Shown: positions 1 through 64,000 of the stretch, piece after piece
How positions within the stretch are numbered: the stretch's first letter is position 1
Layout: every line of letters begins with the position of its first letter
NCBI GenBank assembly: GCA_015075005.1
Contig: JABTVC010000001.1
Location: forward strand, 1,178,001-1,242,000
Source of the DNA: Planctomycetia bacterium
GTDB lineage: Bacteria; Planctomycetota; Brocadiia; Brocadiales; Brocadiaceae
Length of the DNA: 64,000 nucleotides
Reading direction: 5' to 3'
Made by a program: the position numbers and the translations under genes
The notes under the pieces: generated by a model
Database searches by the model: none
What the model was told of the DNA's origin: nothing
Seen by the model: only the letters and a program-made list of their open reading frames with translations

Positions 1-688
1 TATTTATTATTTTCTCTGCTTTGTCGTAATATCTAATGACTTGACGTCCGTTATGCCTTGAGTATTTGCCCAATATACGTGAGGCAATAACGCTCCATTT
101 AACATTTTTTTCCCTTAGGTCATATACACCCCAAATATCTTTTTCGGTATCTTTGTTTCTTGTTGTGTCTTTTTGTATGCCGTAATCCTTTTTAACTCTA
201 TCTATCACTTCCTTAAATTCCTCTATAATAATGCCTTTCTTTTTTGTTATATCTACAGCAAGTATCACATACCTACCGTCCCTATATTCGGACAGGTAAA
301 ATTTAGACATAGAATTTAGATTGTCTTTTTCCCAGTTACTTAAGACATGAATTGAATTTGAACGGTGGAAACGTTTGTTATACTTGTTAAAATCTTTTGG
401 GTTCCGTGAAATCGCCAGGGGAAATTCTAGTCCAAGGTATTTATTCCAGATTTCCCGTTTTATTTCTTTGTTGGGTTCTTTGTCTATTGCATCTAAGTCT
501 TTTCGTACTTCTGGTATTCTCACTAAGGCATTTAGATAATTAAACATATTTATTGGTTTTTTGACTTCTATTGGTTTTGTTGGTACATCCAGGTAGTCAG
601 GTGTTGTAAAATCGAAAGGATATGAAGTGCTTTTGGAAGGTTCGCCTTTGGTTGTTCTTTTTTTCTGGCGTGTTTTTGGTTTGTTCAT
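1..688 (-). CDS. Unknown protein, partial (cut by left window edge)
   Basis: The reverse strand reads open from an ATG at 688 to the window edge, giving at least 229 residues (MNKPKTRQKK...). The N-terminus is lysine/arginine-rich and probably disordered. The visible C-terminal part contains WSVIASRILGKYSRHNGR followed by QVIRYYDKAEKII, which looks like a helix-turn-helix, so a DNA-associated role is possible but is inference. A purine-rich GGGGGTAAC precedes the ATG. I do not recognise the family. The gene lies just outside the left end of the IS1634-type element and is transcribed away from it. Its C-terminus is outside the window. Confidence 0.7.
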   Translation of the reverse strand, partial: MNKPKTRQKKRTTKGEPSKSTSYPFDFTTPDYLDVPTKPIEVKKPINMFNYLNALVRIPEVRKDLDAIDKEPNKEIKREIWNKYLGLEFPLAISRNPKDFNKYNKRFHRSNSIHVLSNWEKDNLNSMSKFYLSEYRDGRYVILAVDITKKKGIIIEEFKEVIDRVKKDYGIQKDTTRNKDTEKDIWGVYDLREKNVKWSVIASRILGKYSRHNGRQVIRYYDKAEKIIN

Positions 689-781
689 GTTACCCCCTAA
701 AGTAAAAAGCCCTAGAAGATAGTTAAGGGAAATCCATCTAGCGTGAGTTTATTACAAAAACGGAGTTGAGGCAAAGGTGGC

Positions 782-824
782 AAGTCGTAATCCATTGATT
801 TGCGGTGGATTGCGACTTTTTTTG
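782..824 (+). terminator. Hairpin with T-tract inside the left end of the IS
   Basis: Arms at 782-794 and 806-818 pair over 13 bp with one G-U type mismatch, followed by a run of seven T residues. It has the form of a Rho-independent terminator. It sits between the left inverted repeat and the transposase start, a place where insertion sequences often block read-in transcription. Confidence 0.55.
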
Positions 825-933
825 TGTAAAAAATCATGTATACACTGAATAATATTAAATATATATTGCATAAATCACTTGTGTGTGCTATAATTATTCG
901 CAGTATAAACTGATATGTATACACCAACAACTG

Positions 934-2676
934 ATGCCCATGGCCACTATTCAATCGAAAAACTCCAGAGGTTATAAATATTGGTATATTGTCGAATCGC
1001 GGCGCGTTAACGGCAAGCCCAGACCCATTGTCCTGTCCTATCTTGGCAAGGCAGACGATTTATTAAAACGACTGCAAGGTCTTACCGAAAAATTGCGACT
1101 CAAATCCTATTCGCATGGCGCGGTAGCCGCATTACTCAGTGTGGCTAATGCCCTGGACGTCCCTTCCATAATCAATAAGCAAATAAAGTCGTCACGTCCG
1201 TATTGTGCAGAAAAACCTGTTCGAAATAACCTGACTGCCGGAATCACCCTTTTGTTGGGCGCTGTGGGAAGGGTTTGTATGCCTACCAGCAAAAGAGGAT
1301 GGTGGGATTGGTCAAAGACGACTACTGCTGAATATTTACTCAGACACAGCTTGAGTAAAATAGACAGCCAGCATTTCTGGGATTTGATGGATGCGCTTCC
1401 CGAAGAATCCATTGCAGAAATTGAGCGTGAGTTGATTGAAAAGACGTTGAAAACATATCACCTTCAAAGCGACACCCTCTTTTTTGATACAACCAATTTC
1501 TTCACATATATCGACACAACCAACCTGCGATGCACGGTTGCCCGGCGAGGGAAAAACAAACAAAAACGATATGATCTCAGACAGGTCGGGTTGGCGATGG
1601 TTGTCACCCGTAACGACATGATACCGTTATTTCACCATACCTATCAGGGAAACCTGGCGGACGCGAAGGTTTTCAGCACGGTTCTTGAGACGATAAGAGA
1701 CAGGATGAACGGATTAGGCTTCGACAGCAGCACACACACCATGGTTTTTGATCGTGGAAACAATTCCAGGGACAATATGGCTATGGTAGAGCGATTGTCA
1801 TTGCATTACGTTGGAGCGCTTACACCGTATCACCACAAGCAGTTGGTAGAGAATGCCGTGTGTAATTTCAGAGAACATGACGTTGACGGCTGTAAAATGC
1901 AGCTATACCGGGACAAACGGGTTATTTGGGGGCAGGAAAGAACCGTTGTTGTCTTTGTTTCCGAGAAATTAAAGGCCGGGCAAGTAAGGGGAATGTATCA
2001 GTCTCTGGAAAAGGCAGAACATCAGTTAAAGCTCTTACAACAGCATCTGGGTAATCCAAAGGGAAAGACGAGGGACAAAGGGGGTCTGGAGAATACGATA
2101 AGAAGTGTCGTGAAAGGCCAATTTATAAAAGATATTATCGATTGGTCGCTGCATGAGGTATCTGCAGGCAAGTTTCAATTGAACTTTTCCGTCAATCAGA
2201 AAAAACTCGAAGAAATAGAAGGGGAGCTGGGGTTCAGGATTCTTATGACAGACCGTCACGACTGGGATACCGGTGACATTATAAAAGCCTACTATGGGCA
2301 ATCAAAGATTGAACACGCCTTTCGAAATCTCAAGAACCCCTATCACCTTGCTTTGAAACCGCAATTTCACTGGACAGATCAGAAAATCAGGGTGCATTTT
2401 TTTATTTGTGTCATCGGATACCTCCTGGCATCGATCGTGTGGCATCAGGCAAAAGCGCACGCACAATTTAGAGGAACCTTAGATACCCTGTTAGACACCC
2501 TAAACAATATAAGACTTTCCACGTTGCTCGAAGAGACAAAGTCCAGGGGGAGGGTCAAAGCTACCTACCAATTGGAAGAAATGTCCGATGAAGAATCCCT
2601 GTTGATGAATGCATTAGGTATTATGGATTTTCACAAATATCGACTGAAACTTCAAGGGCTCAGTGTATACAATTGA
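934..2676 (+). CDS. IS1634-family DDE transposase
   Basis: This gene encodes the DDE-type transposase of the surrounding insertion sequence. The N-terminus (SRGYKYWYIVESRRVNGKPR) is the substrate-recognition start typical of IS1634-like transposases. FFDTTNFFTYID and MVFDRGNN fit the first and second catalytic aspartates. YYGQSKIEHAFRNLKNP supplies the terminal glutamate region (Y-x2-R/K-x3-E type), followed by the usual HVHFFICVIGYLL-like helix. The frame continues upstream to a GTG at 883, but ATG 934 (or 940) fits the family start better. The length of about 580 residues is normal. The frame is uninterrupted, so the enzyme may be functional. Confidence 0.92.
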   Translation: MPMATIQSKNSRGYKYWYIVESRRVNGKPRPIVLSYLGKADDLLKRLQGLTEKLRLKSYSHGAVAALLSVANALDVPSIINKQIKSSRPYCAEKPVRNNLTAGITLLLGAVGRVCMPTSKRGWWDWSKTTTAEYLLRHSLSKIDSQHFWDLMDALPEESIAEIERELIEKTLKTYHLQSDTLFFDTTNFFTYIDTTNLRCTVARRGKNKQKRYDLRQVGLAMVVTRNDMIPLFHHTYQGNLADAKVFSTVLETIRDRMNGLGFDSSTHTMVFDRGNNSRDNMAMVERLSLHYVGALTPYHHKQLVENAVCNFREHDVDGCKMQLYRDKRVIWGQERTVVVFVSEKLKAGQVRGMYQSLEKAEHQLKLLQQHLGNPKGKTRDKGGLENTIRSVVKGQFIKDIIDWSLHEVSAGKFQLNFSVNQKKLEEIEGELGFRILMTDRHDWDTGDIIKAYYGQSKIEHAFRNLKNPYHLALKPQFHWTDQKIRVHFFICVIGYLLASIVWHQAKAHAQFRGTLDTLLDTLNNIRLSTLLEETKSRGRVKATYQLEEMSDEESLLMNALGIMDFHKYRLKLQGLSVYN

Positions 2677-2799
2677 TAGCATGCCTAACACATTGATTGC
2701 ATTTACGTTACAATACTTTCGACCTTCTTTTGTAATAAACTCACGCTAGGGAGGTGGACTTTTCGGGAGCTACCCTATCCCTTAATTAATTATATTTGA

Positions 2800-3666
2800 T
2801 TATTCAAAAAGAAGTTGTATGACATCATCTGAACATAAGCATACACCGTAAAAGCGTTCAGCCATATAATTATAGTTTAGCGTAAAGAAATCTTTAAAGT
2901 TTTGGAAGTCGATATTTTTCTGTGCGTCTAGCTTAGGAAACAAAAACCATGTGACATTTCCAATGTTCTTCTTAGGAAAATACTTTTTGATTATTTGGAT
3001 TATCTTATCGTACTCAGATATGTATAAATCTAAATTTTCCTTATAAAACGATATTATTTCATCAGCGTAGCAATCAAGCCATCTTTTGCATACTTCATCT
3101 TTGTCTAGTTGTTTATTAGTCTTTATATCGTGGAATACTATGATTTTTTTATTCTCTTTAAGTATTTGTTCCCGCTTTACCCCAATCAGGGATAAAGTTT
3201 GATATAATGAAACGCCTGAATCAAAATAGTCTGGTTCATAACGTCTAAGGACTTCTAGATATAAATTTTTATAAAATGAAAATTTAAATAAATCTACATC
3301 ACAATCACAAACAGGACTCCTGGCGCAACGAAACGTCATTGAAGCGATATTTTTAGTATCCGTATATTCCAAAGCTGATATGTAATAAATCGCATTAGCC
3401 CCTAATTTTGCAGCTTCTTTTTTGGCTAGTTTTTTAACTGCGTCACTATCTTGTCCTATTTCATGGGGATCAAATACCAAAGTTATAGTTGCAATCTGTT
3501 TGTCGTCTGGTCGCATCCCAAGTAATTCAAAGTTAAAGTAGTAAATTCTCATTTCCATAGGTAAAGAATCATAATTTTCATCTGTGAGCTTTATTACCTT
3601 TACCTCGTGAGCAAAGAGGGTGCTACAGGTCATTAACACAAGAAAAAGAAATAAAACAATCTTCAT
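2800..3666 (-). CDS. Unknown exported protein
   Basis: The product is about 288 residues with a clear signal peptide (MKIVLFLFLVLMTCSTLFAHE). Start 3666 is chosen because a strong AGGAGG lies 8 bases upstream; the longer frame from 3684 has none. The mature part is charged. It has a cysteine cluster, CARSPVCDCD, around residues 122-131 that might bind a metal or form disulfides. I do not recognise a family. It lies about 20 bases after the unknown gene 3687-4205 on the same strand, so the two are probably co-transcribed. The pair sits between two mobile-like elements, which marks it as accessory DNA. Confidence 0.72.
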   Translation of the reverse strand: MKIVLFLFLVLMTCSTLFAHEVKVIKLTDENYDSLPMEMRIYYFNFELLGMRPDDKQIATITLVFDPHEIGQDSDAVKKLAKKEAAKLGANAIYYISALEYTDTKNIASMTFRCARSPVCDCDVDLFKFSFYKNLYLEVLRRYEPDYFDSGVSLYQTLSLIGVKREQILKENKKIIVFHDIKTNKQLDKDEVCKRWLDCYADEIISFYKENLDLYISEYDKIIQIIKKYFPKKNIGNVTWFLFPKLDAQKNIDFQNFKDFFTLNYNYMAERFYGVCLCSDDVIQLLFE

Positions 3667-3686
3667 AAAAAATGCCTCCTGCAAAG

Positions 3687-4205
3687 TCAGTCTGGTTTCT
3701 TCTGTTTAAATTCCTCTGTTGTAAATTTTTCAATAGCACTCAACTCCCACCCCAACTGTCTTTTTTTCTGCCAATTCATTTTGTCAATGCAAAAGAAAAT
3801 CTTCGCCAATCGGATATTAATATCTTTTAAGATTTGAATTTCTGACATTTTTTCACTATTATTTTCTACATCCTTCAAATATTCTTCATACCGTAAATCA
3901 TTCTTTTCCCACTTATCGAGGTTATTCCAACAATAGCCTCGAAACTCATAATTATTTTCTGCTGCCAACTCAAAAGCTCTTTCCAAATCGTCAAGCAAAA
4001 CTCTTTTTTCGTGTATCTCCGCATAAATTTCTTTTAATATTTTTCTTTTTTCCAAGCGTTCATCTTCTTTTTTATGATCAAGCAGTTTTAGTGTAGAATT
4101 AATGAAAATCTGACGATAATGGGAAATGAGAAAGCGAAGATCTACTAGCCGATAAGGATCGAGAATTAAGTGTGTACACAGCTTTTTAATATGTGGATCG
4201 AACAT
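3687..4205 (-). CDS. Unknown helical protein
   Basis: The product is 172 residues and soluble, with no signal peptide or membrane segment. Most of it is highly charged and predicted helical. The stretch around residues 45-75 (HKKEDERLEKRKILKEIYAE) is coiled-coil-like. An AGGAGG motif lies 7 bases before the ATG at 4205, which supports the start. It is the first gene of a two-gene unit with the exported protein downstream. The family is not recognised. A small accessory or defence-type role would be speculation. Confidence 0.7.
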   Translation of the reverse strand: MFDPHIKKLCTHLILDPYRLVDLRFLISHYRQIFINSTLKLLDHKKEDERLEKRKILKEIYAEIHEKRVLLDDLERAFELAAENNYEFRGYCWNNLDKWEKNDLRYEEYLKDVENNSEKMSEIQILKDINIRLAKIFFCIDKMNWQKKRQLGWELSAIEKFTTEEFKQKKPD

Positions 4206-4258
4206 TGCATATCCTCCTAAAAAATATAAATTTCTGAGACAGTTGATAATAATAAGGA

Positions 4259-4393
4259 ATATATATGACTCTATTGATTAAGTCCCTGTCAACTCAATAT
4301 ACATACTATTGGTTGTAAATTAACAAGATACGTGTACTATATATGGTATACTGCGATCTCAAAAAGAGAGTTAATCAACAGAGTCATATATAT
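4259..4393. repeat. MITE-like element with 23-bp inverted ends
   Basis: Ends at 4259-4281 and 4371-4393 are 23-bp inverted repeats with one mismatch (core GACTCTATTGATTAA). They enclose 89 bp of AT-rich, non-coding sequence. Size and structure fit a miniature inverted-repeat transposable element or a large bidirectional palindrome between the two gene pairs. No transposase for these ends is visible in the window, so it would be non-autonomous. Confidence 0.5.
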
Positions 4394-4419
4394 AAGAAGC
4401 AACTTTATCCCTTAATTTC

Positions 4420-4683
4420 TTATTTATAAATATCCCGCCGGTGTCCTATTTTGTGTACGGTAATAACTTTCTTGTTGTGGTCTATTTCATAAACAATTCT
4501 ATAGTCCCCAACTTGTAGTTTATAGAAATTCGCAAGATTACCGTGTAAGTGTAGTAGGTGTAATGCCGCAATATTCTCAGAAAGCCAGGTTAATTTGCTG
4601 GTAATTCTTTTTGCCGTTCTTTTCTCAATTTTTGATAATTCATTAATTGCTTTTGGTTGAATGATTACGCTGTACTTATTCAA
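4420..4683 (-). CDS. RelE/ParE-family toxin
   Basis: An 87-residue protein with the RelE fold pattern: basic N-terminal helices (AINELSKIEKRTAKRITSKL), then GNLANFYKLQVGDYRIVYEI and the C-terminal VITVHKIGHRRDIYK. RelE toxins are ribosome-dependent mRNA interferases, and related ParE toxins target gyrase; the GDYRIVYEI and GHRRDIY motifs favour the RelE side. The gene overlaps the upstream antitoxin by 8 bases, the usual antitoxin-first arrangement, which implies translational coupling. Conserved basic and tyrosine residues at the C-terminus are present, so it may be active. Confidence 0.85.
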   Translation of the reverse strand: MNKYSVIIQPKAINELSKIEKRTAKRITSKLTWLSENIAALHLLHLHGNLANFYKLQVGDYRIVYEIDHNKKVITVHKIGHRRDIYK

Positions 4684-4900
4684 GTCCTAGTTCCTTTACT
4701 ACTGTTTCAAGTAGGATTCCTTTTTCTTTCTTCTTTTTTGATTCCAGCAATTCCTTCTCAACCTCTGGTCTCAATTCAAATCCATAATCAGGATCGATAA
4801 CCTCTAAGACAGTGTCTTTTATAAGTTTCTTAAGCTCTCTCACAGTCATATCACTTATTTTTTTATCTGATATTTTTTTGTCTAATGTTTTTGTAGCCAT
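4676..4900 (-). CDS. Antitoxin of the RelE-type pair
   Basis: A 74-residue acidic/basic protein that begins with a lysine-rich segment containing a tandem KKISD repeat. It continues MTVRELKKLIKDTVLEVIDP, a short element like those in small antitoxins. The rest (LRPEVEKELLESKKKKEKG) would wrap the toxin. It directly precedes and overlaps the RelE gene. Such antitoxins normally repress their own operon; no operator could be assigned from sequence alone. Confidence 0.78.
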   Translation of the reverse strand: MATKTLDKKISDKKISDMTVRELKKLIKDTVLEVIDPDYGFELRPEVEKELLESKKKKEKGILLETVVKELGLE

Positions 4901-5444
4901 TTCTTTTCCTCTTTATTCCAACAAAAAAGGCCAATTGCAGAAGGTCATGGCTTCCACAATCAGCCTTTTTTACATGGATGTTTCCATCCAATCTAATCAC
5001 CGTCCTGTATGACCATGACTCATAACAGGTACAGGTTGTTTTGCCTAGCATCTATCGTTCATTTGCCAATCAAGTCACGATTCAAAATGTGGCAATGAAA
5101 AGCCTAAAGTCTCTTTTTATTTTTTGTAAACACAGGTAGCACCAATAAAAATGTCCATGTATATGATGTCCATACCCCCCCTTGTTCATGTCGTACTTAT
5201 GTCGTACCTAACACTAGAAACATATCAAAACAGATAGAAACATACAAGAATATAATTTCCTTGAATGCCTTGAAGATACTGGACAAACCAAAGGAAATCG
5301 AAAAGGATAAGAATACCTGAGAAGTGGTAAAAATGGCACAGGAACACTATCCTGGTATTTCTGTAGATAATAGGAGAGGCGAATGACCGCTTGTCTTACG
5401 GTTCACCGTAGTACCCTTTTCGCTCATGGCTGAACGCCAATTGC
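4901..5444. other. Gene-poor stretch between antitoxin and ogt
   Basis: This 540-bp stretch holds no convincing gene. A short AAAAAAGGC...GCCTTTTTT pairing (about 4923-4974) and a small ACGGT-TC-ACCGT hairpin near 5398-5409 are visible. Reading frames here are short and broken. One relic-like frame is listed separately. Confidence 0.5.
5240..5386 (+). pseudogene. Possible coding relic
   Basis: One forward frame reads NIISLNALKILDKPKEIEKD, a stop, then EVVKMAQEHYPGISVDNRRG and a second stop. The composition is protein-like on both sides of the internal stop, suggesting the remains of a small decayed gene. No start or ribosome-binding site is visible and the family is unknown. Chance cannot be excluded. 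Confidence 0.22.
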
Positions 5445-6023
5445 TTACAAAAAACCACGGTCATGGACGGCATGGCATTCCATTTCCAATAACTGTTTTT
5501 TGACATGAATTCCAAAGGCATATCCAGTTAGTGAACCATCAGAACCAATAACTCTGTGGCAGGGGATAACAGGTGGTAAAGGATTTTTATTATTTGCCAT
5601 ACCCACAGCCCTCGCGGCCAGAGGATGTCCAATCTGTTCTGCTACCCACTTATAAGACCGGCATTCTCCGTAAGGGATTTCCATCAATTTTCTCCATACT
5701 GTTTTTTGGAACATGGTTCCCTGATCCAAGTCCAAAGGGAAATTGAAGTGTACCTGTTTGCCTCTAAAATATTCTTTTAAGACATCTATTTCAGATTTTA
5801 GAAGCAAATCATCTCTTATGACTTCGGTAACCGAGCCTTTTAAACTTTTCCCTAAATATTTCAAACAGGGAAAAGGGTCTGAAAAATCCTCTTTCTCGGT
5901 GTGGGGAAATGAAATCCGGCAAACCCCTTTAGCGTTTTTTGCGACGTACACGTGGCCTATCGATGTAGAAAAACTGCTGAAACAAATTATTCCCCGATTA
6001 TTTATTAGAGCCTTTGTGTCCAA
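5445..6023 (-). CDS. ogt: Methylated-DNA--protein-cysteine methyltransferase
   Basis: Suicide DNA-repair protein that takes alkyl groups from O6-alkylguanine onto a cysteine. The acceptor motif is clear: PVIPCHRVIGSDGSLTGYAF with Cys155. The DNA-binding helix region is FQKTVWRKLMEIPYGECRSY, and GHPLAARAVGMANNKNPLP is typical of Ogt/AdaC. At 192 residues it is slightly longer than usual and has the standard poorly conserved N-terminal domain. The start is a TTG at 6023, inside the end of the upstream M50-like gene (26-base overlap); a later start cannot be excluded. It probably shares a transcript with that gene. Confidence 0.93.
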   Translation of the reverse strand: MDTKALINNRGIICFSSFSTSIGHVYVAKNAKGVCRISFPHTEKEDFSDPFPCLKYLGKSLKGSVTEVIRDDLLLKSEIDVLKEYFRGKQVHFNFPLDLDQGTMFQKTVWRKLMEIPYGECRSYKWVAEQIGHPLAARAVGMANNKNPLPPVIPCHRVIGSDGSLTGYAFGIHVKKQLLEMECHAVHDRGFL

Positions 6024-6759
6024 ACGTCAACCTGTATCCTTTGATAAGACCCATTATCGTTAAAGTAATAAAAAGCAGGGTTGCAAGCACAGAGATTGTA
6101 AGGGTAGTGACTGCCCACAATTCTTTTAGAAAAAAACTCCACCCCTTGTCTTTTAATAAATGTATACCAGCTTTCTCAAGAAAGAAAAAAATGAGTGAAA
6201 AAATACTAAATCCAAGGACAAGGTGTTTGATGTCCTGCTTGTGAGGCGCCATGGAAATCGTAAAAACAATGAGTGCCAATACAAAGAAGATATGGCGGAT
6301 ATTTTCTATATCGAATTGGCTCTTGAAAGAATTCAAAGTGATCCATACGGTATCAAGCAGATGCTGTATTAGATCGAAAAATCCCCTGAATGTAAAGTCG
6401 ATTTCTTTGGGAAATGTATTGTTGATATGAATGGGATTAGCGAGTATCTTTGATATAAAAGCAATGAAAAAGGCGCAGCCGAAAATAGGCGCTGCAGTGA
6501 TGATGAAATCAAAGAGAAAGGGAATCTTTGGTTTGTCGTATTTAATTCCGGTACTATTGGATGTGAATAGATTCAATTCTTTAATAGTTGTTCCTGTAAT
6601 AAGACACAACAAGGCATGGCTGAGTTCATGTACGATTGTACCGGGGAAGAGGAATCCATGAATTGTCTTGGTATTGGCATACTTTGTCCACAGTCCATAA
6701 GTCGAAAAACTGAGGAAAATAACCAGGATAAGACCAATCGCTAATGAAAAATATATCAT
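5998..6759 (-). CDS. M50-like membrane metalloprotease
   Basis: The product is 253 residues with a zinc-protease HELSH motif (His44, Glu45, His48) inside IVHELSHALLCLITG. It has hydrophobic segments at about residues 3-22, 75-95, 155-175, 178-200 and 215-240. Position and spacing fit small M50B-like integral membrane peptidases (relatives of the SpoIVFB/site-2 protease group). The partner Asp motif (usually NPDG) is not obvious, so activity is uncertain. The gene overlaps the start of ogt by 26 bases. The substrate is unknown. Confidence 0.72.
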   Translation of the reverse strand: MIYFSLAIGLILVIFLSFSTYGLWTKYANTKTIHGFLFPGTIVHELSHALLCLITGTTIKELNLFTSNSTGIKYDKPKIPFLFDFIITAAPIFGCAFFIAFISKILANPIHINNTFPKEIDFTFRGFFDLIQHLLDTVWITLNSFKSQFDIENIRHIFFVLALIVFTISMAPHKQDIKHLVLGFSIFSLIFFFLEKAGIHLLKDKGWSFFLKELWAVTTLTISVLATLLFITLTIMGLIKGYRLTFGHKGSNK

Positions 6760-7140
6760 ACTATGGAAAACTTTTTAACCAAAGGAGATGCAAACGGAAA
6801 AATGCAAAATCCTGAGTACGAAATCCGAAATAATATCAAAAGCGTTAGATTAACAGAGGTCTTTGGCTAAGTCAATTCGAAAAACAAGGCAAAAAATAAT
6901 TGTTACTCTCATGGATATTTAACCCGAACTTACATGCAAAATTGCTTTGCAATTTAGCATGTGAAATATATAATAGCAATGGAATTCACCGCAAAAAGTG
7001 CAAGAAACGCAGAGGTAAGAGGTGTCTTTTGATTTTCAGTTTACAGTTTCGGAATTAAATTTAAAACCAAAAATTGTAATTTTTGTTGTTCTCTGAAAAT
7101 TCTCCGTACCCCCTGCAGTAAACTATACACTTGATTATGT
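6760..7140. other. Intergenic stretch with a 14-bp stem-loop
   Basis: No gene is visible in these 380 bp. A stem-loop at 6932-6962 (14-bp arms, one mismatch, 3-base loop) lacks a T-tract, so it is not a standard terminator. Its role could be mRNA end protection or a repeated palindrome. The sequence leads into the tRNA-Ala gene. Confidence 0.45.
6809..6841. repeat. Dispersed short repeat (ACGAAATCCGAAAT type)
   Basis: The segment contains GAGTACGAAATCCGAAATAA. A very similar string occurs at 38911-38940 at the end of uvrC. Two copies in one window indicate a short interspersed repeat. Confidence 0.45.
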
Positions 7141-7213
7141 GGGGACGTAGCTCAGTCCGGGAGAGCGTCTCGTTCGCAACGAGAAGGTCGGGGGTTCGAT
7201 TCCCTCGTCTCCA
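7141..7213 (+). tRNA. tRNA-Ala(CGC)
   Basis: The cloverleaf reads acceptor GGGGACG, D-arm GCTC/GAGC, a perfect anticodon stem TCTCG/CGAGA with loop TTCGCAA (anticodon CGC, alanine) and T-loop TTCGATT. The 3' side CGTCTCC pairs with the acceptor. However, the T-arm and acceptor together are one base short: GGGGG pairs with CCCTC only if the last C is shared. A CCCC to CCC deletion, real or a sequencing error, would explain this. CCA is not encoded. Confidence 0.72.
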
Positions 7214-7521
7214 TTTCATAACTATAAATACTTATAAATTTGTTAATTCTTTTCCTGAAAATATCTTTCACATAACTTTAATAGACGTTAAGCGTTGTAT
7301 GTACTGTCAGTCCGTTTCTTCTTCACCCTGAGTTTGGTTTGTACTATCTCACTTTTTTGTGTTATATTCTTCATTGAAAGGGCGAACACCTATCACATTT
7401 GTTTGATTTCTAAATCTATTAAAGATTCTAATCTTATCATTCTTGCCATGAATTCAGACAATTTATGATTACAGGATTCGGATTTTACGTAAAGATTATG
7501 TTGTAGAAAGAGGTAAATACC
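7214..7521. other. Intergenic stretch, nothing recognised
   Basis: AT-rich sequence between the tRNA-Ala gene and the TumE-type pair. I see no gene, long repeat or clear terminator. A GAAAGAGG ribosome-binding site for the next gene lies at its end. Confidence 0.5.
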
Positions 7522-7833
7522 ATGAAGCAAACTTTGTTAAAGGTCAAAAATCTTGAGAAATTTATTGAAAAACATGGAGATGATTCATTTATTTCACAAA
7601 GCATATCAAAAATGCTGGCCTATAAAATAAAGAATTATGAAGCAGAGATAAAGAGATTAGATAAAGAGTTAAAGACGTTTGAACGTACATACGGGATGAA
7701 GTCGTCAGTTTTCTTTAAGAAATTCAGCGAAGGTAGGCTCGGTGATAATATGGATTTTATCGAATGGTCTTCTCTGTATCAGATGTATAATGGTCTTCTG
7801 GAAAAAAAAGTTGAACTTGAAGGTAAAAGGTAG
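7522..7833 (+). CDS. Putative antitoxin partner of TumE-like toxin
   Basis: The product is 103 residues, soluble and helical. A central coiled-coil-like segment (KIKNYEAEIKRLDKELKTFE) is followed by a polar C-terminal half with EWSSLYQMYNGLLEKK. An AGAAAGAGG site precedes the ATG. The stop codon is directly followed by the ATG of the TumE-type gene, so translation is probably coupled. No helix-turn-helix is evident, unlike the HTH-type TumA antitoxins. The antitoxin role therefore rests on gene order. Confidence 0.6.
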   Translation: MKQTLLKVKNLEKFIEKHGDDSFISQSISKMLAYKIKNYEAEIKRLDKELKTFERTYGMKSSVFFKKFSEGRLGDNMDFIEWSSLYQMYNGLLEKKVELEGKR

Positions 7834-8217
7834 ATGCTTGAAGATTATCTTGATGGCATAGTCCAGGAACTTGTTGTATGCCATGTTGTATCTGCTTTTG
7901 TGGTATTAAAGCGTGAGATTGGAGAGGAAGACGGCTACATCCGAATAAAATGTAATTTATCAAACAGAGACATTTTGGAATTTGCTGAATACATACGGAT
8001 CATTAAAAATATGATACACCGTGAGACCTATAGCTTTCATTGGCAAGGTGCTGGTGGTAAACTAATTAAAAGATGGGACAATGTAAGGCATCATAAAGAT
8101 ATTGCTACTTATCCTTACCATCTTCACCTTTCTACTGATACAGTAATTGATTCTGAACCAATGAATTTGAAAAAGGTCTTAGCAGAAATAGGGAAGGTCT
8201 TACTTACGAAGAGCTAA
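7834..8217 (+). CDS. TumE/DUF6516-like toxin
   Basis: A 127-residue protein with the signature of the TumE/DUF6516 family: ETYSFHWQGAGGKLIKRWDN followed by RHHKDIATYPYHLH. Family members are toxin components paired with a small upstream gene; the biochemical target is poorly known. The conserved W-D-N and His pairs are all present. It starts immediately after the upstream stop codon, which supports a toxin-antitoxin operon. A long non-coding leader for the next operon follows. Confidence 0.75.
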   Translation: MLEDYLDGIVQELVVCHVVSAFVVLKREIGEEDGYIRIKCNLSNRDILEFAEYIRIIKNMIHRETYSFHWQGAGGKLIKRWDNVRHHKDIATYPYHLHLSTDTVIDSEPMNLKKVLAEIGKVLLTKS

Positions 8218-8289
8218 AGATAAATTATTAACAGCAAGTATTAGATTGCATAACATTCCAAAATAGTAACATCAGTTTTAATTTTCTGA

Positions 8290-8318
8290 TTGACATAGAT
8301 TTAATTATATTGTACCTT
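8290..8318 (+). promoter_or_regulatory. Candidate sigma-70-type promoter for the riboswitch operon
   Basis: A perfect TTGACA at 8290-8295 is followed after 17 bases by TACCTT at 8313-8318, a weak -10 match. Transcription would begin near 8325, about 45 bases before the riboswitch core. The position fits but the -10 box is poor. Confidence 0.4.
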
Positions 8319-8365
8319 AGTCTCCGACTAACACACTAACACACATTATAAAACAAATACATTTC

Positions 8366-8459
8366 GATAAGGGCAAACCCTGAGTGATCAGGAGACGCAA
8401 AGTAATAGGGTCTTCTTAATACAAGGATGTAGTTTAAGAGAAGATAACTCTATCCTTAC
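8366..8459 (+). ncRNA. Cyclic-di-GMP-I riboswitch (GEMM-I)
   Basis: The segment carries the GEMM-I hallmarks in order. GGGCAAACC is followed by a short hairpin CCTGA-GTGA-TCAGG capped by a GNRA tetraloop. Next comes the diagnostic GACGCAAAG. A second stem follows, with AGGAT at 8433-8437 pairing with ATCCT at 8451-8455. GEMM-I aptamers bind cyclic di-GMP. A strong terminator lies 19 bases downstream and the operon starts at 8622, so control is probably by transcription termination. The direction of the switch (ON or OFF) cannot be read without folding. Confidence 0.85.
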
Positions 8460-8477
8460 ATTGAGTCGTAAAAAGAC

Positions 8478-8529
8478 AGCCTTACTGCCGAAGATGTTTC
8501 AATGAACATTTTTCCAGTAAGGCTTTTTT
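8478..8529 (+). terminator. Riboswitch expression-platform terminator
   Basis: Perfect 10-bp arms AGCCTTACTG (8478-8487) and CAGTAAGGCT (8515-8524) are followed by T residues. It lies between the GEMM-I aptamer and the first gene of the operon, as expected for a riboswitch-controlled attenuator. Confidence 0.82.
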
Positions 8530-8621
8530 GTTTTAATGGTCTAGCGCAATTTTTAAACGTATATTTTTATTCTGTAATGCAAGTGCGTACCACAAACATA
8601 ATTTTATGAAGCGGGTATTGC

Positions 8622-9980
8622 ATGGCAAGGATAAAAGGTTCTACCCTAACTAATGGCGCGCGTGTGGCGATAATCGGAGGTGGTCCGGCGGGGTCTTTTT
8701 TTAGCATTTTTGCCTCAAAATTAGCCAGGGATATAGGCAGGGCAATCGACTTCACCATTTACGAAAAAAAGACGTTCACGAACCATGGGGCATCAGGTTG
8801 TAATATGTGTGCAGGGGTTGTCTCTGAGTCCCTGGTGCAAACACTGGCAATAGAAGGTGTTAATTTGCCTTCTTCCGTTGTACGATGGGGCATAGAGTCC
8901 TATTTCTTCCATACACAAAATGGCAGTGTTCAAATAAAGTCTTCACGTCTCCAGCAACGGGGCATCGCTACAATATTCAGGGGTGGTGGACCCGCTGGAA
9001 GCTCGGAGCAAGGTGTACAAAGCTTTGACGAGTTTCTGCTCCAAAAAGCAGTTGAACAGGGAGCTTATGTGAAACATGCTTTTGTTGATGAGGTCCGTCT
9101 GGAAGGAGATAAACCTATTCTCTTTTCGGGTGGAAAGATACTGCAGGATTGTGACCTCCTTGTGGGTGCATTTGGGGTTAAAGCAGGTACGGGCAGGATG
9201 TATGAGAAACTCGGCATTGGGTACAAGATCCCTTCCACCATCAAGGCCACTCAATCCGAGATCGAACTGGGAAGTGATTGGATTGCAAGCCGATTTGGAC
9301 ACTCGATACACATCTTTTTACTGCACATCCCCGGGATAAAATTTGTAAGTATTATACCGAAAGGGGATTACATTACAATCAGCATGCTGGGAAAGAAAAC
9401 CGATGTTGAGCATATAAAGACCTTTCTTAGCCATCCTGTAATGAAAAAGATGCTTCCTTCGGGCTTCAAAATACCCGAAAGATTTTGTCACTGTTTTCCC
9501 AAAATAATTGTCGGTGCCGCAAGAAAGCCTTTTGCCAATAAACTGGCGTTTGTAGGAGATGCCAGTAGTGTGAGACTATATAAAGATGGAATAGGCTCTG
9601 CTTACATAACTTCCAAAGCGGCAGCCTATACAGCACTTCTCCATGGAGTAGGAGAAGAAGACTTCAGAAAGCATTACCTCCCCGTTTGTAAAACCCTGAA
9701 TAGAGATAACCTGTTTGGTCAATTCCTTTTCTCGGTAAACGCTCTTATCTCTATCGTATCGCCGGTGAACAGGAGCTACTTCAAATTGATCCAGTGGGAG
9801 CAAAAGAATTTACAAAAGGATACTCCCAATAGCGACATCCTCTGGGACATGCTCACCGGAAGCAGATTCTATAAAGACATCTTCTTCAGGACACTAAACC
9901 CTTGGCCTACCATTTACGTGTTGGGGGCAATGGTCATTTCTTCTTTCAGAAAAGTGTTCTTTCCCCACATGAGAAAATAA
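8622..9980 (+). CDS. Geranylgeranyl-reductase-family flavoprotein
   Basis: The product is a 452-residue FAD-dependent oxidoreductase. The N-terminal dinucleotide-binding motif is VAIIGGGPAGSFF (residues 15-27). A CxxCAG motif (GCNMCAGVV) is typical of geranylgeranyl-reductase-like flavoproteins that saturate isoprenoid chains. The second FAD motif, LAFVGDASSVRLYKDGIGSA, lies near residue 310. The C-terminal 90 residues are variable and end in a hydrophobic stretch, perhaps a membrane contact. The exact substrate is unknown; isoprenoid or quinone-side-chain reduction is inference from the family. It is the first gene after the c-di-GMP riboswitch and is 14 bases from the next gene. Confidence 0.82.
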   Translation: MARIKGSTLTNGARVAIIGGGPAGSFFSIFASKLARDIGRAIDFTIYEKKTFTNHGASGCNMCAGVVSESLVQTLAIEGVNLPSSVVRWGIESYFFHTQNGSVQIKSSRLQQRGIATIFRGGGPAGSSEQGVQSFDEFLLQKAVEQGAYVKHAFVDEVRLEGDKPILFSGGKILQDCDLLVGAFGVKAGTGRMYEKLGIGYKIPSTIKATQSEIELGSDWIASRFGHSIHIFLLHIPGIKFVSIIPKGDYITISMLGKKTDVEHIKTFLSHPVMKKMLPSGFKIPERFCHCFPKIIVGAARKPFANKLAFVGDASSVRLYKDGIGSAYITSKAAAYTALLHGVGEEDFRKHYLPVCKTLNRDNLFGQFLFSVNALISIVSPVNRSYFKLIQWEQKNLQKDTPNSDILWDMLTGSRFYKDIFFRTLNPWPTIYVLGAMVISSFRKVFFPHMRK

Positions 9981-9994
9981 AAAGGAGTCGTACC

Positions 9995-10522
9995 ATGTCA
10001 GAAGAATCTCTTCTGGGCAGGTTATACAAAGATGGCGAGATCATTGTTGAGGAAGGCATACAGAGCCGCAGTATGTATGTGATACAGAGCGGAAAGGCAA
10101 AGGTTGTAAAAAGCGATGAAGACGGTGAAACCATTCTTGCCCTATTGGGGGAGGGTGACATCTTTGGCGAGATGAGTCTTTTCGATGCCATTCCCCGTTC
10201 AGCTACGGTTAAGGCTGCTGGAAATACAAGGGTACTTGCCATAGAACACGAAGGGCTTCTCAAGAGGATTAAAATGGATCCTACCCTTGCCTTTCGTATC
10301 ATCAGGCAGATGAGTCAACGCATCAGAGATTTGAATACCAGGCTAATCTTTGCACAGGAAACAATTAATCATGCCAACAATAAACTACTACAGCTTAATA
10401 AAACTGAAAACGTTTGTATCAAAGACCGTGAAACAAAGTTAAGTCATATTGTAACCCAGCTACAAGAGAAACTCCATAAGTTAACTGAGCAGTTCATCCA
10501 GGGAGATGAAACTTTACAGTAA
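9995..10522 (+). CDS. Cyclic-nucleotide-binding-domain protein without output domain
   Basis: The product is 175 residues. Residues 1-115 form a Crp-type cyclic-nucleotide-binding domain. The phosphate-binding cassette is easily seen (FGEMSLFDAIPRSATV, residues 57-72, with the key Glu and Arg). No helix-turn-helix follows. Instead the C-terminal 60 residues look coiled-coil (QETINHANNKLLQLNK, HIVTQLQEKLHKLTEQ). It may work as a protein-interaction sensor of cAMP. Start 9995 is set by AAGGAG at 9982-9987; a longer frame from 9902 overlaps the upstream gene. The adenylate cyclase three genes downstream is the obvious source of ligand. Confidence 0.85.
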   Translation: MSEESLLGRLYKDGEIIVEEGIQSRSMYVIQSGKAKVVKSDEDGETILALLGEGDIFGEMSLFDAIPRSATVKAAGNTRVLAIEHEGLLKRIKMDPTLAFRIIRQMSQRIRDLNTRLIFAQETINHANNKLLQLNKTENVCIKDRETKLSHIVTQLQEKLHKLTEQFIQGDETLQ

Positions 10523-10559
10523 TTTAATCATATAGCTGCAAGGGAGAAGATGCTGTACT

Positions 10560-11540
10560 ATGGCACAAAAATACTCTAAACCGCACAGCTATCGAAACGT
10601 TACCGTACAATTCTGTTTTGTCCTTGCGTTTCTTTTCCAGACCGCATTCCTGATTCCTCATGTACTTGCAGATGAAAACACAGTCATCATTATTCGAAGT
10701 CAACAAATTGCAGCGTATAATGAGGCGATTAAGGGTTTCGAAGAAGAATGCAAAGGGAAAAATATCTCTGTAAGGGCGATCTACGATCTGAACGGCAACA
10801 CAGAAGATGGCAAGCGAATCATTCAAAATATCAAGGATAGCGGACTTAAGCCCAAGGGCATTTTAGCCGTAGGTGTACTTGCAGCAACCCTCATAAAAGA
10901 TCAATTCCCCAATGTCCCCATTATATTTTGCATGGTTATTAATCATGAACGTTTCAATTTACAGGGAGCTAATATTACTGGTATTTCTTCTGAAGCATCG
11001 TTAGAAGATCAGTTTGCCGTCCTAAAAGAACTCCTGGGCACACAGAAGAATGTAGGTGTCATCTATGACCAGGCGAAAACGGGGAAAATTATCTCAGAGG
11101 CAACCATTGTGGCAGAAAAATTCAAATTCAATCTTATCAAAAGAGAGGTCTTGTCTGAAAAGGAGGTCGCATCTGCACTAAATAATATTATCAATAAAAT
11201 TGATGCCTTATGGATAATACCCGACAGTACAGTAATTACAAAGACTACGCTTAGTGTTATCTCTAAAACAACTTTAGAGCACCGGCTGCCAATATTCTGT
11301 ACTTCCGATGCTATTGTAAAAGCAGGGGCGCTGCTCTCCGTTTCACCAAATTATAGGTCTACAGGTCTGCAAGCAGCCCAACTTGCACAAACATTGCTAA
11401 ACAACCCGGCGACAACTTCGCTGGGCATTAAACAACCAAACACGTTAAAATTAACCCTAAATACCCAAACGGCAAAATTAATTGGGATAAATCCATCATT
11501 CATTAAGTTTTACCCAGATATAGTTTTATATCCACAATAG
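10560..11540 (+). CDS. ABC-type substrate-binding protein (DUF534/TrpX-like)
   Basis: The product is 326 residues. An N-terminal signal segment (QFCFVLAFLFQTAFLIPHVLA) is followed by a periplasmic-binding fold: VIIIRSQQIAAYNEAIKGFE, GILAVGVLAATLIKDQFPNVPIIFCMV and SPNYRSTGLQAAQLAQ. This pattern is typical of the ABC_sub_bind (DUF534) group. No ABC permease or ATPase genes are nearby. In this setting, between a cNMP-binding protein and a histidine kinase, it may serve as a ligand sensor for the kinase rather than in transport; that is inference. AGGGAGA precedes the start. Confidence 0.8.
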   Translation: MAQKYSKPHSYRNVTVQFCFVLAFLFQTAFLIPHVLADENTVIIIRSQQIAAYNEAIKGFEEECKGKNISVRAIYDLNGNTEDGKRIIQNIKDSGLKPKGILAVGVLAATLIKDQFPNVPIIFCMVINHERFNLQGANITGISSEASLEDQFAVLKELLGTQKNVGVIYDQAKTGKIISEATIVAEKFKFNLIKREVLSEKEVASALNNIINKIDALWIIPDSTVITKTTLSVISKTTLEHRLPIFCTSDAIVKAGALLSVSPNYRSTGLQAAQLAQTLLNNPATTSLGIKQPNTLKLTLNTQTAKLIGINPSFIKFYPDIVLYPQ

Positions 11541-11559
11541 TTTTTAATTTCTGAATCTC

Positions 11560-13212
11560 ATGATGAGTATTCGTACAAAGTTTATCTTTTTTATGAGCAT
11601 GCTGGTAATCATGATTGGTCTACTCAGTTGTCTCTTCTTTTTAATCCATTCAAAAAGACAACAGGAGGAGGTACTAAAAAGATTCGGTACGTCCCTTGTT
11701 ATGTTGCTTGCTCAAGACAACGAAGTCAAACATGCCTTGAGCTCCGCACAGCCTGCATTCCTGGATGCCCCTATCCATAAGGTTCGGGAGCTCGACAGGG
11801 AAGAGGAAATCGGTTACCTGCGTATATCAAATAGCCAGGCAGTCATGGTTGAAGAAAAGGCACCATGGATTAACATAGATTTGAAAGGAATTCCTTTTAA
11901 AATAAACTATCAAGAATCAACCGGAACACTCTCCCGTGACATGTGGACCAGAGGTGGTCGCCATGCCATGGATAAACCCTTCCAATATCAAGATAAACCT
12001 CTCGTCAGTTGCATTAAACCCATTCCAGGAGAGGTGTTTTGTGATTTCTTACTACCTATTTTCGAGAAACAGACCTTTTCAGAGGAGGAATTTGCCGCAC
12101 AGATTTTAGGTGAGGACAGAGTCACCAAAGAGGATGTACAACCGATTTTGGGTTTCGTTCAGGTCGGTTTATCCCACCATAAATTAAACGAAAGGATTCA
12201 TAAGATCATATGGCAAAGCATTATCCCCATGGGGTTATTTATTGTCTTTGGGTGGATATGCATTACATTCTTTCTCACGAGATATATTATTTCTCCGCTA
12301 CAATATATGGCGAGCATTACCCTTGACATTGCCAAAGGGAACTTCACCCGCACGGTAGATATCCATTCAAAAGACGAGATTGGACAACTATCTATGAACT
12401 TTAACCAGATGACCCAGTCACTCAGGGGGCTTAGTGATGAAAAAGAAAAGATTATGGCTCAGTTACGAGAGCACATTCATGATCTGTGTCATGCAAATCA
12501 AGAACTGAAAAAGGCCCAGGAACGCCTGATACGCTCAGAAAAATTAGCTGTCGTTGGTAAGTTGGCATCAGGCGTTGGACATGAATTGAGAAATCCTCTG
12601 GGAGCCATCAGAAACGCACTTTTCGTCATAAAAAAGAAGACATCAGATACCGGTGTGTTAAAGGACAACCAAAAGTTACATCAATTAATTGAAATTGTCG
12701 AGAGGGAAACAGAGAGAAGTATAAAAATCGTTAATGATCTGCTGGGGTTTTCAAGGACATCAAAACCCGCCGTATCCCCCACACATATCAATTCTATCAT
12801 TGAATCTTCTCTTTCAAGACTCAAGATTCCGGAGAAAATTAAAACGGTCGTACAGGGGGAAGAATCCTTGCCGTTGGTACTCGTCGACCAAAGTCAGATC
12901 GAGCAGGTATTTATCAATCTGATCCAAAATGCCTGCGATGCCATGCCTCTGGGCGGACTATTAACCATTCGTACATGCAAAGAAGACCCCCTTTTTTTAA
13001 CCATCGCCTTTACAGACACAGGATGCGGTATTCCAGATAATATTAAAAATTTTATTTTTGACCCACTGTTCACTACAAAATCAAGAGGACTTGGATTGGG
13101 TTTGGCCGTCAGTTCCAGTATTATACTAAGACACGGAGGATGTATTGATTTAAAAAGTAAAGAAGGGGCAGGTTCTACGTTTATTGTTAAATTACCCATC
13201 GGAAATATTTAA
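11560..13212 (+). CDS. Membrane sensor histidine kinase (HAMP type)
   Basis: The product is 550 residues. A transmembrane helix at about 7-28 is followed by an extracytoplasmic sensor region of about 190 residues and a second helix near 220-240. A HAMP domain (about 240-292) and a coiled linker lead to the dimerisation box with phospho-acceptor His341 (GVGHELRNPLGAIRNA). The ATPase domain carries the N box (INLIQNACDAM), G1 (DTGCGIP) and G2 (SRGLGLGLAVS). It lies 19 bases after the binding-protein gene and 10 bases before the receiver-cyclase gene, so it most likely phosphorylates that protein. Confidence 0.92.
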   Translation: MMSIRTKFIFFMSMLVIMIGLLSCLFFLIHSKRQQEEVLKRFGTSLVMLLAQDNEVKHALSSAQPAFLDAPIHKVRELDREEEIGYLRISNSQAVMVEEKAPWINIDLKGIPFKINYQESTGTLSRDMWTRGGRHAMDKPFQYQDKPLVSCIKPIPGEVFCDFLLPIFEKQTFSEEEFAAQILGEDRVTKEDVQPILGFVQVGLSHHKLNERIHKIIWQSIIPMGLFIVFGWICITFFLTRYIISPLQYMASITLDIAKGNFTRTVDIHSKDEIGQLSMNFNQMTQSLRGLSDEKEKIMAQLREHIHDLCHANQELKKAQERLIRSEKLAVVGKLASGVGHELRNPLGAIRNALFVIKKKTSDTGVLKDNQKLHQLIEIVERETERSIKIVNDLLGFSRTSKPAVSPTHINSIIESSLSRLKIPEKIKTVVQGEESLPLVLVDQSQIEQVFINLIQNACDAMPLGGLLTIRTCKEDPLFLTIAFTDTGCGIPDNIKNFIFDPLFTTKSRGLGLGLAVSSSIILRHGGCIDLKSKEGAGSTFIVKLPIGNI

Positions 13213-13222
13213 GGATAACAAA

Positions 13223-14377
13223 ATGGTGAATGAACTATCTCATAAAACCTGCATCATGTTAGTCTATGATGACCTTTCTTTGTTACAAACTACTACCGTG
13301 GTGTTAGAGGAAGACGGCTATGACGTTCTCCTGTGTAATGGGGGAAAAGAGGCTATTGACAAATTTAATGACACCGTTTTTGCTATCATACTGGATATCA
13401 ATATGCCGGATATATCAGGACTGGAGGTATTCGAGATTATTAAAACTAAAAATCAATACATTCCCATCATTTTTCATACCGGTTACAATGAAAAGGAGAG
13501 AAGGATTGACATCCGCAAGCACTTTCGGCCGCACGCATACGTGGTTAAGGGTTGTGACCCGGAGCAATTACTCGACACCGTTGCTGGTGCAGTGGAATCG
13601 TACAAAAATATCAGAGAAAATATCAAACTGAACGAGGTACTCAGGGAACGAAACACATTGATTGAAGAATTCAATCGGTCGCTGGAAGAGAAGGTGAAAA
13701 GACAGGTCGAAGAAATTCAGAGGACCTCTCGTTTAAAAAGGTACGTCTCACCACAAATTGCCGAAAATATTATCTCTCTTGGTAGCGATAAATACCTGAA
13801 TAATGCCAGAAAATTATTGACGATATGTTTTTCCGATCTAAAAGGTTTTACTGAGGCAACTGAAAGTATGGAGCCAGAGGATACCATAAACTTATTAAAC
13901 GAATATTTTACAGAAATGACTAACATCATCTTTAGATATGGCGGTACCCTTGATAAATTCATCGGGGATGGAATTCTTGTATTTTTCGGCGATCCAATTA
14001 TGTATAATAACCACGCCGAGAGGGCGATTAGAATGGCAATTGATATGCGGGAAAAAGTACGTGAACTGCGTAACCACTGGCTTAAAAGCGGATGTAATAT
14101 TGATATCTACTTCGGTCTAAACACCGGATATGTTACTGTTGGAAATATCGGATCAGAAATCCAGATGAACTACACCGTTATCGGACACCAGGTCAATATT
14201 GCCCACAGATTACAGATGGAAGCCAGGCCAGGTCAAATCCTGATCACGGCACGCACACTGTCGGAAATAAAGGACGTGGTAGAAACGGAAATAATCAAAA
14301 ATGTAAAACTGAAGGGGATTATTAAACCGATTGATGTATATGATGTTTTAAGGTTAAAGGAGTGTCCCTATGAATAA
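13223..14377 (+). CDS. Response regulator with class III adenylate cyclase domain
   Basis: The product is 384 residues. The receiver (about 1-115) has the acidic pair (YDD), the phospho-acceptor Asp in ILDINMP, the switch Thr (FHTGY) and the Lys (VVKG). A coiled linker leads to a class III cyclase domain (about 190-355). Its metal-binding aspartates are in CFSDLKGFTEA and DKFIGDGILVFFG. The base-specifying Lys (TLDKF) and Thr (NYTVIG) favour ATP, so the product should be cAMP. ATG 13223 with AAGGA upstream is preferred to a TTG at 13184 inside the kinase gene. The gene overlaps the TonB receptor by 8 bases. Confidence 0.92.
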   Translation: MVNELSHKTCIMLVYDDLSLLQTTTVVLEEDGYDVLLCNGGKEAIDKFNDTVFAIILDINMPDISGLEVFEIIKTKNQYIPIIFHTGYNEKERRIDIRKHFRPHAYVVKGCDPEQLLDTVAGAVESYKNIRENIKLNEVLRERNTLIEEFNRSLEEKVKRQVEEIQRTSRLKRYVSPQIAENIISLGSDKYLNNARKLLTICFSDLKGFTEATESMEPEDTINLLNEYFTEMTNIIFRYGGTLDKFIGDGILVFFGDPIMYNNHAERAIRMAIDMREKVRELRNHWLKSGCNIDIYFGLNTGYVTVGNIGSEIQMNYTVIGHQVNIAHRLQMEARPGQILITARTLSEIKDVVETEIIKNVKLKGIIKPIDVYDVLRLKECPYE

Positions 14378-16559
14378 ATTACTTACAGATTTGTTTCTAC
14401 CGTGTTCAACCGTTTGGTTAAGTTTTGTCTTTTTAGGTTCGCCAATCATCTTTGCCGATGAAATTGACACATCCTCAACTTCCATCAAGGAAACAGCCCG
14501 ACCATTTGAGACCATGGCCGACAGAGAAGAGAAACACAGTGACGACATGAAAACTGTCTTAGCTGAAGAATTCTCAACCGAAGCCATCTGGTTTGGTTAT
14601 GGGGAAGAAGTAACCATCGCAACAAGACATGAAACCCCAATCGGCAAGGCGCCGAGCATCGTTACCGTGATTACGGCTGAAGAGATTAAGAATTTAGGGT
14701 ATCGCACTTTTGTTGAAATACTCAGAATCGTACCGGGGTTTGAGATCCTGAAGGAGGCCGGTACCGGAGTTGTTGAACCTGCCGTCCGTGGTATTGCAAG
14801 TGCAAGCAAAGTAAAGGTAATGCTCAATGGACATACGGTAAACACAACCCTTACCGGTTCAGCCTTTGGCAGGTTTGATGATTTCCCTGTAGAAAATATC
14901 AAGAGGTTAGAAATCATACGGGGACCAGGTTCTGCCATGTACGGTGAAAACGCATTTACGGCGGTTATCAATATTATTACCAAGGACGCAGCAGATATTG
15001 ATGGTGTGAGGGTGAGCAGTGGTTACGGGAGTTTTGATACATACGAGGAAAATGTCGTGTTTGGCAAGAAGGTTGGAAAGATTGAAGTCTCTGGCATGGC
15101 TCACTACAGGCAGACCACAGGCTTTGATGGCGAGGTTGAAAGTGATTTTCAAACAATCTTTGATAGTGCTTTTGGGTCTCATGCCTCTTTGGCGCCCGGA
15201 CGTGTGCATGATGGAAGACAGGAATATGACCTTAATCTGAAAGTTGCTTATGAGGGTCTATGGCTGCAGGGATGGTATAGCAACAAAAACCGTGACCCTT
15301 TTATTGGTGGAAATCTTGCATTGAATGATGAATCTGATATTGGAAATAACTATGTGTTTGGCGAGATAGGATATAAGAAGACCTTTGATGAAAGATTTAC
15401 CTTAAAACCAAGGATCTATTATGATCAATTTGACAGCAACACTTACTTTGAAGCATTACCGGAAGGAACAGTCTTACCTGCGGATACCGATGGGAACGGG
15501 ATTCCGGAACTTGTCGTTTTTCCTGATGGGGTAATTAATGTGGTCAAGGGAATCGAAAGGGTTGCAGGCACAGAGATCCCTTTTGATTACCAAGTGTTTG
15601 ATGGAAATACGCTTACCCTGGGTTTGGAATACCGGTTGATCAATCAATCCAATAACTACTTTTTAAGCAATATGGATCCGGTAACAGGGGCGCCGCTGCC
15701 CTCTGTCCGGGATTTTTCAGATTCAGACCCCTTTCTTGAAGATGCCACACGAAGGATAGTGTCAGTTTATTTTCAGGATGTGTGGGACATTACTGATACC
15801 GTGAATCTTACCATTGGCGTGAGGCATGATCAATACAGCGATTTTGGTGATGCGACCAGTCCACGGGCAGGTTTAACGTGGGTATTTATGAAAGATGCAT
15901 CGGTAAAGTTTCTCTACGGAGAAGCATTCCGGGCGCCAAGTTTTTATGAGATGTTTAGGGCCGGGAGCGGGAACAAAGAGCTGGATCCAGAAACAATCAC
16001 GACATATGAGGTGGAATTGAGGTACAAATTTAACAAACACGTTACCAGCAGTGTTGGTTATTTCTACAACGATACTAATGATCTTATTTTCCTGAAACGT
16101 GGTCAGGATACTCCTATTTACGAAAATCTTACAGGTGCCCATGTGCAAGGCATTGAAATGGAAACCCGTGTGGACATCATCAAGGATAATTACGTCTTTA
16201 TGAATTATACCTTTCAAAATCCAGAAGATGATGACGGAAACGATATGCCATTTGTTGCGCAACACAAGGGCAACTTCGGTGTAAATGTACATTATTGGAA
16301 ATATATCAATACCAATCTGAGCGCTTTTGTAAGTGGGAACCGTTCCAGGGTCGATGATGACACAAGAGACGACTTACCGGCTTATACAATTCTCAATCTT
16401 TCTGTCATTGGAAAAGAATTCTTTAAAACCATGGAGGTGCAGGGAACGGTATTTAACATTCTTGATAAAGGTTACAGTGATCCGGGAGCTGTTTTCATAC
16501 CAAAAGACTTACCCCGGCCAGGAAGGACGTTTTTTGTTGGATTGAGCTACAAGTTCTAA
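14370..16559 (+). CDS. TonB-dependent outer-membrane receptor
   Basis: The product is 729 residues with an N-terminal signal segment (FLPCSTVWLSFVFLGSPIIFA). The plug domain (about 80-200) contains IVTVITAEEIKNLGYRTFVE, a typical plug start, and LEIIRGPGSAMYGENAFTAV. The rest is a beta-barrel with aromatic turns, ending in GRTFFVGLSYKF with the terminal Phe needed for barrel insertion. It takes up a chelated metal, vitamin or saccharide; the ligand is not evident. It is the last gene of the riboswitch operon and overlaps the cyclase stop codon. No TonB/ExbBD genes are in the window. Confidence 0.92.
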   Translation: MNKLLTDLFLPCSTVWLSFVFLGSPIIFADEIDTSSTSIKETARPFETMADREEKHSDDMKTVLAEEFSTEAIWFGYGEEVTIATRHETPIGKAPSIVTVITAEEIKNLGYRTFVEILRIVPGFEILKEAGTGVVEPAVRGIASASKVKVMLNGHTVNTTLTGSAFGRFDDFPVENIKRLEIIRGPGSAMYGENAFTAVINIITKDAADIDGVRVSSGYGSFDTYEENVVFGKKVGKIEVSGMAHYRQTTGFDGEVESDFQTIFDSAFGSHASLAPGRVHDGRQEYDLNLKVAYEGLWLQGWYSNKNRDPFIGGNLALNDESDIGNNYVFGEIGYKKTFDERFTLKPRIYYDQFDSNTYFEALPEGTVLPADTDGNGIPELVVFPDGVINVVKGIERVAGTEIPFDYQVFDGNTLTLGLEYRLINQSNNYFLSNMDPVTGAPLPSVRDFSDSDPFLEDATRRIVSVYFQDVWDITDTVNLTIGVRHDQYSDFGDATSPRAGLTWVFMKDASVKFLYGEAFRAPSFYEMFRAGSGNKELDPETITTYEVELRYKFNKHVTSSVGYFYNDTNDLIFLKRGQDTPIYENLTGAHVQGIEMETRVDIIKDNYVFMNYTFQNPEDDDGNDMPFVAQHKGNFGVNVHYWKYINTNLSAFVSGNRSRVDDDTRDDLPAYTILNLSVIGKEFFKTMEVQGTVFNILDKGYSDPGAVFIPKDLPRPGRTFFVGLSYKF

Positions 16560-16673
16560 ATAGTGATCATGGTTCTCAGTTTGCGGGCAATGATTTTACG
16601 GGAATACTCATAAGCAAAGAGATAGCAATTATACTCAAAATGCTCGCAAAATGTGGATTTCAAATTGACAATA

Positions 16674-16704
16674 GGGTGGCACGGACAAACTTTGTTTGAC
16701 CGTG
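16674..16704. repeat. Dispersed palindromic repeat, copy 1
   Basis: GGGTGGCACGGACAAAC is followed by TTTGTTTGACCGTG, an imperfect palindrome. A near-identical copy with perfect arms is at 46435-46467. It lies in the 267-bp gap between the TonB receptor and mscL, which otherwise shows nothing recognised. Confidence 0.5.
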
Positions 16705-16826
16705 TTGGAATTGGAGGAGTATAAAGTACTGTGTTGCGGTGTTGCTGCGTTACTTGTTGCTTGTTAAATGTTGTAAGAGTATATAAAGTTTAATTTATTG
16801 TTCAGAGATTTGAAAGGAAGAGTAAC

Positions 16827-17282
16827 ATGTTTAAAAAAGTATTAAAGGATTTTAAGGCATTTGCCATGCGGGGCAACGTGCTGGATTTGGCAATCGGTAT
16901 TATCATAGGTGCTGCTTTTGGCAAGATCGTCACCTCTCTTGTCAATGACGTCATCATGCCGCCGATTGGTCTGCTTCTTGGGAAAGTGGACTTCAGGAAC
17001 TTATTTTTCAACTTGTCAGGCACGTCCTATGGCAGCCGCGAAGCGGCACAGGCCGCAGGTGCGCCCACGATTAATTATGGGTTATTTATCAATACCGTCA
17101 TTGATTTTATCATTGTGGCATTTGCCATATTTATGTTAGTCCGGCTTATTAACAAAGCATTACAGCCGAAACCAGGAGCTGCATCACCACCGGCAACAAA
17201 GGTATGTGCATACTGTATTTCCGATATCCCGATCAAAGCTACCCGTTGCCCGCACTGTACGTCTGAATTGAAAGCAGCTTAA
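16827..17282 (+). CDS. mscL: Large-conductance mechanosensitive channel with C-terminal zinc ribbon
   Basis: Inner-membrane osmotic safety valve. The family start [20 protein letters not shown]-like sequence is present ([20 protein letters not shown]). Two transmembrane segments lie at about 15-45 and 85-110 with [10 protein letters not shown] between them. In place of the usual short C-terminal helix, the protein ends in a zinc ribbon with CAYC and CPHC (residues about 127-147). GAAAGGAAGAG precedes the ATG. At 151 residues it is normal length. Confidence 0.95.
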
Positions 17283-17352
17283 AACAAGGATAAAATACGG
17301 GAGTGAATGATCATAGCGGGATTATAATGAGTTGACGGTGACTGATGCAGTT

Positions 17353-17394
17353 CTGAGACGTTACTGCTGACCGTGGTAATCGGTAACGTCTTAG
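17353..17394. repeat. Stem-loop after mscL
   Basis: Arms at 17353-17364 and 17383-17394 pair over 12 bp with one mismatch (core GACGTTAC/GTAACGTC). No T-tract follows. It may protect the mRNA end or be a repeated palindrome. Confidence 0.35.
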
Positions 17395-17498
17395 ATATCC
17401 TGGCGCAGCGAAGCTGCAATCAAATTTTCTCCGTTTATTGAATGTACTCAAAAAACTTACAAAATAAAGATGTTGTAACAATTTAGTTTTTTGAAAAA

Positions 17499-17570
17499 GT
17501 AGGGGCGAAGCATTTGAATCCTTGTGCAGTATTTTACGTATCCTCAGTTTTTCAAATGCTTCGCCTCTAC
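17499..17570. repeat. Inverted repeat, GGGGCGAAGCATTTG type
   Basis: Arms at 17499-17518 and 17551-17570 are 20-bp inverted repeats with one G-T type difference, separated by 32 bp. The arm sequence looks like a repetitive palindrome of the small mobile type. The remainder of the 17283-17601 gap shows no gene. Confidence 0.45.
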
Positions 17571-17601
17571 TCATTAATTTTATTGGACAAAGGAGGAAGC
17601 A

Positions 17602-17661
17602 ATGGTAAAAGTAACGCTCATAGACTGGACAGTAAAAACGGGAGAGATTGAATCATGGTAG
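17602..17661 (+). CDS. 19-residue leader ORF at the border of the GC-rich block
   Basis: ATG 17602 lies 7 bases after a strong AAAGGAGG and encodes MVKVTLIDWTVKTGEIESW. Its stop TAG overlaps the next start as ATGGTAG, so translation could be coupled. The composition is AT-rich like the host, whereas the following gene is GC-rich. It could be a leader peptide, or the surviving 5' end of a resident gene truncated by insertion of foreign DNA. No homologue was recognised. Confidence 0.4.
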   Translation: MVKVTLIDWTVKTGEIESW

Positions 17662-18254
17662 ATGACATGCTGTGGATTCTCCTGGTGAGGATGATGGAAC
17701 GGGTGCTTGCTGTCGGTATCGGTGGGATTTCGATCTACCTGGGATTCCGGTTGTTCGCACTGATGCCGGACATGTCGGTCGGTGACGCCGACATCAAGCT
17801 ACCCGGTGGTGTGAGCATTCTGTTATCGCGGGTCGGGCCGGGGGTTTTTTTCTCCTTGTTTGGGGCAGTGATTGCAAGCCTGTCGCTGTACAAACCGGTG
17901 GAACTGCCGGTATCAAAGTCTGACGGTTCCGTGGTGATGGCCACGGCCGCAATCAGTGATGGAGAGGGTTACAATGCCAGCCTCAAGGCCGAGCGCGGCC
18001 AGGTAGAAAGGATTCTGGCCGACCTGGAACAGGTGGCGACTCTGCTTCCTCCCAACCTCGATCCGCTCGTCCGCCTTGACGCGGTGCGTGCCGTCCGCGC
18101 CGGACGCATCGCGCTCATCTACTCGGTCTGGGGGCCTGACTGGGGTGACTTCCATACGTTCAAAAGATGGGCCGAATCCGGCTCTGCCGATGCGCCTTCC
18201 GGGGCGTTATGGGCGACTGCCGCTGAAATGTTCAACCGGAGGAACCCGCCATGA
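17655..18254 (+). CDS. Unknown membrane protein of GC-rich block
   Basis: The product is 199 residues with two hydrophobic segments at about 8-35 and 50-78, then a soluble helical region. No family was recognised. GC content and codon use are far higher than in the flanking genes and match the next gene, pointing to joint acquisition. Its stop overlaps the start of the metallopeptidase gene by 4 bases. A membrane anchor or partner role for the peptidase is inferred from gene order only. Confidence 0.65.
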   Translation: MVDDMLWILLVRMMERVLAVGIGGISIYLGFRLFALMPDMSVGDADIKLPGGVSILLSRVGPGVFFSLFGAVIASLSLYKPVELPVSKSDGSVVMATAAISDGEGYNASLKAERGQVERILADLEQVATLLPPNLDPLVRLDAVRAVRAGRIALIYSVWGPDWGDFHTFKRWAESGSADAPSGALWATAAEMFNRRNPP

Positions 18255-19585
18255 AAAAGATTCTCGCCACCCTCGCAGCAGGCTTGTTTACCTTGAACGC
18301 ATCCCTGGCCACGGACGCCAGGATTTCGGGATCCTGGTCCGGTTTCTACGACCGGCAGACCCTGGCTCAGACCGCGGAGAACCTTCGCCCTGGCATTCTC
18401 GACAACTGGCAGCACGTGATCTTGCCCGCGCTCACCGCGGAGGAACGGCGGCGGCTGGAACACGTTCGCTTCGTCATTGACATCGAGAACCCGGATTCTG
18501 CGCTGAACTTCTTTGCCATCTCCGGCGAGGTACACATCCCTGCCTCGTCGGCCCGGATGCTTGGCGACCTGGTGGCCTCCTGGATGTGGCTGAACCAGCG
18601 CGGTTACAGTACGGACACGGTCAACGAGTACCTGGCAATACTCAAGTACCAGTGGGAATCTGGCGCCCTGCGCAGCGGGCACTACCGGCCGCTGGAGGCC
18701 CTCGGCGTGCCCGCCGGCGTGCGTGACGATCCGGCGATCGCCGACGAGTATGCCCGCGTGATCTCCAACGCTTTGTTCTTTTTCATCTGCCACGAGCTGG
18801 GGCACGTGCTGTACGAGCACCAGGGCATCGTTGCAAAGGATGCTGCGGCGGCTGCGCAATCTATCGTCCAGGAGCAGCAGGCAGACACCTTCGCTCTGGA
18901 ACTCATGCGGCGGATCGGAGAGATGCCGATCAGTGTGCCGATGTTCTTCATGTTTGCGGCAACGCTGGAACCAGCTCCCGCCGATCCCGGATACGGCAGG
19001 CCACACACTCATCCTCAGAGCAGCGAACGTATTCGGTCCATCGCCACTACCCTGCGTACCCGGTCACGAGGCTTCGCCCGGGGGTTCAATGATCCCTCCA
19101 CCGCCGTGGCCAAGGTCAACGCGATTGCTGACCTGCTGGTCAACTCGGTCGTCACCACGCTCGAATCACCCGTGATTCAAGACCTGTGGCGACAGAAGGG
19201 CTTAAAGGGTCGGCTTGAGGATCTCAAACCTCGTCCGAAAACCGATCTGTCCAGCATCGGGGCCGCGCCTGGTCAGAACGGTGGCCACCTGTTCGATGGC
19301 ACATATCATGGCAAGTGGATGAACCTGGAAAGCACCGATTTCGACGTCCGCATGGAACTGCAGCGCAACGGCGAAACTGTTGTCGGCAGCTGGACCTTTG
19401 GCCCCAACCGTGTTACGGTCGAGGGCATTGTTAGCGACGGGCGCCTGTACTTCGATTGGAAGTGGGGCGAGGACTGCTTCGGCAAGGGCGAGCTGTACCC
19501 GGAGTCTGACGACCGTCTCTCCGGCACCTGGGGCTACAACAGGAAAACTTCAGGCGGCGGCATCTGGTCGCTCGCTCGCCCCTAA
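18251..19585 (+). CDS. Exported HExxH metallopeptidase (M48-like)
   Basis: The product is 444 residues with a signal peptide (ILATLAAGLFTLNASLA). A zinc-protease motif HELGH (His181, Glu182, His185) sits in FFFICHELGHVLYEHQG. About 30 residues later EQQADTFALELM supplies the third zinc ligand in an E-x3-D arrangement, as in M48-like gluzincins. The C-terminal 95 residues form a separate beta-rich module (GTYHGKWMNLE, GSWTFGPNRVTVEG, LSGTWGYNRKTSGGGIW) resembling lipocalin-like domains. The gene is GC-rich. An ATG with CGGAGGAA upstream overlaps the preceding gene. Confidence 0.75.
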   Translation: MKKILATLAAGLFTLNASLATDARISGSWSGFYDRQTLAQTAENLRPGILDNWQHVILPALTAEERRRLEHVRFVIDIENPDSALNFFAISGEVHIPASSARMLGDLVASWMWLNQRGYSTDTVNEYLAILKYQWESGALRSGHYRPLEALGVPAGVRDDPAIADEYARVISNALFFFICHELGHVLYEHQGIVAKDAAAAAQSIVQEQQADTFALELMRRIGEMPISVPMFFMFAATLEPAPADPGYGRPHTHPQSSERIRSIATTLRTRSRGFARGFNDPSTAVAKVNAIADLLVNSVVTTLESPVIQDLWRQKGLKGRLEDLKPRPKTDLSSIGAAPGQNGGHLFDGTYHGKWMNLESTDFDVRMELQRNGETVVGSWTFGPNRVTVEGIVSDGRLYFDWKWGEDCFGKGELYPESDDRLSGTWGYNRKTSGGGIWSLARP

Positions 19586-19621
19586 TCCATTATTTGAATA
19601 ACTTACGCAGGAGATCGTGTC

Positions 19622-20017
19622 ATGAATTTAAGTATCAGGTGGGTTTGTAATATGGCCTTCGCGATGGCGCTGGTGATTATGGCAGCCGGGAGACCGGCTT
19701 GCACATCAGAGGTTGAAACAATCTCTGAAGGCGCGAGTGTCCTGGTGGGGCACTGGCGCACAACCACGATCGTGTTCGAGAGCCCGAAGGACGAGCATTT
19801 GGTTTTACATGCCAACGGTACCGCGGAGAACTGGGTCGTAACGGCTTCCGGTTGCTCGGACACGTCGGCCGGTACGTGGAAAGTCGAAGGAATAATCCTC
19901 ACCCTGCTGCTAGAGGAAACCGAGGAGGTATCTTGCCCGTTTACCATCTACGAAGGGCAATTAGTTTTTCCAAATATTCAAAACCAGCGCATCTTTTGGG
20001 AAAAAATAGCCAGGTAG
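19622..20017 (+). CDS. Small exported lipocalin-like protein
   Basis: The product is 131 residues with a signal peptide (VCNMAFAMALVIMAAGRPAC), possibly a lipoprotein because a Cys follows the hydrophobic core. The mature part is beta-rich: VGHWRTTTIVFE, LVLHANGTAENWVV, GTWKVEGIILTLL. This is a pattern seen in small lipocalin-like proteins and echoes the C-terminal module of the preceding peptidase. CAGGAGATCG precedes the start. Composition is intermediate, at the right end of the GC-rich block. The function is unknown. Confidence 0.62.
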   Translation: MNLSIRWVCNMAFAMALVIMAAGRPACTSEVETISEGASVLVGHWRTTTIVFESPKDEHLVLHANGTAENWVVTASGCSDTSAGTWKVEGIILTLLLEETEEVSCPFTIYEGQLVFPNIQNQRIFWEKIAR

Positions 20018-20088
20018 GTGGGCCAACTTCTTTTCGTTGTTCACCGTGAAGTTCCCTGCTTTTGCTCAAGCAATTTACAAGGGGCAAG

Positions 20089-20301
20089 ATGATGGAAAAA
20101 CGGTTTGTTCCTTATAAACCGATGAGAAACAGGGATGTAATCTTGAGCCAGGAACATAAGGAAAGGTTTGCAGACCTTTCAACGACTCCCATTTTAACAA
20201 AAAACGGAGCACCGATACCTTGTGGGGGGGGTTGGCAGGGGACAAACTACCTGATCTGCGTATTCCGGCCTGTTCGGGTTAGGTTAGACCGTTGCAATTA
20301 A
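20089..20301 (+). CDS. Doubtful small ORF
   Basis: The frame reads MMEKRFVPYKPMRNRDVILS and on for about 70 residues after an AAGGGGC ribosome-binding-like site. It runs through a tract of eight G and its end overlaps the convergent gene by 23 bases. The first 45 residues look protein-like; the rest after the G-tract may be out of frame. No family was recognised. Confidence 0.25.
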   Translation: MMEKRFVPYKPMRNRDVILSQEHKERFADLSTTPILTKNGAPIPCGGGWQGTNYLICVFRPVRVRLDRCN

Positions 20302-21193
20302 GATACGTTTCGATAAGAAACCTTACGTCTTCCACGTCTCCGTCTATCACCTCAATAGTAAAGTGTGCAATCTGATTTTTTTTTAGAATACCAATAATCT
20401 TGTCCATATCCATATCGCATGCTTTTGAGAAATGCGAATGTGTATCGCCGTCTGGATATTTAAGGTCCCAATTGAGTGGGGTGCTGTTGGTGTTCAGATG
20501 CACGCCAATAACCTGACACTGTTTACAAATTATGTCAATGCCCTTATAAAAATCAAATTTATTTAAGATAGCGGATGCCCAGAGGTGGCCGATATCGAGC
20601 CAGATTGGACAATCGAGATATATCATGTGTTCAGGTGTCTGATTTCCGTTGCCAATGCCGGGAAAGTCATTTTCTATGCATAGGGTATAGGATGGATACC
20701 TTTCTCTAAGCTGTTTCATGTGTTTTTTCACAGTATTTTGGTAGTTTCGGAACTCTTCTGTCGCCAGGAATACGGGATCCATGACCCGCGTGTTTTTTAA
20801 TAGATATTTATTATCAATAGCGTTAAGTAATACCTTTTTGTAGTTGGCAGGGTCATTTCTGACAGAATTTTGGGTCATAAAAAAACCGTGAAACAATGCA
20901 ATATTGCTTCGTAGTGACCGCATAATGTCCGCCGTGTTTTGAAATGCTGCAAGGACGGCTTGAAAATCATTGTTTGCCAGATTAATAAAATAGTCAGAAA
21001 GGACCGGAGCATGGATAGTAAACGGGACGTCAAGTCCTTTAATTTTGTTATAAAAGTCACGAGTAATGGAATTATGTAACTGAATGCCAAATTCGAACCC
21101 GTGTGATTCAACTACGTTCCTGCATAGTTTAACCTTTGCGAGGAAATCACCGTGATAAAGACACATTGTGCTCAGCTCTATTTTCATACCCAT
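20279..21193 (-). CDS. TIM-barrel sugar isomerase/endonuclease-IV-like protein
   Basis: The product is about 304 residues beginning MGMKIELSTMCLYHGDF. It has AP-endonuclease-2/xylose-isomerase-like features: a metal-site Glu in TLCIENDFPG, His in FTIHAPVL and IALFHGFF, DIGHLWAS, GVHLNTN and HFTIEVIDGD at the end. Such proteins are isomerases, epimerases or phosphatases of small sugars; the substrate is unknown. The open frame extends upstream to 21388, but that part is hydrophobic, uncharacteristic AT-rich translation, so the start is placed at 21193 (or 21187). It stands alone. Confidence 0.75.
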   Translation of the reverse strand: MGMKIELSTMCLYHGDFLAKVKLCRNVVESHGFEFGIQLHNSITRDFYNKIKGLDVPFTIHAPVLSDYFINLANNDFQAVLAAFQNTADIMRSLRSNIALFHGFFMTQNSVRNDPANYKKVLLNAIDNKYLLKNTRVMDPVFLATEEFRNYQNTVKKHMKQLRERYPSYTLCIENDFPGIGNGNQTPEHMIYLDCPIWLDIGHLWASAILNKFDFYKGIDIICKQCQVIGVHLNTNSTPLNWDLKYPDGDTHSHFSKACDMDMDKIIGILKKNQIAHFTIEVIDGDVEDVRFLIETYLNCNGLT

Positions 21194-21542
21194 CTGCTTT
21201 AGTATAAAAACTTTTTTTTGAAATGAAAGATGAATTTGTAAAAAATTGCTGTATTTCAGTAAACAGCAGGCATGAAACAGGAATATTTTACATGAGGCAG
21301 GAAATACATTCCCAGCAGCAGAGTTACTTTTTGTTTGGTATTGGTTAAAATTTAATCTAAAGTTGTTTCTAATGACAGGTATCACCACACGTTAAGAAAA
21401 TATTAAATATGTATATAATATACCCTTCCTGACAGCAATGAAGGTACATGCTTTGCTTTATGATATCACAAAAAGTAATCTACGTGTGTTACGTGTGCTA
21501 CATTATTTGAAACATACTATTTTTTATAAAAGGTCAGTGTGT

Positions 21543-22583
21543 ATGATAGAAACTGCAAAGGTATCGACAAGCAATAAACACATGGATTTTGGTGTTCAAT
21601 TCGGTGCGTATAATGGTACAGAAGTCGCTTCATTCCAAGAGGTCATTTATGACGAATTGAAGCGACAAGACCAGGATGCTGACAAGATACAGAAATACGA
21701 TACAGTAACGAGCAGGATAAATGCGGGTTCGCTTTCTTTACTTGAACGTAATATCTTTGAGACTATGGCAACATATTCCGATACGAAGAAAGACATGCAA
21801 TCTATGGCATTAAAAGATCAGTTTAAAAAATACAAAGATGATCAATTATTATCAAAACCCGGAGGAGATTATTTCGACCTGAATAAAGATGTGAATGAAA
21901 TGAATTATACCGGAGATCAGTCTAAATTTATGGTAAGGGTCGGAAAGGATCTTAAAGATGCCGGTGGAAATTTTATAAATATCTTTAAGGATATTGGCCC
22001 TGGCGCAACGTTTAAATACATTAACGAATGCGGTCATATTCAGGAAGGAAAAAAGGTGGGGTTTGGAGGTACCATGGTTAATTTTTTCAAAGACATGGCA
22101 AGCGGGATTACATTAGGTAAATATACACCGAAAGGTGAACATGCCCCGGATAATGCATTAGAAGCTGCAAAACATTTTTTCAAAAAGGTATTTGTGGATG
22201 CCCTGATTAAGGATATGGTTGTGGGCGTACCGAAAAGCGCTATTCATGTGGGAGAAAATGTGATATTTACCTGTATTAATCTTGCAGAAACACTCCCGGA
22301 TGCAACCATTGGCAGCTTTAAGGCTGGACGAGTAGCAACGACAGAAGTATTCGATGACATGCAGGTATTGGTTGACTTCGTTACGGACGTAATTCCTATG
22401 GGTGAGGCATGCTCCAGAACACGCGCCTTTACATTTAAGAAGGGGTTCAGGGGACTTCCGATTGTTAACAATATTACCACTCCGGAGCAAGGGACAAAAG
22501 GAGAAAGCTGGCGGTATGTTCGAAATACACCCCTGAGGAAGACTATTGAGTCGATGGCAACATTAATACCCTTGAGGGTGTAA
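21543..22583 (+). CDS. Orphan cytoplasmic protein
   Basis: The product is 346 residues with no signal peptide or clear membrane helix. It is glycine-rich in the middle (PGATFKYINECGHIQEGKKV, GFGGTMVNFFKDMASGITLG) and contains a hydrophobic helix-like region near 235-290. The start is placed at ATG 21543 because the sequence before it reads as non-protein-like. I recognise no family. It stands alone just before the tRNA genes. A lineage-specific gene is plausible. Confidence 0.65.
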   Translation: MIETAKVSTSNKHMDFGVQFGAYNGTEVASFQEVIYDELKRQDQDADKIQKYDTVTSRINAGSLSLLERNIFETMATYSDTKKDMQSMALKDQFKKYKDDQLLSKPGGDYFDLNKDVNEMNYTGDQSKFMVRVGKDLKDAGGNFINIFKDIGPGATFKYINECGHIQEGKKVGFGGTMVNFFKDMASGITLGKYTPKGEHAPDNALEAAKHFFKKVFVDALIKDMVVGVPKSAIHVGENVIFTCINLAETLPDATIGSFKAGRVATTEVFDDMQVLVDFVTDVIPMGEACSRTRAFTFKKGFRGLPIVNNITTPEQGTKGESWRYVRNTPLRKTIESMATLIPLRV

Positions 22584-22814
22584 ATACTCATTTCTGGCTT
22601 TTTAGTGAACCCCTCATATTTGCTGGCTTAGCAGCTCATCTATCCCTCGAATTGCGAAGGTCTGGCTAGCACGTCCCGGGCGCAGACTGTTTCTGGCTGA
22701 TGAATTATTTTGTGTTGAAAAAGCATTAATATTATGTATAATGTCGTGAATAATATATCGGACATGTTGGAGTGTGAGTGTAATGTGTCGTCTGTTGGCA
22801 GCTTATGTAACGAT

Positions 22815-22891
<77 letters not shown>

Positions 22892-22924
22892 TCTAAAAAA
22901 ATATTAGTATCCTTATTGCGATGT

Positions 22925-23001
22925 GGTGGGCGTAGCTCAGTTGGTTAGAGCATTAGACTGTGGCTCTAAGGTCGCGGGTTCGAATCCTGTCGCTCACCCC
23001 A
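22925..23001 (+). tRNA. tRNA-His(GTG)
   Basis: Cloverleaf with acceptor GTGGGCG/CGCTCAC. The diagnostic extra 5' G (22925) pairs with C73. Anticodon stem TTAGA/TCTAA encloses loop CTGTGGC (anticodon GTG). CCA is encoded. It lies 33 bases after tRNA-Arg and is probably co-transcribed. Confidence 0.95.
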
Positions 23002-23008
23002 AATAACT

Positions 23009-23046
23009 TGTTGCAGGTCAGAGACTTAGCGTTTTGACCTGCAACA
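23009..23046 (+). terminator. Stem-loop after the tRNA pair
   Basis: A perfect 12-bp stem, TGTTGCAGGTCA with TGACCTGCAACA, lies eight bases after tRNA-His. There is no strong T-tract, so termination is likely but not certain. Confidence 0.5.
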
Positions 23047-23091
23047 AATACCGTTTCAGGCTGTCCCCAAAATGTTCCTCGTATATTTTCT

Positions 23092-24451
23092 GGCTCTTCA
23101 GGCAAGTGGTGGGTAAAATAAGCCATGAAGTGACTGCAACATAGCATAGAACAAGGGAAAAAGGTTTTATATGAGCAAAAAAACGTATGATAATTAAATG
23201 GAAAAAAGAGACGACTGCTGGACGAATATCAGTTTACGGGTTTGTTCCGAGAGCAGAAATTAAGGGATATTTGGAGACTCAAATGCCCGCGATATAAGAC
23301 TTAAGCGGACACAAAAAACGGTATGCGGGTGTTGTGGAAAGATTCATTGGAGTCAATACGACAAAAGAAGGAGCGTCAGTACAGGATTTATCCTGTGGAG
23401 ATGCACGGATTTACCTGGAAGTGGAGGTACGGCAGTATTATGTCGGAAGTGCGGAAAGGTGAAGCGGGAAAAACTGGAATGGCTTGCGGACAATCCCTTT
23501 ACACGAAGCGATTTGCCTGTTCTGTGGGACGGAAGTGCAGGACTATGACCGTAAAGGATGTGGCGAAGGATTTCAGGCTGGACTGGGATACGGTGAAGAC
23601 ATTAGACAAAGAATACATGAAGAAGCAACTTCGGAGTATCCAGTAGCAGCACCTCGTAACTTGGTATAGACGAAATATCTATAAGGAAAGGGCATACCTA
23701 TCGGATAGTGGTAAGCGATTTGGAGCGTGAAGGCCGATTTGGTTTGGAGGAAAGGATAGGTCAAAGAGAGTCTTGATCTATTTTACCAGTGGCTTGGCAA
23801 AGAAGGTAAAGAAGCTACGGTTGGCAGTAATGGATATGTGGAAGGCATTTGAGAAGTCAACGAAGTGAGAATGCGTTTCATGCTGCGATTCTTTATGACA
23901 AGTTTCATGTAATGAGGCATCTTGGGGAAGCGTTGGACAAAGTGCGGAAGATGGAATATGCACGGCTTTCAGGTAAAGAACGTTCGTATATCAAAGGTCA
24001 GAAATATACGCTTCTATCGAACAGAGAGAGAACCTCACCTTGATGGACGCAAGTCGTTAAAGAAGCTACTCATGGCAAACAAACGGCTCAACACTGCCTA
24101 TCTGTTGAGGGAATCCTTTGGACAGTTATGGAGCTATAAGACAGAGGGATGGTCAAGGAAGTTTTCGATAACTGGAAGGAATCGTTGAAGTAGCAACAGG
24201 TTAAAGCCTTACGAGAAGTTTGCAGAAATGATAGAGAAACACTGGGATGGCATTGCGTTAGCTGCATACAGCAGACCTGAGAACAAAAGGCACTTTAGGC
24301 TTTGTCGAAGGTCTTAATAACAAGATTCGGGTGATACAGAGAAGGGCATACGGTCTGAGAGATGAGAATATCTTCGGCTGAAAATTCTTACTTGCATGCA
24401 TACCGGGGATATAAAATGCAAAAATTTACCCACTCACTTGCCTGAAGACCC
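23092..24451 (+). mobile_element. Degenerate ISL3-family insertion sequence
   Basis: Related inverted ends occur at 23092-23118 and about 24424-24451, sharing TCTTCAGGCAAGTG and GTGGGTAAA. The element is flanked by perfect 8-bp direct repeats TATTTTCT at 23084-23091 and 24452-24459, the target-duplication length expected for ISL3. The transposase inside is recognisable but broken by many frameshifts. Confidence 0.88.
23170..24400 (+). pseudogene. ISL3-family transposase, broken by frameshifts
   Basis: Successive frames give pieces of one ISL3 transposase in order. These are an N-terminal zinc-finger-like part (KTVCGCCGKIHWSQYDK), TVKDVAKDFRLDWDTVKTLD, LSGKERSYIKGQKYTLLSNR, ANKRLNTAYLLRESFGQLW and the end FVEGLNNKIRVIQRRAYGLR. 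At least five frame changes separate them. The intact ends and target repeats against a shattered gene suggest either decay after insertion or poor sequence quality here. Confidence 0.85.
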
Positions 24452-24818
24452 TATTTTCTTTTACGCAAAATTTATCTTAAATCAGTTTGACTTAATAAAC
24501 AAACTTTTTAGTAGCGTTATCAAATGGATACCTGACAAAAGCCCTCCATTTCATACTGATGTCACGCATCTTCTCGTGTTCTGCTTCTATCAACCCCCGC
24601 CTTGTCTCAACCGTTAAGTCCAACTTATTTTTATCCAATCTAGTTTAATCTTCAATTGGTCTGAAAAAGCCCGTCCATTGTACTGACCCGGAAATATCTG
24701 AAAATAGATGTCTTCGTACATACATATCCTTTGTATTGAATATTTTGTATGATATGATAACATTATAGTTTTTATTTTCATAAAAGCATGCCTTATTTTG
24801 ATGTTTTAATACAAAAGT
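24452..24818. other. Intergenic stretch with a possible reverse-strand coding relic
   Basis: On the reverse strand about 24497-24620 reads LTVETRRGLIEAEHEKMRDI and on to KKFVY-stop, which looks like the C-terminal end of a lost gene. No start is visible. The rest is AT-rich leader sequence of the MscS gene. Confidence 0.3.
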
Positions 24819-27800
24819 ATGATAATACAAGGAAATGATGCCATCCTATCGGGAGGATTAACTATAATTTTGAAGTCCGGAACGCTTAAAAAACGAAACA
24901 CGTTTATCTTCTTTCCTTATTTACAAAAGGGATTAGCGCTATATTTGAGTATTTGTCTTTTGTGTATAGGTTTATTCTGCAATACTCAGGCTCAATCGAT
25001 GGAAAATAGGGACATCGAAATAAAACTCACTGAAATGGGTGTAACAGTAACAACAGAAGATATTAAAAAGGCTAGAATAAAGAATGAAGAGGTAAAAACT
25101 AACGTTGCAAAATCCATAGACGAAATAAATTCCTCTCTGGCTAAGATAGAACGAGATATAAAAGTAATGGATGCTTATTCGGAAAGACTCCATCGGGAAA
25201 AGATGGATTACGTGGATAAGGAAGTTACTCAAAAATTTATAGAATTACTGGATAAAGAACTTGCCATAGTTAAGGAAAAGATAGATATAGATAATGAACA
25301 GATAGAGACAGTTGAGGACCGGATTGAAGTACTCCATTATCAGTCAAAAGCATATGACGAACTAGTTGTATTATTACTGTCGATATTACGGCTTGAAGAA
25401 ACACTTTTAACTTCTCGTGAACAAGTCCCCATTGTAAAAAAGGAGGCTGACATTGCAAAAAGTTATATCACAGCAGTGCAAGCCAGTATCAAAGAGAAGG
25501 AATCGGTGATATCCTTTTTTACGAGCAGACTGGAAGAGATTAAAGCTAAGGTATCTGAGGATGAAAGGAAACTTGCAAAGGAACTGGAATCTTTTAAAAC
25601 AGCGACCGGAGACAAAGAACTTGTTAATGCGATACAGGAGAAAATTGATAGTATTTTACTATTGAAAAAGACCATCGCTGCCCAATGGATTACCATATTT
25701 GAGACTCGGTTGGGAACGTCCAGGATCCGTCATGATATAGCACAGATGGAATTAAAGAAAGCCGAACTCAATGCTGCGTATTTAGTCGAAAAGGTAACAC
25801 GTTTAGAAGAAAGGTTGAGGGCAGAAGAATTAACAAAGAGACAGGCAGAATTGGAGGTAGCAAAAAGAGCCGAGGAGGAAAGCCGGAAGATTGATGAAAG
25901 GAGTAAGGCAGAAGTTGAAAAGGCCTTACAGGAAGCAGCAAGGAAAGGGGAGAAGGTTGCTCTGGAGCAAATGACAACGACTTCTCCGGAAAAGAAACGG
26001 GTATTGGAATTAGAGGCTGAAGTTCACAAACAAGTTGGGCTTGTTGCCAGGAGAAAAGATGAGATTATCTCAGAAGGTGCACAGAGATACAAAGACTTTA
26101 TTGAGTCTAAAAAATTAGAGGCAGATATTAGCATTTTATTGAGCAGGGGAGGAACAACAAAAGAGATTGGCGAATCACTAAAAAAAACTGAGGCAAATAT
26201 AAAGCGGTTCCTGGAGGCTCTTACTGCAATAGAAAGACTCATTCCTGCGGTAGAAGAAGAAAAGAAATTTATCTCTGACAATTTAGCTAAGGCCGAAGAA
26301 GAAATAGCAAAAGTTCAAAATGAGGCGGTATCTTTCACGGATAGAAAATTAGCGCTTCAAACTATAGAGTATGCAAACAAGATTATGAAAGCATTAGAAG
26401 AACAGTCCGGACTTATATCTACGAGATTGGACAGATTGAATGAACGATTGGAAATCAAAAAAAATGCACTGGCCCTGCTTGAAAAGGCCAAAGAAAAGTT
26501 AATTACTTTAAAGGCAGCCAATGTTTGGATGAGACTAGAAAGTACTATTTCTTCCCAGACATTAAAAGCAGTGTATAAGGATTTAGTGGATTGCTATGGT
26601 CGTATGGATGCGTTCTTTACCATCATTCCGGTTCAGATAAAGAATTTCATATCGTACACCTCTGATAAAAGACATACCGTTGTTTTTTGGATAAGAATAT
26701 GCGGATTCATCGGGCTCATTGCCGGGTTGTATTTTTCAAGAAAATACATTTACCGATGGTGCACCTCCAAAACACAGGCATTGTATGGAGCGGCAGACAT
26801 ATCCTACTATAAATCAAGGTTATTTCCCAGTCTTTTACTCGTGCTTCAGAGGAGTATAAATGCCATATGGCTAGCCATCCTTTCTGTATCGATACCTAAT
26901 ATTCTTCATATAAAGACTTCCTTCGTAACAGCGACGATATATGTAGCAACCTTTCTTGCAGTATATAGAATCTTTAAGTGCCTTCTTACCGAATCCTTTA
27001 GCCCGGAAAAGGGAGATAAAAAATTGGTTACCTCGTTAGCATATATCTCTCCCAAACATCTTTATAAATCATTAAATAGTATTCTATTGTTTTCCCTTGT
27101 TTTTTTATCACTAATCGTTGTTCTCACTATATTTGGGTACAGAAATGACGTTGTTGAATTACTTTGGTTTGTATATCGGGTGGGAATTTTAATCCTTTTG
27201 TTATGGCTTGCAACACAGAAAACATTGATATTTAAATTATTGCCGGTTGCAGAAACTCAATTTGGAAAACTTATTCATCGTATCATAAAAATAATTTATC
27301 CGATTCTTATTACCTTTATCGTAGTGTTATTCGCTATAAGAATCCTTGGATATCCAGTCCTTTCTTATGTGCTATTGAAGACGTGCATAAAGAGTTTTGT
27401 TGTCGCATGTATCGCTTTTTGGGTGTGGAAATATTTGTATCATCGGTTGGTTTACATAAGAGAAATGCGTCTTAAAAAGGAAAATCTCAAAAAAGACGCT
27501 CCTGAGGAAAAACGATTTCATGCCGCTACTGTGATATTTCATATTTCGCTGAACTATTTCGTTTCGATTATTGCAGCAATACTTATTATTCGCGTGTGGG
27601 TCAGAACCTTTCGTGATGCGATAGGTTCACCTGCCGCTCCTTATCTGATTCAAAAAATATTTGGACAAATAGGGATAATTTTAGGGGCTATTGGTAGTGG
27701 GCTGCGATATCGTTTTTTCTTTGAAGAAGGCAGATACACAACACCGGCAAAAATTATTGCGGCATTAATTGTACTGTTTATATCTTTTTTTATTGCACGA

Positions 27801-28592
27801 TTCATAAAAAAATTGTTTGAGGAAAGGGTGTTCAATAAACTTCGCCTGGAACGCGGGTTGAAGCAAACACTATCGACCCTGACACGATATGGTATCATCG
27901 GTATCTCTGCACTTATAGGACTCAGTATCGCTGGGATTCCCTTAAGAAGTTTAGCTTTTTTTGCAGGTGCTCTTGGTATTGGTATTGGATTTGGCATGCA
28001 AAATATTATCAGTAATTTCGTAAGCGGAATTATTCTCCTCTTTGAGCGTCCCATGCGTGTCGGAGACATTATTACTCTGGATGACGGAACATTAGGCACA
28101 ATAGAAAAGATCAGCGTAAGAAGCACGACAATTAACACTCCCGATGAGATTACCATAACGGTACCCAATTCAAAGTTTATTGAAAGCAGGATAACCAACT
28201 GGACGCATCCATTAAAACGTATGAGGGGTTGCGTTAAGGTGGGCATAGCGTATGGTTCAGATACAGCATTGGCAAAGAAGTGTTTGCTGGAAATTGCCAA
28301 GCAGAATCCTCATGTAAGGACGTATCCCGAACCTTTTGTGCGTTTCTCTGAATTTGGCGAATCTGCACTGAAATTTGAATTATATTTCTGGGCAGATGAC
28401 CCCGGGAAACGCTGGTTTATTATGAGTGAACTTAATTTTGCAATCGATGAGGCCTTCAAAAGGAATCATATCAAAATTGCTTTCCCTCAAAGGGATATTC
28501 ATATCCGTTCAGTAGTACCTTTTCCATTCCAGGATATGCAGGGGTATGGTAAACAAATTGATAACCAGGATAATAAAAAGAAAGATGCATAA
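24819..28592 (+). CDS. Large MscS-family mechanosensitive channel (MscK/KefA-like)
   Basis: The product is 1257 residues. After a signal-like segment (YLSICLLCIGLFCNTQAQS, about residues 41-59) comes a long charged coiled-coil region (about 65-600), probably periplasmic. About ten membrane helices follow (610-1060). The MscS core starts near 1045 with the pore helix GALGIGIGFGMQNIISNFVS. FERPMRVGDIITLDDGTLGT, IRSTTINTPDE-like and PNSKFIESRITNW follow. It opens under osmotic downshock to release solutes. Architecture and length match the MscK/KefA type. The downstream DUF481 gene overlaps its stop codon. Confidence 0.9.
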   Translation: MIIQGNDAILSGGLTIILKSGTLKKRNTFIFFPYLQKGLALYLSICLLCIGLFCNTQAQSMENRDIEIKLTEMGVTVTTEDIKKARIKNEEVKTNVAKSIDEINSSLAKIERDIKVMDAYSERLHREKMDYVDKEVTQKFIELLDKELAIVKEKIDIDNEQIETVEDRIEVLHYQSKAYDELVVLLLSILRLEETLLTSREQVPIVKKEADIAKSYITAVQASIKEKESVISFFTSRLEEIKAKVSEDERKLAKELESFKTATGDKELVNAIQEKIDSILLLKKTIAAQWITIFETRLGTSRIRHDIAQMELKKAELNAAYLVEKVTRLEERLRAEELTKRQAELEVAKRAEEESRKIDERSKAEVEKALQEAARKGEKVALEQMTTTSPEKKRVLELEAEVHKQVGLVARRKDEIISEGAQRYKDFIESKKLEADISILLSRGGTTKEIGESLKKTEANIKRFLEALTAIERLIPAVEEEKKFISDNLAKAEEEIAKVQNEAVSFTDRKLALQTIEYANKIMKALEEQSGLISTRLDRLNERLEIKKNALALLEKAKEKLITLKAANVWMRLESTISSQTLKAVYKDLVDCYGRMDAFFTIIPVQIKNFISYTSDKRHTVVFWIRICGFIGLIAGLYFSRKYIYRWCTSKTQALYGAADISYYKSRLFPSLLLVLQRSINAIWLAILSVSIPNILHIKTSFVTATIYVATFLAVYRIFKCLLTESFSPEKGDKKLVTSLAYISPKHLYKSLNSILLFSLVFLSLIVVLTIFGYRNDVVELLWFVYRVGILILLLWLATQKTLIFKLLPVAETQFGKLIHRIIKIIYPILITFIVVLFAIRILGYPVLSYVLLKTCIKSFVVACIAFWVWKYLYHRLVYIREMRLKKENLKKDAPEEKRFHAATVIFHISLNYFVSIIAAILIIRVWVRTFRDAIGSPAAPYLIQKIFGQIGIILGAIGSGLRYRFFFEEGRYTTPAKIIAALIVLFISFFIARFIKKLFEERVFNKLRLERGLKQTLSTLTRYGIIGISALIGLSIAGIPLRSLAFFAGALGIGIGFGMQNIISNFVSGIILLFERPMRVGDIITLDDGTLGTIEKISVRSTTINTPDEITITVPNSKFIESRITNWTHPLKRMRGCVKVGIAYGSDTALAKKCLLEIAKQNPHVRTYPEPFVRFSEFGESALKFELYFWADDPGKRWFIMSELNFAIDEAFKRNHIKIAFPQRDIHIRSVVPFPFQDMQGYGKQIDNQDNKKKDA

Positions 28593-29760
28593 GGCAACAT
28601 TTTCATTTCTTTTCTTAGTATATGTATTTCTTATGAATATGGCATTTTCTGATGAGGTAAAAACAATCGACGGAGATATCATCGTGGGTGAAGTGGTGGA
28701 TGTAGACGAGAACTATCTTTCTATCAAACAAAGCGGAGACCATATTAGCTTTTTACAATGGCGCATTATCAGCCTCATTTCGAGAGAAAAGGAGATCATT
28801 ATTGTAAGCCATGGCGAAACTCAGGAAAAATTTTCTATTCTTAAAACTGCAAATGGTTTATCCGTTAAGGACGTAAATCTTATGACAACTGATAAGATAT
28901 CAGATATTTATCCTAAGGAGAAGATAGCACGTCGTCCGTTATTTGATCAAGGACTGAAACAATTGACACAAACAGGCGCTGTTAGTCCCCTTGTTTCTGA
29001 TACAAAAAAAGTAGGGGAGTCAAATCAGTTAGGTACTTCGACTGGTACTTTTGAAACAAAAGCTACGCCTGAGCAGAGTCCTTCTGCCCCACCAAAGACG
29101 TGGAAAGGGAATGTTGCCGCTGGTATTAATATTAAAGATGGAAATACAGAATCAACTTCGACTCATGTAAAGGGAGTGTACACAAATGAAAGAAAACGGG
29201 AGAATATCTATTTTGATGCACTTGTCCTTTATGAAGTAGTGACGAACAAGAATACCGATGTGGATGAAGAAACTATTAATGAACAACGGGCTACTGCAAA
29301 ATACGAATACAAACACACCCTCAGGCTATATTCCTTTTTCAACCAGTCCTTCGAGCATGATGAGATTGAGAATTTAAATTATCGTCTCATTTCATCGCCT
29401 GGTATGGGTTACCGGTTTGTTCTTAAGGATGCCTTAAAATATAAGATTGAAGGGGGGCCAGCGTATACCTATGAAAGGTTTAATGGGAGGATTACAGATG
29501 ACACGCTAGGTTTGAGGATTGGACAATATTTAGATTGGAAAATTCTGGATGCGACTGCATGTTATGCAAAAACTGAGTATGTCCATAGCGTAGAAAATCG
29601 TGATGACTGGCGAGTGGATTCTGGTATTGGTATAAAGCATAGCATTAATAAGTCTTTATCAATAAATCTGGAATTGATCGACCAGTACAACAATACGCCA
29701 GCTGAAGGTAAAGAGAAGGAGGATAGGGCGGTACTTGGTAGCGCGGGGTATAACTTCTAA
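28585..29760 (+). CDS. DUF481 outer-membrane beta-barrel protein
   Basis: The product is 391 residues with a signal peptide (MHKATFSFLFLVYVFLMNMA). An N-terminal SH3-like/surface segment (VKTIDGDIIVGEVVDVDENY) is followed by a Ser/Thr/Pro-rich linker. A C-terminal DUF481-type barrel runs from KGNVAAGINIKDGNTESTS to AVLGSAGYNF with alternating strands. YdiY-like DUF481 proteins are outer-membrane barrels of unknown role, often linked to osmotic or acid stress, which fits its coupling to the MscS gene. ATG 28585 overlaps the upstream stop by 8 bases; an earlier in-frame ATG at 28546 lacks a signal peptide. Confidence 0.82.
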   Translation: MHKATFSFLFLVYVFLMNMAFSDEVKTIDGDIIVGEVVDVDENYLSIKQSGDHISFLQWRIISLISREKEIIIVSHGETQEKFSILKTANGLSVKDVNLMTTDKISDIYPKEKIARRPLFDQGLKQLTQTGAVSPLVSDTKKVGESNQLGTSTGTFETKATPEQSPSAPPKTWKGNVAAGINIKDGNTESTSTHVKGVYTNERKRENIYFDALVLYEVVTNKNTDVDEETINEQRATAKYEYKHTLRLYSFFNQSFEHDEIENLNYRLISSPGMGYRFVLKDALKYKIEGGPAYTYERFNGRITDDTLGLRIGQYLDWKILDATACYAKTEYVHSVENRDDWRVDSGIGIKHSINKSLSINLELIDQYNNTPAEGKEKEDRAVLGSAGYNF

Positions 29761-29777
29761 TTATTTATGCATAATTT

Positions 29778-30510
29778 ATGGATAAAGATATAGGGGTATT
29801 AACATGCTTTCATTGTGGTAAGGTCTATCATCCCGATGAATACAATCCGAATAAGACTATGAAATGTTTTGGATGCGGTATGGAGTTGGTTCCTCTTGTT
29901 GCTGATAAAATAATTTCAAGAGATGCAAAAGAGTTTGGTGTGGTATTGGGAATTTTCACGATTATCGCTTTCTTGGGAGCACTTGGTGGTGTTATGCTGG
30001 TACACGGCTGGAATTTCTGGGTAACTGGTGCTACGATAGGCGGGGTGATCTATGTAATAGCTAAAATATTTACGGATAAGTATGCGATTATCGAAACCGA
30101 TAAGTATGTATCGAGAAAATTGGCTTCAGAAGATTACGGTGTAAATCCTATGACTGTTTTTGATCAGCTGGTGGTCGATGCGGTTAATGAAATGCCCCAA
30201 AAGGTTAAAGAGATCGTTTAACGAATGTATCTATTGTTGTGGAAGATAAACCGAATAGTCATATAGTAGAAAACTGCGGCTCAAGTCAAATGCAACATTG
30301 CTTGGTCTATTCCAGGGTGTACCGCTCAACAAAAAGAGTATTTGGCAGTCAGCTACCATCCCTGAAAGGATTACCATATTTCAACATAATGTTGAAAATA
30401 TCTGTCGTACCGATGAAGAGATTAAGCAAAAAATAAAAGAAGTGATACGTCACGAAGTAGCACATTTTGTCGGTTTTACGGAGGAAGAAATAAGAAATTT
30501 CGGTTATTGA
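29778..30510 (+). pseudogene. Zinc-ribbon/membrane/zincin fusion gene, frameshifted
   Basis: Residues 1-45 carry a zinc ribbon (CFHCGK...CFGCG). Two membrane helices follow (about 52-95). The frame then enters MTVFDQLVVDAVNEMPQKV, the usual N-terminus of the small zincin-like peptidase family (DUF1025), and stops at 30219. The rest continues in other frames: VSIVVEDKPNSHIVENCG, then LLGLFQGVPLNKKSIWQS and the catalytic IRHEVAHFVGFTEEEIRNFGY ending at 30510. Two single-base-type shifts (near 30217 and 30287) break an otherwise complete protein of about 243 residues. Either the gene is disrupted or the sequence has errors. Confidence 0.75.
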
Positions 30511-30535
30511 TTTATATCGTAAGGAGATACCTATT

Positions 30536-31034
30536 ATGGCTGAAACACATTCATTTGACATAGTATGCAAGGTAGAAATGCATGAGGGTTGCTAATGCCG
30601 TTGATCAGGCCAAAAAACAGCTCATGTCAGATATGATTTTAAGGGAAGTAAAGCGTCTGTTACTTTAAATAGTGATAACTCTATCACTTTAATTGCCGAT
30701 GACGATTATAAGATGGGCTGCTTGTCGGATATCTTAAAAGAAAAACTTGAAAAGAGAAGCATCCCTCTGAAAGCGCTTAAGTATGGAAAAGGAAGAGAAG
30801 GCATTAGGGAATACCACTGTCAGGCAGGTTGTTACCTTTCAATCAGGTATCCCCATGGAAAATGCCAGGGAACTCGTTAAATTTATAAAGAGTTTGAAAA
30901 TCAAAGTACAGGCGCAAATACAGGAAGATAAGATTCGGGTATCGGGGCAAAAGATAGATGATTTACAGGCAATCATGAAGGCAGTTAAGGATCAAAAATA
31001 TGATTTTGCCATACAATTTATTAATTACAAATAA
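30536..31034 (+). pseudogene. yajQ: YajQ-family nucleotide-binding protein, frameshifted
   Basis: YajQ proteins are small ferredoxin-fold proteins that bind nucleotides including c-di-GMP. ATG 30536 follows AAGGAG and starts MAETHSFDIVCKVEMHE. The protein continues VANAVDQAKKQL, then RYDFKGSKASVTLNSDNSIT, and finally EEKALGNTTVRQVVTFQSGI to the stop at 31034. Three single-base-type shifts (near 30588, 30625 and 30785) interrupt it. The complete reconstructed length of about 164 residues is normal and every piece is well conserved, so base-calling errors are a likely explanation. Confidence 0.82.
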
Positions 31035-31043
31035 AGAAGTGGT

Positions 31044-32802
31044 TTATTTTTGTTCGCAAATTAATTGGTATATCTTGAGGGCATTACGATGATTGGGGTC
31101 TATCGATAAAACCATTTTACATGCTTCGAGTGCCTTATCGAATTGTTTATTGTTAAAATAGGCAGCACTCAAGTTAAAATATGCGTCTGTGTAGCGATCA
31201 TGATATTTGATGGCCTCTAAACATTCATATACGGCTTTTTCATACAATCCTTTCCTGATATAAAGAACTCCAAGATTGTTATGGGCATCAAAATAATCCG
31301 GTTTGTTTGCAATGGCTTTCGTAAATTCAGTGATAGCCGAATCCAAAAGACCGGATTTTGCATATAAGACACCAAGATTATTATGGGCATAGGGATAAAG
31401 CGGATTTACATACAATGCCCTTTGATATTCAGCAATGGCCTCATTGAACATCCCCTTTTTCCTGTAAGTAATTCCAAGATTATTATGTGCATCGACATAA
31501 TTATCATAGAGTTCCAATGCATGCTTTAACTCAACTATCGCTTCATCAAGTTTCCCTGCATCTCTATATATATTTCCCAGATTATTGTGTACCTTAAAAC
31601 TATTTGGTGATACTTTTGCGGTGCTTGTCCACAAAATAGTTTGATCCATCCAGATAAAGTTTCTTCTTACTGTCGTGACCGAAAAAATTATCAATACAAG
31701 GATTAATATAATTATGTTATGACGTGCTAAGACGATACCACTGATCAAACAAAATCCCAAGATTGGCAGATAGAGATATCTCTCTGCCATGATATTCTCA
31801 ATCGGTACAATGTTTAATACCGGTAACAGACTAATAAAAGGCCATACTACGGAAAAGAATGCTATTCTCGAGTAAAAAAACAACCGGTAGGCAATGATAA
31901 TAACAGAGGAAAGTAAAAGGGACGACAAGATGAAAGAAGTGTCTAAGAGCGAATGAGAATAGGGCACCACGTAATCTGCGCAAAGGTTAAAAGGGAAAAA
32001 GAAGAGTTTTATGTAAGAAGCGAGGACCTTGGACATAGTCAGAAAGTTAACGAAGATACTATCCCCGGGGTATGAGACATGTGATTCTATTGGGTTGTGA
32101 AGAATCAAAAACCTTATCATGAAATAAACAGCGCCCACAAACATATAGCCCGGATAATAATGGATAAGTCTGTAGCTGAGGCTTGTTTTTTTCGTGAGTA
32201 TTAGGTCATACAAAAAGAAAAAGTGGCAGGGTAATCGCCATCTCCTTGAAAATACACTAAAAAGATAACATACAACAGAGGCACAATAAACAGGAATGAA
32301 CCTCCGTTCCCCTTACTTACCTTTGAGGTACAGGAAGAACGCTGTTATAAAATGTAGCTCTGAGCAAATCTTCGCGATAGCTAATAACATCAACCGTTTC
32401 TGAGAGGAGGGGTGACAGGAAAATATAAGAGCTGCAATAAAAGAAGCAGCACGTCTGTTGAATAACTGCATGAACAAGGAGAAAGGAGAATAGTGTTAAG
32501 GGTATGTAAAAGTGAATTGGTGAGATGAAATCAAAAGGATTCAATTGCCACAGGGCATAGTCAAGAAAATATGATAATAATGTTACTACGGGACGATAAC
32601 TCAATTCTCCGGAATACTCGAAATATTTCCTGGTAAAAAGTAATGGTAAATGCTTCCATGATTTTATGAAATAATTACTTACTATGGCGAACTCATCGTC
32701 ATACGTAAATTGATTCGATAAAGAATTCAGATAAATGAGTTGGGCTATAACTGCAAGGGCTAACAGTAGGCTATAGTAGTTAATCTTTTTACGTATTCTC
32801 AT
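31044..32802 (-). pseudogene. TMTC-like membrane protein with TPR repeats, frameshifted
   Basis: The N-terminal piece (32802 to 32317) has a membrane helix and NQFTYDDEFAIVSNYFIKSW, typical of the DUF1736/TMTC group. After shifts near 32340, 32240 and 32215 the KEMAITLPLF...LYDLILTKK part appears. The long piece 32213-31044 has several membrane helices, then five to six TPR units (HNNLGxxYxxxGxxxxA pattern). The reconstructed protein is about 590 residues. Relatives are membrane glycosyltransferase-like proteins with C-terminal TPRs; the function here is unknown. Confidence 0.7.
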
Positions 32803-32885
32803 AATTCTATTGCCTGATGTGTACAGGAAACGTTGCGGTTGCTAGTTACAAAATACTTATAGGGACAGGGAGAAAAGGCAGTATA

Positions 32886-34103
32886 TTATTTCAAAAATTC
32901 AAAACTTTGCCACAATTCTTTCGAAATAATAGTGTAGACTTGTTTGAGAGGTATACTTTTTTCTTCGGCAATTCGTTTACAATCTTCGTATTCAGGAGAA
33001 ATATTTTTTGTGGTGCCGTTAAATGTTCCGATCTTAACCTTGACCTTCCCCAAAGGGCTATCGAATTCTCTCAATTCCCGTGCAAGTATCTTACGGACAA
33101 CCTTGTATTTTCTGATACCGAAGGTCGTCGTTTGACTGAACAAGACCGATTCAACGGAAGGGAGATATAATTCAGCCACTATGGCGCTAACAATTACCCC
33201 GGGCCGTCCTTTTTTCATCTGAACTGATGTGAAATAGACATCCACTGCACCCGCAGCAAATAATTTATCCATAACATAGCCTAATATCTCTCCTGACATA
33301 TTATCGATATTTGTTTCCACAATCCACATTTCATCAGATTCCTGACCGGATGTTTCTCCAATAAAGATACGTAACAAATTAGGGATGTTCGCATCATCGT
33401 TACTTCCGGCCCCATAGCCCACCTGAAGGATTTTCATCTCTGGATTTGTACGCAAACCTTCTCCGAGTGTAGTTATTATTGCGGCACCAGTGGGCGTGGT
33501 TATTTCCTTTTCTATGTTGACAGATTTTAGTAACTGATTCTTCAGAAGTTCTGTTGTTGCAGGGGCAGGAACAGGAAATGTGCCATGTTCACATTGTGTA
33601 TATCCGTGTCCCGTGGGGATGGGTGAAAAATATATCTTTTCTATTCCTAAATGCTTGATTGCAATCACAGAACCAACGATATCAATTATTGCGTCAATTG
33701 CACCAACTTCATGGAAGTGGACTTCCTCTAACTCAGTATCGTGGATTTTTGCTTCAACCGCCGCAAGTCTTTGGAATATTTTGATGCTGTCACCTTTAAC
33801 GTCGTTATGGAGGGTGCTCTTTTCTATAATTGACCGAATGTCAGATAATTTTAAGTGTACATCATGATAGTGGTCATGGGGGGACGCATGTTTATGATTG
33901 TCTTTTGAGAAGATTATTACGTGAATCTTTGTGCCTGTTATTCCGGCACGCTTTACCTTTTCTGCAGATATTTCATAGCCATGCAGGTGAAGTTGTGCAA
34001 GTTGATCCTTTAAGATGCGGACATCAAGCCCTGCGTCTACAAAAGCTCCAAGGGTCATATCTCCGCTAATACCAGAAAAACAATCAAAATATGCAATTTT
34101 CAA
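32886..34103 (-). CDS. larC: LarC-like nickel-insertion protein (DUF111)
   Basis: The product is 405 residues. LarC proteins use CTP and nickel to complete the nickel-pincer cofactor of lactate racemase. The family start KIAYFDCFSGISGDMTLGAF is present, and a histidine-rich stretch (residues 70-83, HKHASPHDHYHDVH) fits metal binding. EVHFHEVGAIDAIIDIVGS and TPTGAAIITTLGE follow. The start is TTG 34103 with GGAAAG upstream. The usual partners larA, larB and larE are not in the window; LarC-type proteins are widespread without LarA, so another nickel enzyme may be served. Confidence 0.88.
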   Translation of the reverse strand: MKIAYFDCFSGISGDMTLGAFVDAGLDVRILKDQLAQLHLHGYEISAEKVKRAGITGTKIHVIIFSKDNHKHASPHDHYHDVHLKLSDIRSIIEKSTLHNDVKGDSIKIFQRLAAVEAKIHDTELEEVHFHEVGAIDAIIDIVGSVIAIKHLGIEKIYFSPIPTGHGYTQCEHGTFPVPAPATTELLKNQLLKSVNIEKEITTPTGAAIITTLGEGLRTNPEMKILQVGYGAGSNDDANIPNLLRIFIGETSGQESDEMWIVETNIDNMSGEILGYVMDKLFAAGAVDVYFTSVQMKKGRPGVIVSAIVAELYLPSVESVLFSQTTTFGIRKYKVVRKILARELREFDSPLGKVKVKIGTFNGTTKNISPEYEDCKRIAEEKSIPLKQVYTIISKELWQSFEFLK

Positions 34104-34294
34104 TAAAATTCTTTCCGTATAGAGAGAATACCTGAGGGTGTTGTTAAAGTATCAAATGCTACCACACGCTATTTCGCGAGTCAATGAAAAATGAGTCCAT
34201 TTTGATTGACATATACCCATTCGGCTATATAATTCAATTTTTTGAAATGTAATATTTCATCTTACGCATAGTAGCTGAATGGTTACAAAGTAGA

Positions 34295-34936
34295 ATGAAT
34301 ATTGGTATATTTGGTGGGTCGTTTAATCCAATTCACATAGGCCATCTTATTGTTGCCGAAGAGGTTTATCATCAACGGGCATTATCAAGGGTGATATTTA
34401 TGCCTACAGGAATATCTCCTCATAAAGAATTGACAGATTTGCTGGCCTCGTTTCACAGGTATCAGATGGTGAAGGATGCGATAAGCGACAATGAACATTT
34501 TGAGGTTTCTGATTTAGAAATTAAACGGTCTGGAAAATCATACACGATAGATACTATCGGTAGCTTAAAGAAAATGTATGGGAAACATCATAGCTTGTTT
34601 CTGATTATGGGTACAGATATGATAAATGAAATTAGTACCTGGAAGGCTATTGATGTACTTTCCAGCATGTGCCACTTTGTTGTTGTCAATCGTTTCCCTG
34701 CCACAATACACGGGAATCACTTACAAACATCCTTTCTGAAGAGGGATTTATGTAAGATTCCGGTATTTACCAGTGAAAAAAAATCAGAGATTGAACGATT
34801 AAAAGTTATGATACCACCCATTGGCATATCGTCAACTGATATCAGAACAAGACTACAAAGCGGGCGCAGTATACGATATTTACCCCGGTGCGTGGAGGAT
34901 TATATCAAGGCTCATAATTTGTATATGAAAAGTTAA
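34295..34936 (+). CDS. nadD: Nicotinate-nucleotide adenylyltransferase
   Basis: Converts nicotinate mononucleotide to deamido-NAD in NAD synthesis. The product is 213 residues. The nucleotidyltransferase motif is GIFGGSFNPIHIGHLIVAEE (residues 4-23, with the HIGH-type signature), and PTGISPHK follows. GTDMINEISTWK and ISSTDIRTRLQSGRSIRYLP are the other family motifs. It diverges from larC across a 190-bp gap. The upstream ribosome-binding site is weak. Confidence 0.94.
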   Translation: MNIGIFGGSFNPIHIGHLIVAEEVYHQRALSRVIFMPTGISPHKELTDLLASFHRYQMVKDAISDNEHFEVSDLEIKRSGKSYTIDTIGSLKKMYGKHHSLFLIMGTDMINEISTWKAIDVLSSMCHFVVVNRFPATIHGNHLQTSFLKRDLCKIPVFTSEKKSEIERLKVMIPPIGISSTDIRTRLQSGRSIRYLPRCVEDYIKAHNLYMKS

Positions 34937-34976
34937 TATGGAAATTATAAAACATCTGGTAGGGCGAGGTTAACAA

Positions 34977-35492
34977 ATGAAATATGTTCAATGTCTCTTT
35001 GTAATCCCTTTTCTTTTTTTCATGAATACCTTGAGTTTTGCCCATGGGAATATTGTGGATTATTTTCTAAAAAATCCAAGTGCCTGGGATGATACAAAGA
35101 AAATTATTCATAAGACACCGACAGGAGTATCTATTCCAGATGGATTAGAAGGATTGGGATTCAACCTTACGGAACTAACGAATGGTGATGAAGTAGCTAT
35201 AATTTTTTTAGAAACGCAAACGTTTGAAAAGATGAAACAAAGAGGATTCTGTAGTGTGGGAGATAAGTTGTTGCCGGGTAAAAACAGGGTTGTATCCGTT
35301 ATTATCCGGAATTCAGGAGATCGTACCCAGTTTCATTATAAATTCATGCTTCAAAGAAATATCCATAGTGTGCCCATTTCAATTTATAACAACGGCAATG
35401 CCGTCCTTGAAAGCAGGTATGACGGTAGTCAGCCGGTGACGGACATCTCCAATTTAGCGGGAATTGAACTTTGCGAAGTTGATATTCGTTAG
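34977..35492 (+). CDS. Unknown exported protein
   Basis: The product is 171 residues with a signal peptide (YVQCLFVIPFLFFMNTLSFA). The mature part is mixed alpha/beta with VAIIFLETQTFEKMKQRGFC and RVVSVIIRNSGDRTQFHYKF. No known domain was recognised. GAGGT precedes the ATG. It follows nadD by 40 bases and may share its transcript. A periplasmic role is inferred only from the signal peptide. Confidence 0.65.
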   Translation: MKYVQCLFVIPFLFFMNTLSFAHGNIVDYFLKNPSAWDDTKKIIHKTPTGVSIPDGLEGLGFNLTELTNGDEVAIIFLETQTFEKMKQRGFCSVGDKLLPGKNRVVSVIIRNSGDRTQFHYKFMLQRNIHSVPISIYNNGNAVLESRYDGSQPVTDISNLAGIELCEVDIR

Positions 35493-35607
35493 GTGATTTG
35501 TAACTATAGGTATCAGCTTTCAGTTAAAAGCTGGCAGCTGAAAACCGATCGCTAATCGTTTTTTTACCTATTTCCAAAACTATCGAAACATTCTATTTTA
35601 AGTAGAT

Positions 35608-35991
35608 ATGAAAAAGGTGGGAAGTGCGGTACTTATTTATGATGACAAGTGCAGCTTGTGCCGTGGATGTATGAAATGGATTGAATTACACGCTATCCGG
35701 GGTGATATCTTTGAGTTTGTTCCATGCCAATCAGAGGAACGGAGATGCAGATTCCCTGAGATGGCGGATGAGGCCTGTTTACAGACCTTTCAATTAGTGC
35801 TATCTCATAATCAGATTCTATCAGGTAAGGAGGCATTACCAGAGATACTTCTTCGGTTGAGGGGTTTTCGGTGGCTGTACGTATTTTGTAAGCTGCCCAT
35901 AAGTAACGCGTGTTTGCTTGTGGTCTACCGATGGGTTTCTAACAACAGATATATTGTTTCGCAGGTCATAAAGCCACTCATTCGGGAATAA
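35608..35991 (+). CDS. DCC-family thiol-disulfide oxidoreductase-like protein (DUF393)
   Basis: The product is 127 residues. The DUF393 signature is VLIYDDKCSLCRGCMKWI, with the D-x-x-C-x-x-C core (Cys15, Cys18) and a third Cys at 21. FEFVPCQSEE and SGKEALPEILLRLRGFRW match the family, ending in a hydrophobic C-terminus. Members are predicted redox proteins; the partner is unknown. It stands between nadD and the convergent murQ gene. Confidence 0.82.
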   Translation: MKKVGSAVLIYDDKCSLCRGCMKWIELHAIRGDIFEFVPCQSEERRCRFPEMADEACLQTFQLVLSHNQILSGKEALPEILLRLRGFRWLYVFCKLPISNACLLVVYRWVSNNRYIVSQVIKPLIRE

Positions 35992-36002
35992 GGAAACTCT
36001 TA

Positions 36003-36098
36003 ATAACCGTGAGGTTGCAAACCTTTAAGGGCAAAATTCAATTTCTGCGCAAAGCTAAGGACTTCCCTGTGGCGTTACAACCTCAGGTTGCGGTTATG
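36003..36098. terminator. Inverted repeat between convergent genes
   Basis: TAACCGTGAGGTTG near 36005 and CAACCTCAGGTTGCGGTTA near 36080 form an imperfect inverted repeat in the short gap between the DCC gene and murQ. A bidirectional terminator is possible; there is no T-tract. Confidence 0.3.
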
Positions 36099-36100
36099 CT

Positions 36101-37012
36101 TCACTGCAAAACTTTTCTCACAAATCCGCTATGCATATCAAGCCTTTTTTTTGCCTCAGTGTAATCAATGCCCAGCTTCTGCATAACTATCGCTACTTTT
36201 GCATTTCCAAAGGCGGATTTCAGTAGTATTTTTGCGTCACCCTGGCTGATACCGGTAACGGTCATTATGATTCGTTCTGCACGGTCGGTAAGCTTTACAT
36301 TTGTGGCCCGCAGATCTACCATGAGGTTCTCATAGACCTTGCCGACCTTGATCATCGTGGTTGTGGTCAGCATGTTTAATATAAGCTTGGTAGCAGTGCC
36401 TGCCTTCATTCGGGTAGACCCGGTTATGACCTCTGGACCTACGATTGGCCGGATAATGATGTCAACGTCAAAAAGTGGCATGGTTTCTCTATTGCAGCAA
36501 AGAAAGATCGTTTTCGCATTGCGCTTTTTTGCCTCAAAGAGGGCGCCCATGACATAGGGAGTTGTTCCGCCAGTGGTGATACCCATAACGACGTCCCGAT
36601 GGTTTACCTCTGCCTGCTGAATGTCCTTTGCGCCATTTTCCGGGAAGTCCTCTGCACCTTCTGCCGATCGAAATACGGCATCCTTACCACCGGCGATGAT
36701 TCCAATAATCATTTTTGGGTCAGTGCCATAGGTAGGAGGGCATTCCGCTGCATCTAGTATTCCCAACCTACCACTGGTTCCTGCACCAACATAGATGAGT
36801 CTCCCGCCTTCTTTAAAAACATCAACGATCATGTCGGCAGCTTTTGCGATAGGCTCTCTTTCTCCAGAGACGGCTGCAAATACGCTTGCATCCCCGGCAT
36901 TAATGATGTCAATAATCTCCAGGGTGGTTTTGCAGTCAATCGTGAAGGTATTTGGATTGCGTTGTTCGGTTAACAGTTGAGATCGGTCTCTCGTCTCCAT
37001 AATGCGTCGCAT
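36101..37012 (-). CDS. murQ: N-acetylmuramic acid 6-phosphate etherase
   Basis: Cleaves the lactyl ether of MurNAc-6-phosphate during peptidoglycan recycling. SIS-domain motifs are clear: GGRLIYVGAGTSGRLGILDA, AAECPPTYGTDP, the catalytic-loop GAEDFPENGAKD and GPEVITGSTRMKAGTATKLI. The C-terminal part (LRATNVKLTDRAERIIM) is complete. ATG 37012 (or 37000, METRDRSQ) is preferred to a TTG at 37039. No anhMurNAc kinase (anmK) or PTS genes are adjacent. It is divergent from uvrC. Confidence 0.93.
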   Translation of the reverse strand: MRRIMETRDRSQLLTEQRNPNTFTIDCKTTLEIIDIINAGDASVFAAVSGEREPIAKAADMIVDVFKEGGRLIYVGAGTSGRLGILDAAECPPTYGTDPKMIIGIIAGGKDAVFRSAEGAEDFPENGAKDIQQAEVNHRDVVMGITTGGTTPYVMGALFEAKKRNAKTIFLCCNRETMPLFDVDIIIRPIVGPEVITGSTRMKAGTATKLILNMLTTTTMIKVGKVYENLMVDLRATNVKLTDRAERIIMTVTGISQGDAKILLKSAFGNAKVAIVMQKLGIDYTEAKKRLDMHSGFVRKVLQ

Positions 37013-37081
37013 GGTAACATCGTCTCTAAAGATTGTCAAAGGATATTTACAAAAGAAGGGTTGCGTGTTATAAGATATGGT

Positions 37082-38941
37082 ATGAAATTGGAAAACAAAC
37101 TAAAGAATCTTCCGTCTTCATCAGGCGTCTATCTTATGAAAGATGCTCAACACAAGGTAATATACGTTGGCAAGGCCAAGAATCTCAAAAACAGGGTGCG
37201 CAGCTATTTCCAAAAGAATACGGATGACAGACTCTACAAGGAATATTTGGTACGGTATGTCTCCGACATTGATTTTGTGCTTACTGAAACGGAGAAAGAA
37301 GCACTCATTCTTGAAAATAACCTGATTAAGCAATTTAAGCCAAAATTTAATATTAACCTCCGTGATGATAAGACCTTTATATGCATCAAATTAGAAAGTA
37401 ACAAAAAATTTCCTTACCCAAAAGTTGTTCGGCAGATTGAAGATGACGGCGCTCTGTATTTTGGTCCTTATGCCTCTTCCAGGGCCATAAGACATACGTT
37501 ACGGTATATTCACGATATTATTCCCATCCGCAAATGTCCCGACAACGTATTTAAAAAAAGAGTAAAACCCTGTCTTTATTACCAAATCCAAAAATGCCTG
37601 GGGCCCTGTTGTGATCTTGTTGATGAGGTTACGTATCAAAAGATGATTGACCAAGTGGTACTGATTTTAAAAGGCAAACAGGAAGACCTCATTGGCATGC
37701 TGAAACAGCAGATGAGTGAGGAATCAAAAGCAATGCGATATGAAAAGGCTGCGAAAATCAGAGATTGTATTCGCGCTATTGAAGAAACGGTTGAAAAGCA
37801 GAGAATCCATTCCATGACTTTTGTAGACCGCGATGTCTTTGGTTATTATGTGGTGAGAAATGAAGTATATATCGAAGTCATGTTTATCCGGTCAGGGAAC
37901 ATGGAAGACGTTGCCTCGTATCATTTTGCTACGAATCATAATACCATTGAGGAGATATTCCGGTCTTTTTTAAATCAATTTTACAGTCAGACAAGATTTA
38001 TACCGGCTGAGGTGATTGTTCCCGTAGAGTCTGTAGACGCAAAGGTGCTTGAAGAATGGCTTACGGAAAAGAAGGGCAAGAAGGTTGAAGTAATACATCC
38101 CCAACGCGGAGACAAGGTGCGGCTTATTGAAATGGCTCAAAGAAATGCAGAAAATGTTTACCTGTTGTCTGTGAACCATGAGGATGATTTTGCCAGAACA
38201 TTAAACGCCCTGAAAGAAACTCTGCATCTGAGACATACACCGGAACGCATCGAGTGCTTTGATATCTCCAATATTTTTGGCAAACAGGCAGTAGGGTCAA
38301 TGGTTACTTTTACACAGGGAAAACCTGACAAGTCCAGATATAAAAGATTCAGAATTAAAACCGTGGGACAAATTGATGATTATGCTATGATGCACGAAGT
38401 GCTGACACGGAGATATAAGCGGGCAGTAGGAGAAGGTGATTTGCCAAACTTGATTATGGTAGATGGTGGCAAAGGCCAGTTGGGTATAGCCTTAAAAGTA
38501 TTTGAGGCGTTGGCGATTAGTAACGTTGATTTGGTTGCATTGGCCAAAGGCAGGAAGGAAAACAATGGCGCCGGTGAAAAGATTGGGGAACAGATATTTG
38601 TACCGTATGTACCTGATGCTGTCATGCTTTCCCCGTCTTCTCCGGAGCTCTTATTTCTTGAGAAGGTACGAGATGAGGCCCATCGGTTTGCTATTTCTTA
38701 CCATAGAAAGCTTCGTGATAAAGAGTATTATAAGTCACCTCTTGATGAAATTCCCGGGATTGGGGTTGCGCGAAAAAAGAAGCTTTTCAAGTGTTTCGGC
38801 AGTATTGAGGGTATACGAAATGCAACAGTCGAACAATTAACTGAAATCAGTAAGCTGCCACCGAAGCAAGCAGCCGAGATATTTAATTACCTTCATATAA
38901 ATCCGATAAATCCGAAGTACGAAATCAGAAATTCAAAATAA
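37082..38941 (+). CDS. uvrC: Excinuclease ABC subunit C
   Basis: Makes both incisions in nucleotide-excision repair. The product is 619 residues. The N-terminal GIY-YIG nuclease reads SGVYLMKDAQHKVIYVGKAK. A cysteine-containing linker (CLYYQIQKCLGPC) and a UVR motif (MRYEKAAKIRDCI) follow. The RNase-H-like domain has IECFDISNIFGKQAVGSMV, and the C-terminal helix-hairpin-helix pair is IPGIGVARKKKLFKCFGSIE. The last residues (NPINPKYEIRNSK) are encoded by a dispersed DNA repeat. ATG 37082 is chosen because sequence before it is not UvrC-like. Confidence 0.96.
   Translation: MKLENKLKNLPSSSGVYLMKDAQHKVIYVGKAKNLKNRVRSYFQKNTDDRLYKEYLVRYVSDIDFVLTETEKEALILENNLIKQFKPKFNINLRDDKTFICIKLESNKKFPYPKVVRQIEDDGALYFGPYASSRAIRHTLRYIHDIIPIRKCPDNVFKKRVKPCLYYQIQKCLGPCCDLVDEVTYQKMIDQVVLILKGKQEDLIGMLKQQMSEESKAMRYEKAAKIRDCIRAIEETVEKQRIHSMTFVDRDVFGYYVVRNEVYIEVMFIRSGNMEDVASYHFATNHNTIEEIFRSFLNQFYSQTRFIPAEVIVPVESVDAKVLEEWLTEKKGKKVEVIHPQRGDKVRLIEMAQRNAENVYLLSVNHEDDFARTLNALKETLHLRHTPERIECFDISNIFGKQAVGSMVTFTQGKPDKSRYKRFRIKTVGQIDDYAMMHEVLTRRYKRAVGEGDLPNLIMVDGGKGQLGIALKVFEALAISNVDLVALAKGRKENNGAGEKIGEQIFVPYVPDAVMLSPSSPELLFLEKVRDEAHRFAISYHRKLRDKEYYKSPLDEIPGIGVARKKKLFKCFGSIEGIRNATVEQLTEISKLPPKQAAEIFNYLHINPINPKYEIRNSK
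38911..38940. repeat. Dispersed short repeat at the 3' end of uvrC
   Basis: The string CGAAGTACGAAATCAGAAAT matches the copy at 6809-6841 closely. Here it supplies the last codons of uvrC. Confidence 0.45.
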
Positions 38942-39004
38942 ATTCAAGGTTACAAATTTCATTCGTGCCCGTTCGGGGCTGAATAAGACATTGGAAAGAC
39001 TCAC

Positions 39005-40262
39005 ATGATAAAGGCAGAAATCATTACAATAGGAACTGAAATCATGTTAGGGCAGATCACAAATACAAATGCCCGGGATATTGCAAAGACATTAACCGGA
39101 AAGGGGATTCAGGTACTATGCCAGACATCTGTCGGTGATGATAAGGAATTGCTGAAAAATGCTTTGAGCCTTGTCGGAAAGGGGGTGGATATTGTCATTA
39201 TCACAGGTGGGTTAGGCCCAACAGTAAATGACATAACACGCGAGGCTATAGCAGATTTTTTCAACGTAACACTCGTGATTGATCAAGAGGCGCAGAACCG
39301 TATTCAGAAACATCTGCCGGATCGACATATGAAGATGCAGGATGAATATAAAAAACAGGCGCTCATCCCTGAAGGTGCGCGAGTTCTCCGCAATGATAAT
39401 GGAACTGCACCTGGATTCGTCATGCAGGGTGCTAACAAAGAAATCGCCTGTTTGCCAGGAGTTCCCCGCGAGATGCAGTCTATGTTGGGTAAGTATTTGG
39501 AGATTTATACAGAGCAGCATAAGGCAGATGTAGGATGTACATTGGCAAGACATGTACATACCTTTGGTATTTGAACGTGCTATAGAAGATATAGTAAAGG
39601 ATTCCCTGGTAAAAGAAGGGCAAATGAAGACAATGACATTAGCGCACGATGGCATTGTAACAATACATACCCTTACCTCTACTACAGAAAGAGAACATGC
39701 GGTAAAAATACTCGATAAGGCAGAGCAGGATATTCGAAATAAGTGTGGTCATGCAGTATTTGGAGCAGGCGATGAAACACTTGAATCCTCAGTTGCTATG
39801 CTTCTGAAGGAAAGCAATAAAACGGTTGCCGTTGCTGAATCCTGTACCGGAGGATTAGTTTCGGATAAACTCACCAATATTCCAGGAATTTCTGAGTTTT
39901 TTTTGGGAGGCGTTATTGCCTATAGTAATAAGGTAAAGGTTGATATATTAGATGTTCCTGAGGAGCTTATTCTGAAGCTTGGCGCCGTGAGTCCACAGGT
40001 GGCAATGGCTATGGCTGAAGGTATACAAAAGAGGGTTTCATCAGATATTGGCGTTGGTATTACCGGAATTGCCGGTCCTACAGGTGAAACAACGGGAAAA
40101 CCTGTAGGGTTGGTCTATATTGCTGCGGTAGGAAATGGGTTAACGGAAGTAAGAGAATGCCGTTTTAGAGGTTCCAGGATAGACATCAAAAATTTTTCGG
40201 CAAACACGGCGTTAAATATGATACGTCTGAAACTGATAAACGATGGTAAATTACAGGAGTAA
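39005..40262 (+). pseudogene. cinA: CinA-like protein, one frameshift
   Basis: CinA combines an N-terminal ADP-ribose pyrophosphatase/MoCF-like domain with a C-terminal NMN deamidase domain. The first part (39005-39574) has MIKAEIITIGTEIMLGQITN and IITGGLGPTVNDITREA. The second (39575-40262) has ERAIEDIVKDSLVKEGQM, VAVAESCTGGLVSDKL and GVGITGIAGPTGETTG. They join in the middle of the family motif HTFGI-S-E near 39572 with a +1/-2 shift. The whole reconstructed protein of about 418 residues is normal, so a sequence error is likely. Confidence 0.85.
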
Positions 40263-40300
40263 TCAGGTTAATGAGATAGCATAGATTGAGTCCTTGTTTT

Positions 40301-41566
40301 TTAAAACCTGTAATTGAAATTTAAGGCAAAGATATGAGTAATACTGTCATAGTGACCATCTATGGGCGTACCGAACGCATCTCCTACGGTATTATTTACA
40401 GTTCTGTTTTCGTAAAAAACGACACCGTATGCAATGTCTATCCATTTATTCAAAGTTTTCCCCCAGCCGTATCCAAGCCCTGTAAATAATGCATGCCGGC
40501 TGCTCTGAGGAATAGAGGGCTCAAAAGTTTCTCCGGGAACTGGCGACTCATGAAAGGAGTACCCGCCTCTTAATTTTACAGCTTCATTCAATTTGTATTC
40601 CCCACCCAGGGCAAACCCCCACGTATTATTCCATTTTCTAACATCCTCTATTTCTGTTCCAAGCAGAGGGTTTGGTGATTCAAGGTCAATTTCAAGAATG
40701 TCAAAACGCGACCAGTTGGTCCACTGTGCATCTGCTTCTATACTCCAACGATTTCCATGCCGGTATGCATAACCGAACGAGAGCATTTCAGGTAGTGTGG
40801 CAGTAGTAGAGGTGTCTGAATAGAAGTGATTTGCCCCTGTTACCGCTTCTGGCAAGCCGGTGAGTCTCAGCTTGCCATCAAAGTCTATATCTGCCTTACT
40901 TCGGAAAGAAATTCCAACACTGTGCTGGGGAGTAATATTACAAAGTATCCCCGCATTGTATCCAAAGGCATCGCCATGCATTTCAAGGTCACGAAATCCC
41001 TCGGGAGCTCCTGCAGCTAAAGAAGGGATACGACCTTCTTGCTCAGAGCGGGCATAATAGTAATCAAGCCCAACACCCATCGAAAGAAAAGGAACCGGTT
41101 GAAATGTAATGGTTGGATTAATATTAAGAATACTCAAGTCAAAATCCGTAATTACAAATCGCGAAAAGCCATCTTCATCCCATTCACCTTTGAGACCGTA
41201 AGGCACCGTTATTCCAATACCAGCGGCTAATTTGTTTCCGATGATTGGACTGGCAAAATATAGATTTGGTATGACATTTACGCTAGTATCCATATCTTCA
41301 TTGATACCGTTACCGTGATATTCTACAGAAGGAAAGACAAAGCCAGTACCCAGAGAAACCTGAGGCCTTTCGAGTTGTGTTAGTCCTGCCGGATTAAAAG
41401 AGATTGCAGATGCATCGTCAGCGCGGGCTACAAAGGCGTTTCCCTGCGCAAGAGCTAAGGCGCTAAAAACGGGATTATGTAAGCCTGAAGCTATCTGTGC
41501 AAAGACGTTAGCTGCCTTACAAAAACTGAGAAGAATAAAAACACAAACTACAGCGAATTTTTTCAT
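40301..41566 (-). CDS. FadL/TodX-family outer-membrane transporter
   Basis: The product is 421 residues. A signal peptide (FAVVCVFILLSFCKAANVFA) is followed by the FadL-family N-terminal hatch region (AFVARADDASAISFNPAGLT). A 14-strand-type barrel runs to FALNFNYRF with a terminal Phe. The family moves long-chain fatty acids and other hydrophobic compounds across the outer membrane. AAAGGATA precedes the ATG. It is monocistronic and convergent with cinA. A link to the lipid cluster 5 kb away is possible but unsupported. Confidence 0.88.
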   Translation of the reverse strand: MKKFAVVCVFILLSFCKAANVFAQIASGLHNPVFSALALAQGNAFVARADDASAISFNPAGLTQLERPQVSLGTGFVFPSVEYHGNGINEDMDTSVNVIPNLYFASPIIGNKLAAGIGITVPYGLKGEWDEDGFSRFVITDFDLSILNINPTITFQPVPFLSMGVGLDYYYARSEQEGRIPSLAAGAPEGFRDLEMHGDAFGYNAGILCNITPQHSVGISFRSKADIDFDGKLRLTGLPEAVTGANHFYSDTSTTATLPEMLSFGYAYRHGNRWSIEADAQWTNWSRFDILEIDLESPNPLLGTEIEDVRKWNNTWGFALGGEYKLNEAVKLRGGYSFHESPVPGETFEPSIPQSSRHALFTGLGYGWGKTLNKWIDIAYGVVFYENRTVNNTVGDAFGTPIDGHYDSITHIFALNFNYRF

Positions 41567-41619
41567 GTGTAAGTATCCTTTAAGAGAACAGTATGAATTA
41601 ACGAGGTTGTCAAAAGAAT

Positions 41620-42645
41620 TTATAACTCCTTTCCCTGTTCATCGCGCGGGTGTATTTTCCGGTAATAATCGATAATGGTAAGCACCTTTTCTGCCAGGGT
41701 AGGCACAAATTGAGTATTTATTCCCTGTTTAATAATTTCACATGCCTTCTGATGAGAATATTTTTTGTGGTAATGCCTATCGGTAGTAAGGGCGTCATAA
41801 GCATCTACGATGGAAAGAATACTGGCCGCAGAAGGAATTTCATCTCCCCGCAGGCGATCAGGATACCCCGTGCCATTATACCATTCATGGTGGTGACGCA
41901 CTATTGGCAGGCATTCTTTCAAAAAGTCTATTGGCTCAATGATTTTATAGCCTATCTCGGAATGCCGTCTCATTAAAACAAATTCCTCTTCTGTAAGAGA
42001 ACTTGGTTTCGCCAGCACAACATCAACTACCCCGATTTTTCCTATATCGTGAAGGTAGGCTCCATGTCGCAAGATCTCAATATTTGACTCGTTCATGCCC
42101 AATTCTTTAGCAACAAATGCTAGCAGATGAGAAACTCTTTTCGAGTGACCTGCAGTATAAGAATCTTTTGCATCTATGGCATGTAAAAGGGCTTCTGTGG
42201 TTGAAAAGAAATTTTGTTGAACTGCTGATCTCAAGTTGTCCACCAACGTGTTTCTTTCCCATAATTCGTTATTATGGTGTAATGCCTTTTCAGCCACAGT
42301 AAGTATTTCAGAGGGATGAAAAGGTTTTACAATAAAATCAAATGCGCCATTTCGTAAGGCCGTAATTGTGGTTTCTATGGAAGGATGCGCGGTAATCATA
42401 ATTATGGGAATAGTAGAATTTGCAGAACGCATTTGTTTAAGGAAATCCAGACCGTTTGTCCTGGGCATCTTTATATCAAGGAAGATCATCTCTGGTATCA
42501 TGGAATCCAGGGTATTACGGGCTTCATCTATGTTTGATGTAGTGGAAACACAGTATTTATCCTTCAGTATCATCTTTAATGATTCCCTTACACCCAGATC
42601 ATCATCGATTATAAGTATGTTTGCTGATTTAGATTTTTGTTCCAT
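41620..42645 (-). CDS. HD-GYP response regulator (predicted c-di-GMP phosphodiesterase)
   Basis: The product is 341 residues. The receiver (about 8-122) has DDD, the phospho-acceptor in IFLDIKMP, TAHPS and KPF. The HD-GYP domain (about 155-325) has AGHSKRVSHL, HDIGKIGVVD, the paired His of RHHHEWYNGTGYPDRLRGDE and DAYDALTTDR. These domains hydrolyse cyclic di-GMP. Start 42645 is set by GGGGGAAAAGGT upstream; the frame continues to 42705. No kinase is adjacent. Confidence 0.92.
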   Translation of the reverse strand: MEQKSKSANILIIDDDLGVRESLKMILKDKYCVSTTSNIDEARNTLDSMIPEMIFLDIKMPRTNGLDFLKQMRSANSTIPIIMITAHPSIETTITALRNGAFDFIVKPFHPSEILTVAEKALHHNNELWERNTLVDNLRSAVQQNFFSTTEALLHAIDAKDSYTAGHSKRVSHLLAFVAKELGMNESNIEILRHGAYLHDIGKIGVVDVVLAKPSSLTEEEFVLMRRHSEIGYKIIEPIDFLKECLPIVRHHHEWYNGTGYPDRLRGDEIPSAASILSIVDAYDALTTDRHYHKKYSHQKACEIIKQGINTQFVPTLAEKVLTIIDYYRKIHPRDEQGKEL

Positions 42646-43366
42646 ACCTTTTCCCCCAAACAATAACATGACATTTCTTGTACCAAATCTGAAAGAAAAA
42701 TTCAATGAAAATTGTAACTAATTTATATTCCTTGACTAACGACTATTTTTCTTAATTGGTAAATAAAATGTATCTGATGTATGACACTAGTGATTAACGC
42801 TCTATTCGGGATTATTACATGCCATATATAGTGCAGGAGCCTTGTTAATTTGCAACAAATAGTATGTATGTTAAATTAGCCGGCACTTCATAAACAAAGT
42901 CATATATGAATATACAATATAGTCTGTTGTGTTAATTTATCATACAATATTGGCCTCACATGTTCATATTTGTGCGCATGTTATTACTTTTTTAGTAATG
43001 CCCTGTCTTTAACGACAGGGGCCAATTTTGTCGGTATATACCTGAAAAAGAAAAATATTGCGACATGTCACGACGAAAAAATGTACATTATTTCTCTTGA
43101 TGTTTTTGGATTAGCTTTTTCTTCTGACATTATTATTGCTTTAAGTATCCATCATCATACAACATCCTACCTCAATACAATATATTTTCATAATTGGTAC
43201 TAGAATTGCGAAGTGCTCATTATTGTTCAGGTAATAATATTTTTATATGACCTTGATATTTTAACGAACATTTCACATCATTTTTTCGTCTGTTTATAAT
43301 CTCCATTTTGTTTGGCGATAGATGTTTCCAGTAATTAATCAAGGATTTTTTTGAAAGGGGATGGTT
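42646..43366. other. Long AT-rich intergenic region
   Basis: These 720 bp between divergent regulators show no convincing gene; a frame at 42970-43203 lacks a start signal and a protein-like composition. A small perfect hairpin, CCCTGTC-TTTAAC-GACAGGG, is at 43001-43020. The length suggests regulatory sequence for both flanking genes, but I could not assign a promoter or operator. Confidence 0.5.
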
Positions 43367-44816
43367 ATGTACTCGTTTTTGATAGTCTCGGACGATGACT
43401 CGATTCGTGGCCTTTTCAGAAAATCTTTAAACGGAGATTATATAATTCATTATCCAAAGACTCATGATGAAGCTTTACAATTATTTCTTCACAAAGACAT
43501 TGATATAATATTTGTGGATATTCTCTTGAATAATAATGGGGCATGCATCCTTTTGGAGAGTCTGAAACAAATTAAATTTGACTCGTCGATTGTTGTATTG
43601 GTTCCTGAGTCGCAGCCTTCATTGACTGAAGAAGTTCTGAAGATAGGGACGTACGAACTTATCGAGAAGCCTTTGACGAAAGAATCGATACATCGAACCT
43701 TAAAAAGGGCCCTGGAAAAGCAGGAACTCAAAAAAGAGCTGTGTTTTATTCAGTCGCAAATTAAAAATTTACAACCAAAAGGTAATGACAGCAACTTTTC
43801 AGAATTGATTTTTAATAAACAAACAAATACCGGCGATACACACCTTACCTATAAAGAGGTATTTCAGAAGTTTTCTAAAGTATTAACGCATGTTTATGAT
43901 TTTGGGAACTTTGCTGAGATGACTGTAGAGGCGATGGCAGAAATATTTGGGGTGGGAAGGGTAGTATTTATGCTGATATATAAAGAGGGCATCAGTCGGC
44001 CATTTCGTTATTTCGGTTTAGATGAGGTTGCCGCCAAAAGTATTTGCTTCAATCTTGATCATGGAACTATGCTCTGGTTGGCCAAAATCATCAGATATTA
44101 AATAAAGATGTTATAGATAGGGAGGTTGCAACTAACAAATTGAATATGCGTGAAGCGATAAGTATGCAGAGGGAATAAATCTGTTGCAATCGCAACTATG
44201 CATTCCTGTCTTTACCCGTGGGAATCTTAGCTGCGTAATCGCTTTAGGGAACAAGATTACCGGTAAGGCGTTCTTTGATGAAGATATAGAATTGCTGTCT
44301 ATGCTGGCGGGATATATAGGCATGGCTGTGGAGAATGCTTTTCTCTACCGCGAGGCAAATCTTAGAAAAGTTCGGAATGAGAATATTTTAGAAAACATTC
44401 CTTGTGGTGTAATTGCTATAAACAACAACTGCAAGATTAATACCTTGAATAAAAGTGCTGCAAAGATGTTAAATATTTCTTCCAACGACATATTAGGAAA
44501 AGATGTCAAGCATATTGGTTCTCTATTCGCCAATATTATATTGAGGACATTGAAAGATAAAAATATTTATAAGATGACTGAGATTGTGCATCCTGTCACT
44601 CAGTCTGTATATACGGTAAGCACTTCTTTATTAGATAGTGAGGGTGAATTAGGTGCGATTATAATATTTTCGGATATAAGTGAAATGAAGAGATTACAAT
44701 CGAGTTTAATCGAAGTTGAGAAATTGGAGGCAAAAGTAAAGAATTTAGAAACCCAAACACTATCACCTGGTATTTCTCCAGTGTTACGCAAAGAGCTTGT
44801 TACACAATCAGCTTGA
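43367..44816 (+). pseudogene. Receiver-GAF-PAS signalling protein, frameshifted
   Basis: The first piece (to 44101) has a receiver with the phospho-acceptor in IIFVDILLNN and Lys in IEKPLT, then the start of a GAF domain. The frame breaks near 44095 and again near 44160. The missing link reads REVATNKLNMREAISMQRE. The second piece (44184-44816) completes the GAF domain (QLCIPVFTRGNLSCVIALGN) and a PAS domain (ILENIPCGVIAINNNCKINT). AAAGGGG at 43354-43360 supports ATG 43367. No kinase or output domain follows. It lies just upstream of the sigma-54 activator. Confidence 0.75.
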
Positions 44817-44940
44817 TTCCTTGAGGGAAATAACTTATAAATCATTGAATCATGGGGACACCCGTGGCAATGGAGATGTGTAGTTTGATTATAAGGCTTT
44901 AAAGCAGCGTTTTTTATCCCCTATCTGTTTATTATTGGCT

Positions 44941-46319
44941 ATGAAAACTATACTATTGGTAGATGACGAGTTCAGTGTCGTTGAGTCTCTCCGTCTTGTC
45001 CTAAAGGATAGCTATAGGGTACTTGGCACTCCACAGTGGGAAGGAGGCCTTAAAGATATTAGATAATGACCGTGTGGATCTCGTATTGCTTGATTTGAAA
45101 ATGCATGAGATGGATGGCTTCGAACTGCTAAGGAGGTTACAACCCTCTTTGCAAGAGATCGGTATAGTAGTATTAACTGCGGTAAATGACGTCAAGTCAA
45201 TTGTAGCGGCTGTTAAGCTGGGTGCTTTGGATTATATTGTCAAGCCATTTGAAATTGAAGAGATTAAGATAACCGTTGAAAAGGCATTGCAGCTTAAAAG
45301 TTTAACCAGGGAGGTTCGATATCTTCGTTCTGAATATAAATACCATTCTATCGATAAATTAATTCATGGACACAGCCGGATGATGGAGGAAATAATCGAT
45401 ATTGTCTCCAGGGTCTCGCGAGTCGACTCAACCGTTCTTTTACGGGGAGAGTGGTACGGGTAAGGAATTAGTTGCGCGTGCAATCCATTTTGATAGTAAT
45501 CGGCGCGAGAATCCCTTTGTTGTCGTAAGTTGTCCAAATCTGGCAGGGGACTTACTGGAAACAGAGCTCTTTGGTCACGAGAAGGGATCGTTTACCGGTG
45601 CATATGAAAGAAGATCGGGTAAGTTTGAGATAGCTGAAGGTGGCACCATATTTCTTGATGAAATTAGTGAAATAAACCTGCCTTTGCAAGCAAAACTATT
45701 ACGTGTTCTCCAGGAAAGGGAATTCTCCCGTTTAGGGAGTCATTCTGTCATCAAGACTGATGTCCGTATAATTGCTGCGACAAATAAAGATCTGGAAAGA
45801 ATGATCAAAGATGGCCAATTTCGTGAAGATCTTTATTATCGCATTAATGTTGTCCCCATTTATCTCCCGCCGCTTCGTGAAAGGCCGGAGGATATTCCAC
45901 AATTAGTAGAACACTTCTATAACATCTTTCGAAAAGAGTGCCATGCAAAAACGGAATTTATTTCAAAAGAAGCAATGGCGGTATTGTTAAAGTATCATTG
46001 GCCAGGAAATGTAAGAGAGCTGAAAAACATAATGGAAAGAACTATTGCACTCTACGGTAACGAATCTACTCTTCTGCCGGCACACCTTCCTTTTGAGATC
46101 ACCGGTATTTCTTCCGGTAATCTTCAGAGGTTAAAATCAGACAAAAACAGGCGAATCTCCATAGAAGACGAAGTGGCGCAGGTAGAAAAGCAACTCATTG
46201 AACAGGCTCTTCAGGAATCCGGAGGTGTGAAATCAAAAGCAGCAAAGCTCCTTGGAACCACCCGTCGCATTATCAATTATAAGATGCAAAAGTATGGGAT
46301 TACAGATTCGGAGCATTAG
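44941..46319 (+). pseudogene. NtrC-family sigma-54 activator, frameshifted
   Basis: The pieces form a classical activator of about 460 residues. The receiver is MKTILLVDDEFSVVESLRLV with LVLLDLKMHEMDGFELL. The AAA+ domain has Walker [14 protein letters not shown], the GAFTGA loop ([13 protein letters not shown]) and GGTIFLDEI. The C-terminal Fis-type helix-turn-helix is [20 protein letters not shown]. Shifts near 45030 and 45450 break it; the second is exactly at Walker A. It would drive sigma-54 promoters in answer to a kinase, possibly the 7TM kinase at 52531. If the shifts are real it is inactive. Confidence 0.85.
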
Positions 46320-46389
46320 CTTGTTGGTATAGAAATTTTCACCTGAAAATGAAGTCGGTTGTCTAAAAAATAAACATTTTCATCTCCTG

Positions 46390-46403
46390 TGACCGTCCGG
46401 TCA
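46390..46403. promoter_or_regulatory. Short palindrome upstream of the KAS cluster
   Basis: TGACCG and CGGTCA flank a 2-base centre, a dyad of operator size in the 184-bp gap before the first KAS gene. No regulator can be assigned. Confidence 0.25.
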
Positions 46404-46434
46404 TGGATGTTTCATTTTGATTAAGCGGTTTTCA

Positions 46435-46467
46435 GGGTGGCATGGACAAACCTTGTTTGTCCATGCC
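46435..46467. repeat. Dispersed palindromic repeat, copy 2
   Basis: GGCATGGACAAA and TTTGTCCATGCC form perfect 12-bp arms around CCTTG. The sequence matches the copy at 16674-16704. Confidence 0.5.
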
Positions 46468-46503
46468 CATGCCTGACTTGTTTAAATGATTGCAGGTTAA
46501 TTT

Positions 46504-47733
46504 ATGAAAAACGAGTAGTCGTAACTGGCATAGGTATTGTTAGTCCGCTTGGCATTGGCATTCGTGAAAACTGGGAAAGATATCTATCTGGTACATCGGG
46601 AATTAAGGAAATAGTACCCGATGGTATGGATACAAAAATATATGCTGGCAAGGTATCTGACGCAGAACTAGAAGCATCTATTCCCGATACCAAAAAGGTA
46701 AAATAGACAAATTTACCAGCTTTGCCTTAGTTGCTGCAAAGATTGCATTAGCTGATGCAAAATTGGTAGCGAATTTAACCAGGAAAAGATTGGGGTTTTT
46801 ATAGGGAGTGCTTTAGCGGACTTCACATCATCGAAGAGCAAATTAACATGCTATACACAGATGGCCCAAGAAGAGTTCATCCCCTTTTAATGCAAAAAAA
46901 TCTTACGAATGCTCCGTCTGGTGAGATTGCTATAGAATTTACTTTGAAAGGCCCGAATATAGGCTTTTCAAGCGGTGCATGTTCGGGAAATTACAGCATA
47001 ATTCACGCATTTAATACAATACAACGGCATGATATCGACGCGATGGTTGCTGGCGGTACCGATGCGCCGCTATGTCCAGGAGTATTTGAAGAATTAAGAC
47101 ATAAAGGCTTGTTTCACTCAAACGACACTGGTTTGACTCGAGCGAGCTGTCCATTTGATATCGACAGAAAAGGCTTTGTTTTGAGTGAAGGAGCAGGTGT
47201 TCTTGTTTTGGAGACACTGAGCAGCGCAGAGAAGAGAGGTGCTGAGATTTATGGTGAGTTCGTTGGATTTGGGGCCTCTTATTGTAATAAGAGTGAGGCA
47301 AATCAGGAAACCCCTGGTTTCCATTCTAAAGTGTTTTGCATAAAACAGGCATTAGGGTCTGCTTCTATTGAAGCATCAAATGTTGATTACATCAGTGCAA
47401 GTGGCGTATCGGGAATAAGAGAAGACAGGGAAGAATCAGAGGTAATAAAATCAGTTTTTGGCAAAAATATTCATAAGATTCCGGTAAAGTTCAGCCAAGG
47501 GTAGTTTGGGATTTTCAGTTGGTGCATCTGGTCCAATTGATGCGATTTTTTCACTCTTATCTTTGAAAAACAAAGTTTTGCCGCAAACAAATAACCTTGA
47601 GAATATTGATCCGGCATGCAGTTCATTGTTTTTTCTAAAACAACCGGATTTCAAGCCTGTGAATGTAATACTATCAAACAACTTCGATTACGCCGGTAAT
47701 AATGTAGCAATACTGTTTAAGAGATTTTTATAG
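46504..47733 (+). pseudogene. KAS-like protein 1, altered active site, frameshifted
   Basis: The thiolase-fold pieces are in order: RVVVTGIGIVSPLGIGIREN, KFTSFALVAAKIALADAKL, PSGEIAIEFTLKGPNIGFSS, DRKGFVLSEGAGVLVLETLS and LGFSVGASGPIDAIFSLLS. Shifts lie near 46510 (A-tract after the ATG), 46703, 46785, 46820 and 47500. The Cys nucleophile is retained (GACSGN). The two catalytic His positions read Ser: ISASGVSG instead of NAHGTST, and KFSQGS instead of KSMTGH. It may be a non-catalytic, chain-length-factor-like partner. Disruption could be real or sequence error. Confidence 0.8.
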
Positions 47734-47841
47734 TATTGGCAGGGAGGTTACAGTCACTATGCCAAAAGGTAATCTTCGCCTGCTTATGCTGCGATAAAAG
47801 ACGGTCATTTACTAAACGAATAGGAACGGTACTCAGAGAAA

Positions 47842-49125
47842 ATGGACAAATACGTTGGGGAAAACAGAGTTGTTGTTACAGGAATAGGAATCATTACACC
47901 AATAGGAATTGGAATAGATGAATATTGGGAATCTGCCATAGGTGGGAAATCAGGTATATCAGCAATTTCACGATTTAATGCAGAAGGTTACCCTACAAAG
48001 ATAGCTGGTGAAATAAAGAATTTTCATCCTGAAAAATACATGCCTGATGATCTGGCTGACAATTTGAGCAGATACTCTCAATTGGGCTTGGCAGCAGCTC
48101 AAATGGCAGTAAAGGACGCAAAGGTGGGTTTTTCTGGTATAGATAAAAGTAGAGTTGGGGTATCGATCGGATTAGGCGACGAAATCTTGTCATACTACGA
48201 CGAAAAAACTGCAATTAGAAATAACAACTATATCTTGCGGACTAAACCTCCGATGGATAACAGGAATACATCAAACATAATCTCAGATTTTTTCGGTTTT
48301 TCAGGTCAAAGTTTAACTGTCGCAACAGCTTGTTCAAGCGGAAATCAAGCTATAGGAATTGCGAGAGATATGATTACAGCAGGACAAGCCGACCTCGTTT
48401 TGACAGGTGGCGCTGAGGCGCCTATTTTCCCACTTATTTTGGCGGCTTTTTGTTCCTTGAGAATACTGTCGAAAAGAAATGACCACCCCACAAAGGCTAG
48501 TAGGCCTTTTGATAAGGAAAGGGATGGTTTTGTAATGGGTGAGGGTGCTGGTATCTTAATTCTTGAAAGAGAAGAACATGCTTGCGAAAGGGGGGCGCAT
48601 ATTTATGGTGAAATAGCTGGTTATGGTGCTTCAAGTGACGCCTTTCATATGACGATGCCATCACAAGACCGGTTGCAAATATGCAGGGCAATGACTTTGG
48701 CGATAGAGGATGCCGGTCTGAATATTAACGATATTGATTATATTAATGCACATGGGACATCAACAGCGGCAAATGATAGGGGTGAAACGAAGGCAATAAA
48801 AACGGTTTTTGGAGACAACGCTTATAACATACCAATCAGTTCAACGAAGTCAATGACGGGACATTTGATGGGTGCAGCCAGCGCAGTTGAACTGATAACA
48901 TGTATTTTAGCAATAAAAACCGGGGTACTCCCTCCTACCATTAATTTAGAACATGCAGACCCTGAATGTGACCTGGATTATGTGCCTAATAAAGCAAGAA
49001 AGAAAGAAATTAATACTGCACTTTCAAACTCCTTTGGCTTTGGAGGTAATAATTCAACCGTAGTAATAAAAAAGTTTAAGAACTCCTTTAATTCTATAGA
49101 AACAAAAAATCTTGGGAGGGTATAG
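47842..49125 (+). CDS. Beta-ketoacyl-ACP synthase II-like (KAS 2)
   Basis: Condenses acyl-ACP with malonyl-ACP. The product is 427 residues, normal for FabF. The catalytic set is complete: Cys164 in VATACSSGNQ, His304 in NAHGTSTAANDR, and Lys/His341 in KSMTGHLMG. RPFDKERDGFVMGEGAGILI and the C-terminal NSFGFGGNNSTVV motif are also present. It is closer to FabF than FabH. It follows KAS 1 by about 108 bases and the ACP gene starts 4 bases after its stop. A role in a special lipid such as ladderanes is inferred from context; a generic fatty-acid role is the alternative. Confidence 0.92.
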   Translation: MDKYVGENRVVVTGIGIITPIGIGIDEYWESAIGGKSGISAISRFNAEGYPTKIAGEIKNFHPEKYMPDDLADNLSRYSQLGLAAAQMAVKDAKVGFSGIDKSRVGVSIGLGDEILSYYDEKTAIRNNNYILRTKPPMDNRNTSNIISDFFGFSGQSLTVATACSSGNQAIGIARDMITAGQADLVLTGGAEAPIFPLILAAFCSLRILSKRNDHPTKASRPFDKERDGFVMGEGAGILILEREEHACERGAHIYGEIAGYGASSDAFHMTMPSQDRLQICRAMTLAIEDAGLNINDIDYINAHGTSTAANDRGETKAIKTVFGDNAYNIPISSTKSMTGHLMGAASAVELITCILAIKTGVLPPTINLEHADPECDLDYVPNKARKKEINTALSNSFGFGGNNSTVVIKKFKNSFNSIETKNLGRV

Positions 49126-49129
49126 AACA

Positions 49130-49396
49130 ATGGAAAACTTTACAGAAGATATGGTTAAAGAAGGACTCAAAAAAATATTAGCAAAGGAGCTCAAAGTAGA
49201 GCCGGAAGATATTAATGATGATTCCCATATTGTAAATGATATTGGTGCCGAATCGGCTGACATGATTAATCTTTTGTATAATATTGAAAATGAATTTAAT
49301 ATAGAAATTTCTAATGAAGAAGCCGATAAAAATTTAACAATACAAAAGATGGTCAATCTGGTAAAAGATAAAATCTGCATAAATTCCTCAAAATAA
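49130..49396 (+). CDS. Acyl carrier protein
   Basis: An 88-residue acidic ACP. The phosphopantetheine site reads DIGAESADMINL, with Ser42; the usual GADSLD is changed to GAESAD. The helices around it (EDMVKEGLKKILAKELKVEP, LLYNIENEFNIEISNEEADK) are typical. ATG 49130 is set by GGGAGGG 9 bases upstream; the longer frame from 49112 is not needed. The variant site and its place between KAS and radical SAM genes suggest a dedicated, not housekeeping, ACP. Changing the Asp before the Ser to Glu may affect which transferase loads it. Confidence 0.9.
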   Translation: MENFTEDMVKEGLKKILAKELKVEPEDINDDSHIVNDIGAESADMINLLYNIENEFNIEISNEEADKNLTIQKMVNLVKDKICINSSK

Positions 49397-49459
49397 ACTT
49401 TGCGGAAAATTCAAAAATCTGCTATATCAAACAAACTATTTGTTTTTAAGGGGCTTTCT

Positions 49460-51241
49460 ATGAGTGGTTCTCACAGCACAGACATTCTCTTATGGAATTC
49501 ATTTATGGGAAAGGCATATTCCGTTAGTGACTGTTTTAAAGAAAACGGTATTGGAATACTGGTCAGGGCATGCAAGGATGCTGGATTTGCTATTACCGTT
49601 GAAGATCCGGCAAGAATCGATTTTTATACGGCATTTACGAAAAATGATCTTGTGTCACGACTATCCGAGCTCTCGCTGCAGATATTTGGTATTCATCATG
49701 CTGAAGATACTGCATCCTTAAGAAAGGAGTGGCACCTCCTTCAAGATAATCTTGCAAGTGTTATCAAAGGAAAAATGGAGAAATACATTGATGACCTTGC
49801 CCAAAAAGTACTCGAGAAGCAGGTAAAGGTACTCGGAATCAAGACCTGGCTTGGGGACAGATTCGTATATTCCGAGAAGCTTGCGCAAAGAGTCCGTGAA
49901 CTAAGCCCACAGACCTTAGTGATTGCCGGTGGACCACAGGTTAATCAATTTAAGGCTCATGCAATGGAGAAAAGTCCTTTTGATTTTTGTATCGATGTTG
50001 AGGGTGAAGTGACTCTGGTACAGATTGTGAATATTGCAAAAGAAATATATTCCCGGGGGGGGGCCAAATCTGATGTTATAAAAAGAATTACCGGCCTTGC
50101 AGAAGCGGGTAAAATCTTTAATGTGATATATAATAATAACGGCGAGGTAAAAGAAACACCGGTTAAAAGACTTTCTTTGAACTCCAAACCTTTCCCCCTT
50201 TATGAAAAGGAGGACGGAAAGGTAAATATAGCAGTCATTAACGAATCTTCGGGATGCTATTACGGAAAATGTAATTTCTGTACGCATCCAAATATTACCG
50301 GTAAATACCAGACACGAGATATTAATATTACCATTAGCGAAATCAAGGAAACAATTAAAGAAGCGGGTATTGGGCTCTTCAGGTTTGCAGGCTCCACAAC
50401 GCCAGTATCTCTGAGTAATCGAATTGCTGACGCTTTATTAACAGAGGGATTAACTATTGAGTATTCAATGTTTGTTCGGGCAGAGACTCGGGCGAAAGAA
50501 CGGATGGCGGAACTTATTGAAAGCTATGAAAAAATAATACGTTCAGGACTTAAGGCCGTTTTCCTTGGGGCTGAGGCAGCTAATAACGATATCCTTTCAA
50601 AGATTATGGATAAAGGTAATTCTGTAGAGGACGTCTATTTTACCGTGAAGGCCCTAAAGCAGGCGTCCTGCAACCAAAGAAAACATCTTGACGTAGGTAT
50701 AAGTTTTATTTATCCGTGCCCGATACCTCCTGATAGTGGCATAACCCATGAGCAGGTGTTGGAAGAGGATTTGTGTTTACTTAATACATTAAAAAATGAG
50801 AATTGCAAACCAGACTCCGTTCTTATAACGCCTGGTGCACCGTTACCCGATACCGCATGGCAAAGAGAACCAGAAAGATTCGGATTCGATCTGCCTGATG
50901 ATTATTTCCAGACTGTCTTACGCTATGAGTATGAACTAACGAAAGACCCAAGCACGTGGCCTGAACTGGATATTTCTTTAAACGGCATAAAGTTCCTTGA
51001 TATGCTTAAGATGTCCGGGATCATGGAGAAAAGGGTCAGAGAGATGGGTTACACCGTAAATGTTTCTGACGAGCATTGTCTTGCAGCAAGAAGTGCCGGA
51101 TTCTTAGGACAGAAGGGCCTGGAAGAATTCAAGACAAGAAGCGATTTGTCTTTATTGACAACGGGCTACAGCTTCCTGAAAGAAGTTTATCAAAAGATAA
51201 ACACATACAGTCGCAGACTGGCAGAAATAAATCTACTTTAA
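49460..51241 (+). CDS. B12-binding-type radical SAM protein
   Basis: The product is 593 residues. The N-terminal 210 residues resemble a cobalamin-binding-type domain (VLGIKTWLGDRFVYSEKLAQ, LVIAGGPQVNQF, IDVEGEVTLVQI) but lack a DxHxxG cobalt-ligand motif. The [4Fe-4S] motif is SSGCYYGKCNFCTHP, with Cys266, Cys271 and Cys274, a CX4CX2C spacing instead of CX3CX2C. GLFRFAGSTTPVS and AVFLGAEAANNDIL are radical SAM barrel motifs. ATG 49460 with AAGGGG is preferred to TTG 49400. The substrate is unknown; radical chemistry on an ACP-bound acyl chain is the contextual guess. Confidence 0.88.
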   Translation: MSGSHSTDILLWNSFMGKAYSVSDCFKENGIGILVRACKDAGFAITVEDPARIDFYTAFTKNDLVSRLSELSLQIFGIHHAEDTASLRKEWHLLQDNLASVIKGKMEKYIDDLAQKVLEKQVKVLGIKTWLGDRFVYSEKLAQRVRELSPQTLVIAGGPQVNQFKAHAMEKSPFDFCIDVEGEVTLVQIVNIAKEIYSRGGAKSDVIKRITGLAEAGKIFNVIYNNNGEVKETPVKRLSLNSKPFPLYEKEDGKVNIAVINESSGCYYGKCNFCTHPNITGKYQTRDINITISEIKETIKEAGIGLFRFAGSTTPVSLSNRIADALLTEGLTIEYSMFVRAETRAKERMAELIESYEKIIRSGLKAVFLGAEAANNDILSKIMDKGNSVEDVYFTVKALKQASCNQRKHLDVGISFIYPCPIPPDSGITHEQVLEEDLCLLNTLKNENCKPDSVLITPGAPLPDTAWQREPERFGFDLPDDYFQTVLRYEYELTKDPSTWPELDISLNGIKFLDMLKMSGIMEKRVREMGYTVNVSDEHCLAARSAGFLGQKGLEEFKTRSDLSLLTTGYSFLKEVYQKINTYSRRLAEINLL

Positions 51242-51273
51242 AAAAGAGATGTTTCATTAGGAGGAATAGTTCC

Positions 51274-52518
51274 ATGGTAAAAAGGCGTGTCGTTATCACG
51301 GGCATGGGGATATTAGCTCCTAACGGTAATGGAAAGGACGCATATTGGGATGCCTTAATCAACGGGCGATCAGGTATTAAAAGGATCACTGCCTTCGATC
51401 CATCTCCTTTTAGCACCCAGATTGCAGGTGAGGTGAAAGACTTTAACCCTTGTGATTACTTTGACCAGAAATTGGTCAAAAGAAGTGCAAGGTTTACCCA
51501 TTTTGGTGTTGCTACAGCAAGGATGGCAGTCGCAGACTCGGGCATTAATCTAAATAGAGAGAATAGCAACAGATGTGGCGTATGCTTTGGAACTACGATA
51601 GGTGCTGAAAATGATATCTATGAGCTTCAGCACAGGAGATTCTTGGAGTTAGGCCCGAAGGCAGTGGGACGTTACACTGCACCTGAGGTAACACCACATG
51701 TGGTAACAGGTTACATATCTGCGGAATTAAATATACGTGGCCCTAATTCAACGCTGTCCTCCGGATGTTCAAGCGGGATTGATGTTGTAAACTGGGGACA
51801 CAGTATGATTAAAGGGGGGGAGGTTGACATGGCAGTAGTTGGGTGTGCGGATTCTATGATATTTCCCTTTGCAATGTCAGGCTTTAGTTCTTTGGGAATA
51901 CTTTCAAAAAGAAACGATGATCCGGAGAAGGCATCGAGGCCGTATGATAAGGGCCGGGATGGTTTAGTAGTTAGCGAAGGTGGTGTATCGATCGTGGTTG
52001 AGGAGTTGAACCATGCCTTAGAAAGAGATGCTAATATTTATGCTGAAGTTGTATCTTATGCCACTGCATGTGAGGCTCAGGATGTTTTTCATGTCGAATT
52101 AAATGGAAAAACGCTGTTCACGGCACTGCAACAGGCATTAATCAATGGTAAAATCAGGGAAGATGAAATAGACTATATCTGTGCCCACGGGAATGCTATT
52201 CCTAGTTATGACCTGGCAGAAACAAATGCCTTTAAAGCATTCTTTAAAGATCATGCATACAAAATCCCCATAAGTTCAATCAAGTCCATGACAGGTCATG
52301 CCTTTGCGGCAGCAGGTGGTTTCCAGGTAGTAGCTGCAAGCCTTAGTCTAAAGAATGGAATTATTCCTCCCACCATTAATCTTGATGTACCAGACTCCCT
52401 CTGTGATCTTGACTATGTTCCACACAGCGCCAGATATTTCAGCATGGACACCGCGCTGGTAAATACCCATAGTGTAGGTGGAACACATGCAGCCCTTGTG
52501 TTGAAAAAATTCTCTTAG
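51274..52518 (+). CDS. Beta-ketoacyl-ACP synthase II-like (KAS 3)
   Basis: The product is 414 residues with the FabF fold and a full catalytic set: Cys165 in SSGCSSGIDV, His305 in CAHGNAIPSYD, and Lys/His342 in KSMTGHAFAAAGG. The usual NAHGTST is CAHGNAI, so the active-site surroundings differ from ordinary FabF. RPYDKGRDGLVVSEGGVSIV and THSVGGTHAALVL (instead of NSFGFGG) are further departures. AGGAGG at about 51259 sets ATG 51274. It follows the radical SAM gene by 32 bases and precedes the kinase by 12. Substrate specificity is probably unusual. Confidence 0.92.
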   Translation: MVKRRVVITGMGILAPNGNGKDAYWDALINGRSGIKRITAFDPSPFSTQIAGEVKDFNPCDYFDQKLVKRSARFTHFGVATARMAVADSGINLNRENSNRCGVCFGTTIGAENDIYELQHRRFLELGPKAVGRYTAPEVTPHVVTGYISAELNIRGPNSTLSSGCSSGIDVVNWGHSMIKGGEVDMAVVGCADSMIFPFAMSGFSSLGILSKRNDDPEKASRPYDKGRDGLVVSEGGVSIVVEELNHALERDANIYAEVVSYATACEAQDVFHVELNGKTLFTALQQALINGKIREDEIDYICAHGNAIPSYDLAETNAFKAFFKDHAYKIPISSIKSMTGHAFAAAGGFQVVAASLSLKNGIIPPTINLDVPDSLCDLDYVPHSARYFSMDTALVNTHSVGGTHAALVLKKFS

Positions 52519-52530
52519 GTAAGACAGGCA

Positions 52531-55116
52531 ATGATTGCACTCAATGTAATAAACATCCTAATATGCCTGCTGTATGCCGGGCTCGGATTATTTGTACTCC
52601 TAAGAAATCCGGTTAACGTCATTAACAAGAGATTTTGTATCGTTGCAAATACCTTTTGCATCTGGACGTTTTTTATTTTATTTACACTCCAGACCACAGA
52701 TCCGGTTGTGGCTGCCTTCAGGCTCAGATTGGTCTTTTGTGCAGCAACTTTTATTCCTTCTACCCTCTTCTATTTTACCTTAGTCTTTCCTGATAAATTA
52801 GAAAGTTTTATCAATCGATATTTTTGCATATCTTTTTTTGTGATAAGTGCAATTCTCGCATCTTTTCCTTCCCTTATCGTTGAGTCTGTATCATTTGAGA
52901 AACACTTACTCCGTCCCACGTATGGTCCATTATTCGCCGTATTCTGTTCTTACTTTGTAGCTTGCGCGACATATTCCATATACATCCTTTATAAAAAAAG
53001 TATATGCTACTACGGAATAAAGAAATTGCAGATTCAATATTTTTATTTTGGAGTAGCGTTATCTTTATTTCTGGGGACCATCACAAACTTTATCTTACCA
53101 GCGATACATGTGTGGCACGTTGAGAGTTTTGTCCCTTTAGTCACCGCCCCTATTCTGATAGCTGTGGCTTACGCCATTGTAAAGTACCATCTCATGGATA
53201 TCAGTGTCGTAATAAAGAAGAGCACTGTTTACGCTATACTATCCATTATCCTCAGCGTAATCTATTTCACGGCTGGACTCATTATGAGTCGCATACTTCC
53301 TGTATCAGAGTACAAAGAGACCGTTATGAATATAGTTTCTATTATCGTGATGGTTTTAACCTTTGTGCCTGCCCGGGAATCAATTCAACATTTTGTTGAG
53401 AATAGTCTATTCCGTACCAGGTATAGCCACTCAAAGATACTCAGTAACTCGACCGTAATGTTTTCTTCTATCCATGATTTGAATAGACTTCTCCGTTTTG
53501 CCATTCAATATTTATATGATTCCGTTGGTATTGAGAAGATAGGGATACTGATAAAGGATGAAAAAACCAGGCGTTACAGTCTACAAGCAGCAATAAATTT
53601 CTCATTCTCATCCGACTCATCCGATGATAAGATATTTTTTCCCGACAACGAAGCAGTTGTTACCTGGCTTTGCAAAAACAGAAAGATTCTCTCTAAAGAA
53701 CAGATAAACCGTTTTACGCATAATAAATTTGACCACGTGTTGGAAGAGACATTGACATCTCTGGACATAGACAGCTGTGTTCCCGTCCTTCAGGAAAACG
53801 ACCTTTTTGGCATAATTCTTTTGGGTAAGAAAATTGACAAAAAGATCTTTACGCAAGAAGACATCCAGATGTTTCTTGCATTTTCTGGTCAATTGGCTAT
53901 GGCAACTCGTAATGCCCGCCTATATGCTGATTTGGAAAAGGCTAAGACTTACAGGGACAACATCCTCCAGAGTTTAAAGTGTGGGGTGATTGCTGTTGAT
54001 ATTCATGAAGAGGTCGCCCTTGTTAATGCTGAGGCCAGAAATATCCTTGGACTGAATAGCGCAAGTTCAGGCAGAACCATACTCAATGCCCTTGATACAG
54101 ACACTCACACATTACTGCGATATACGCTCAAGAGTAACTGTGATTACCGCGATATCGAGACTTTTATTGAAAGAGGCAATAAGAAAGTTCCCTGTGGTGT
54201 AACCCTGGCTCAACTTAAAACTGAAGCCGGGGAGAAAATCGGGGCATTAATGATTCTGACAGATCTAACAGAATTAAAATTGCTTCAGGCAGAAAAGCAA
54301 CATGCCGATCGTCTCGCACATCTTGGTGTACTTGCAGCTAATATTGCCCATGAAATAAAGAATCCCCTGGTGGCTATAAATACATATTTCCAGCTTCTTC
54401 CTTATAAGAAAGATGATGAAGATTTTCACAGTAACTTCAGAGGGATTGCCTTGAAGGAAATAGGGAGGATTAATAGAATTATTGAAAACATGCTGAATCT
54501 GGCAAAACCTACCAAACAAGTTATACGGCACATAGATCCGCATTGTGCAATCCTGGATACCATAAACTTGATAAAGAACGATGCGGCAGAAAAGGGTATT
54601 GAGATAACTACGGTTTTAGAAGAAATGAATTGCCGGCTTGTTGCCGATGAAGATAAGATAAAGCAGATGCTTATAAACATTCTCCAAAACAGTTTTGACG
54701 CGTTGCCGATAAACGGGTGTATTCATGTGAGCACACGCGTAATTGATAATGTCTCCGAATTCAGAAGAATGGCAAAAGAACGTCCTGGCAGTGTGTTCTT
54801 TTCCTTTGCTCCACATCTCATAGACGAATCAAACAAGCAATACTTCGTGATAAAGGTCACTGATAACGGGACGGGCATTCCTGCTGAAAAGCTTGGCGAT
54901 ATCTTTGAACCATTTTTTACTAATAAAGACAAAGGAAATGGTCTTGGTCTGGCTATTGTATTTAGAATTATGAAGGACCATAAGGGATGTATCTACGTAG
55001 AGAGTAAGGAAGGCGCAGGTACTGATTTTTATATTTGTCTGCCAATAAATAGCATAAACACTTCTGGGATGAATAATTTTGATTCAAAAGCTACGAATGC
55101 TTCTTCAGTTTTGTAA
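52531..55116 (+). CDS. 7TM sensor histidine kinase with GAF and PAS domains
   Basis: The product is 861 residues. The N-terminal 260 residues hold about seven to eight membrane helices (7TM histidine-kinase sensor type). A GAF domain (about 300-465) and a PAS domain (about 475-590, NILQSLKCGVIAVDIHEEVA) follow. The dimerisation box has phospho-acceptor His607 (NIAHEIKNPLVAINTYFQ). The ATPase domain has QNSFDALP, VTDNGTGIPA and KGNGLGLAIV. It lies 12 bases after KAS 3, so it is probably co-transcribed with the lipid-type cluster. The NtrC-type activator at 44941 is a possible partner. Confidence 0.92.
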   Translation: MIALNVINILICLLYAGLGLFVLLRNPVNVINKRFCIVANTFCIWTFFILFTLQTTDPVVAAFRLRLVFCAATFIPSTLFYFTLVFPDKLESFINRYFCISFFVISAILASFPSLIVESVSFEKHLLRPTYGPLFAVFCSYFVACATYSIYILYKKSICYYGIKKLQIQYFYFGVALSLFLGTITNFILPAIHVWHVESFVPLVTAPILIAVAYAIVKYHLMDISVVIKKSTVYAILSIILSVIYFTAGLIMSRILPVSEYKETVMNIVSIIVMVLTFVPARESIQHFVENSLFRTRYSHSKILSNSTVMFSSIHDLNRLLRFAIQYLYDSVGIEKIGILIKDEKTRRYSLQAAINFSFSSDSSDDKIFFPDNEAVVTWLCKNRKILSKEQINRFTHNKFDHVLEETLTSLDIDSCVPVLQENDLFGIILLGKKIDKKIFTQEDIQMFLAFSGQLAMATRNARLYADLEKAKTYRDNILQSLKCGVIAVDIHEEVALVNAEARNILGLNSASSGRTILNALDTDTHTLLRYTLKSNCDYRDIETFIERGNKKVPCGVTLAQLKTEAGEKIGALMILTDLTELKLLQAEKQHADRLAHLGVLAANIAHEIKNPLVAINTYFQLLPYKKDDEDFHSNFRGIALKEIGRINRIIENMLNLAKPTKQVIRHIDPHCAILDTINLIKNDAAEKGIEITTVLEEMNCRLVADEDKIKQMLINILQNSFDALPINGCIHVSTRVIDNVSEFRRMAKERPGSVFFSFAPHLIDESNKQYFVIKVTDNGTGIPAEKLGDIFEPFFTNKDKGNGLGLAIVFRIMKDHKGCIYVESKEGAGTDFYICLPINSINTSGMNNFDSKATNASSVL

Positions 55117-55197
55117 TCAGAGGGGAATCCATCTCCTTTCTTCATAATACAACTCTCATGAAGCATCGGTATGAAAAGTTTACTGTTAAAATTGGCC

Positions 55198-57282
55198 TTA
55201 GTGTTTGTTTAAGGATGCGATGTCGTTCAGGAAACGCTCTCTGGAATAGTGTCCCTTTTTTACCACCAGTGAAATATCGTGATTTAGCTTTTCCTTGTCT
55301 GCCTGCGTTAAATCCTTTGCAGTGACCACGATAATGGGAATGCTATTTGTTTCCGGAGTAGTTTTCAATTTTTCTACTACATCAAATCCACTTACCTCTG
55401 GCATCATTAAATCTAAAATGATCAAATCCGGCTTCCAGAGAAAAGTTTTGTCAATTCCATCTTTTCCTCCGTATGCCTTTAAAATCTCATATCCTTCAGA
55501 GGCGATGAACGTGCCAAGCAGTTCTACCGATTTTGGGTCATCGTCAATAATCAGTACCTTTGAACGTGATTGATTGGCAGGGGGGAAAAGCCTGTATGCA
55601 GAAAGTTTTGAGAGGAGATCGCTCCGGCTTACCGGTTTACAAAGATAATCTGTTGCACCTAACCCAAAACCAATATCCATATTATCTACGATGGAAATTA
55701 TCAGTACGGGAATATCTCTTACGTCTTTATCTTCCTTAAGTTCTTTCAACACCTCCCATCCGTCTTTTTTGGGGAGCATTACGTCAAGGGTAATGACAAA
55801 AGGCTTGAATTCCCTTGCTTTTTTCAGCGCATCTTCCCCATCGAAGGCAGTGATCGTTCGATATCCTGATTTGTTTAGAAAGACGCACAGCAACTCACTG
55901 GTTTTCGGATCATCTTCTACTACCAGAATACACTTTTGGCTTACCAGGCTTTCAGAAAAACTGACACCACTATCTTTTTCCTTACCTGTATGTGCGGGCA
56001 TATTTACAGGCAATGTAAACTGAAAGGTGCTGCCGGCGTTCACCGTGCTCACAAATCCAATTTTGCCACCATGCATCTCAACTAATTTCTTTGTGAGGGC
56101 AAGACCTAACCCGGTTCCCTCATAGTTGCGTGAGTAAGAACTGTCAACTTGTGAAAATTCTACAAATATCTTTGGGTAATCTTCGGGGGCTATACCAATA
56201 CCGGTGTCGGTAACTTTAACTTCAATGAAATCTTTTTCTTTGCTGAATGTTGTTGAGTGTATTGTAATATTCCCGTTTTCCGGGGTAAACTTAATGGCAT
56301 TGGAAAGAAGGTTATACAAAATTTGTTTAAACTTGACAATATCTGCGAAGATTCGGTCAACAGGGTTGTGGACAATCGTTTCGATTGTCAGCGACTTCTT
56401 ATCGGCAAGGCCCTTTATGGTAATTAAGACGGCTTCTATAGCCTTGCCAATCTCAAATTGTTCATATTTTAATTCCAGCTTGCCTGATTCTACCTTTGAC
56501 AGATCTAATATATCATTGATCATCTGTAAGAGGTGTTGGCCACTACCGTGAATGTCCATGGCAAACTCTAATTGTTCATCGTTTAAATCACCACACAACT
56601 TATCCCGAAGTACTTCGGAAAAACCGATGATTGCATTTAATGGAGTACGCAGTTCATGCGACATATTGGCAAGAAATTCACTCTTTGCCTTATTGGCGGC
56701 CTCTATCTTTTTGTTTTGTATTTCGGTGAGCCGGACTTTTTCCTCGAGTGCTGCGTGGTAACTGTGTATATAGGCATCAATGGCCAATTGCATATCCAGA
56801 TTCATAATCTTATCAATGACCAGGATATAGTCAGTTATCTTGTCAGGCTGATCTTTGTATGTCGTAATGATAAGGGGAAAGATGAGCCGGTGGTATAAGC
56901 AATATGCACCAATATACCAATTAGGGTGCAGGTCTATGTGATCATGAGTCTTGCCGACATTTAACCGATGCTCGAAGTATTTCTCATCATAAATTCCCTC
57001 CGTAAGCATTAAAAGATATTCCTTTTGTGTGCGTTTGACTTTTTTAATCGTTTCCTCGTCGGACAAAAAAGACCGGGTTCCCTTAAATCTGAGGAGATGA
57101 CTATAAAATTTACTTATTATTTCATCGGCATGCTGGTGAATAAGCCCGTTTAATTCTTTGAGCAAGGTTACGTCACGCCCGGTAAAATCCAGATAATCCT
57201 TACGTGCCTGCCGTTCCTGTTCGCTGAGGGTTAATTCACCTAAAGGTATGGTGTGTTCTTCCATTACAGATACTTTACTCAC
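55198..57282 (-). CDS. Globin-coupled hybrid histidine kinase with two receivers
   Basis: The product is up to 694 residues. The N-terminal 170 residues match the globin-sensor/protoglobin fold, with proximal-type His113 in [18 protein letters not shown], so a heme-bound O2 or NO signal is likely. The HisKA box has His209 ([19 protein letters not shown]). The ATPase domain has [13 protein letters not shown]-like [12 protein letters not shown] and [10 protein letters not shown]. Two receivers follow at about 440-560 and 572-690 with phospho-acceptors in [10 protein letters not shown] and [10 protein letters not shown]. The start is GTG 57282 or ATG 57264. It is convergent with the 7TM kinase gene. 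Confidence 0.9.
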
Positions 57283-57308
57283 AATGAGTTTTTAGATTTT
57301 CTTTGGGA

Positions 57309-58415
57309 TTATTTTTTCCTTAACGTTTTTCTGAACGCAAACAAAATTTTACCATAAAATTTTGTAAATGCTAAGAAGAAACTGGCATTAATGCAAGGGG
57401 TGGGCAGGATAAATACGCCAATTATCGGAGGGTGTTTGTAAAACTCTTTTGATTCCTCCAAAAGCTCTGTTCGGGCGAGTAGCTGAGATTGGTCTGTTTC
57501 AGAAAGATTGGTAAACTGTTGTGCATAAGTTGCATTCTCTTTAAGCTGTTCAATACTGTCCATGCCTGAAACCAAAGTGCTAACGGGCTGATTCCAGGCA
57601 AAACATAAGCACTCTTTTATCGTAGCCACGTTATCTTCCAGCAATATTCCGTTTGCTACCGTCTTCATAGCAAGAATCCCAATATCATATTTTACTGCTT
57701 CCGGAATGACTTGTCGAACAAAACTCAAATAATGTGGATCAATAAGATTCACGGGTATTTGAACCGTTTCAATGAGCTGATGATATTTTTGAATGGTCTT
57801 TACCTGTACTTCCGGGTTCCTATGCCCTGTAAATCCAACGTGAAGTATCTTTCCCGCTTTTTTAGCCAGGAGGGCTGCCTCAATGGCGCCTCCTTTCCTA
57901 AAAATGGCATCCACATCCTCAAACGTTTGAACATCATGGAATTGCCATAAATCGATGTGATCTGTTTGCAATCGTCTCAGACTTTCATGCAGTTCATTTG
58001 AAGCTGTTGCCATATCCCGTCCGCGACTCTTCGTCATAATAAATGCCTTATCCCGCCGGTCTTTTAATGCCTTTCCAAGACGCCTCTCGCTGTCACCCTT
58101 ATTGTAACTCCATGCCGAATCGAAAAAATTAACACCCTCGTCAATTGCAGTATGAATCATTCTGACGGCGTAATGTTCGTCGTGCATCCGCCCTATGTGG
58201 TAGCCTCCTGCGCTGAGCACGGAAACCATCTTGTCTGTTTTGCCCAAACGACGTTGAGGCATTCCTCCTTTTTTCCCATATGTTGTCCTAAAGGAAACAA
58301 GGTCTCCGGGAAAATCACTTTGCGAATTCCTAGAAAAACCAAGACCCAGGACAACAGCAAAGGTACCTTTAAGAAAATCCCTGCGATTGGGAAGTCCATT
58401 TTTCTTATGTGTCAT
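57309..58415 (-). CDS. Tat-exported aldo/keto reductase
   Basis: The product is 368 residues. A twin-arginine signal (NRRDFLKGTFAVVLGLGF) implies export of a folded enzyme. The AKR domain has RRLGKTDKMVSVLSAGGYH, DEGVNFFDSAWSYNKGDSER (catalytic Asp/Tyr region), KAFIMTKSRGR (Lys) and DLWQFHDVQ (His). The last 45 residues after EFYKHPP are hydrophobic and basic and not typical of the family, perhaps an added membrane tail or a late frame change. The substrate is unknown. It lies 21 bases after proA on the same strand and may share its transcript. Confidence 0.85.
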   Translation of the reverse strand: MTHKKNGLPNRRDFLKGTFAVVLGLGFSRNSQSDFPGDLVSFRTTYGKKGGMPQRRLGKTDKMVSVLSAGGYHIGRMHDEHYAVRMIHTAIDEGVNFFDSAWSYNKGDSERRLGKALKDRRDKAFIMTKSRGRDMATASNELHESLRRLQTDHIDLWQFHDVQTFEDVDAIFRKGGAIEAALLAKKAGKILHVGFTGHRNPEVQVKTIQKYHQLIETVQIPVNLIDPHYLSFVRQVIPEAVKYDIGILAMKTVANGILLEDNVATIKECLCFAWNQPVSTLVSGMDSIEQLKENATYAQQFTNLSETDQSQLLARTELLEESKEFYKHPPIIGVFILPTPCINASFFLAFTKFYGKILFAFRKTLRKK

Positions 58416-59658
58416 TTTAGTAATCCTGGGGAATGATTAATTTCTCAGCTGTCCATTTCCATATACTACGAATTTGTATGAGGTGAGTTCCTCCAAGCCC
58501 ATAGGGCCTCGGGCGTGGAGTTTGTCTGTGCTGATACCAATCTCTGCACCCATACCAAATTCATAGCCGTCGGTAAAACGGGTAGAGGCATTGACATACA
58601 CGGCTGCCGAGTCTGTCTCTTTGGTAAATTTCATAGCGTTGTTGATATTGTCTGTGACAATTGCATCGGAATGATTAGAGCCATATTTTGCAATATGATT
58701 AATTGCGTCATCAATGATTTTTACAACCTTTATATTTAAGATCAGATCCAGGTACTCATTATAATAATCTTCATCGGTAGCTTGTTTTATATTATGTAAA
58801 ATAGTGCATGTTGCATTACAACCTCTCATCTCTACGCCATTGTCTTGTAGCTTCTTCGCTATAAGCGGCAAAAAAACAGGCGCAATCTTTTCATGTACCA
58901 GCATAGTTTCCATGGCATTGCAGGTTGCAGGGCGTTGTACCTTGGCATTAAAACAAAGCTCCTCAGCCATCTTGAGATTGGCAAATTCGTCAACATAGGT
59001 GTGGCATACGCCTTTGTAATGCTTGATGACAGGGATGGTTGATTTCTCTACTACGGTGCGAATAAGCGCCTCGCCACCGCGGGGGATAACAACGTCAACA
59101 TATTGATCAGCCCTAAGCAGATAGTCGATGGCTTCGCGTTCAATAACCTCTATTAATTGAATGCACCGTGTGTCCAATCCTGCTTTTTCCAGGGCGGACG
59201 TGAGCGTCTTATATATGGCAATATTCGAGTGGATGGATTCCTTTCCGCCGCGGAGAATGACCGCATTGCCTGCCTTCAGGCACAATGCTGCGGCATCGGC
59301 AGTTACGTTGGGTCTGGATTCGTAAATAATGACAATAACACCAATGGGTACACGTATTTTTTGAATTTGCAAACCATTAGGGCGGGTATACCCCCGTATG
59401 ACTTCCCCGATTGGATCTGCCAGATGAATGATTTGTCTGACACCCTCAGCCATACCCCTGATGCGACTATCAGTAAGACGGAGACGGTCTATCGTAGGCT
59501 CAGGGAGCCCTGTTTTTTGCGCGGCTATAACATCCTTTTCGTTTTCCGCTTTAAGCATTGCAGCAGAGGAGATGATGCTGTCGGTGATATGATGAAGAGC
59601 TGTATTTTTTCCTGTCGTACTTGCAGAGGCAATAACTCGTGAAGCCTCCTTTGCATTT

Positions 59659-61508
<1,850 letters not shown>

Positions 61509-61693
61509 CTATTTAATATGTATGCTCATGATGGAAGGCAGGTTATTAAAATCACAATGTATCGTTTTATAGTAAATATTTGAGGACTTGTCAAACAGAT
61601 TCTTTAAAAATACTTGACACCATCTTCTAATCTGTTATCTTGTGGGTAAAAGGATGTCTTACCTGGATGAAAAGAATGCTGGAGAAAGTAGAA

Positions 61694-62437
61694 ATGCGAA
61701 AGGTTAATCACATGAAAAGGAAAATAATTCTTTGCTTTTTCCCGGTTGTATGTATTCTATTTTTTAGTATGCACAGTGCATCAGCGCAGTTCGACTGGTT
61801 TTTTAAGAAAACGAAACCATTCCGGGATACAAAGCTGAGTGATACACAGATTGTTTCGGGACTGAAAGAAGCACTCAAAGTAGGCATTGATAATACCGTG
61901 AAATTGACTGGCAAGACTGATGGATACTTTGGCAATGAAGCAATTAAAATCCTGATGCCGGAGAACATGAAAATGATTGATAAGACACTGCGGATGGTTG
62001 GATTTGGTGAAAAACTCGATGCGTTTGTATTAAGCATGAACAGGGCTGCTGAGCAAGCTGCTCCATTTGCCGAAGATATCTTTGTAAATGCGATATCTGA
62101 TATGACATTCGATGACGCAAGGAAAATTCTTGACGGCGCCGATACGGCCATCACTGACTATTTCAAAGAAAAGACTTATCATAATCTCGTAAAGACATAT
62201 CAGCCGGTAGTAGAGAAAAAAATGGGCGAGAACGATTCTACCCGCAAATACAAAGAACTTGTTGAACGGTACCAATCTATTCCTTTTGCGGGTAAACTTG
62301 GAGTTTTTGATCCGGACCAGTATGTCATAACCAAATCGCTCGATGGATTATTTTCCGTTTTAGGTGAGGAGGAACGTAAAATCCGTAAAGACCCTGCAGC
62401 GCGGGTAACTGACATCCTTAAGGTCGTATTTAAATGA
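61694..62437 (+). CDS. DUF4197 exported protein
   Basis: The product is about 247 residues with a signal peptide (ILCFFPVVCILFFSMHSASA). The DUF4197 pattern is plain: QIVSGLKEALKVGIDNTVKL, GYFGNEAIKILMPENM, NRAAEQAAPFAEDIFVNAIS, ILDGADTAITDYFKEKT and GLFSVLGEEERKIRKDPAAR. Such proteins are small, helical, periplasmic and of unknown function. ATG 61694 with GGAGAAA is preferred to the frame opening at 61640. Confidence 0.88.
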   Translation: MRKVNHMKRKIILCFFPVVCILFFSMHSASAQFDWFFKKTKPFRDTKLSDTQIVSGLKEALKVGIDNTVKLTGKTDGYFGNEAIKILMPENMKMIDKTLRMVGFGEKLDAFVLSMNRAAEQAAPFAEDIFVNAISDMTFDDARKILDGADTAITDYFKEKTYHNLVKTYQPVVEKKMGENDSTRKYKELVERYQSIPFAGKLGVFDPDQYVITKSLDGLFSVLGEEERKIRKDPAARVTDILKVVFK

Positions 62438-62489
62438 TAGATTGGCAGGGGGGCAAAGTAGCCGCTGGTCAGTTACCCTTACCTATGGT

Positions 62490-63515
62490 TTACATACCTA
62501 TATATTTTGCGTAAAGTCCCTTCGCCATCGATGCATCATTTGTGCCCGAAATAATTGATCTCCCATCCGGAAACACTGTTAATTCGTATTTGTCTATCTT
62601 AAAGCGTAATAAAAAACTATTAAAGGACACATTTCCCACCTTTTCCAATCGTGCTGCAAGTCTGGCCATGTCTAATTTTGATCCATGAGGATGTGAAATT
62701 TGCACTGCATTCCTGCCACACAATGAGGTTGTTGTTACATAGGTGTCCCGTGACAAAAATTCATATTTTTGCTGTTTGCATGTTACGCAATCGGCATTCT
62801 CTTTGATATCTTCTACATGCAGTCGCTTCATTTCGTTACGCCAAAGGTCAATCTTTACAAGTCCTTTGCTCAGGGTATCGAAATTATCCGTTAATATTTT
62901 TAATGCCTCCGCTATCTGAATAGAGGCGACCACGCTGGCGATGGGTGCAATAATCCCCTCCGTATCGCATGTTTCGGTAGTGCCAATAGGTGGAACGTCT
63001 TCGAGTATACATCTGAGGCAAGGGGTCTTTGATGGGACAATGTTCATGGTGAGACCCGTACTCCCGATGCATGCACCGTAAATCCAGGGTATCCTGCTTT
63101 TCACACAATAATCATTAATCAGAAATCGAGTTTCAAAGTTATCGGTTCCATCAATGACAATATGTGCGTTGTGCAGGAGAGTCTCGATATTCGATGGATT
63201 AAGGTCAACAATGGCAGACTCAATCTGAATATGGGAATTGACTTTTTGAAGTTTTTTTTGTGCAGCAATAGCTTTCGGGAGGTTTTTCCCGATATCTTCT
63301 TCGTCAAATAAGGATTGACGTTGCAGGTTGCTTTCTTCGATATAATCACGGTCTATGATCTTCAGGCACTTTATTCCACTCCGGACGAGAAGATTGGATG
63401 ACGTGCATCCTAATGCACCGCAACCCACAAGCACGGCGGTCTTCTGCATAAGCAATTGTTGGCCTTGTCTGCCTATCCCGTAGAACAATGCCTGCCGTGC
63501 GTAACGCTCTGACAT
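62490..63515 (-). CDS. ThiF/MoeB-family E1-like adenylyltransferase
   Basis: The product is 341 residues. It adenylates the C-terminal glycine of a small sulfur-carrier protein (ThiS or MoaD type). The nucleotide-binding motif is AVLVGCGALGCTSSNLLVRS, with RDYIEESNLQRQSLF and DGTDNFETRFLIND. Paired cysteines CLRC and CVTC form the zinc site, and the Cys in TTETCDTEG is a likely thiolating residue. The last 95 residues after the zinc site are an extra domain not found in the shortest ThiF proteins. No thiS/moaD gene is in view. It sits just after the partial edge gene on the same strand. Confidence 0.88.
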   Translation of the reverse strand: MSERYARQALFYGIGRQGQQLLMQKTAVLVGCGALGCTSSNLLVRSGIKCLKIIDRDYIEESNLQRQSLFDEEDIGKNLPKAIAAQKKLQKVNSHIQIESAIVDLNPSNIETLLHNAHIVIDGTDNFETRFLINDYCVKSRIPWIYGACIGSTGLTMNIVPSKTPCLRCILEDVPPIGTTETCDTEGIIAPIASVVASIQIAEALKILTDNFDTLSKGLVKIDLWRNEMKRLHVEDIKENADCVTCKQQKYEFLSRDTYVTTTSLCGRNAVQISHPHGSKLDMARLAARLEKVGNVSFNSFLLRFKIDKYELTVFPDGRSIISGTNDASMAKGLYAKYIGM

Positions 63516-63516
63516 G

Positions 63517-64000
63517 CTAACTTTTTATTTTGAAATTACTCAGACAGGATTTATCTCCTGCTGCAATGGCCTTCTCTCTCTCGTATCCGATTTGAGAATT
63601 TATTCCTTCACCAAACCCTGCAATCCATGCATTAATGATATTACACATCGTTAAAAAATCTGCACCACCGTTGCGCCAATAAACCTCGTGAACACAGCTT
63701 TCGTGATCCCATGAGGTGCTTTTTTCAGACTCTGCCACCACCTGAGCGCCACGATCGCAAGGCATTCCATCGCTGAGGTAATCTCCCATTACTTCAAAGG
63801 CCCTTGCTGTATCGTTGCAATCTGCTGGTGAGAGTCCCTTGTTCCTGATAGCCTCTTTTCCGCACACAACGCCATGTCCATGTGCAGCTTCTGCCGCTAC
63901 TTTTGCAGCATCGCTGTATTTTGCACAGAATGCAGCAATCGTAGCAGCTTCTCGTGTTTCTGCCTCGATAATGAGACTTTGAATACCCTGATGAATGGAT
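63517..64000 (-). CDS. Cysteine-containing unknown protein, partial (cut by right edge)
   Basis: The reverse strand is open from the window edge to the stop at 63517, giving at least 160 residues; the start lies outside. The sequence is alanine-rich and helical with spaced cysteines (AAFCAKYSD, GVVCGKEA, PADCNDTA, MPCDRGA, HESCVHEVYW, TMCNIINAW, GDKSCLSNF). The end EREKAIAAGDKSCLSNF resembles the C-terminus of the L-2-amino-thiazoline-4-carboxylate hydrolase family, but this is only a visual similarity. Its stop is 1-2 bases before the ThiF start, so the two form an operon. Confidence 0.65.
   Translation of the reverse strand, partial: SIHQGIQSLIIEAETREAATIAAFCAKYSDAAKVAAEAAHGHGVVCGKEAIRNKGLSPADCNDTARAFEVMGDYLSDGMPCDRGAQVVAESEKSTSWDHESCVHEVYWRNGGADFLTMCNIINAWIAGFGEGINSQIGYEREKAIAAGDKSCLSNFKIKS

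Follow-up and report, generated by a model that had tools for sequence, protein, structure and literature searches.

A putative two-component/sigma54-controlled acyl locus of anammox bacteria, probably distinct from ladderane synthesis

In a planctomycete genome of the Brocadiaceae, genes for three ketosynthases (KAS1 to KAS3), an acyl carrier protein (ACP) and a B12-type radical SAM protein (rSAM) lie side by side, and the question is whether this block belongs to ladderane synthesis, as a first-pass annotation had suggested. The source organism is an anammox bacterium, as indicated by two HzsA matches. The published ladderane candidates, in K. stuttgartiensis, include the FASII-like clusters kuste3603-3608 and kuste2802-2805 (Rattray 2009, PMC2649909). 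With a probability of roughly 55%, we regard the block as a two-component/sigma54-controlled anammox acyl pathway, present here in its larger form, which would make a specialised product on cue and not a ladderane.

The window, that is the whole stretch of 64,000 nucleotides analysed, contains the following features around the block.

40301-41566, minus strand: FadL-type outer-membrane channel (Toluene_X; PF03349, 238 bits)
41620-42705 (likely start 42645), minus strand: response regulator with an HD-GYP-type HD domain (PF00072, 97.6 bits; PF13487, 109.1 bits)
43195-43210, plus strand: sigma54-type -24/-12-like site, 5' of the GAF regulator gene (score 17 of 19.2)
43361-44816, plus strand: response regulator with GAF/PAS, frame-broken in the assembly (PF00072, PAS)
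45023-46319, plus strand: NtrC-type sigma54 activator, frame-broken in the assembly (PF00072; PF00158, 211.5 bits; PF02954)
46440-46466, no strand assigned: perfect inverted repeat with 12-base arms around a 3-base loop, in the gap from the NtrC gene to KAS1
46504-47733, plus strand: KAS1, degenerate chain-length-factor-like ketosynthase, frame-broken in the assembly and intact in relatives
47842-49125, plus strand: KAS2, FabF-type ketosynthase with Cys-His-His intact (Pfam, NCBIfam, motifs)
49130-49396, plus strand: ACP (PF00550, 42.1 bits)
49460-51241, plus strand: B12-type radical SAM protein with CX4CX2C (Pfam, motif, predicted structure)
51274-52518, plus strand: KAS3, ketosynthase with an altered gate (Pfam, alignment)
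52531-55116, plus strand: membrane histidine kinase (7TM, GAF, PAS, HisKA, HATPase; Pfam)

The strand, order and protein families given in the first-pass annotation for KAS1-KAS2-ACP-rSAM-KAS3 are borne out, except that KAS1 is not an open gene. Its range of gaps, from 4 to about 108 bases, also agrees with what is found: 108 bases separate KAS1 from KAS2, and 4 separate KAS2 from the ACP gene if the latter begins at the ATG at 49130. The limits that it drew were incomplete, with the histidine kinase gene following 12 bases past KAS3 and two regulator genes lying ahead of KAS1. The gene order recurs in relatives and thus the arrangement is not due to chance. The inverted repeat is its own sole match in the window at up to three mismatches (0 of 100 shuffles).

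Condensing enzymes, carrier protein and radical SAM protein

The reading frame of KAS1 is lost and then regained, with internal stops (six in frame over residues 2-338); the gene is intact, at 409-411 residues, in all five named relative loci that were inspected. Also broken in the assembly are CinA (read against L049) and the GAF response regulator and NtrC-type genes (read against L049, L052 and L040), the GAF regulator lying in pieces in different frames where relatives have one gene. Sequencing or assembly error is therefore the likely cause in KAS1 as well, as judged from these reading frames; gene decay, with KAS1 dead in the source genome itself, may be the cause instead. The window copy being frame-broken, active-site residues were taken from eight aligned orthologues (one partial, window copy excluded), four of which were seen again in a motif comparison that also reproduces the Table 2 residues of PMC2649909 for kuste2805 and kuste3606. 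All eight have Ser in place of the first catalytic His and Phe, Tyr or Leu in place of the second, and all have Ala, Gly or Thr in the Cys column with a Cys one residue later. The loss of both His residues in all eight would exclude KAS1 as an active condensing enzyme.

KAS2 scores 170.7 bits (PF00109) and 131 bits (PF02801) in Pfam and 515.2 bits against NCBIfam fabF, above the cut-off of 493.75; FabF provides the best NCBIfam and PDB matches of both KAS1 and KAS2. The ACP aligns with ACP 1x3o and carries GAES at the position of the usual GxDS motif. In KAS3, HSVG takes the place of the GFGG gate of FabF (alignment of 12 sequences). Its second catalytic His is kept in the window copy and is Gln in most relatives, as counted over 27 genome loci; the 48 rows available mix named loci with genome loci of the same contigs. 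The statement of the first-pass annotation that this is not housekeeping fatty-acid synthesis holds, in that the block has its own ACP and B12-type rSAM and a KAS of FabF type is encoded elsewhere, at 710 kb of contig C12. Searching the window by tblastn (E<=0.01) with single FabG, FabZ and phytoene-desaturase-like queries gave no match to any of them, in a weak test, as a kuste3603 ACP query run alongside failed to pick up the ACP of the block.

The likelier start of the rSAM gene is 49460, leaving a 63-base gap to the ACP gene; here the alignment with the proteins of relatives begins, and the product has about 593 residues. Its Radical_SAM domain (PF04055) scores 34.2 bits, over the cut-off, and its B12-binding domain (PF02310) 32.2 bits against a cut-off of 32.1. 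It thus has the arrangement of class B (cobalamin-dependent) radical SAM proteins, in which a radical SAM domain with a three-Cys motif comes after a B12-binding domain at the N-terminus. All 46 locus rows, among which named and genome loci overlap, show the motif as CX4CX2C, the usual spacing being CX3CX2C. With the predicted model (pLDDT 78), Foldseek places TsrM (2.1e-14), MgmA (2.4e-13) and OxsB (4.4e-11) at the top, and AprD4 is also matched. The structure titles of TsrM and MgmA name a methyltransferase or methylase; OxsB and AprD4, of the same fold class, are not known to methylate. C-methylation is the commonest chemistry of this class, and rearrangement is possible.

Distribution and the ladderane question

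Close relatives of the rSAM were found almost exclusively in the anammox order. The locus search returned 24 loci, three of them weak matches in Bacilli; the rSAM alignment comprises 14 sequences drawn from 23 rSAM-matching loci (the window, 21 named loci and L186), with L050 left out for an in-frame stop and others as redundant or truncated. Orthologues of rSAM and KAS3 occur in the same 27 of the 59 genomes searched. Orthologues of KAS1 and KAS2 likewise share one set, of eight of the 59, all of which carry the rSAM-KAS3 core, and in one further f4 genome an incomplete KAS1 is accompanied by a fragment of KAS2.

The rSAM-KAS3 pair is absent from 20 of the 38 HzsA-bearing genomes, among them that of K. 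stuttgartiensis (G020, a single contig identified by its HzsA and FabZ). Outside f1 it is absent from 25 of the 26 order-level genomes, the exception being G039; HzsA is present in 18 of these 25, and the 18 are expected to make ladderanes. HzsA was not found, by protein search either, in five g1 genomes of 92-99% completeness (G001, G003, G005, G006 and G008), perhaps, as a guess, through loss in short-read assembly. With near-complete genomes of this kind lacking it, a missing HzsA does not show that a genome comes from outside the anammox bacteria.

As K. stuttgartiensis is the organism on which the ladderane proposal is based, the absence of the pair from it and from so many other HzsA-bearing genomes leaves the ladderane-cluster reading of the first-pass annotation without support. 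The published candidates are also a separate matter: the source genome carries its own orthologues of kuste3603-3608 and kuste2802-2805, apart from the block, and in the KAS tree all three ketosynthases fall outside the clades holding kuste2804/3605 and kuste2805/3606. Nor do kuste3346, 3348 and 3349, from a third published candidate set (kuste3335-3352), join them in the tree, although all three are long rows of unsure position. Locus comparison and tree together exclude the block as an orthologue of kuste2802-2805, and the distribution among HzsA-bearing genomes excludes it as a general requirement for ladderanes. Finally, the rSAM reaches 56.7 bits against NCBIfam TIGR04072 (rSAM_ladder_B12), far from the cut-off of 360. 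The first-pass annotation proposed asking whether the block is syntenic in, and restricted to, ladderane producers; rSAM-KAS3 is not general among them. The broad occurrence in bacteria making no ladderanes that it named as contrary evidence was not seen. It is thus very improbable that the concatenated cyclobutane chain is the work of the rSAM and these ketosynthases, even though the source is an anammox genome with HzsA, the rSAM is nearly restricted to anammox bacteria and the published candidates repeat the theme of a ketosynthase, a degenerate ketosynthase and a B12-type rSAM. The block may, in some genera, tailor ladderane chains.

Regulation, proposed pathway and its alternatives

On gene content, what is conserved is the trio of rSAM, KAS3 and sensor kinase, which is preceded by a sigma54-type site and has an HD-GYP regulator as neighbour; KAS1-KAS2 with the ACP is its accessory module. 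From the KAS3 stop to the first start codon of the kinase there are -1 to 12 bases in 19 of the 20 loci with both genes, and 134 in L053. The HD-GYP regulator is seen in 16 of 17 loci with the GAF regulator, the seventeenth (L058) having a flank of only about 0.5 kb. FadL genes of 60-88% identity are present in 11 of the 21 named relative loci, the other ten being short, cut off or without FadL (e.g. L045, L047). With the L051 FadL as query, two of six core-less genomes gave matches of 31-33% and four gave none at E<=1e-20; an empty site, sought via FadL, was located in none of the six.

The sigma54-type site was scored against a weighted -24/-12-type consensus. A site as good as that at 43195-43210 arose in 0 and 1 of 300 shuffles; the window holds two sigma54-like sites above score 17 and at least nine at 16.7, so that its score alone is not special. 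Of 18 loci, 15 have a site scoring at least 16 at 85-197 bases ahead of the GAF regulator gene, a level matched by 0-18 of 300 shuffles; the three without one are L050, L051 (K. hertensis) and L059. Directly 5' of KAS1 (seven loci) or rSAM (12 loci), 40-295 of 300 shuffles did as well, and at other spots in the window the counts were 10 (KAS1-KAS2 gap), 16 (before NtrC) and 147 (before ACP).

Two more distant neighbourhoods bear on function. In G359, from outside the class, a full-length rSAM (35% identical) adjoins an AMP-binding gene; a kinase, a sigma54 activator and two genes for N-acyl amino acid synthases of the FeeM family are nearby. The rSAM of G041 is more distant (25-31%) and lies with a FeeM-family gene, an MMPL gene and an ACP that shares 54% identity with that of the window. 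In G041, KAS1-KAS2 lie on one contig and ACP-rSAM at the end of another; an overlap between the two was looked for and none was found, and our guess is that they once formed one cluster.

In the pathway that we propose, the rSAM, the variant ketosynthase KAS3 and the membrane histidine kinase would be made together under sigma54 and two-component control. In the larger form, KAS2, its catalytically dead partner KAS1 and the dedicated ACP would provide an acyl chain or lengthen one. The rSAM would modify it by C-methylation or rearrangement, and KAS3, with its changed active site and gate, would condense or transfer the product of that step. The smaller form, which is the commoner, would rely on the general system for the chains used by rSAM and KAS3. 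Anatomy, conservation, distribution, active-site changes and the predicted fold class are observed; we infer the ACP substrate, the order of steps, control by sigma54 and the membership of the kinase in the circuit, and for the product a signal lipid or stress lipid is our guess. The proposal draws on the co-occurrence of rSAM with KAS3 and of KAS1 with KAS2, the KAS3-kinase gap, the sigma54-type site, the missing His residues of KAS1, the absence from K. stuttgartiensis and from 20 of 38 HzsA-bearing genomes in all, the separate published candidates, the KAS tree, the B12-rSAM fold and the G359 and G041 neighbourhoods. Several observations count against it. Locus L059, from Anammoxibacter, shows neither the downstream kinase nor the HD-GYP regulator nor FadL within its 8-kb flanks, although upstream it has an NtrC-type gene and a response-regulator-PAS kinase. 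Seven loci with the GAF regulator and rSAM (L041, L042, L044, L046, L048, L056 and L057) show no NtrC gene. To these are added the site gaps in L050, L051 and L059, the lack of better-than-shuffle sites before KAS1 and rSAM, the chance that the KAS1 gene is defunct in this very genome, and the absence of FeeM, acyl-ligase and MMPL matches in the window at E<=0.01 in the tblastn that also missed its ACP.

A possible, if doubtful, alternative is that the block serves stress-responsive tailoring of Brocadiaceae ladderane or other membrane chains in length or branching, for example by mid-chain methyl branches. Mid-chain methyl-branched fatty acids are anammox lipids, the fold matches are led by TsrM and MgmA, regulator and kinase genes lie within the unit, and no export or ligase gene was found in the window by the weak tblastn. 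However, neighbours of the FadL and FeeM kinds suggest acyl compounds that can diffuse, and methyl-branched acids, known from anammox genera in general, misfit the distribution of the unit. Somewhat less probable is a self-contained anammox fatty-acid signalling system in which rSAM and KAS3 would make a diffusible, modified acyl signal, FadL would pass it, the kinase would sense it, the HD-GYP and sigma54 proteins would relay it, and the ketosynthase-partner-ACP module, serving its own chain, would be optional; such a circuit would parallel DSF/Rpf with an rSAM as the builder of the signal. Control of exopolysaccharide or aggregation through a PrsK-like kinase (XrtA/PEP-CTERM), the acyl enzymes making a lipid anchor or capsule component, seems improbable. 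The kinase does match the PrsK model, and in two g7 genomes KAS2-like genes (52% identical) with an ACP adjoin genes that by eye resemble those for polysaccharide export; yet the PrsK score of 85.7 bits is far below the cut-off of 300, the AtoS model scores higher (275.2 bits, cut-off 646), and no exosortase or polysaccharide genes were noted among the genes of the block.

Comparison with known systems

The regulated acyl pathway is best described as a Brocadiaceae-centred variant of the known anammox theme of ketosynthases with a B12-type rSAM; we did not find it described in the literature searched. In common with kuste3603-3608 and kuste2802-2805, it has a ketosynthase beside a degenerate partner that, as in KAS1, lacks both catalytic His residues; a B12-type rSAM and a gene for ACP or AcpS also belong to the shared set. 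It differs in its longer and only distantly related rSAM (about 593 against 486-493 residues), its third ketosynthase, its kinase and regulator genes and its sigma54-type site. The TIGR04072 family similarly combines B12-binding and radical SAM domains near fatty-acid genes, but a score of 440 is reached by the protein from the G020 cluster with three KAS genes, which we take to be kuste3335-3352, against 56.7 for the rSAM of the block. Ladderane candidates, which are expected to be common to ladderane makers, can be told apart from a FAS-like rSAM unit that is not so shared, and removing the block from the list of candidates narrows the search for ladderane enzymes.

An intact ketosynthase (KAS2), a partner without condensing residues (KAS1) and an adjacent ACP also recall the type II minimal polyketide synthase. 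Chain-length factors carry a characteristic Gln, which KAS1 lacks; KAS1 and KAS2 are closest, by best matches, to FabF, which argues against an aromatic type II synthase, and no cyclase or aromatase was noted.

Effects of AHLs on anammox activity have been reported, and the Brocadia sinica genes behind them are left open in that report (PMC7734396). Should the block yield a lipid of the signal or stress type, this would have consequences for the sensing of density or stress by anammox bacteria and for their aggregation, which matters for reactors. By analogy of domain make-up only, the placing of acyl enzymes next to a kinase of the membrane and a response regulator of HD-GYP type resembles the DSF/Rpf system. 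There, RpfF is a crotonase-fold synthase, RpfC the membrane kinase and RpfG the HD-GYP regulator; in the block, by contrast, the putative synthase would be an rSAM with a ketosynthase.

Gene block and its integrity

We read the block at window positions 46504-52518, which comprises three ketosynthase genes (KAS1, KAS2 and KAS3), an ACP gene and the gene of a B12-type radical SAM protein (rSAM), followed by a histidine kinase gene, as a regulated specialised acyl pathway. The substrate would be held on the ACP; the order of steps, sigma54 control and a place for the kinase in the same circuit are putative parts of the scheme. Judged by title and start of abstract, none of the open-licence PMC texts listed describes the block.

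All five genes share one strand (+), as in the first-pass annotation, but not all of them are open. KAS2, ACP, rSAM and KAS3 are; the KAS1 frame changes at least twice and contains internal stops. Three further genes are also broken when read against the related loci L049, L052 or L040.

Frame-broken genes in the window
39005-40262: CinA
43361-44816: GAF regulator
45023-46319: NtrC-type activator
46504-47733, + strand: KAS1

FadL and the HD-GYP regulator, between the broken genes, and KAS2 through ProA, after them, match their relatives in one frame, and KAS1 is intact (409-411 aa) in five named relative loci. Noisy assembly is a likelier cause of the broken frames than decay, and we suspect an error of the assembly in this region. 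In the window's own genome, the kuste2803-like rSAM (kuste numbers denote Kuenenia stuttgartiensis genes) is found as two open frames (L135:10835-12320; C1 about 1,450.8-1,452.3 kb) and may also be frame-broken in this assembly.

The kinase starts -1 to 12 bases after KAS3 in 19 of 20 loci. Upstream, the HD-GYP gene was found in 16 of 17 loci, FadL less often and the NtrC-type gene in a part of the loci. In 15 of 18 loci a sigma54-type site lies 85-197 bases before the gene of the GAF regulator, and sites of comparable score recur elsewhere in the window. The accessory module KAS1-KAS2-ACP, counted over the window, 21 named loci and L186, occurs in seven (the window, L039, L040, L052, L053, L058 and L186). 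By genome, in a count that covers KAS1 and KAS2, orthologues of both are present in the same 8 of 59 (G000, G001, G003, G005, G006, G007, G009 and G018); in G041, an incomplete KAS1 and a fragment of KAS2 adjoin a gene that by eye resembles a transposase.

Several other features were observed. A perfect inverted repeat with 12-base arms, single-copy in the window, lies between the NtrC-type gene and KAS1 (46440-46466). The window that holds the HD-GYP regulator also has a c-di-GMP-I riboswitch (8362-8492, 52.7 bits). A candidate gas sensor, in an anaerobe, is the hybrid histidine kinase at 55198-57282, which carries a protoglobin domain at its N-terminus; several Brocadia loci have it downstream of the unit as well. 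At L184 and L185 (G023 and G016), ACP and a KAS2-like ketosynthase (52%) adjoin genes resembling, by eye, polysaccharide-export genes.

Distribution and the ladderane question

The window's genome (3.9 Mb, 22 contigs), whose nearest named relatives are Brocadia, has two matches to HzsA, the hydrazine synthase subunit used here as the anammox marker. Orthologues of rSAM, taken as matches of at least 53% identity or fragments, are found in 27 of the 59 genomes, namely 26/33 of family f1 and 1/26 beyond it (G039), and KAS3 in the same 27. In a sample of 392 genomes of the phylum, 21 (20 f1 and G359) match the rSAM profile at E<=1e-40 and eight (seven f1 and G041) match KAS1 at E<=1e-100. On named contigs, in a scan with short patterns that misses distant kin, 21 of 24 loci have Brocadia, Brocadiaceae, Jettenia, Kuenenia, Loosdrechtia, Anammoxibacter or plain Planctomycetota titles; the remaining three are weak Bacilli matches.

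The rSAM-KAS3 pair is present in 18 of the 38 HzsA-bearing genomes and absent from 20 (G014, G020 and 18 in f2, f4 and f5); G020 is a single contig, 99% complete, and many others are drafts, so that single absences are weaker. We infer that f4 is Scalinduaceae and f2 Bathyanammoxibiaceae. The FabZ of G052 and the Scalindua brodae enzyme in PDB 8ayi share about 93% identity by a count made by eye. Passages of PMC3731535 report hzsA clones of Scalindua only, with ladderanes in several of the samples from those sediments.

The HzsA piece of G020 is identical to PDB 5c2v_A in all 675 of 675 residues, and 147/148 residues of its FabZ agree with 8ayd_AA. Both entries are, we take it, from K. stuttgartiensis, and because of these matches G020 is, by sequence, K. 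stuttgartiensis. Its loci have the orders AcpS, rSAM, KAS, KAS (kuste2802-2805) and ACP, FabZ, KAS, KAS, desaturase, rSAM (kuste3603-3608), the candidate ladderane sets in the gene lists of PMC2649909 and PMC4790861; the former also reports ladderanes in K. stuttgartiensis. Both sets sit elsewhere in the window's genome (about C1:1,294,263-1,300,487 and C1:1,448,165-1,452,744), and the block is therefore an additional cluster. The first-pass proposal of a ladderane cluster is not supported: the published sets are separate from the block, and the pair is missing from 20 of the 38 HzsA-bearing genomes, K. stuttgartiensis included.

The f2 genome G040 (L139) has a kuste2804/2805-like pair and FabF; no kuste3605/3606-like pair was seen there, and the 3603-3608 set may therefore not be universal among HzsA-bearing genomes. 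A three-KAS cluster that includes a member of TIGR04072 and is taken for kuste3335-3352 is present in K. stuttgartiensis (L133, G020). No set of this kind figures among the KAS matches listed for G000 and G002, and this argues against a general ladderane function for the cluster.

The radical SAM protein and its distant relatives

The rSAM has B12 and radical SAM domains, with CX4CX2C in 46/46 overlapping rows. Its predicted fold is nearest to TsrM, MgmA, OxsB and AprD4, in a model (pLDDT 78) built on 14 sequences only and poor around 289-299 and 481-530. It reaches no NCBIfam cut-off (best PhpK, 62.7 bits, and TIGR04072, 56.7), and solved structures include no close sequence (TokK, E=0.011).

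Outside the class, G359, which has no HzsA match at E<=1e-30, encodes a 35% identical rSAM in a stretch of 71% GC, where reading frames were chosen by third-position GC. An AMP-binding gene adjoins it on the same strand; nearby are two genes of the FeeM family (134.6 and 129.4 bits), together with genes for a sigma54 activator, a kinase and another B12 rSAM. In G041, a distant rSAM (25-31%) is accompanied by a member of the FeeM family (71.4 bits), an MMPL gene and an ACP 54% identical to that of the window. Both cases hint, but do not prove, that rSAMs of this kind serve pathways in which acyl compounds are passed on to amino acids.

Ketosynthase active sites

Nine matches gave eight KAS genes in the window's genome: one FabF (on C12), KAS1-KAS3 and two further pairs. 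Four order-level genomes (G036, G039, G041 and G058) have 24 to 31 KAS matches, whereas the remaining 55 have 3 to 14.

The KAS2 active site is intact. KAS3 keeps Cys, the first His and Lys, with the gate HSVG in 48/48 overlapping rows; its second His is Gln in 19/27 genomes and His in 7/27, one not being read. The His form occurs in G000, G003, G005, G006, G007 and G009, all with KAS1 and KAS2, and in the 58% complete G032. It goes with the accessory module, and not the reverse, because G001 and G018 have KAS1 and KAS2 yet a Gln KAS3.

In KAS1, the Cys column holds A, G or T, with a Cys one residue later; the first His is replaced by Ser and the second by F, Y or L, and Lys is kept (8 aligned rows, and 4 in a second alignment). 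KAS1 should thus not condense by itself. The degenerate residues of kuste2805 (F, N, K, E) and kuste3606 (V, N, K, E, R) are as in Rattray's Table 2. KAS1 resembles such degenerate partners of the two published pairs in the expected loss of its own condensation, but falls outside their groups in the KAS tree, in which 17 of 29 inner branches are starred and some rows are long.
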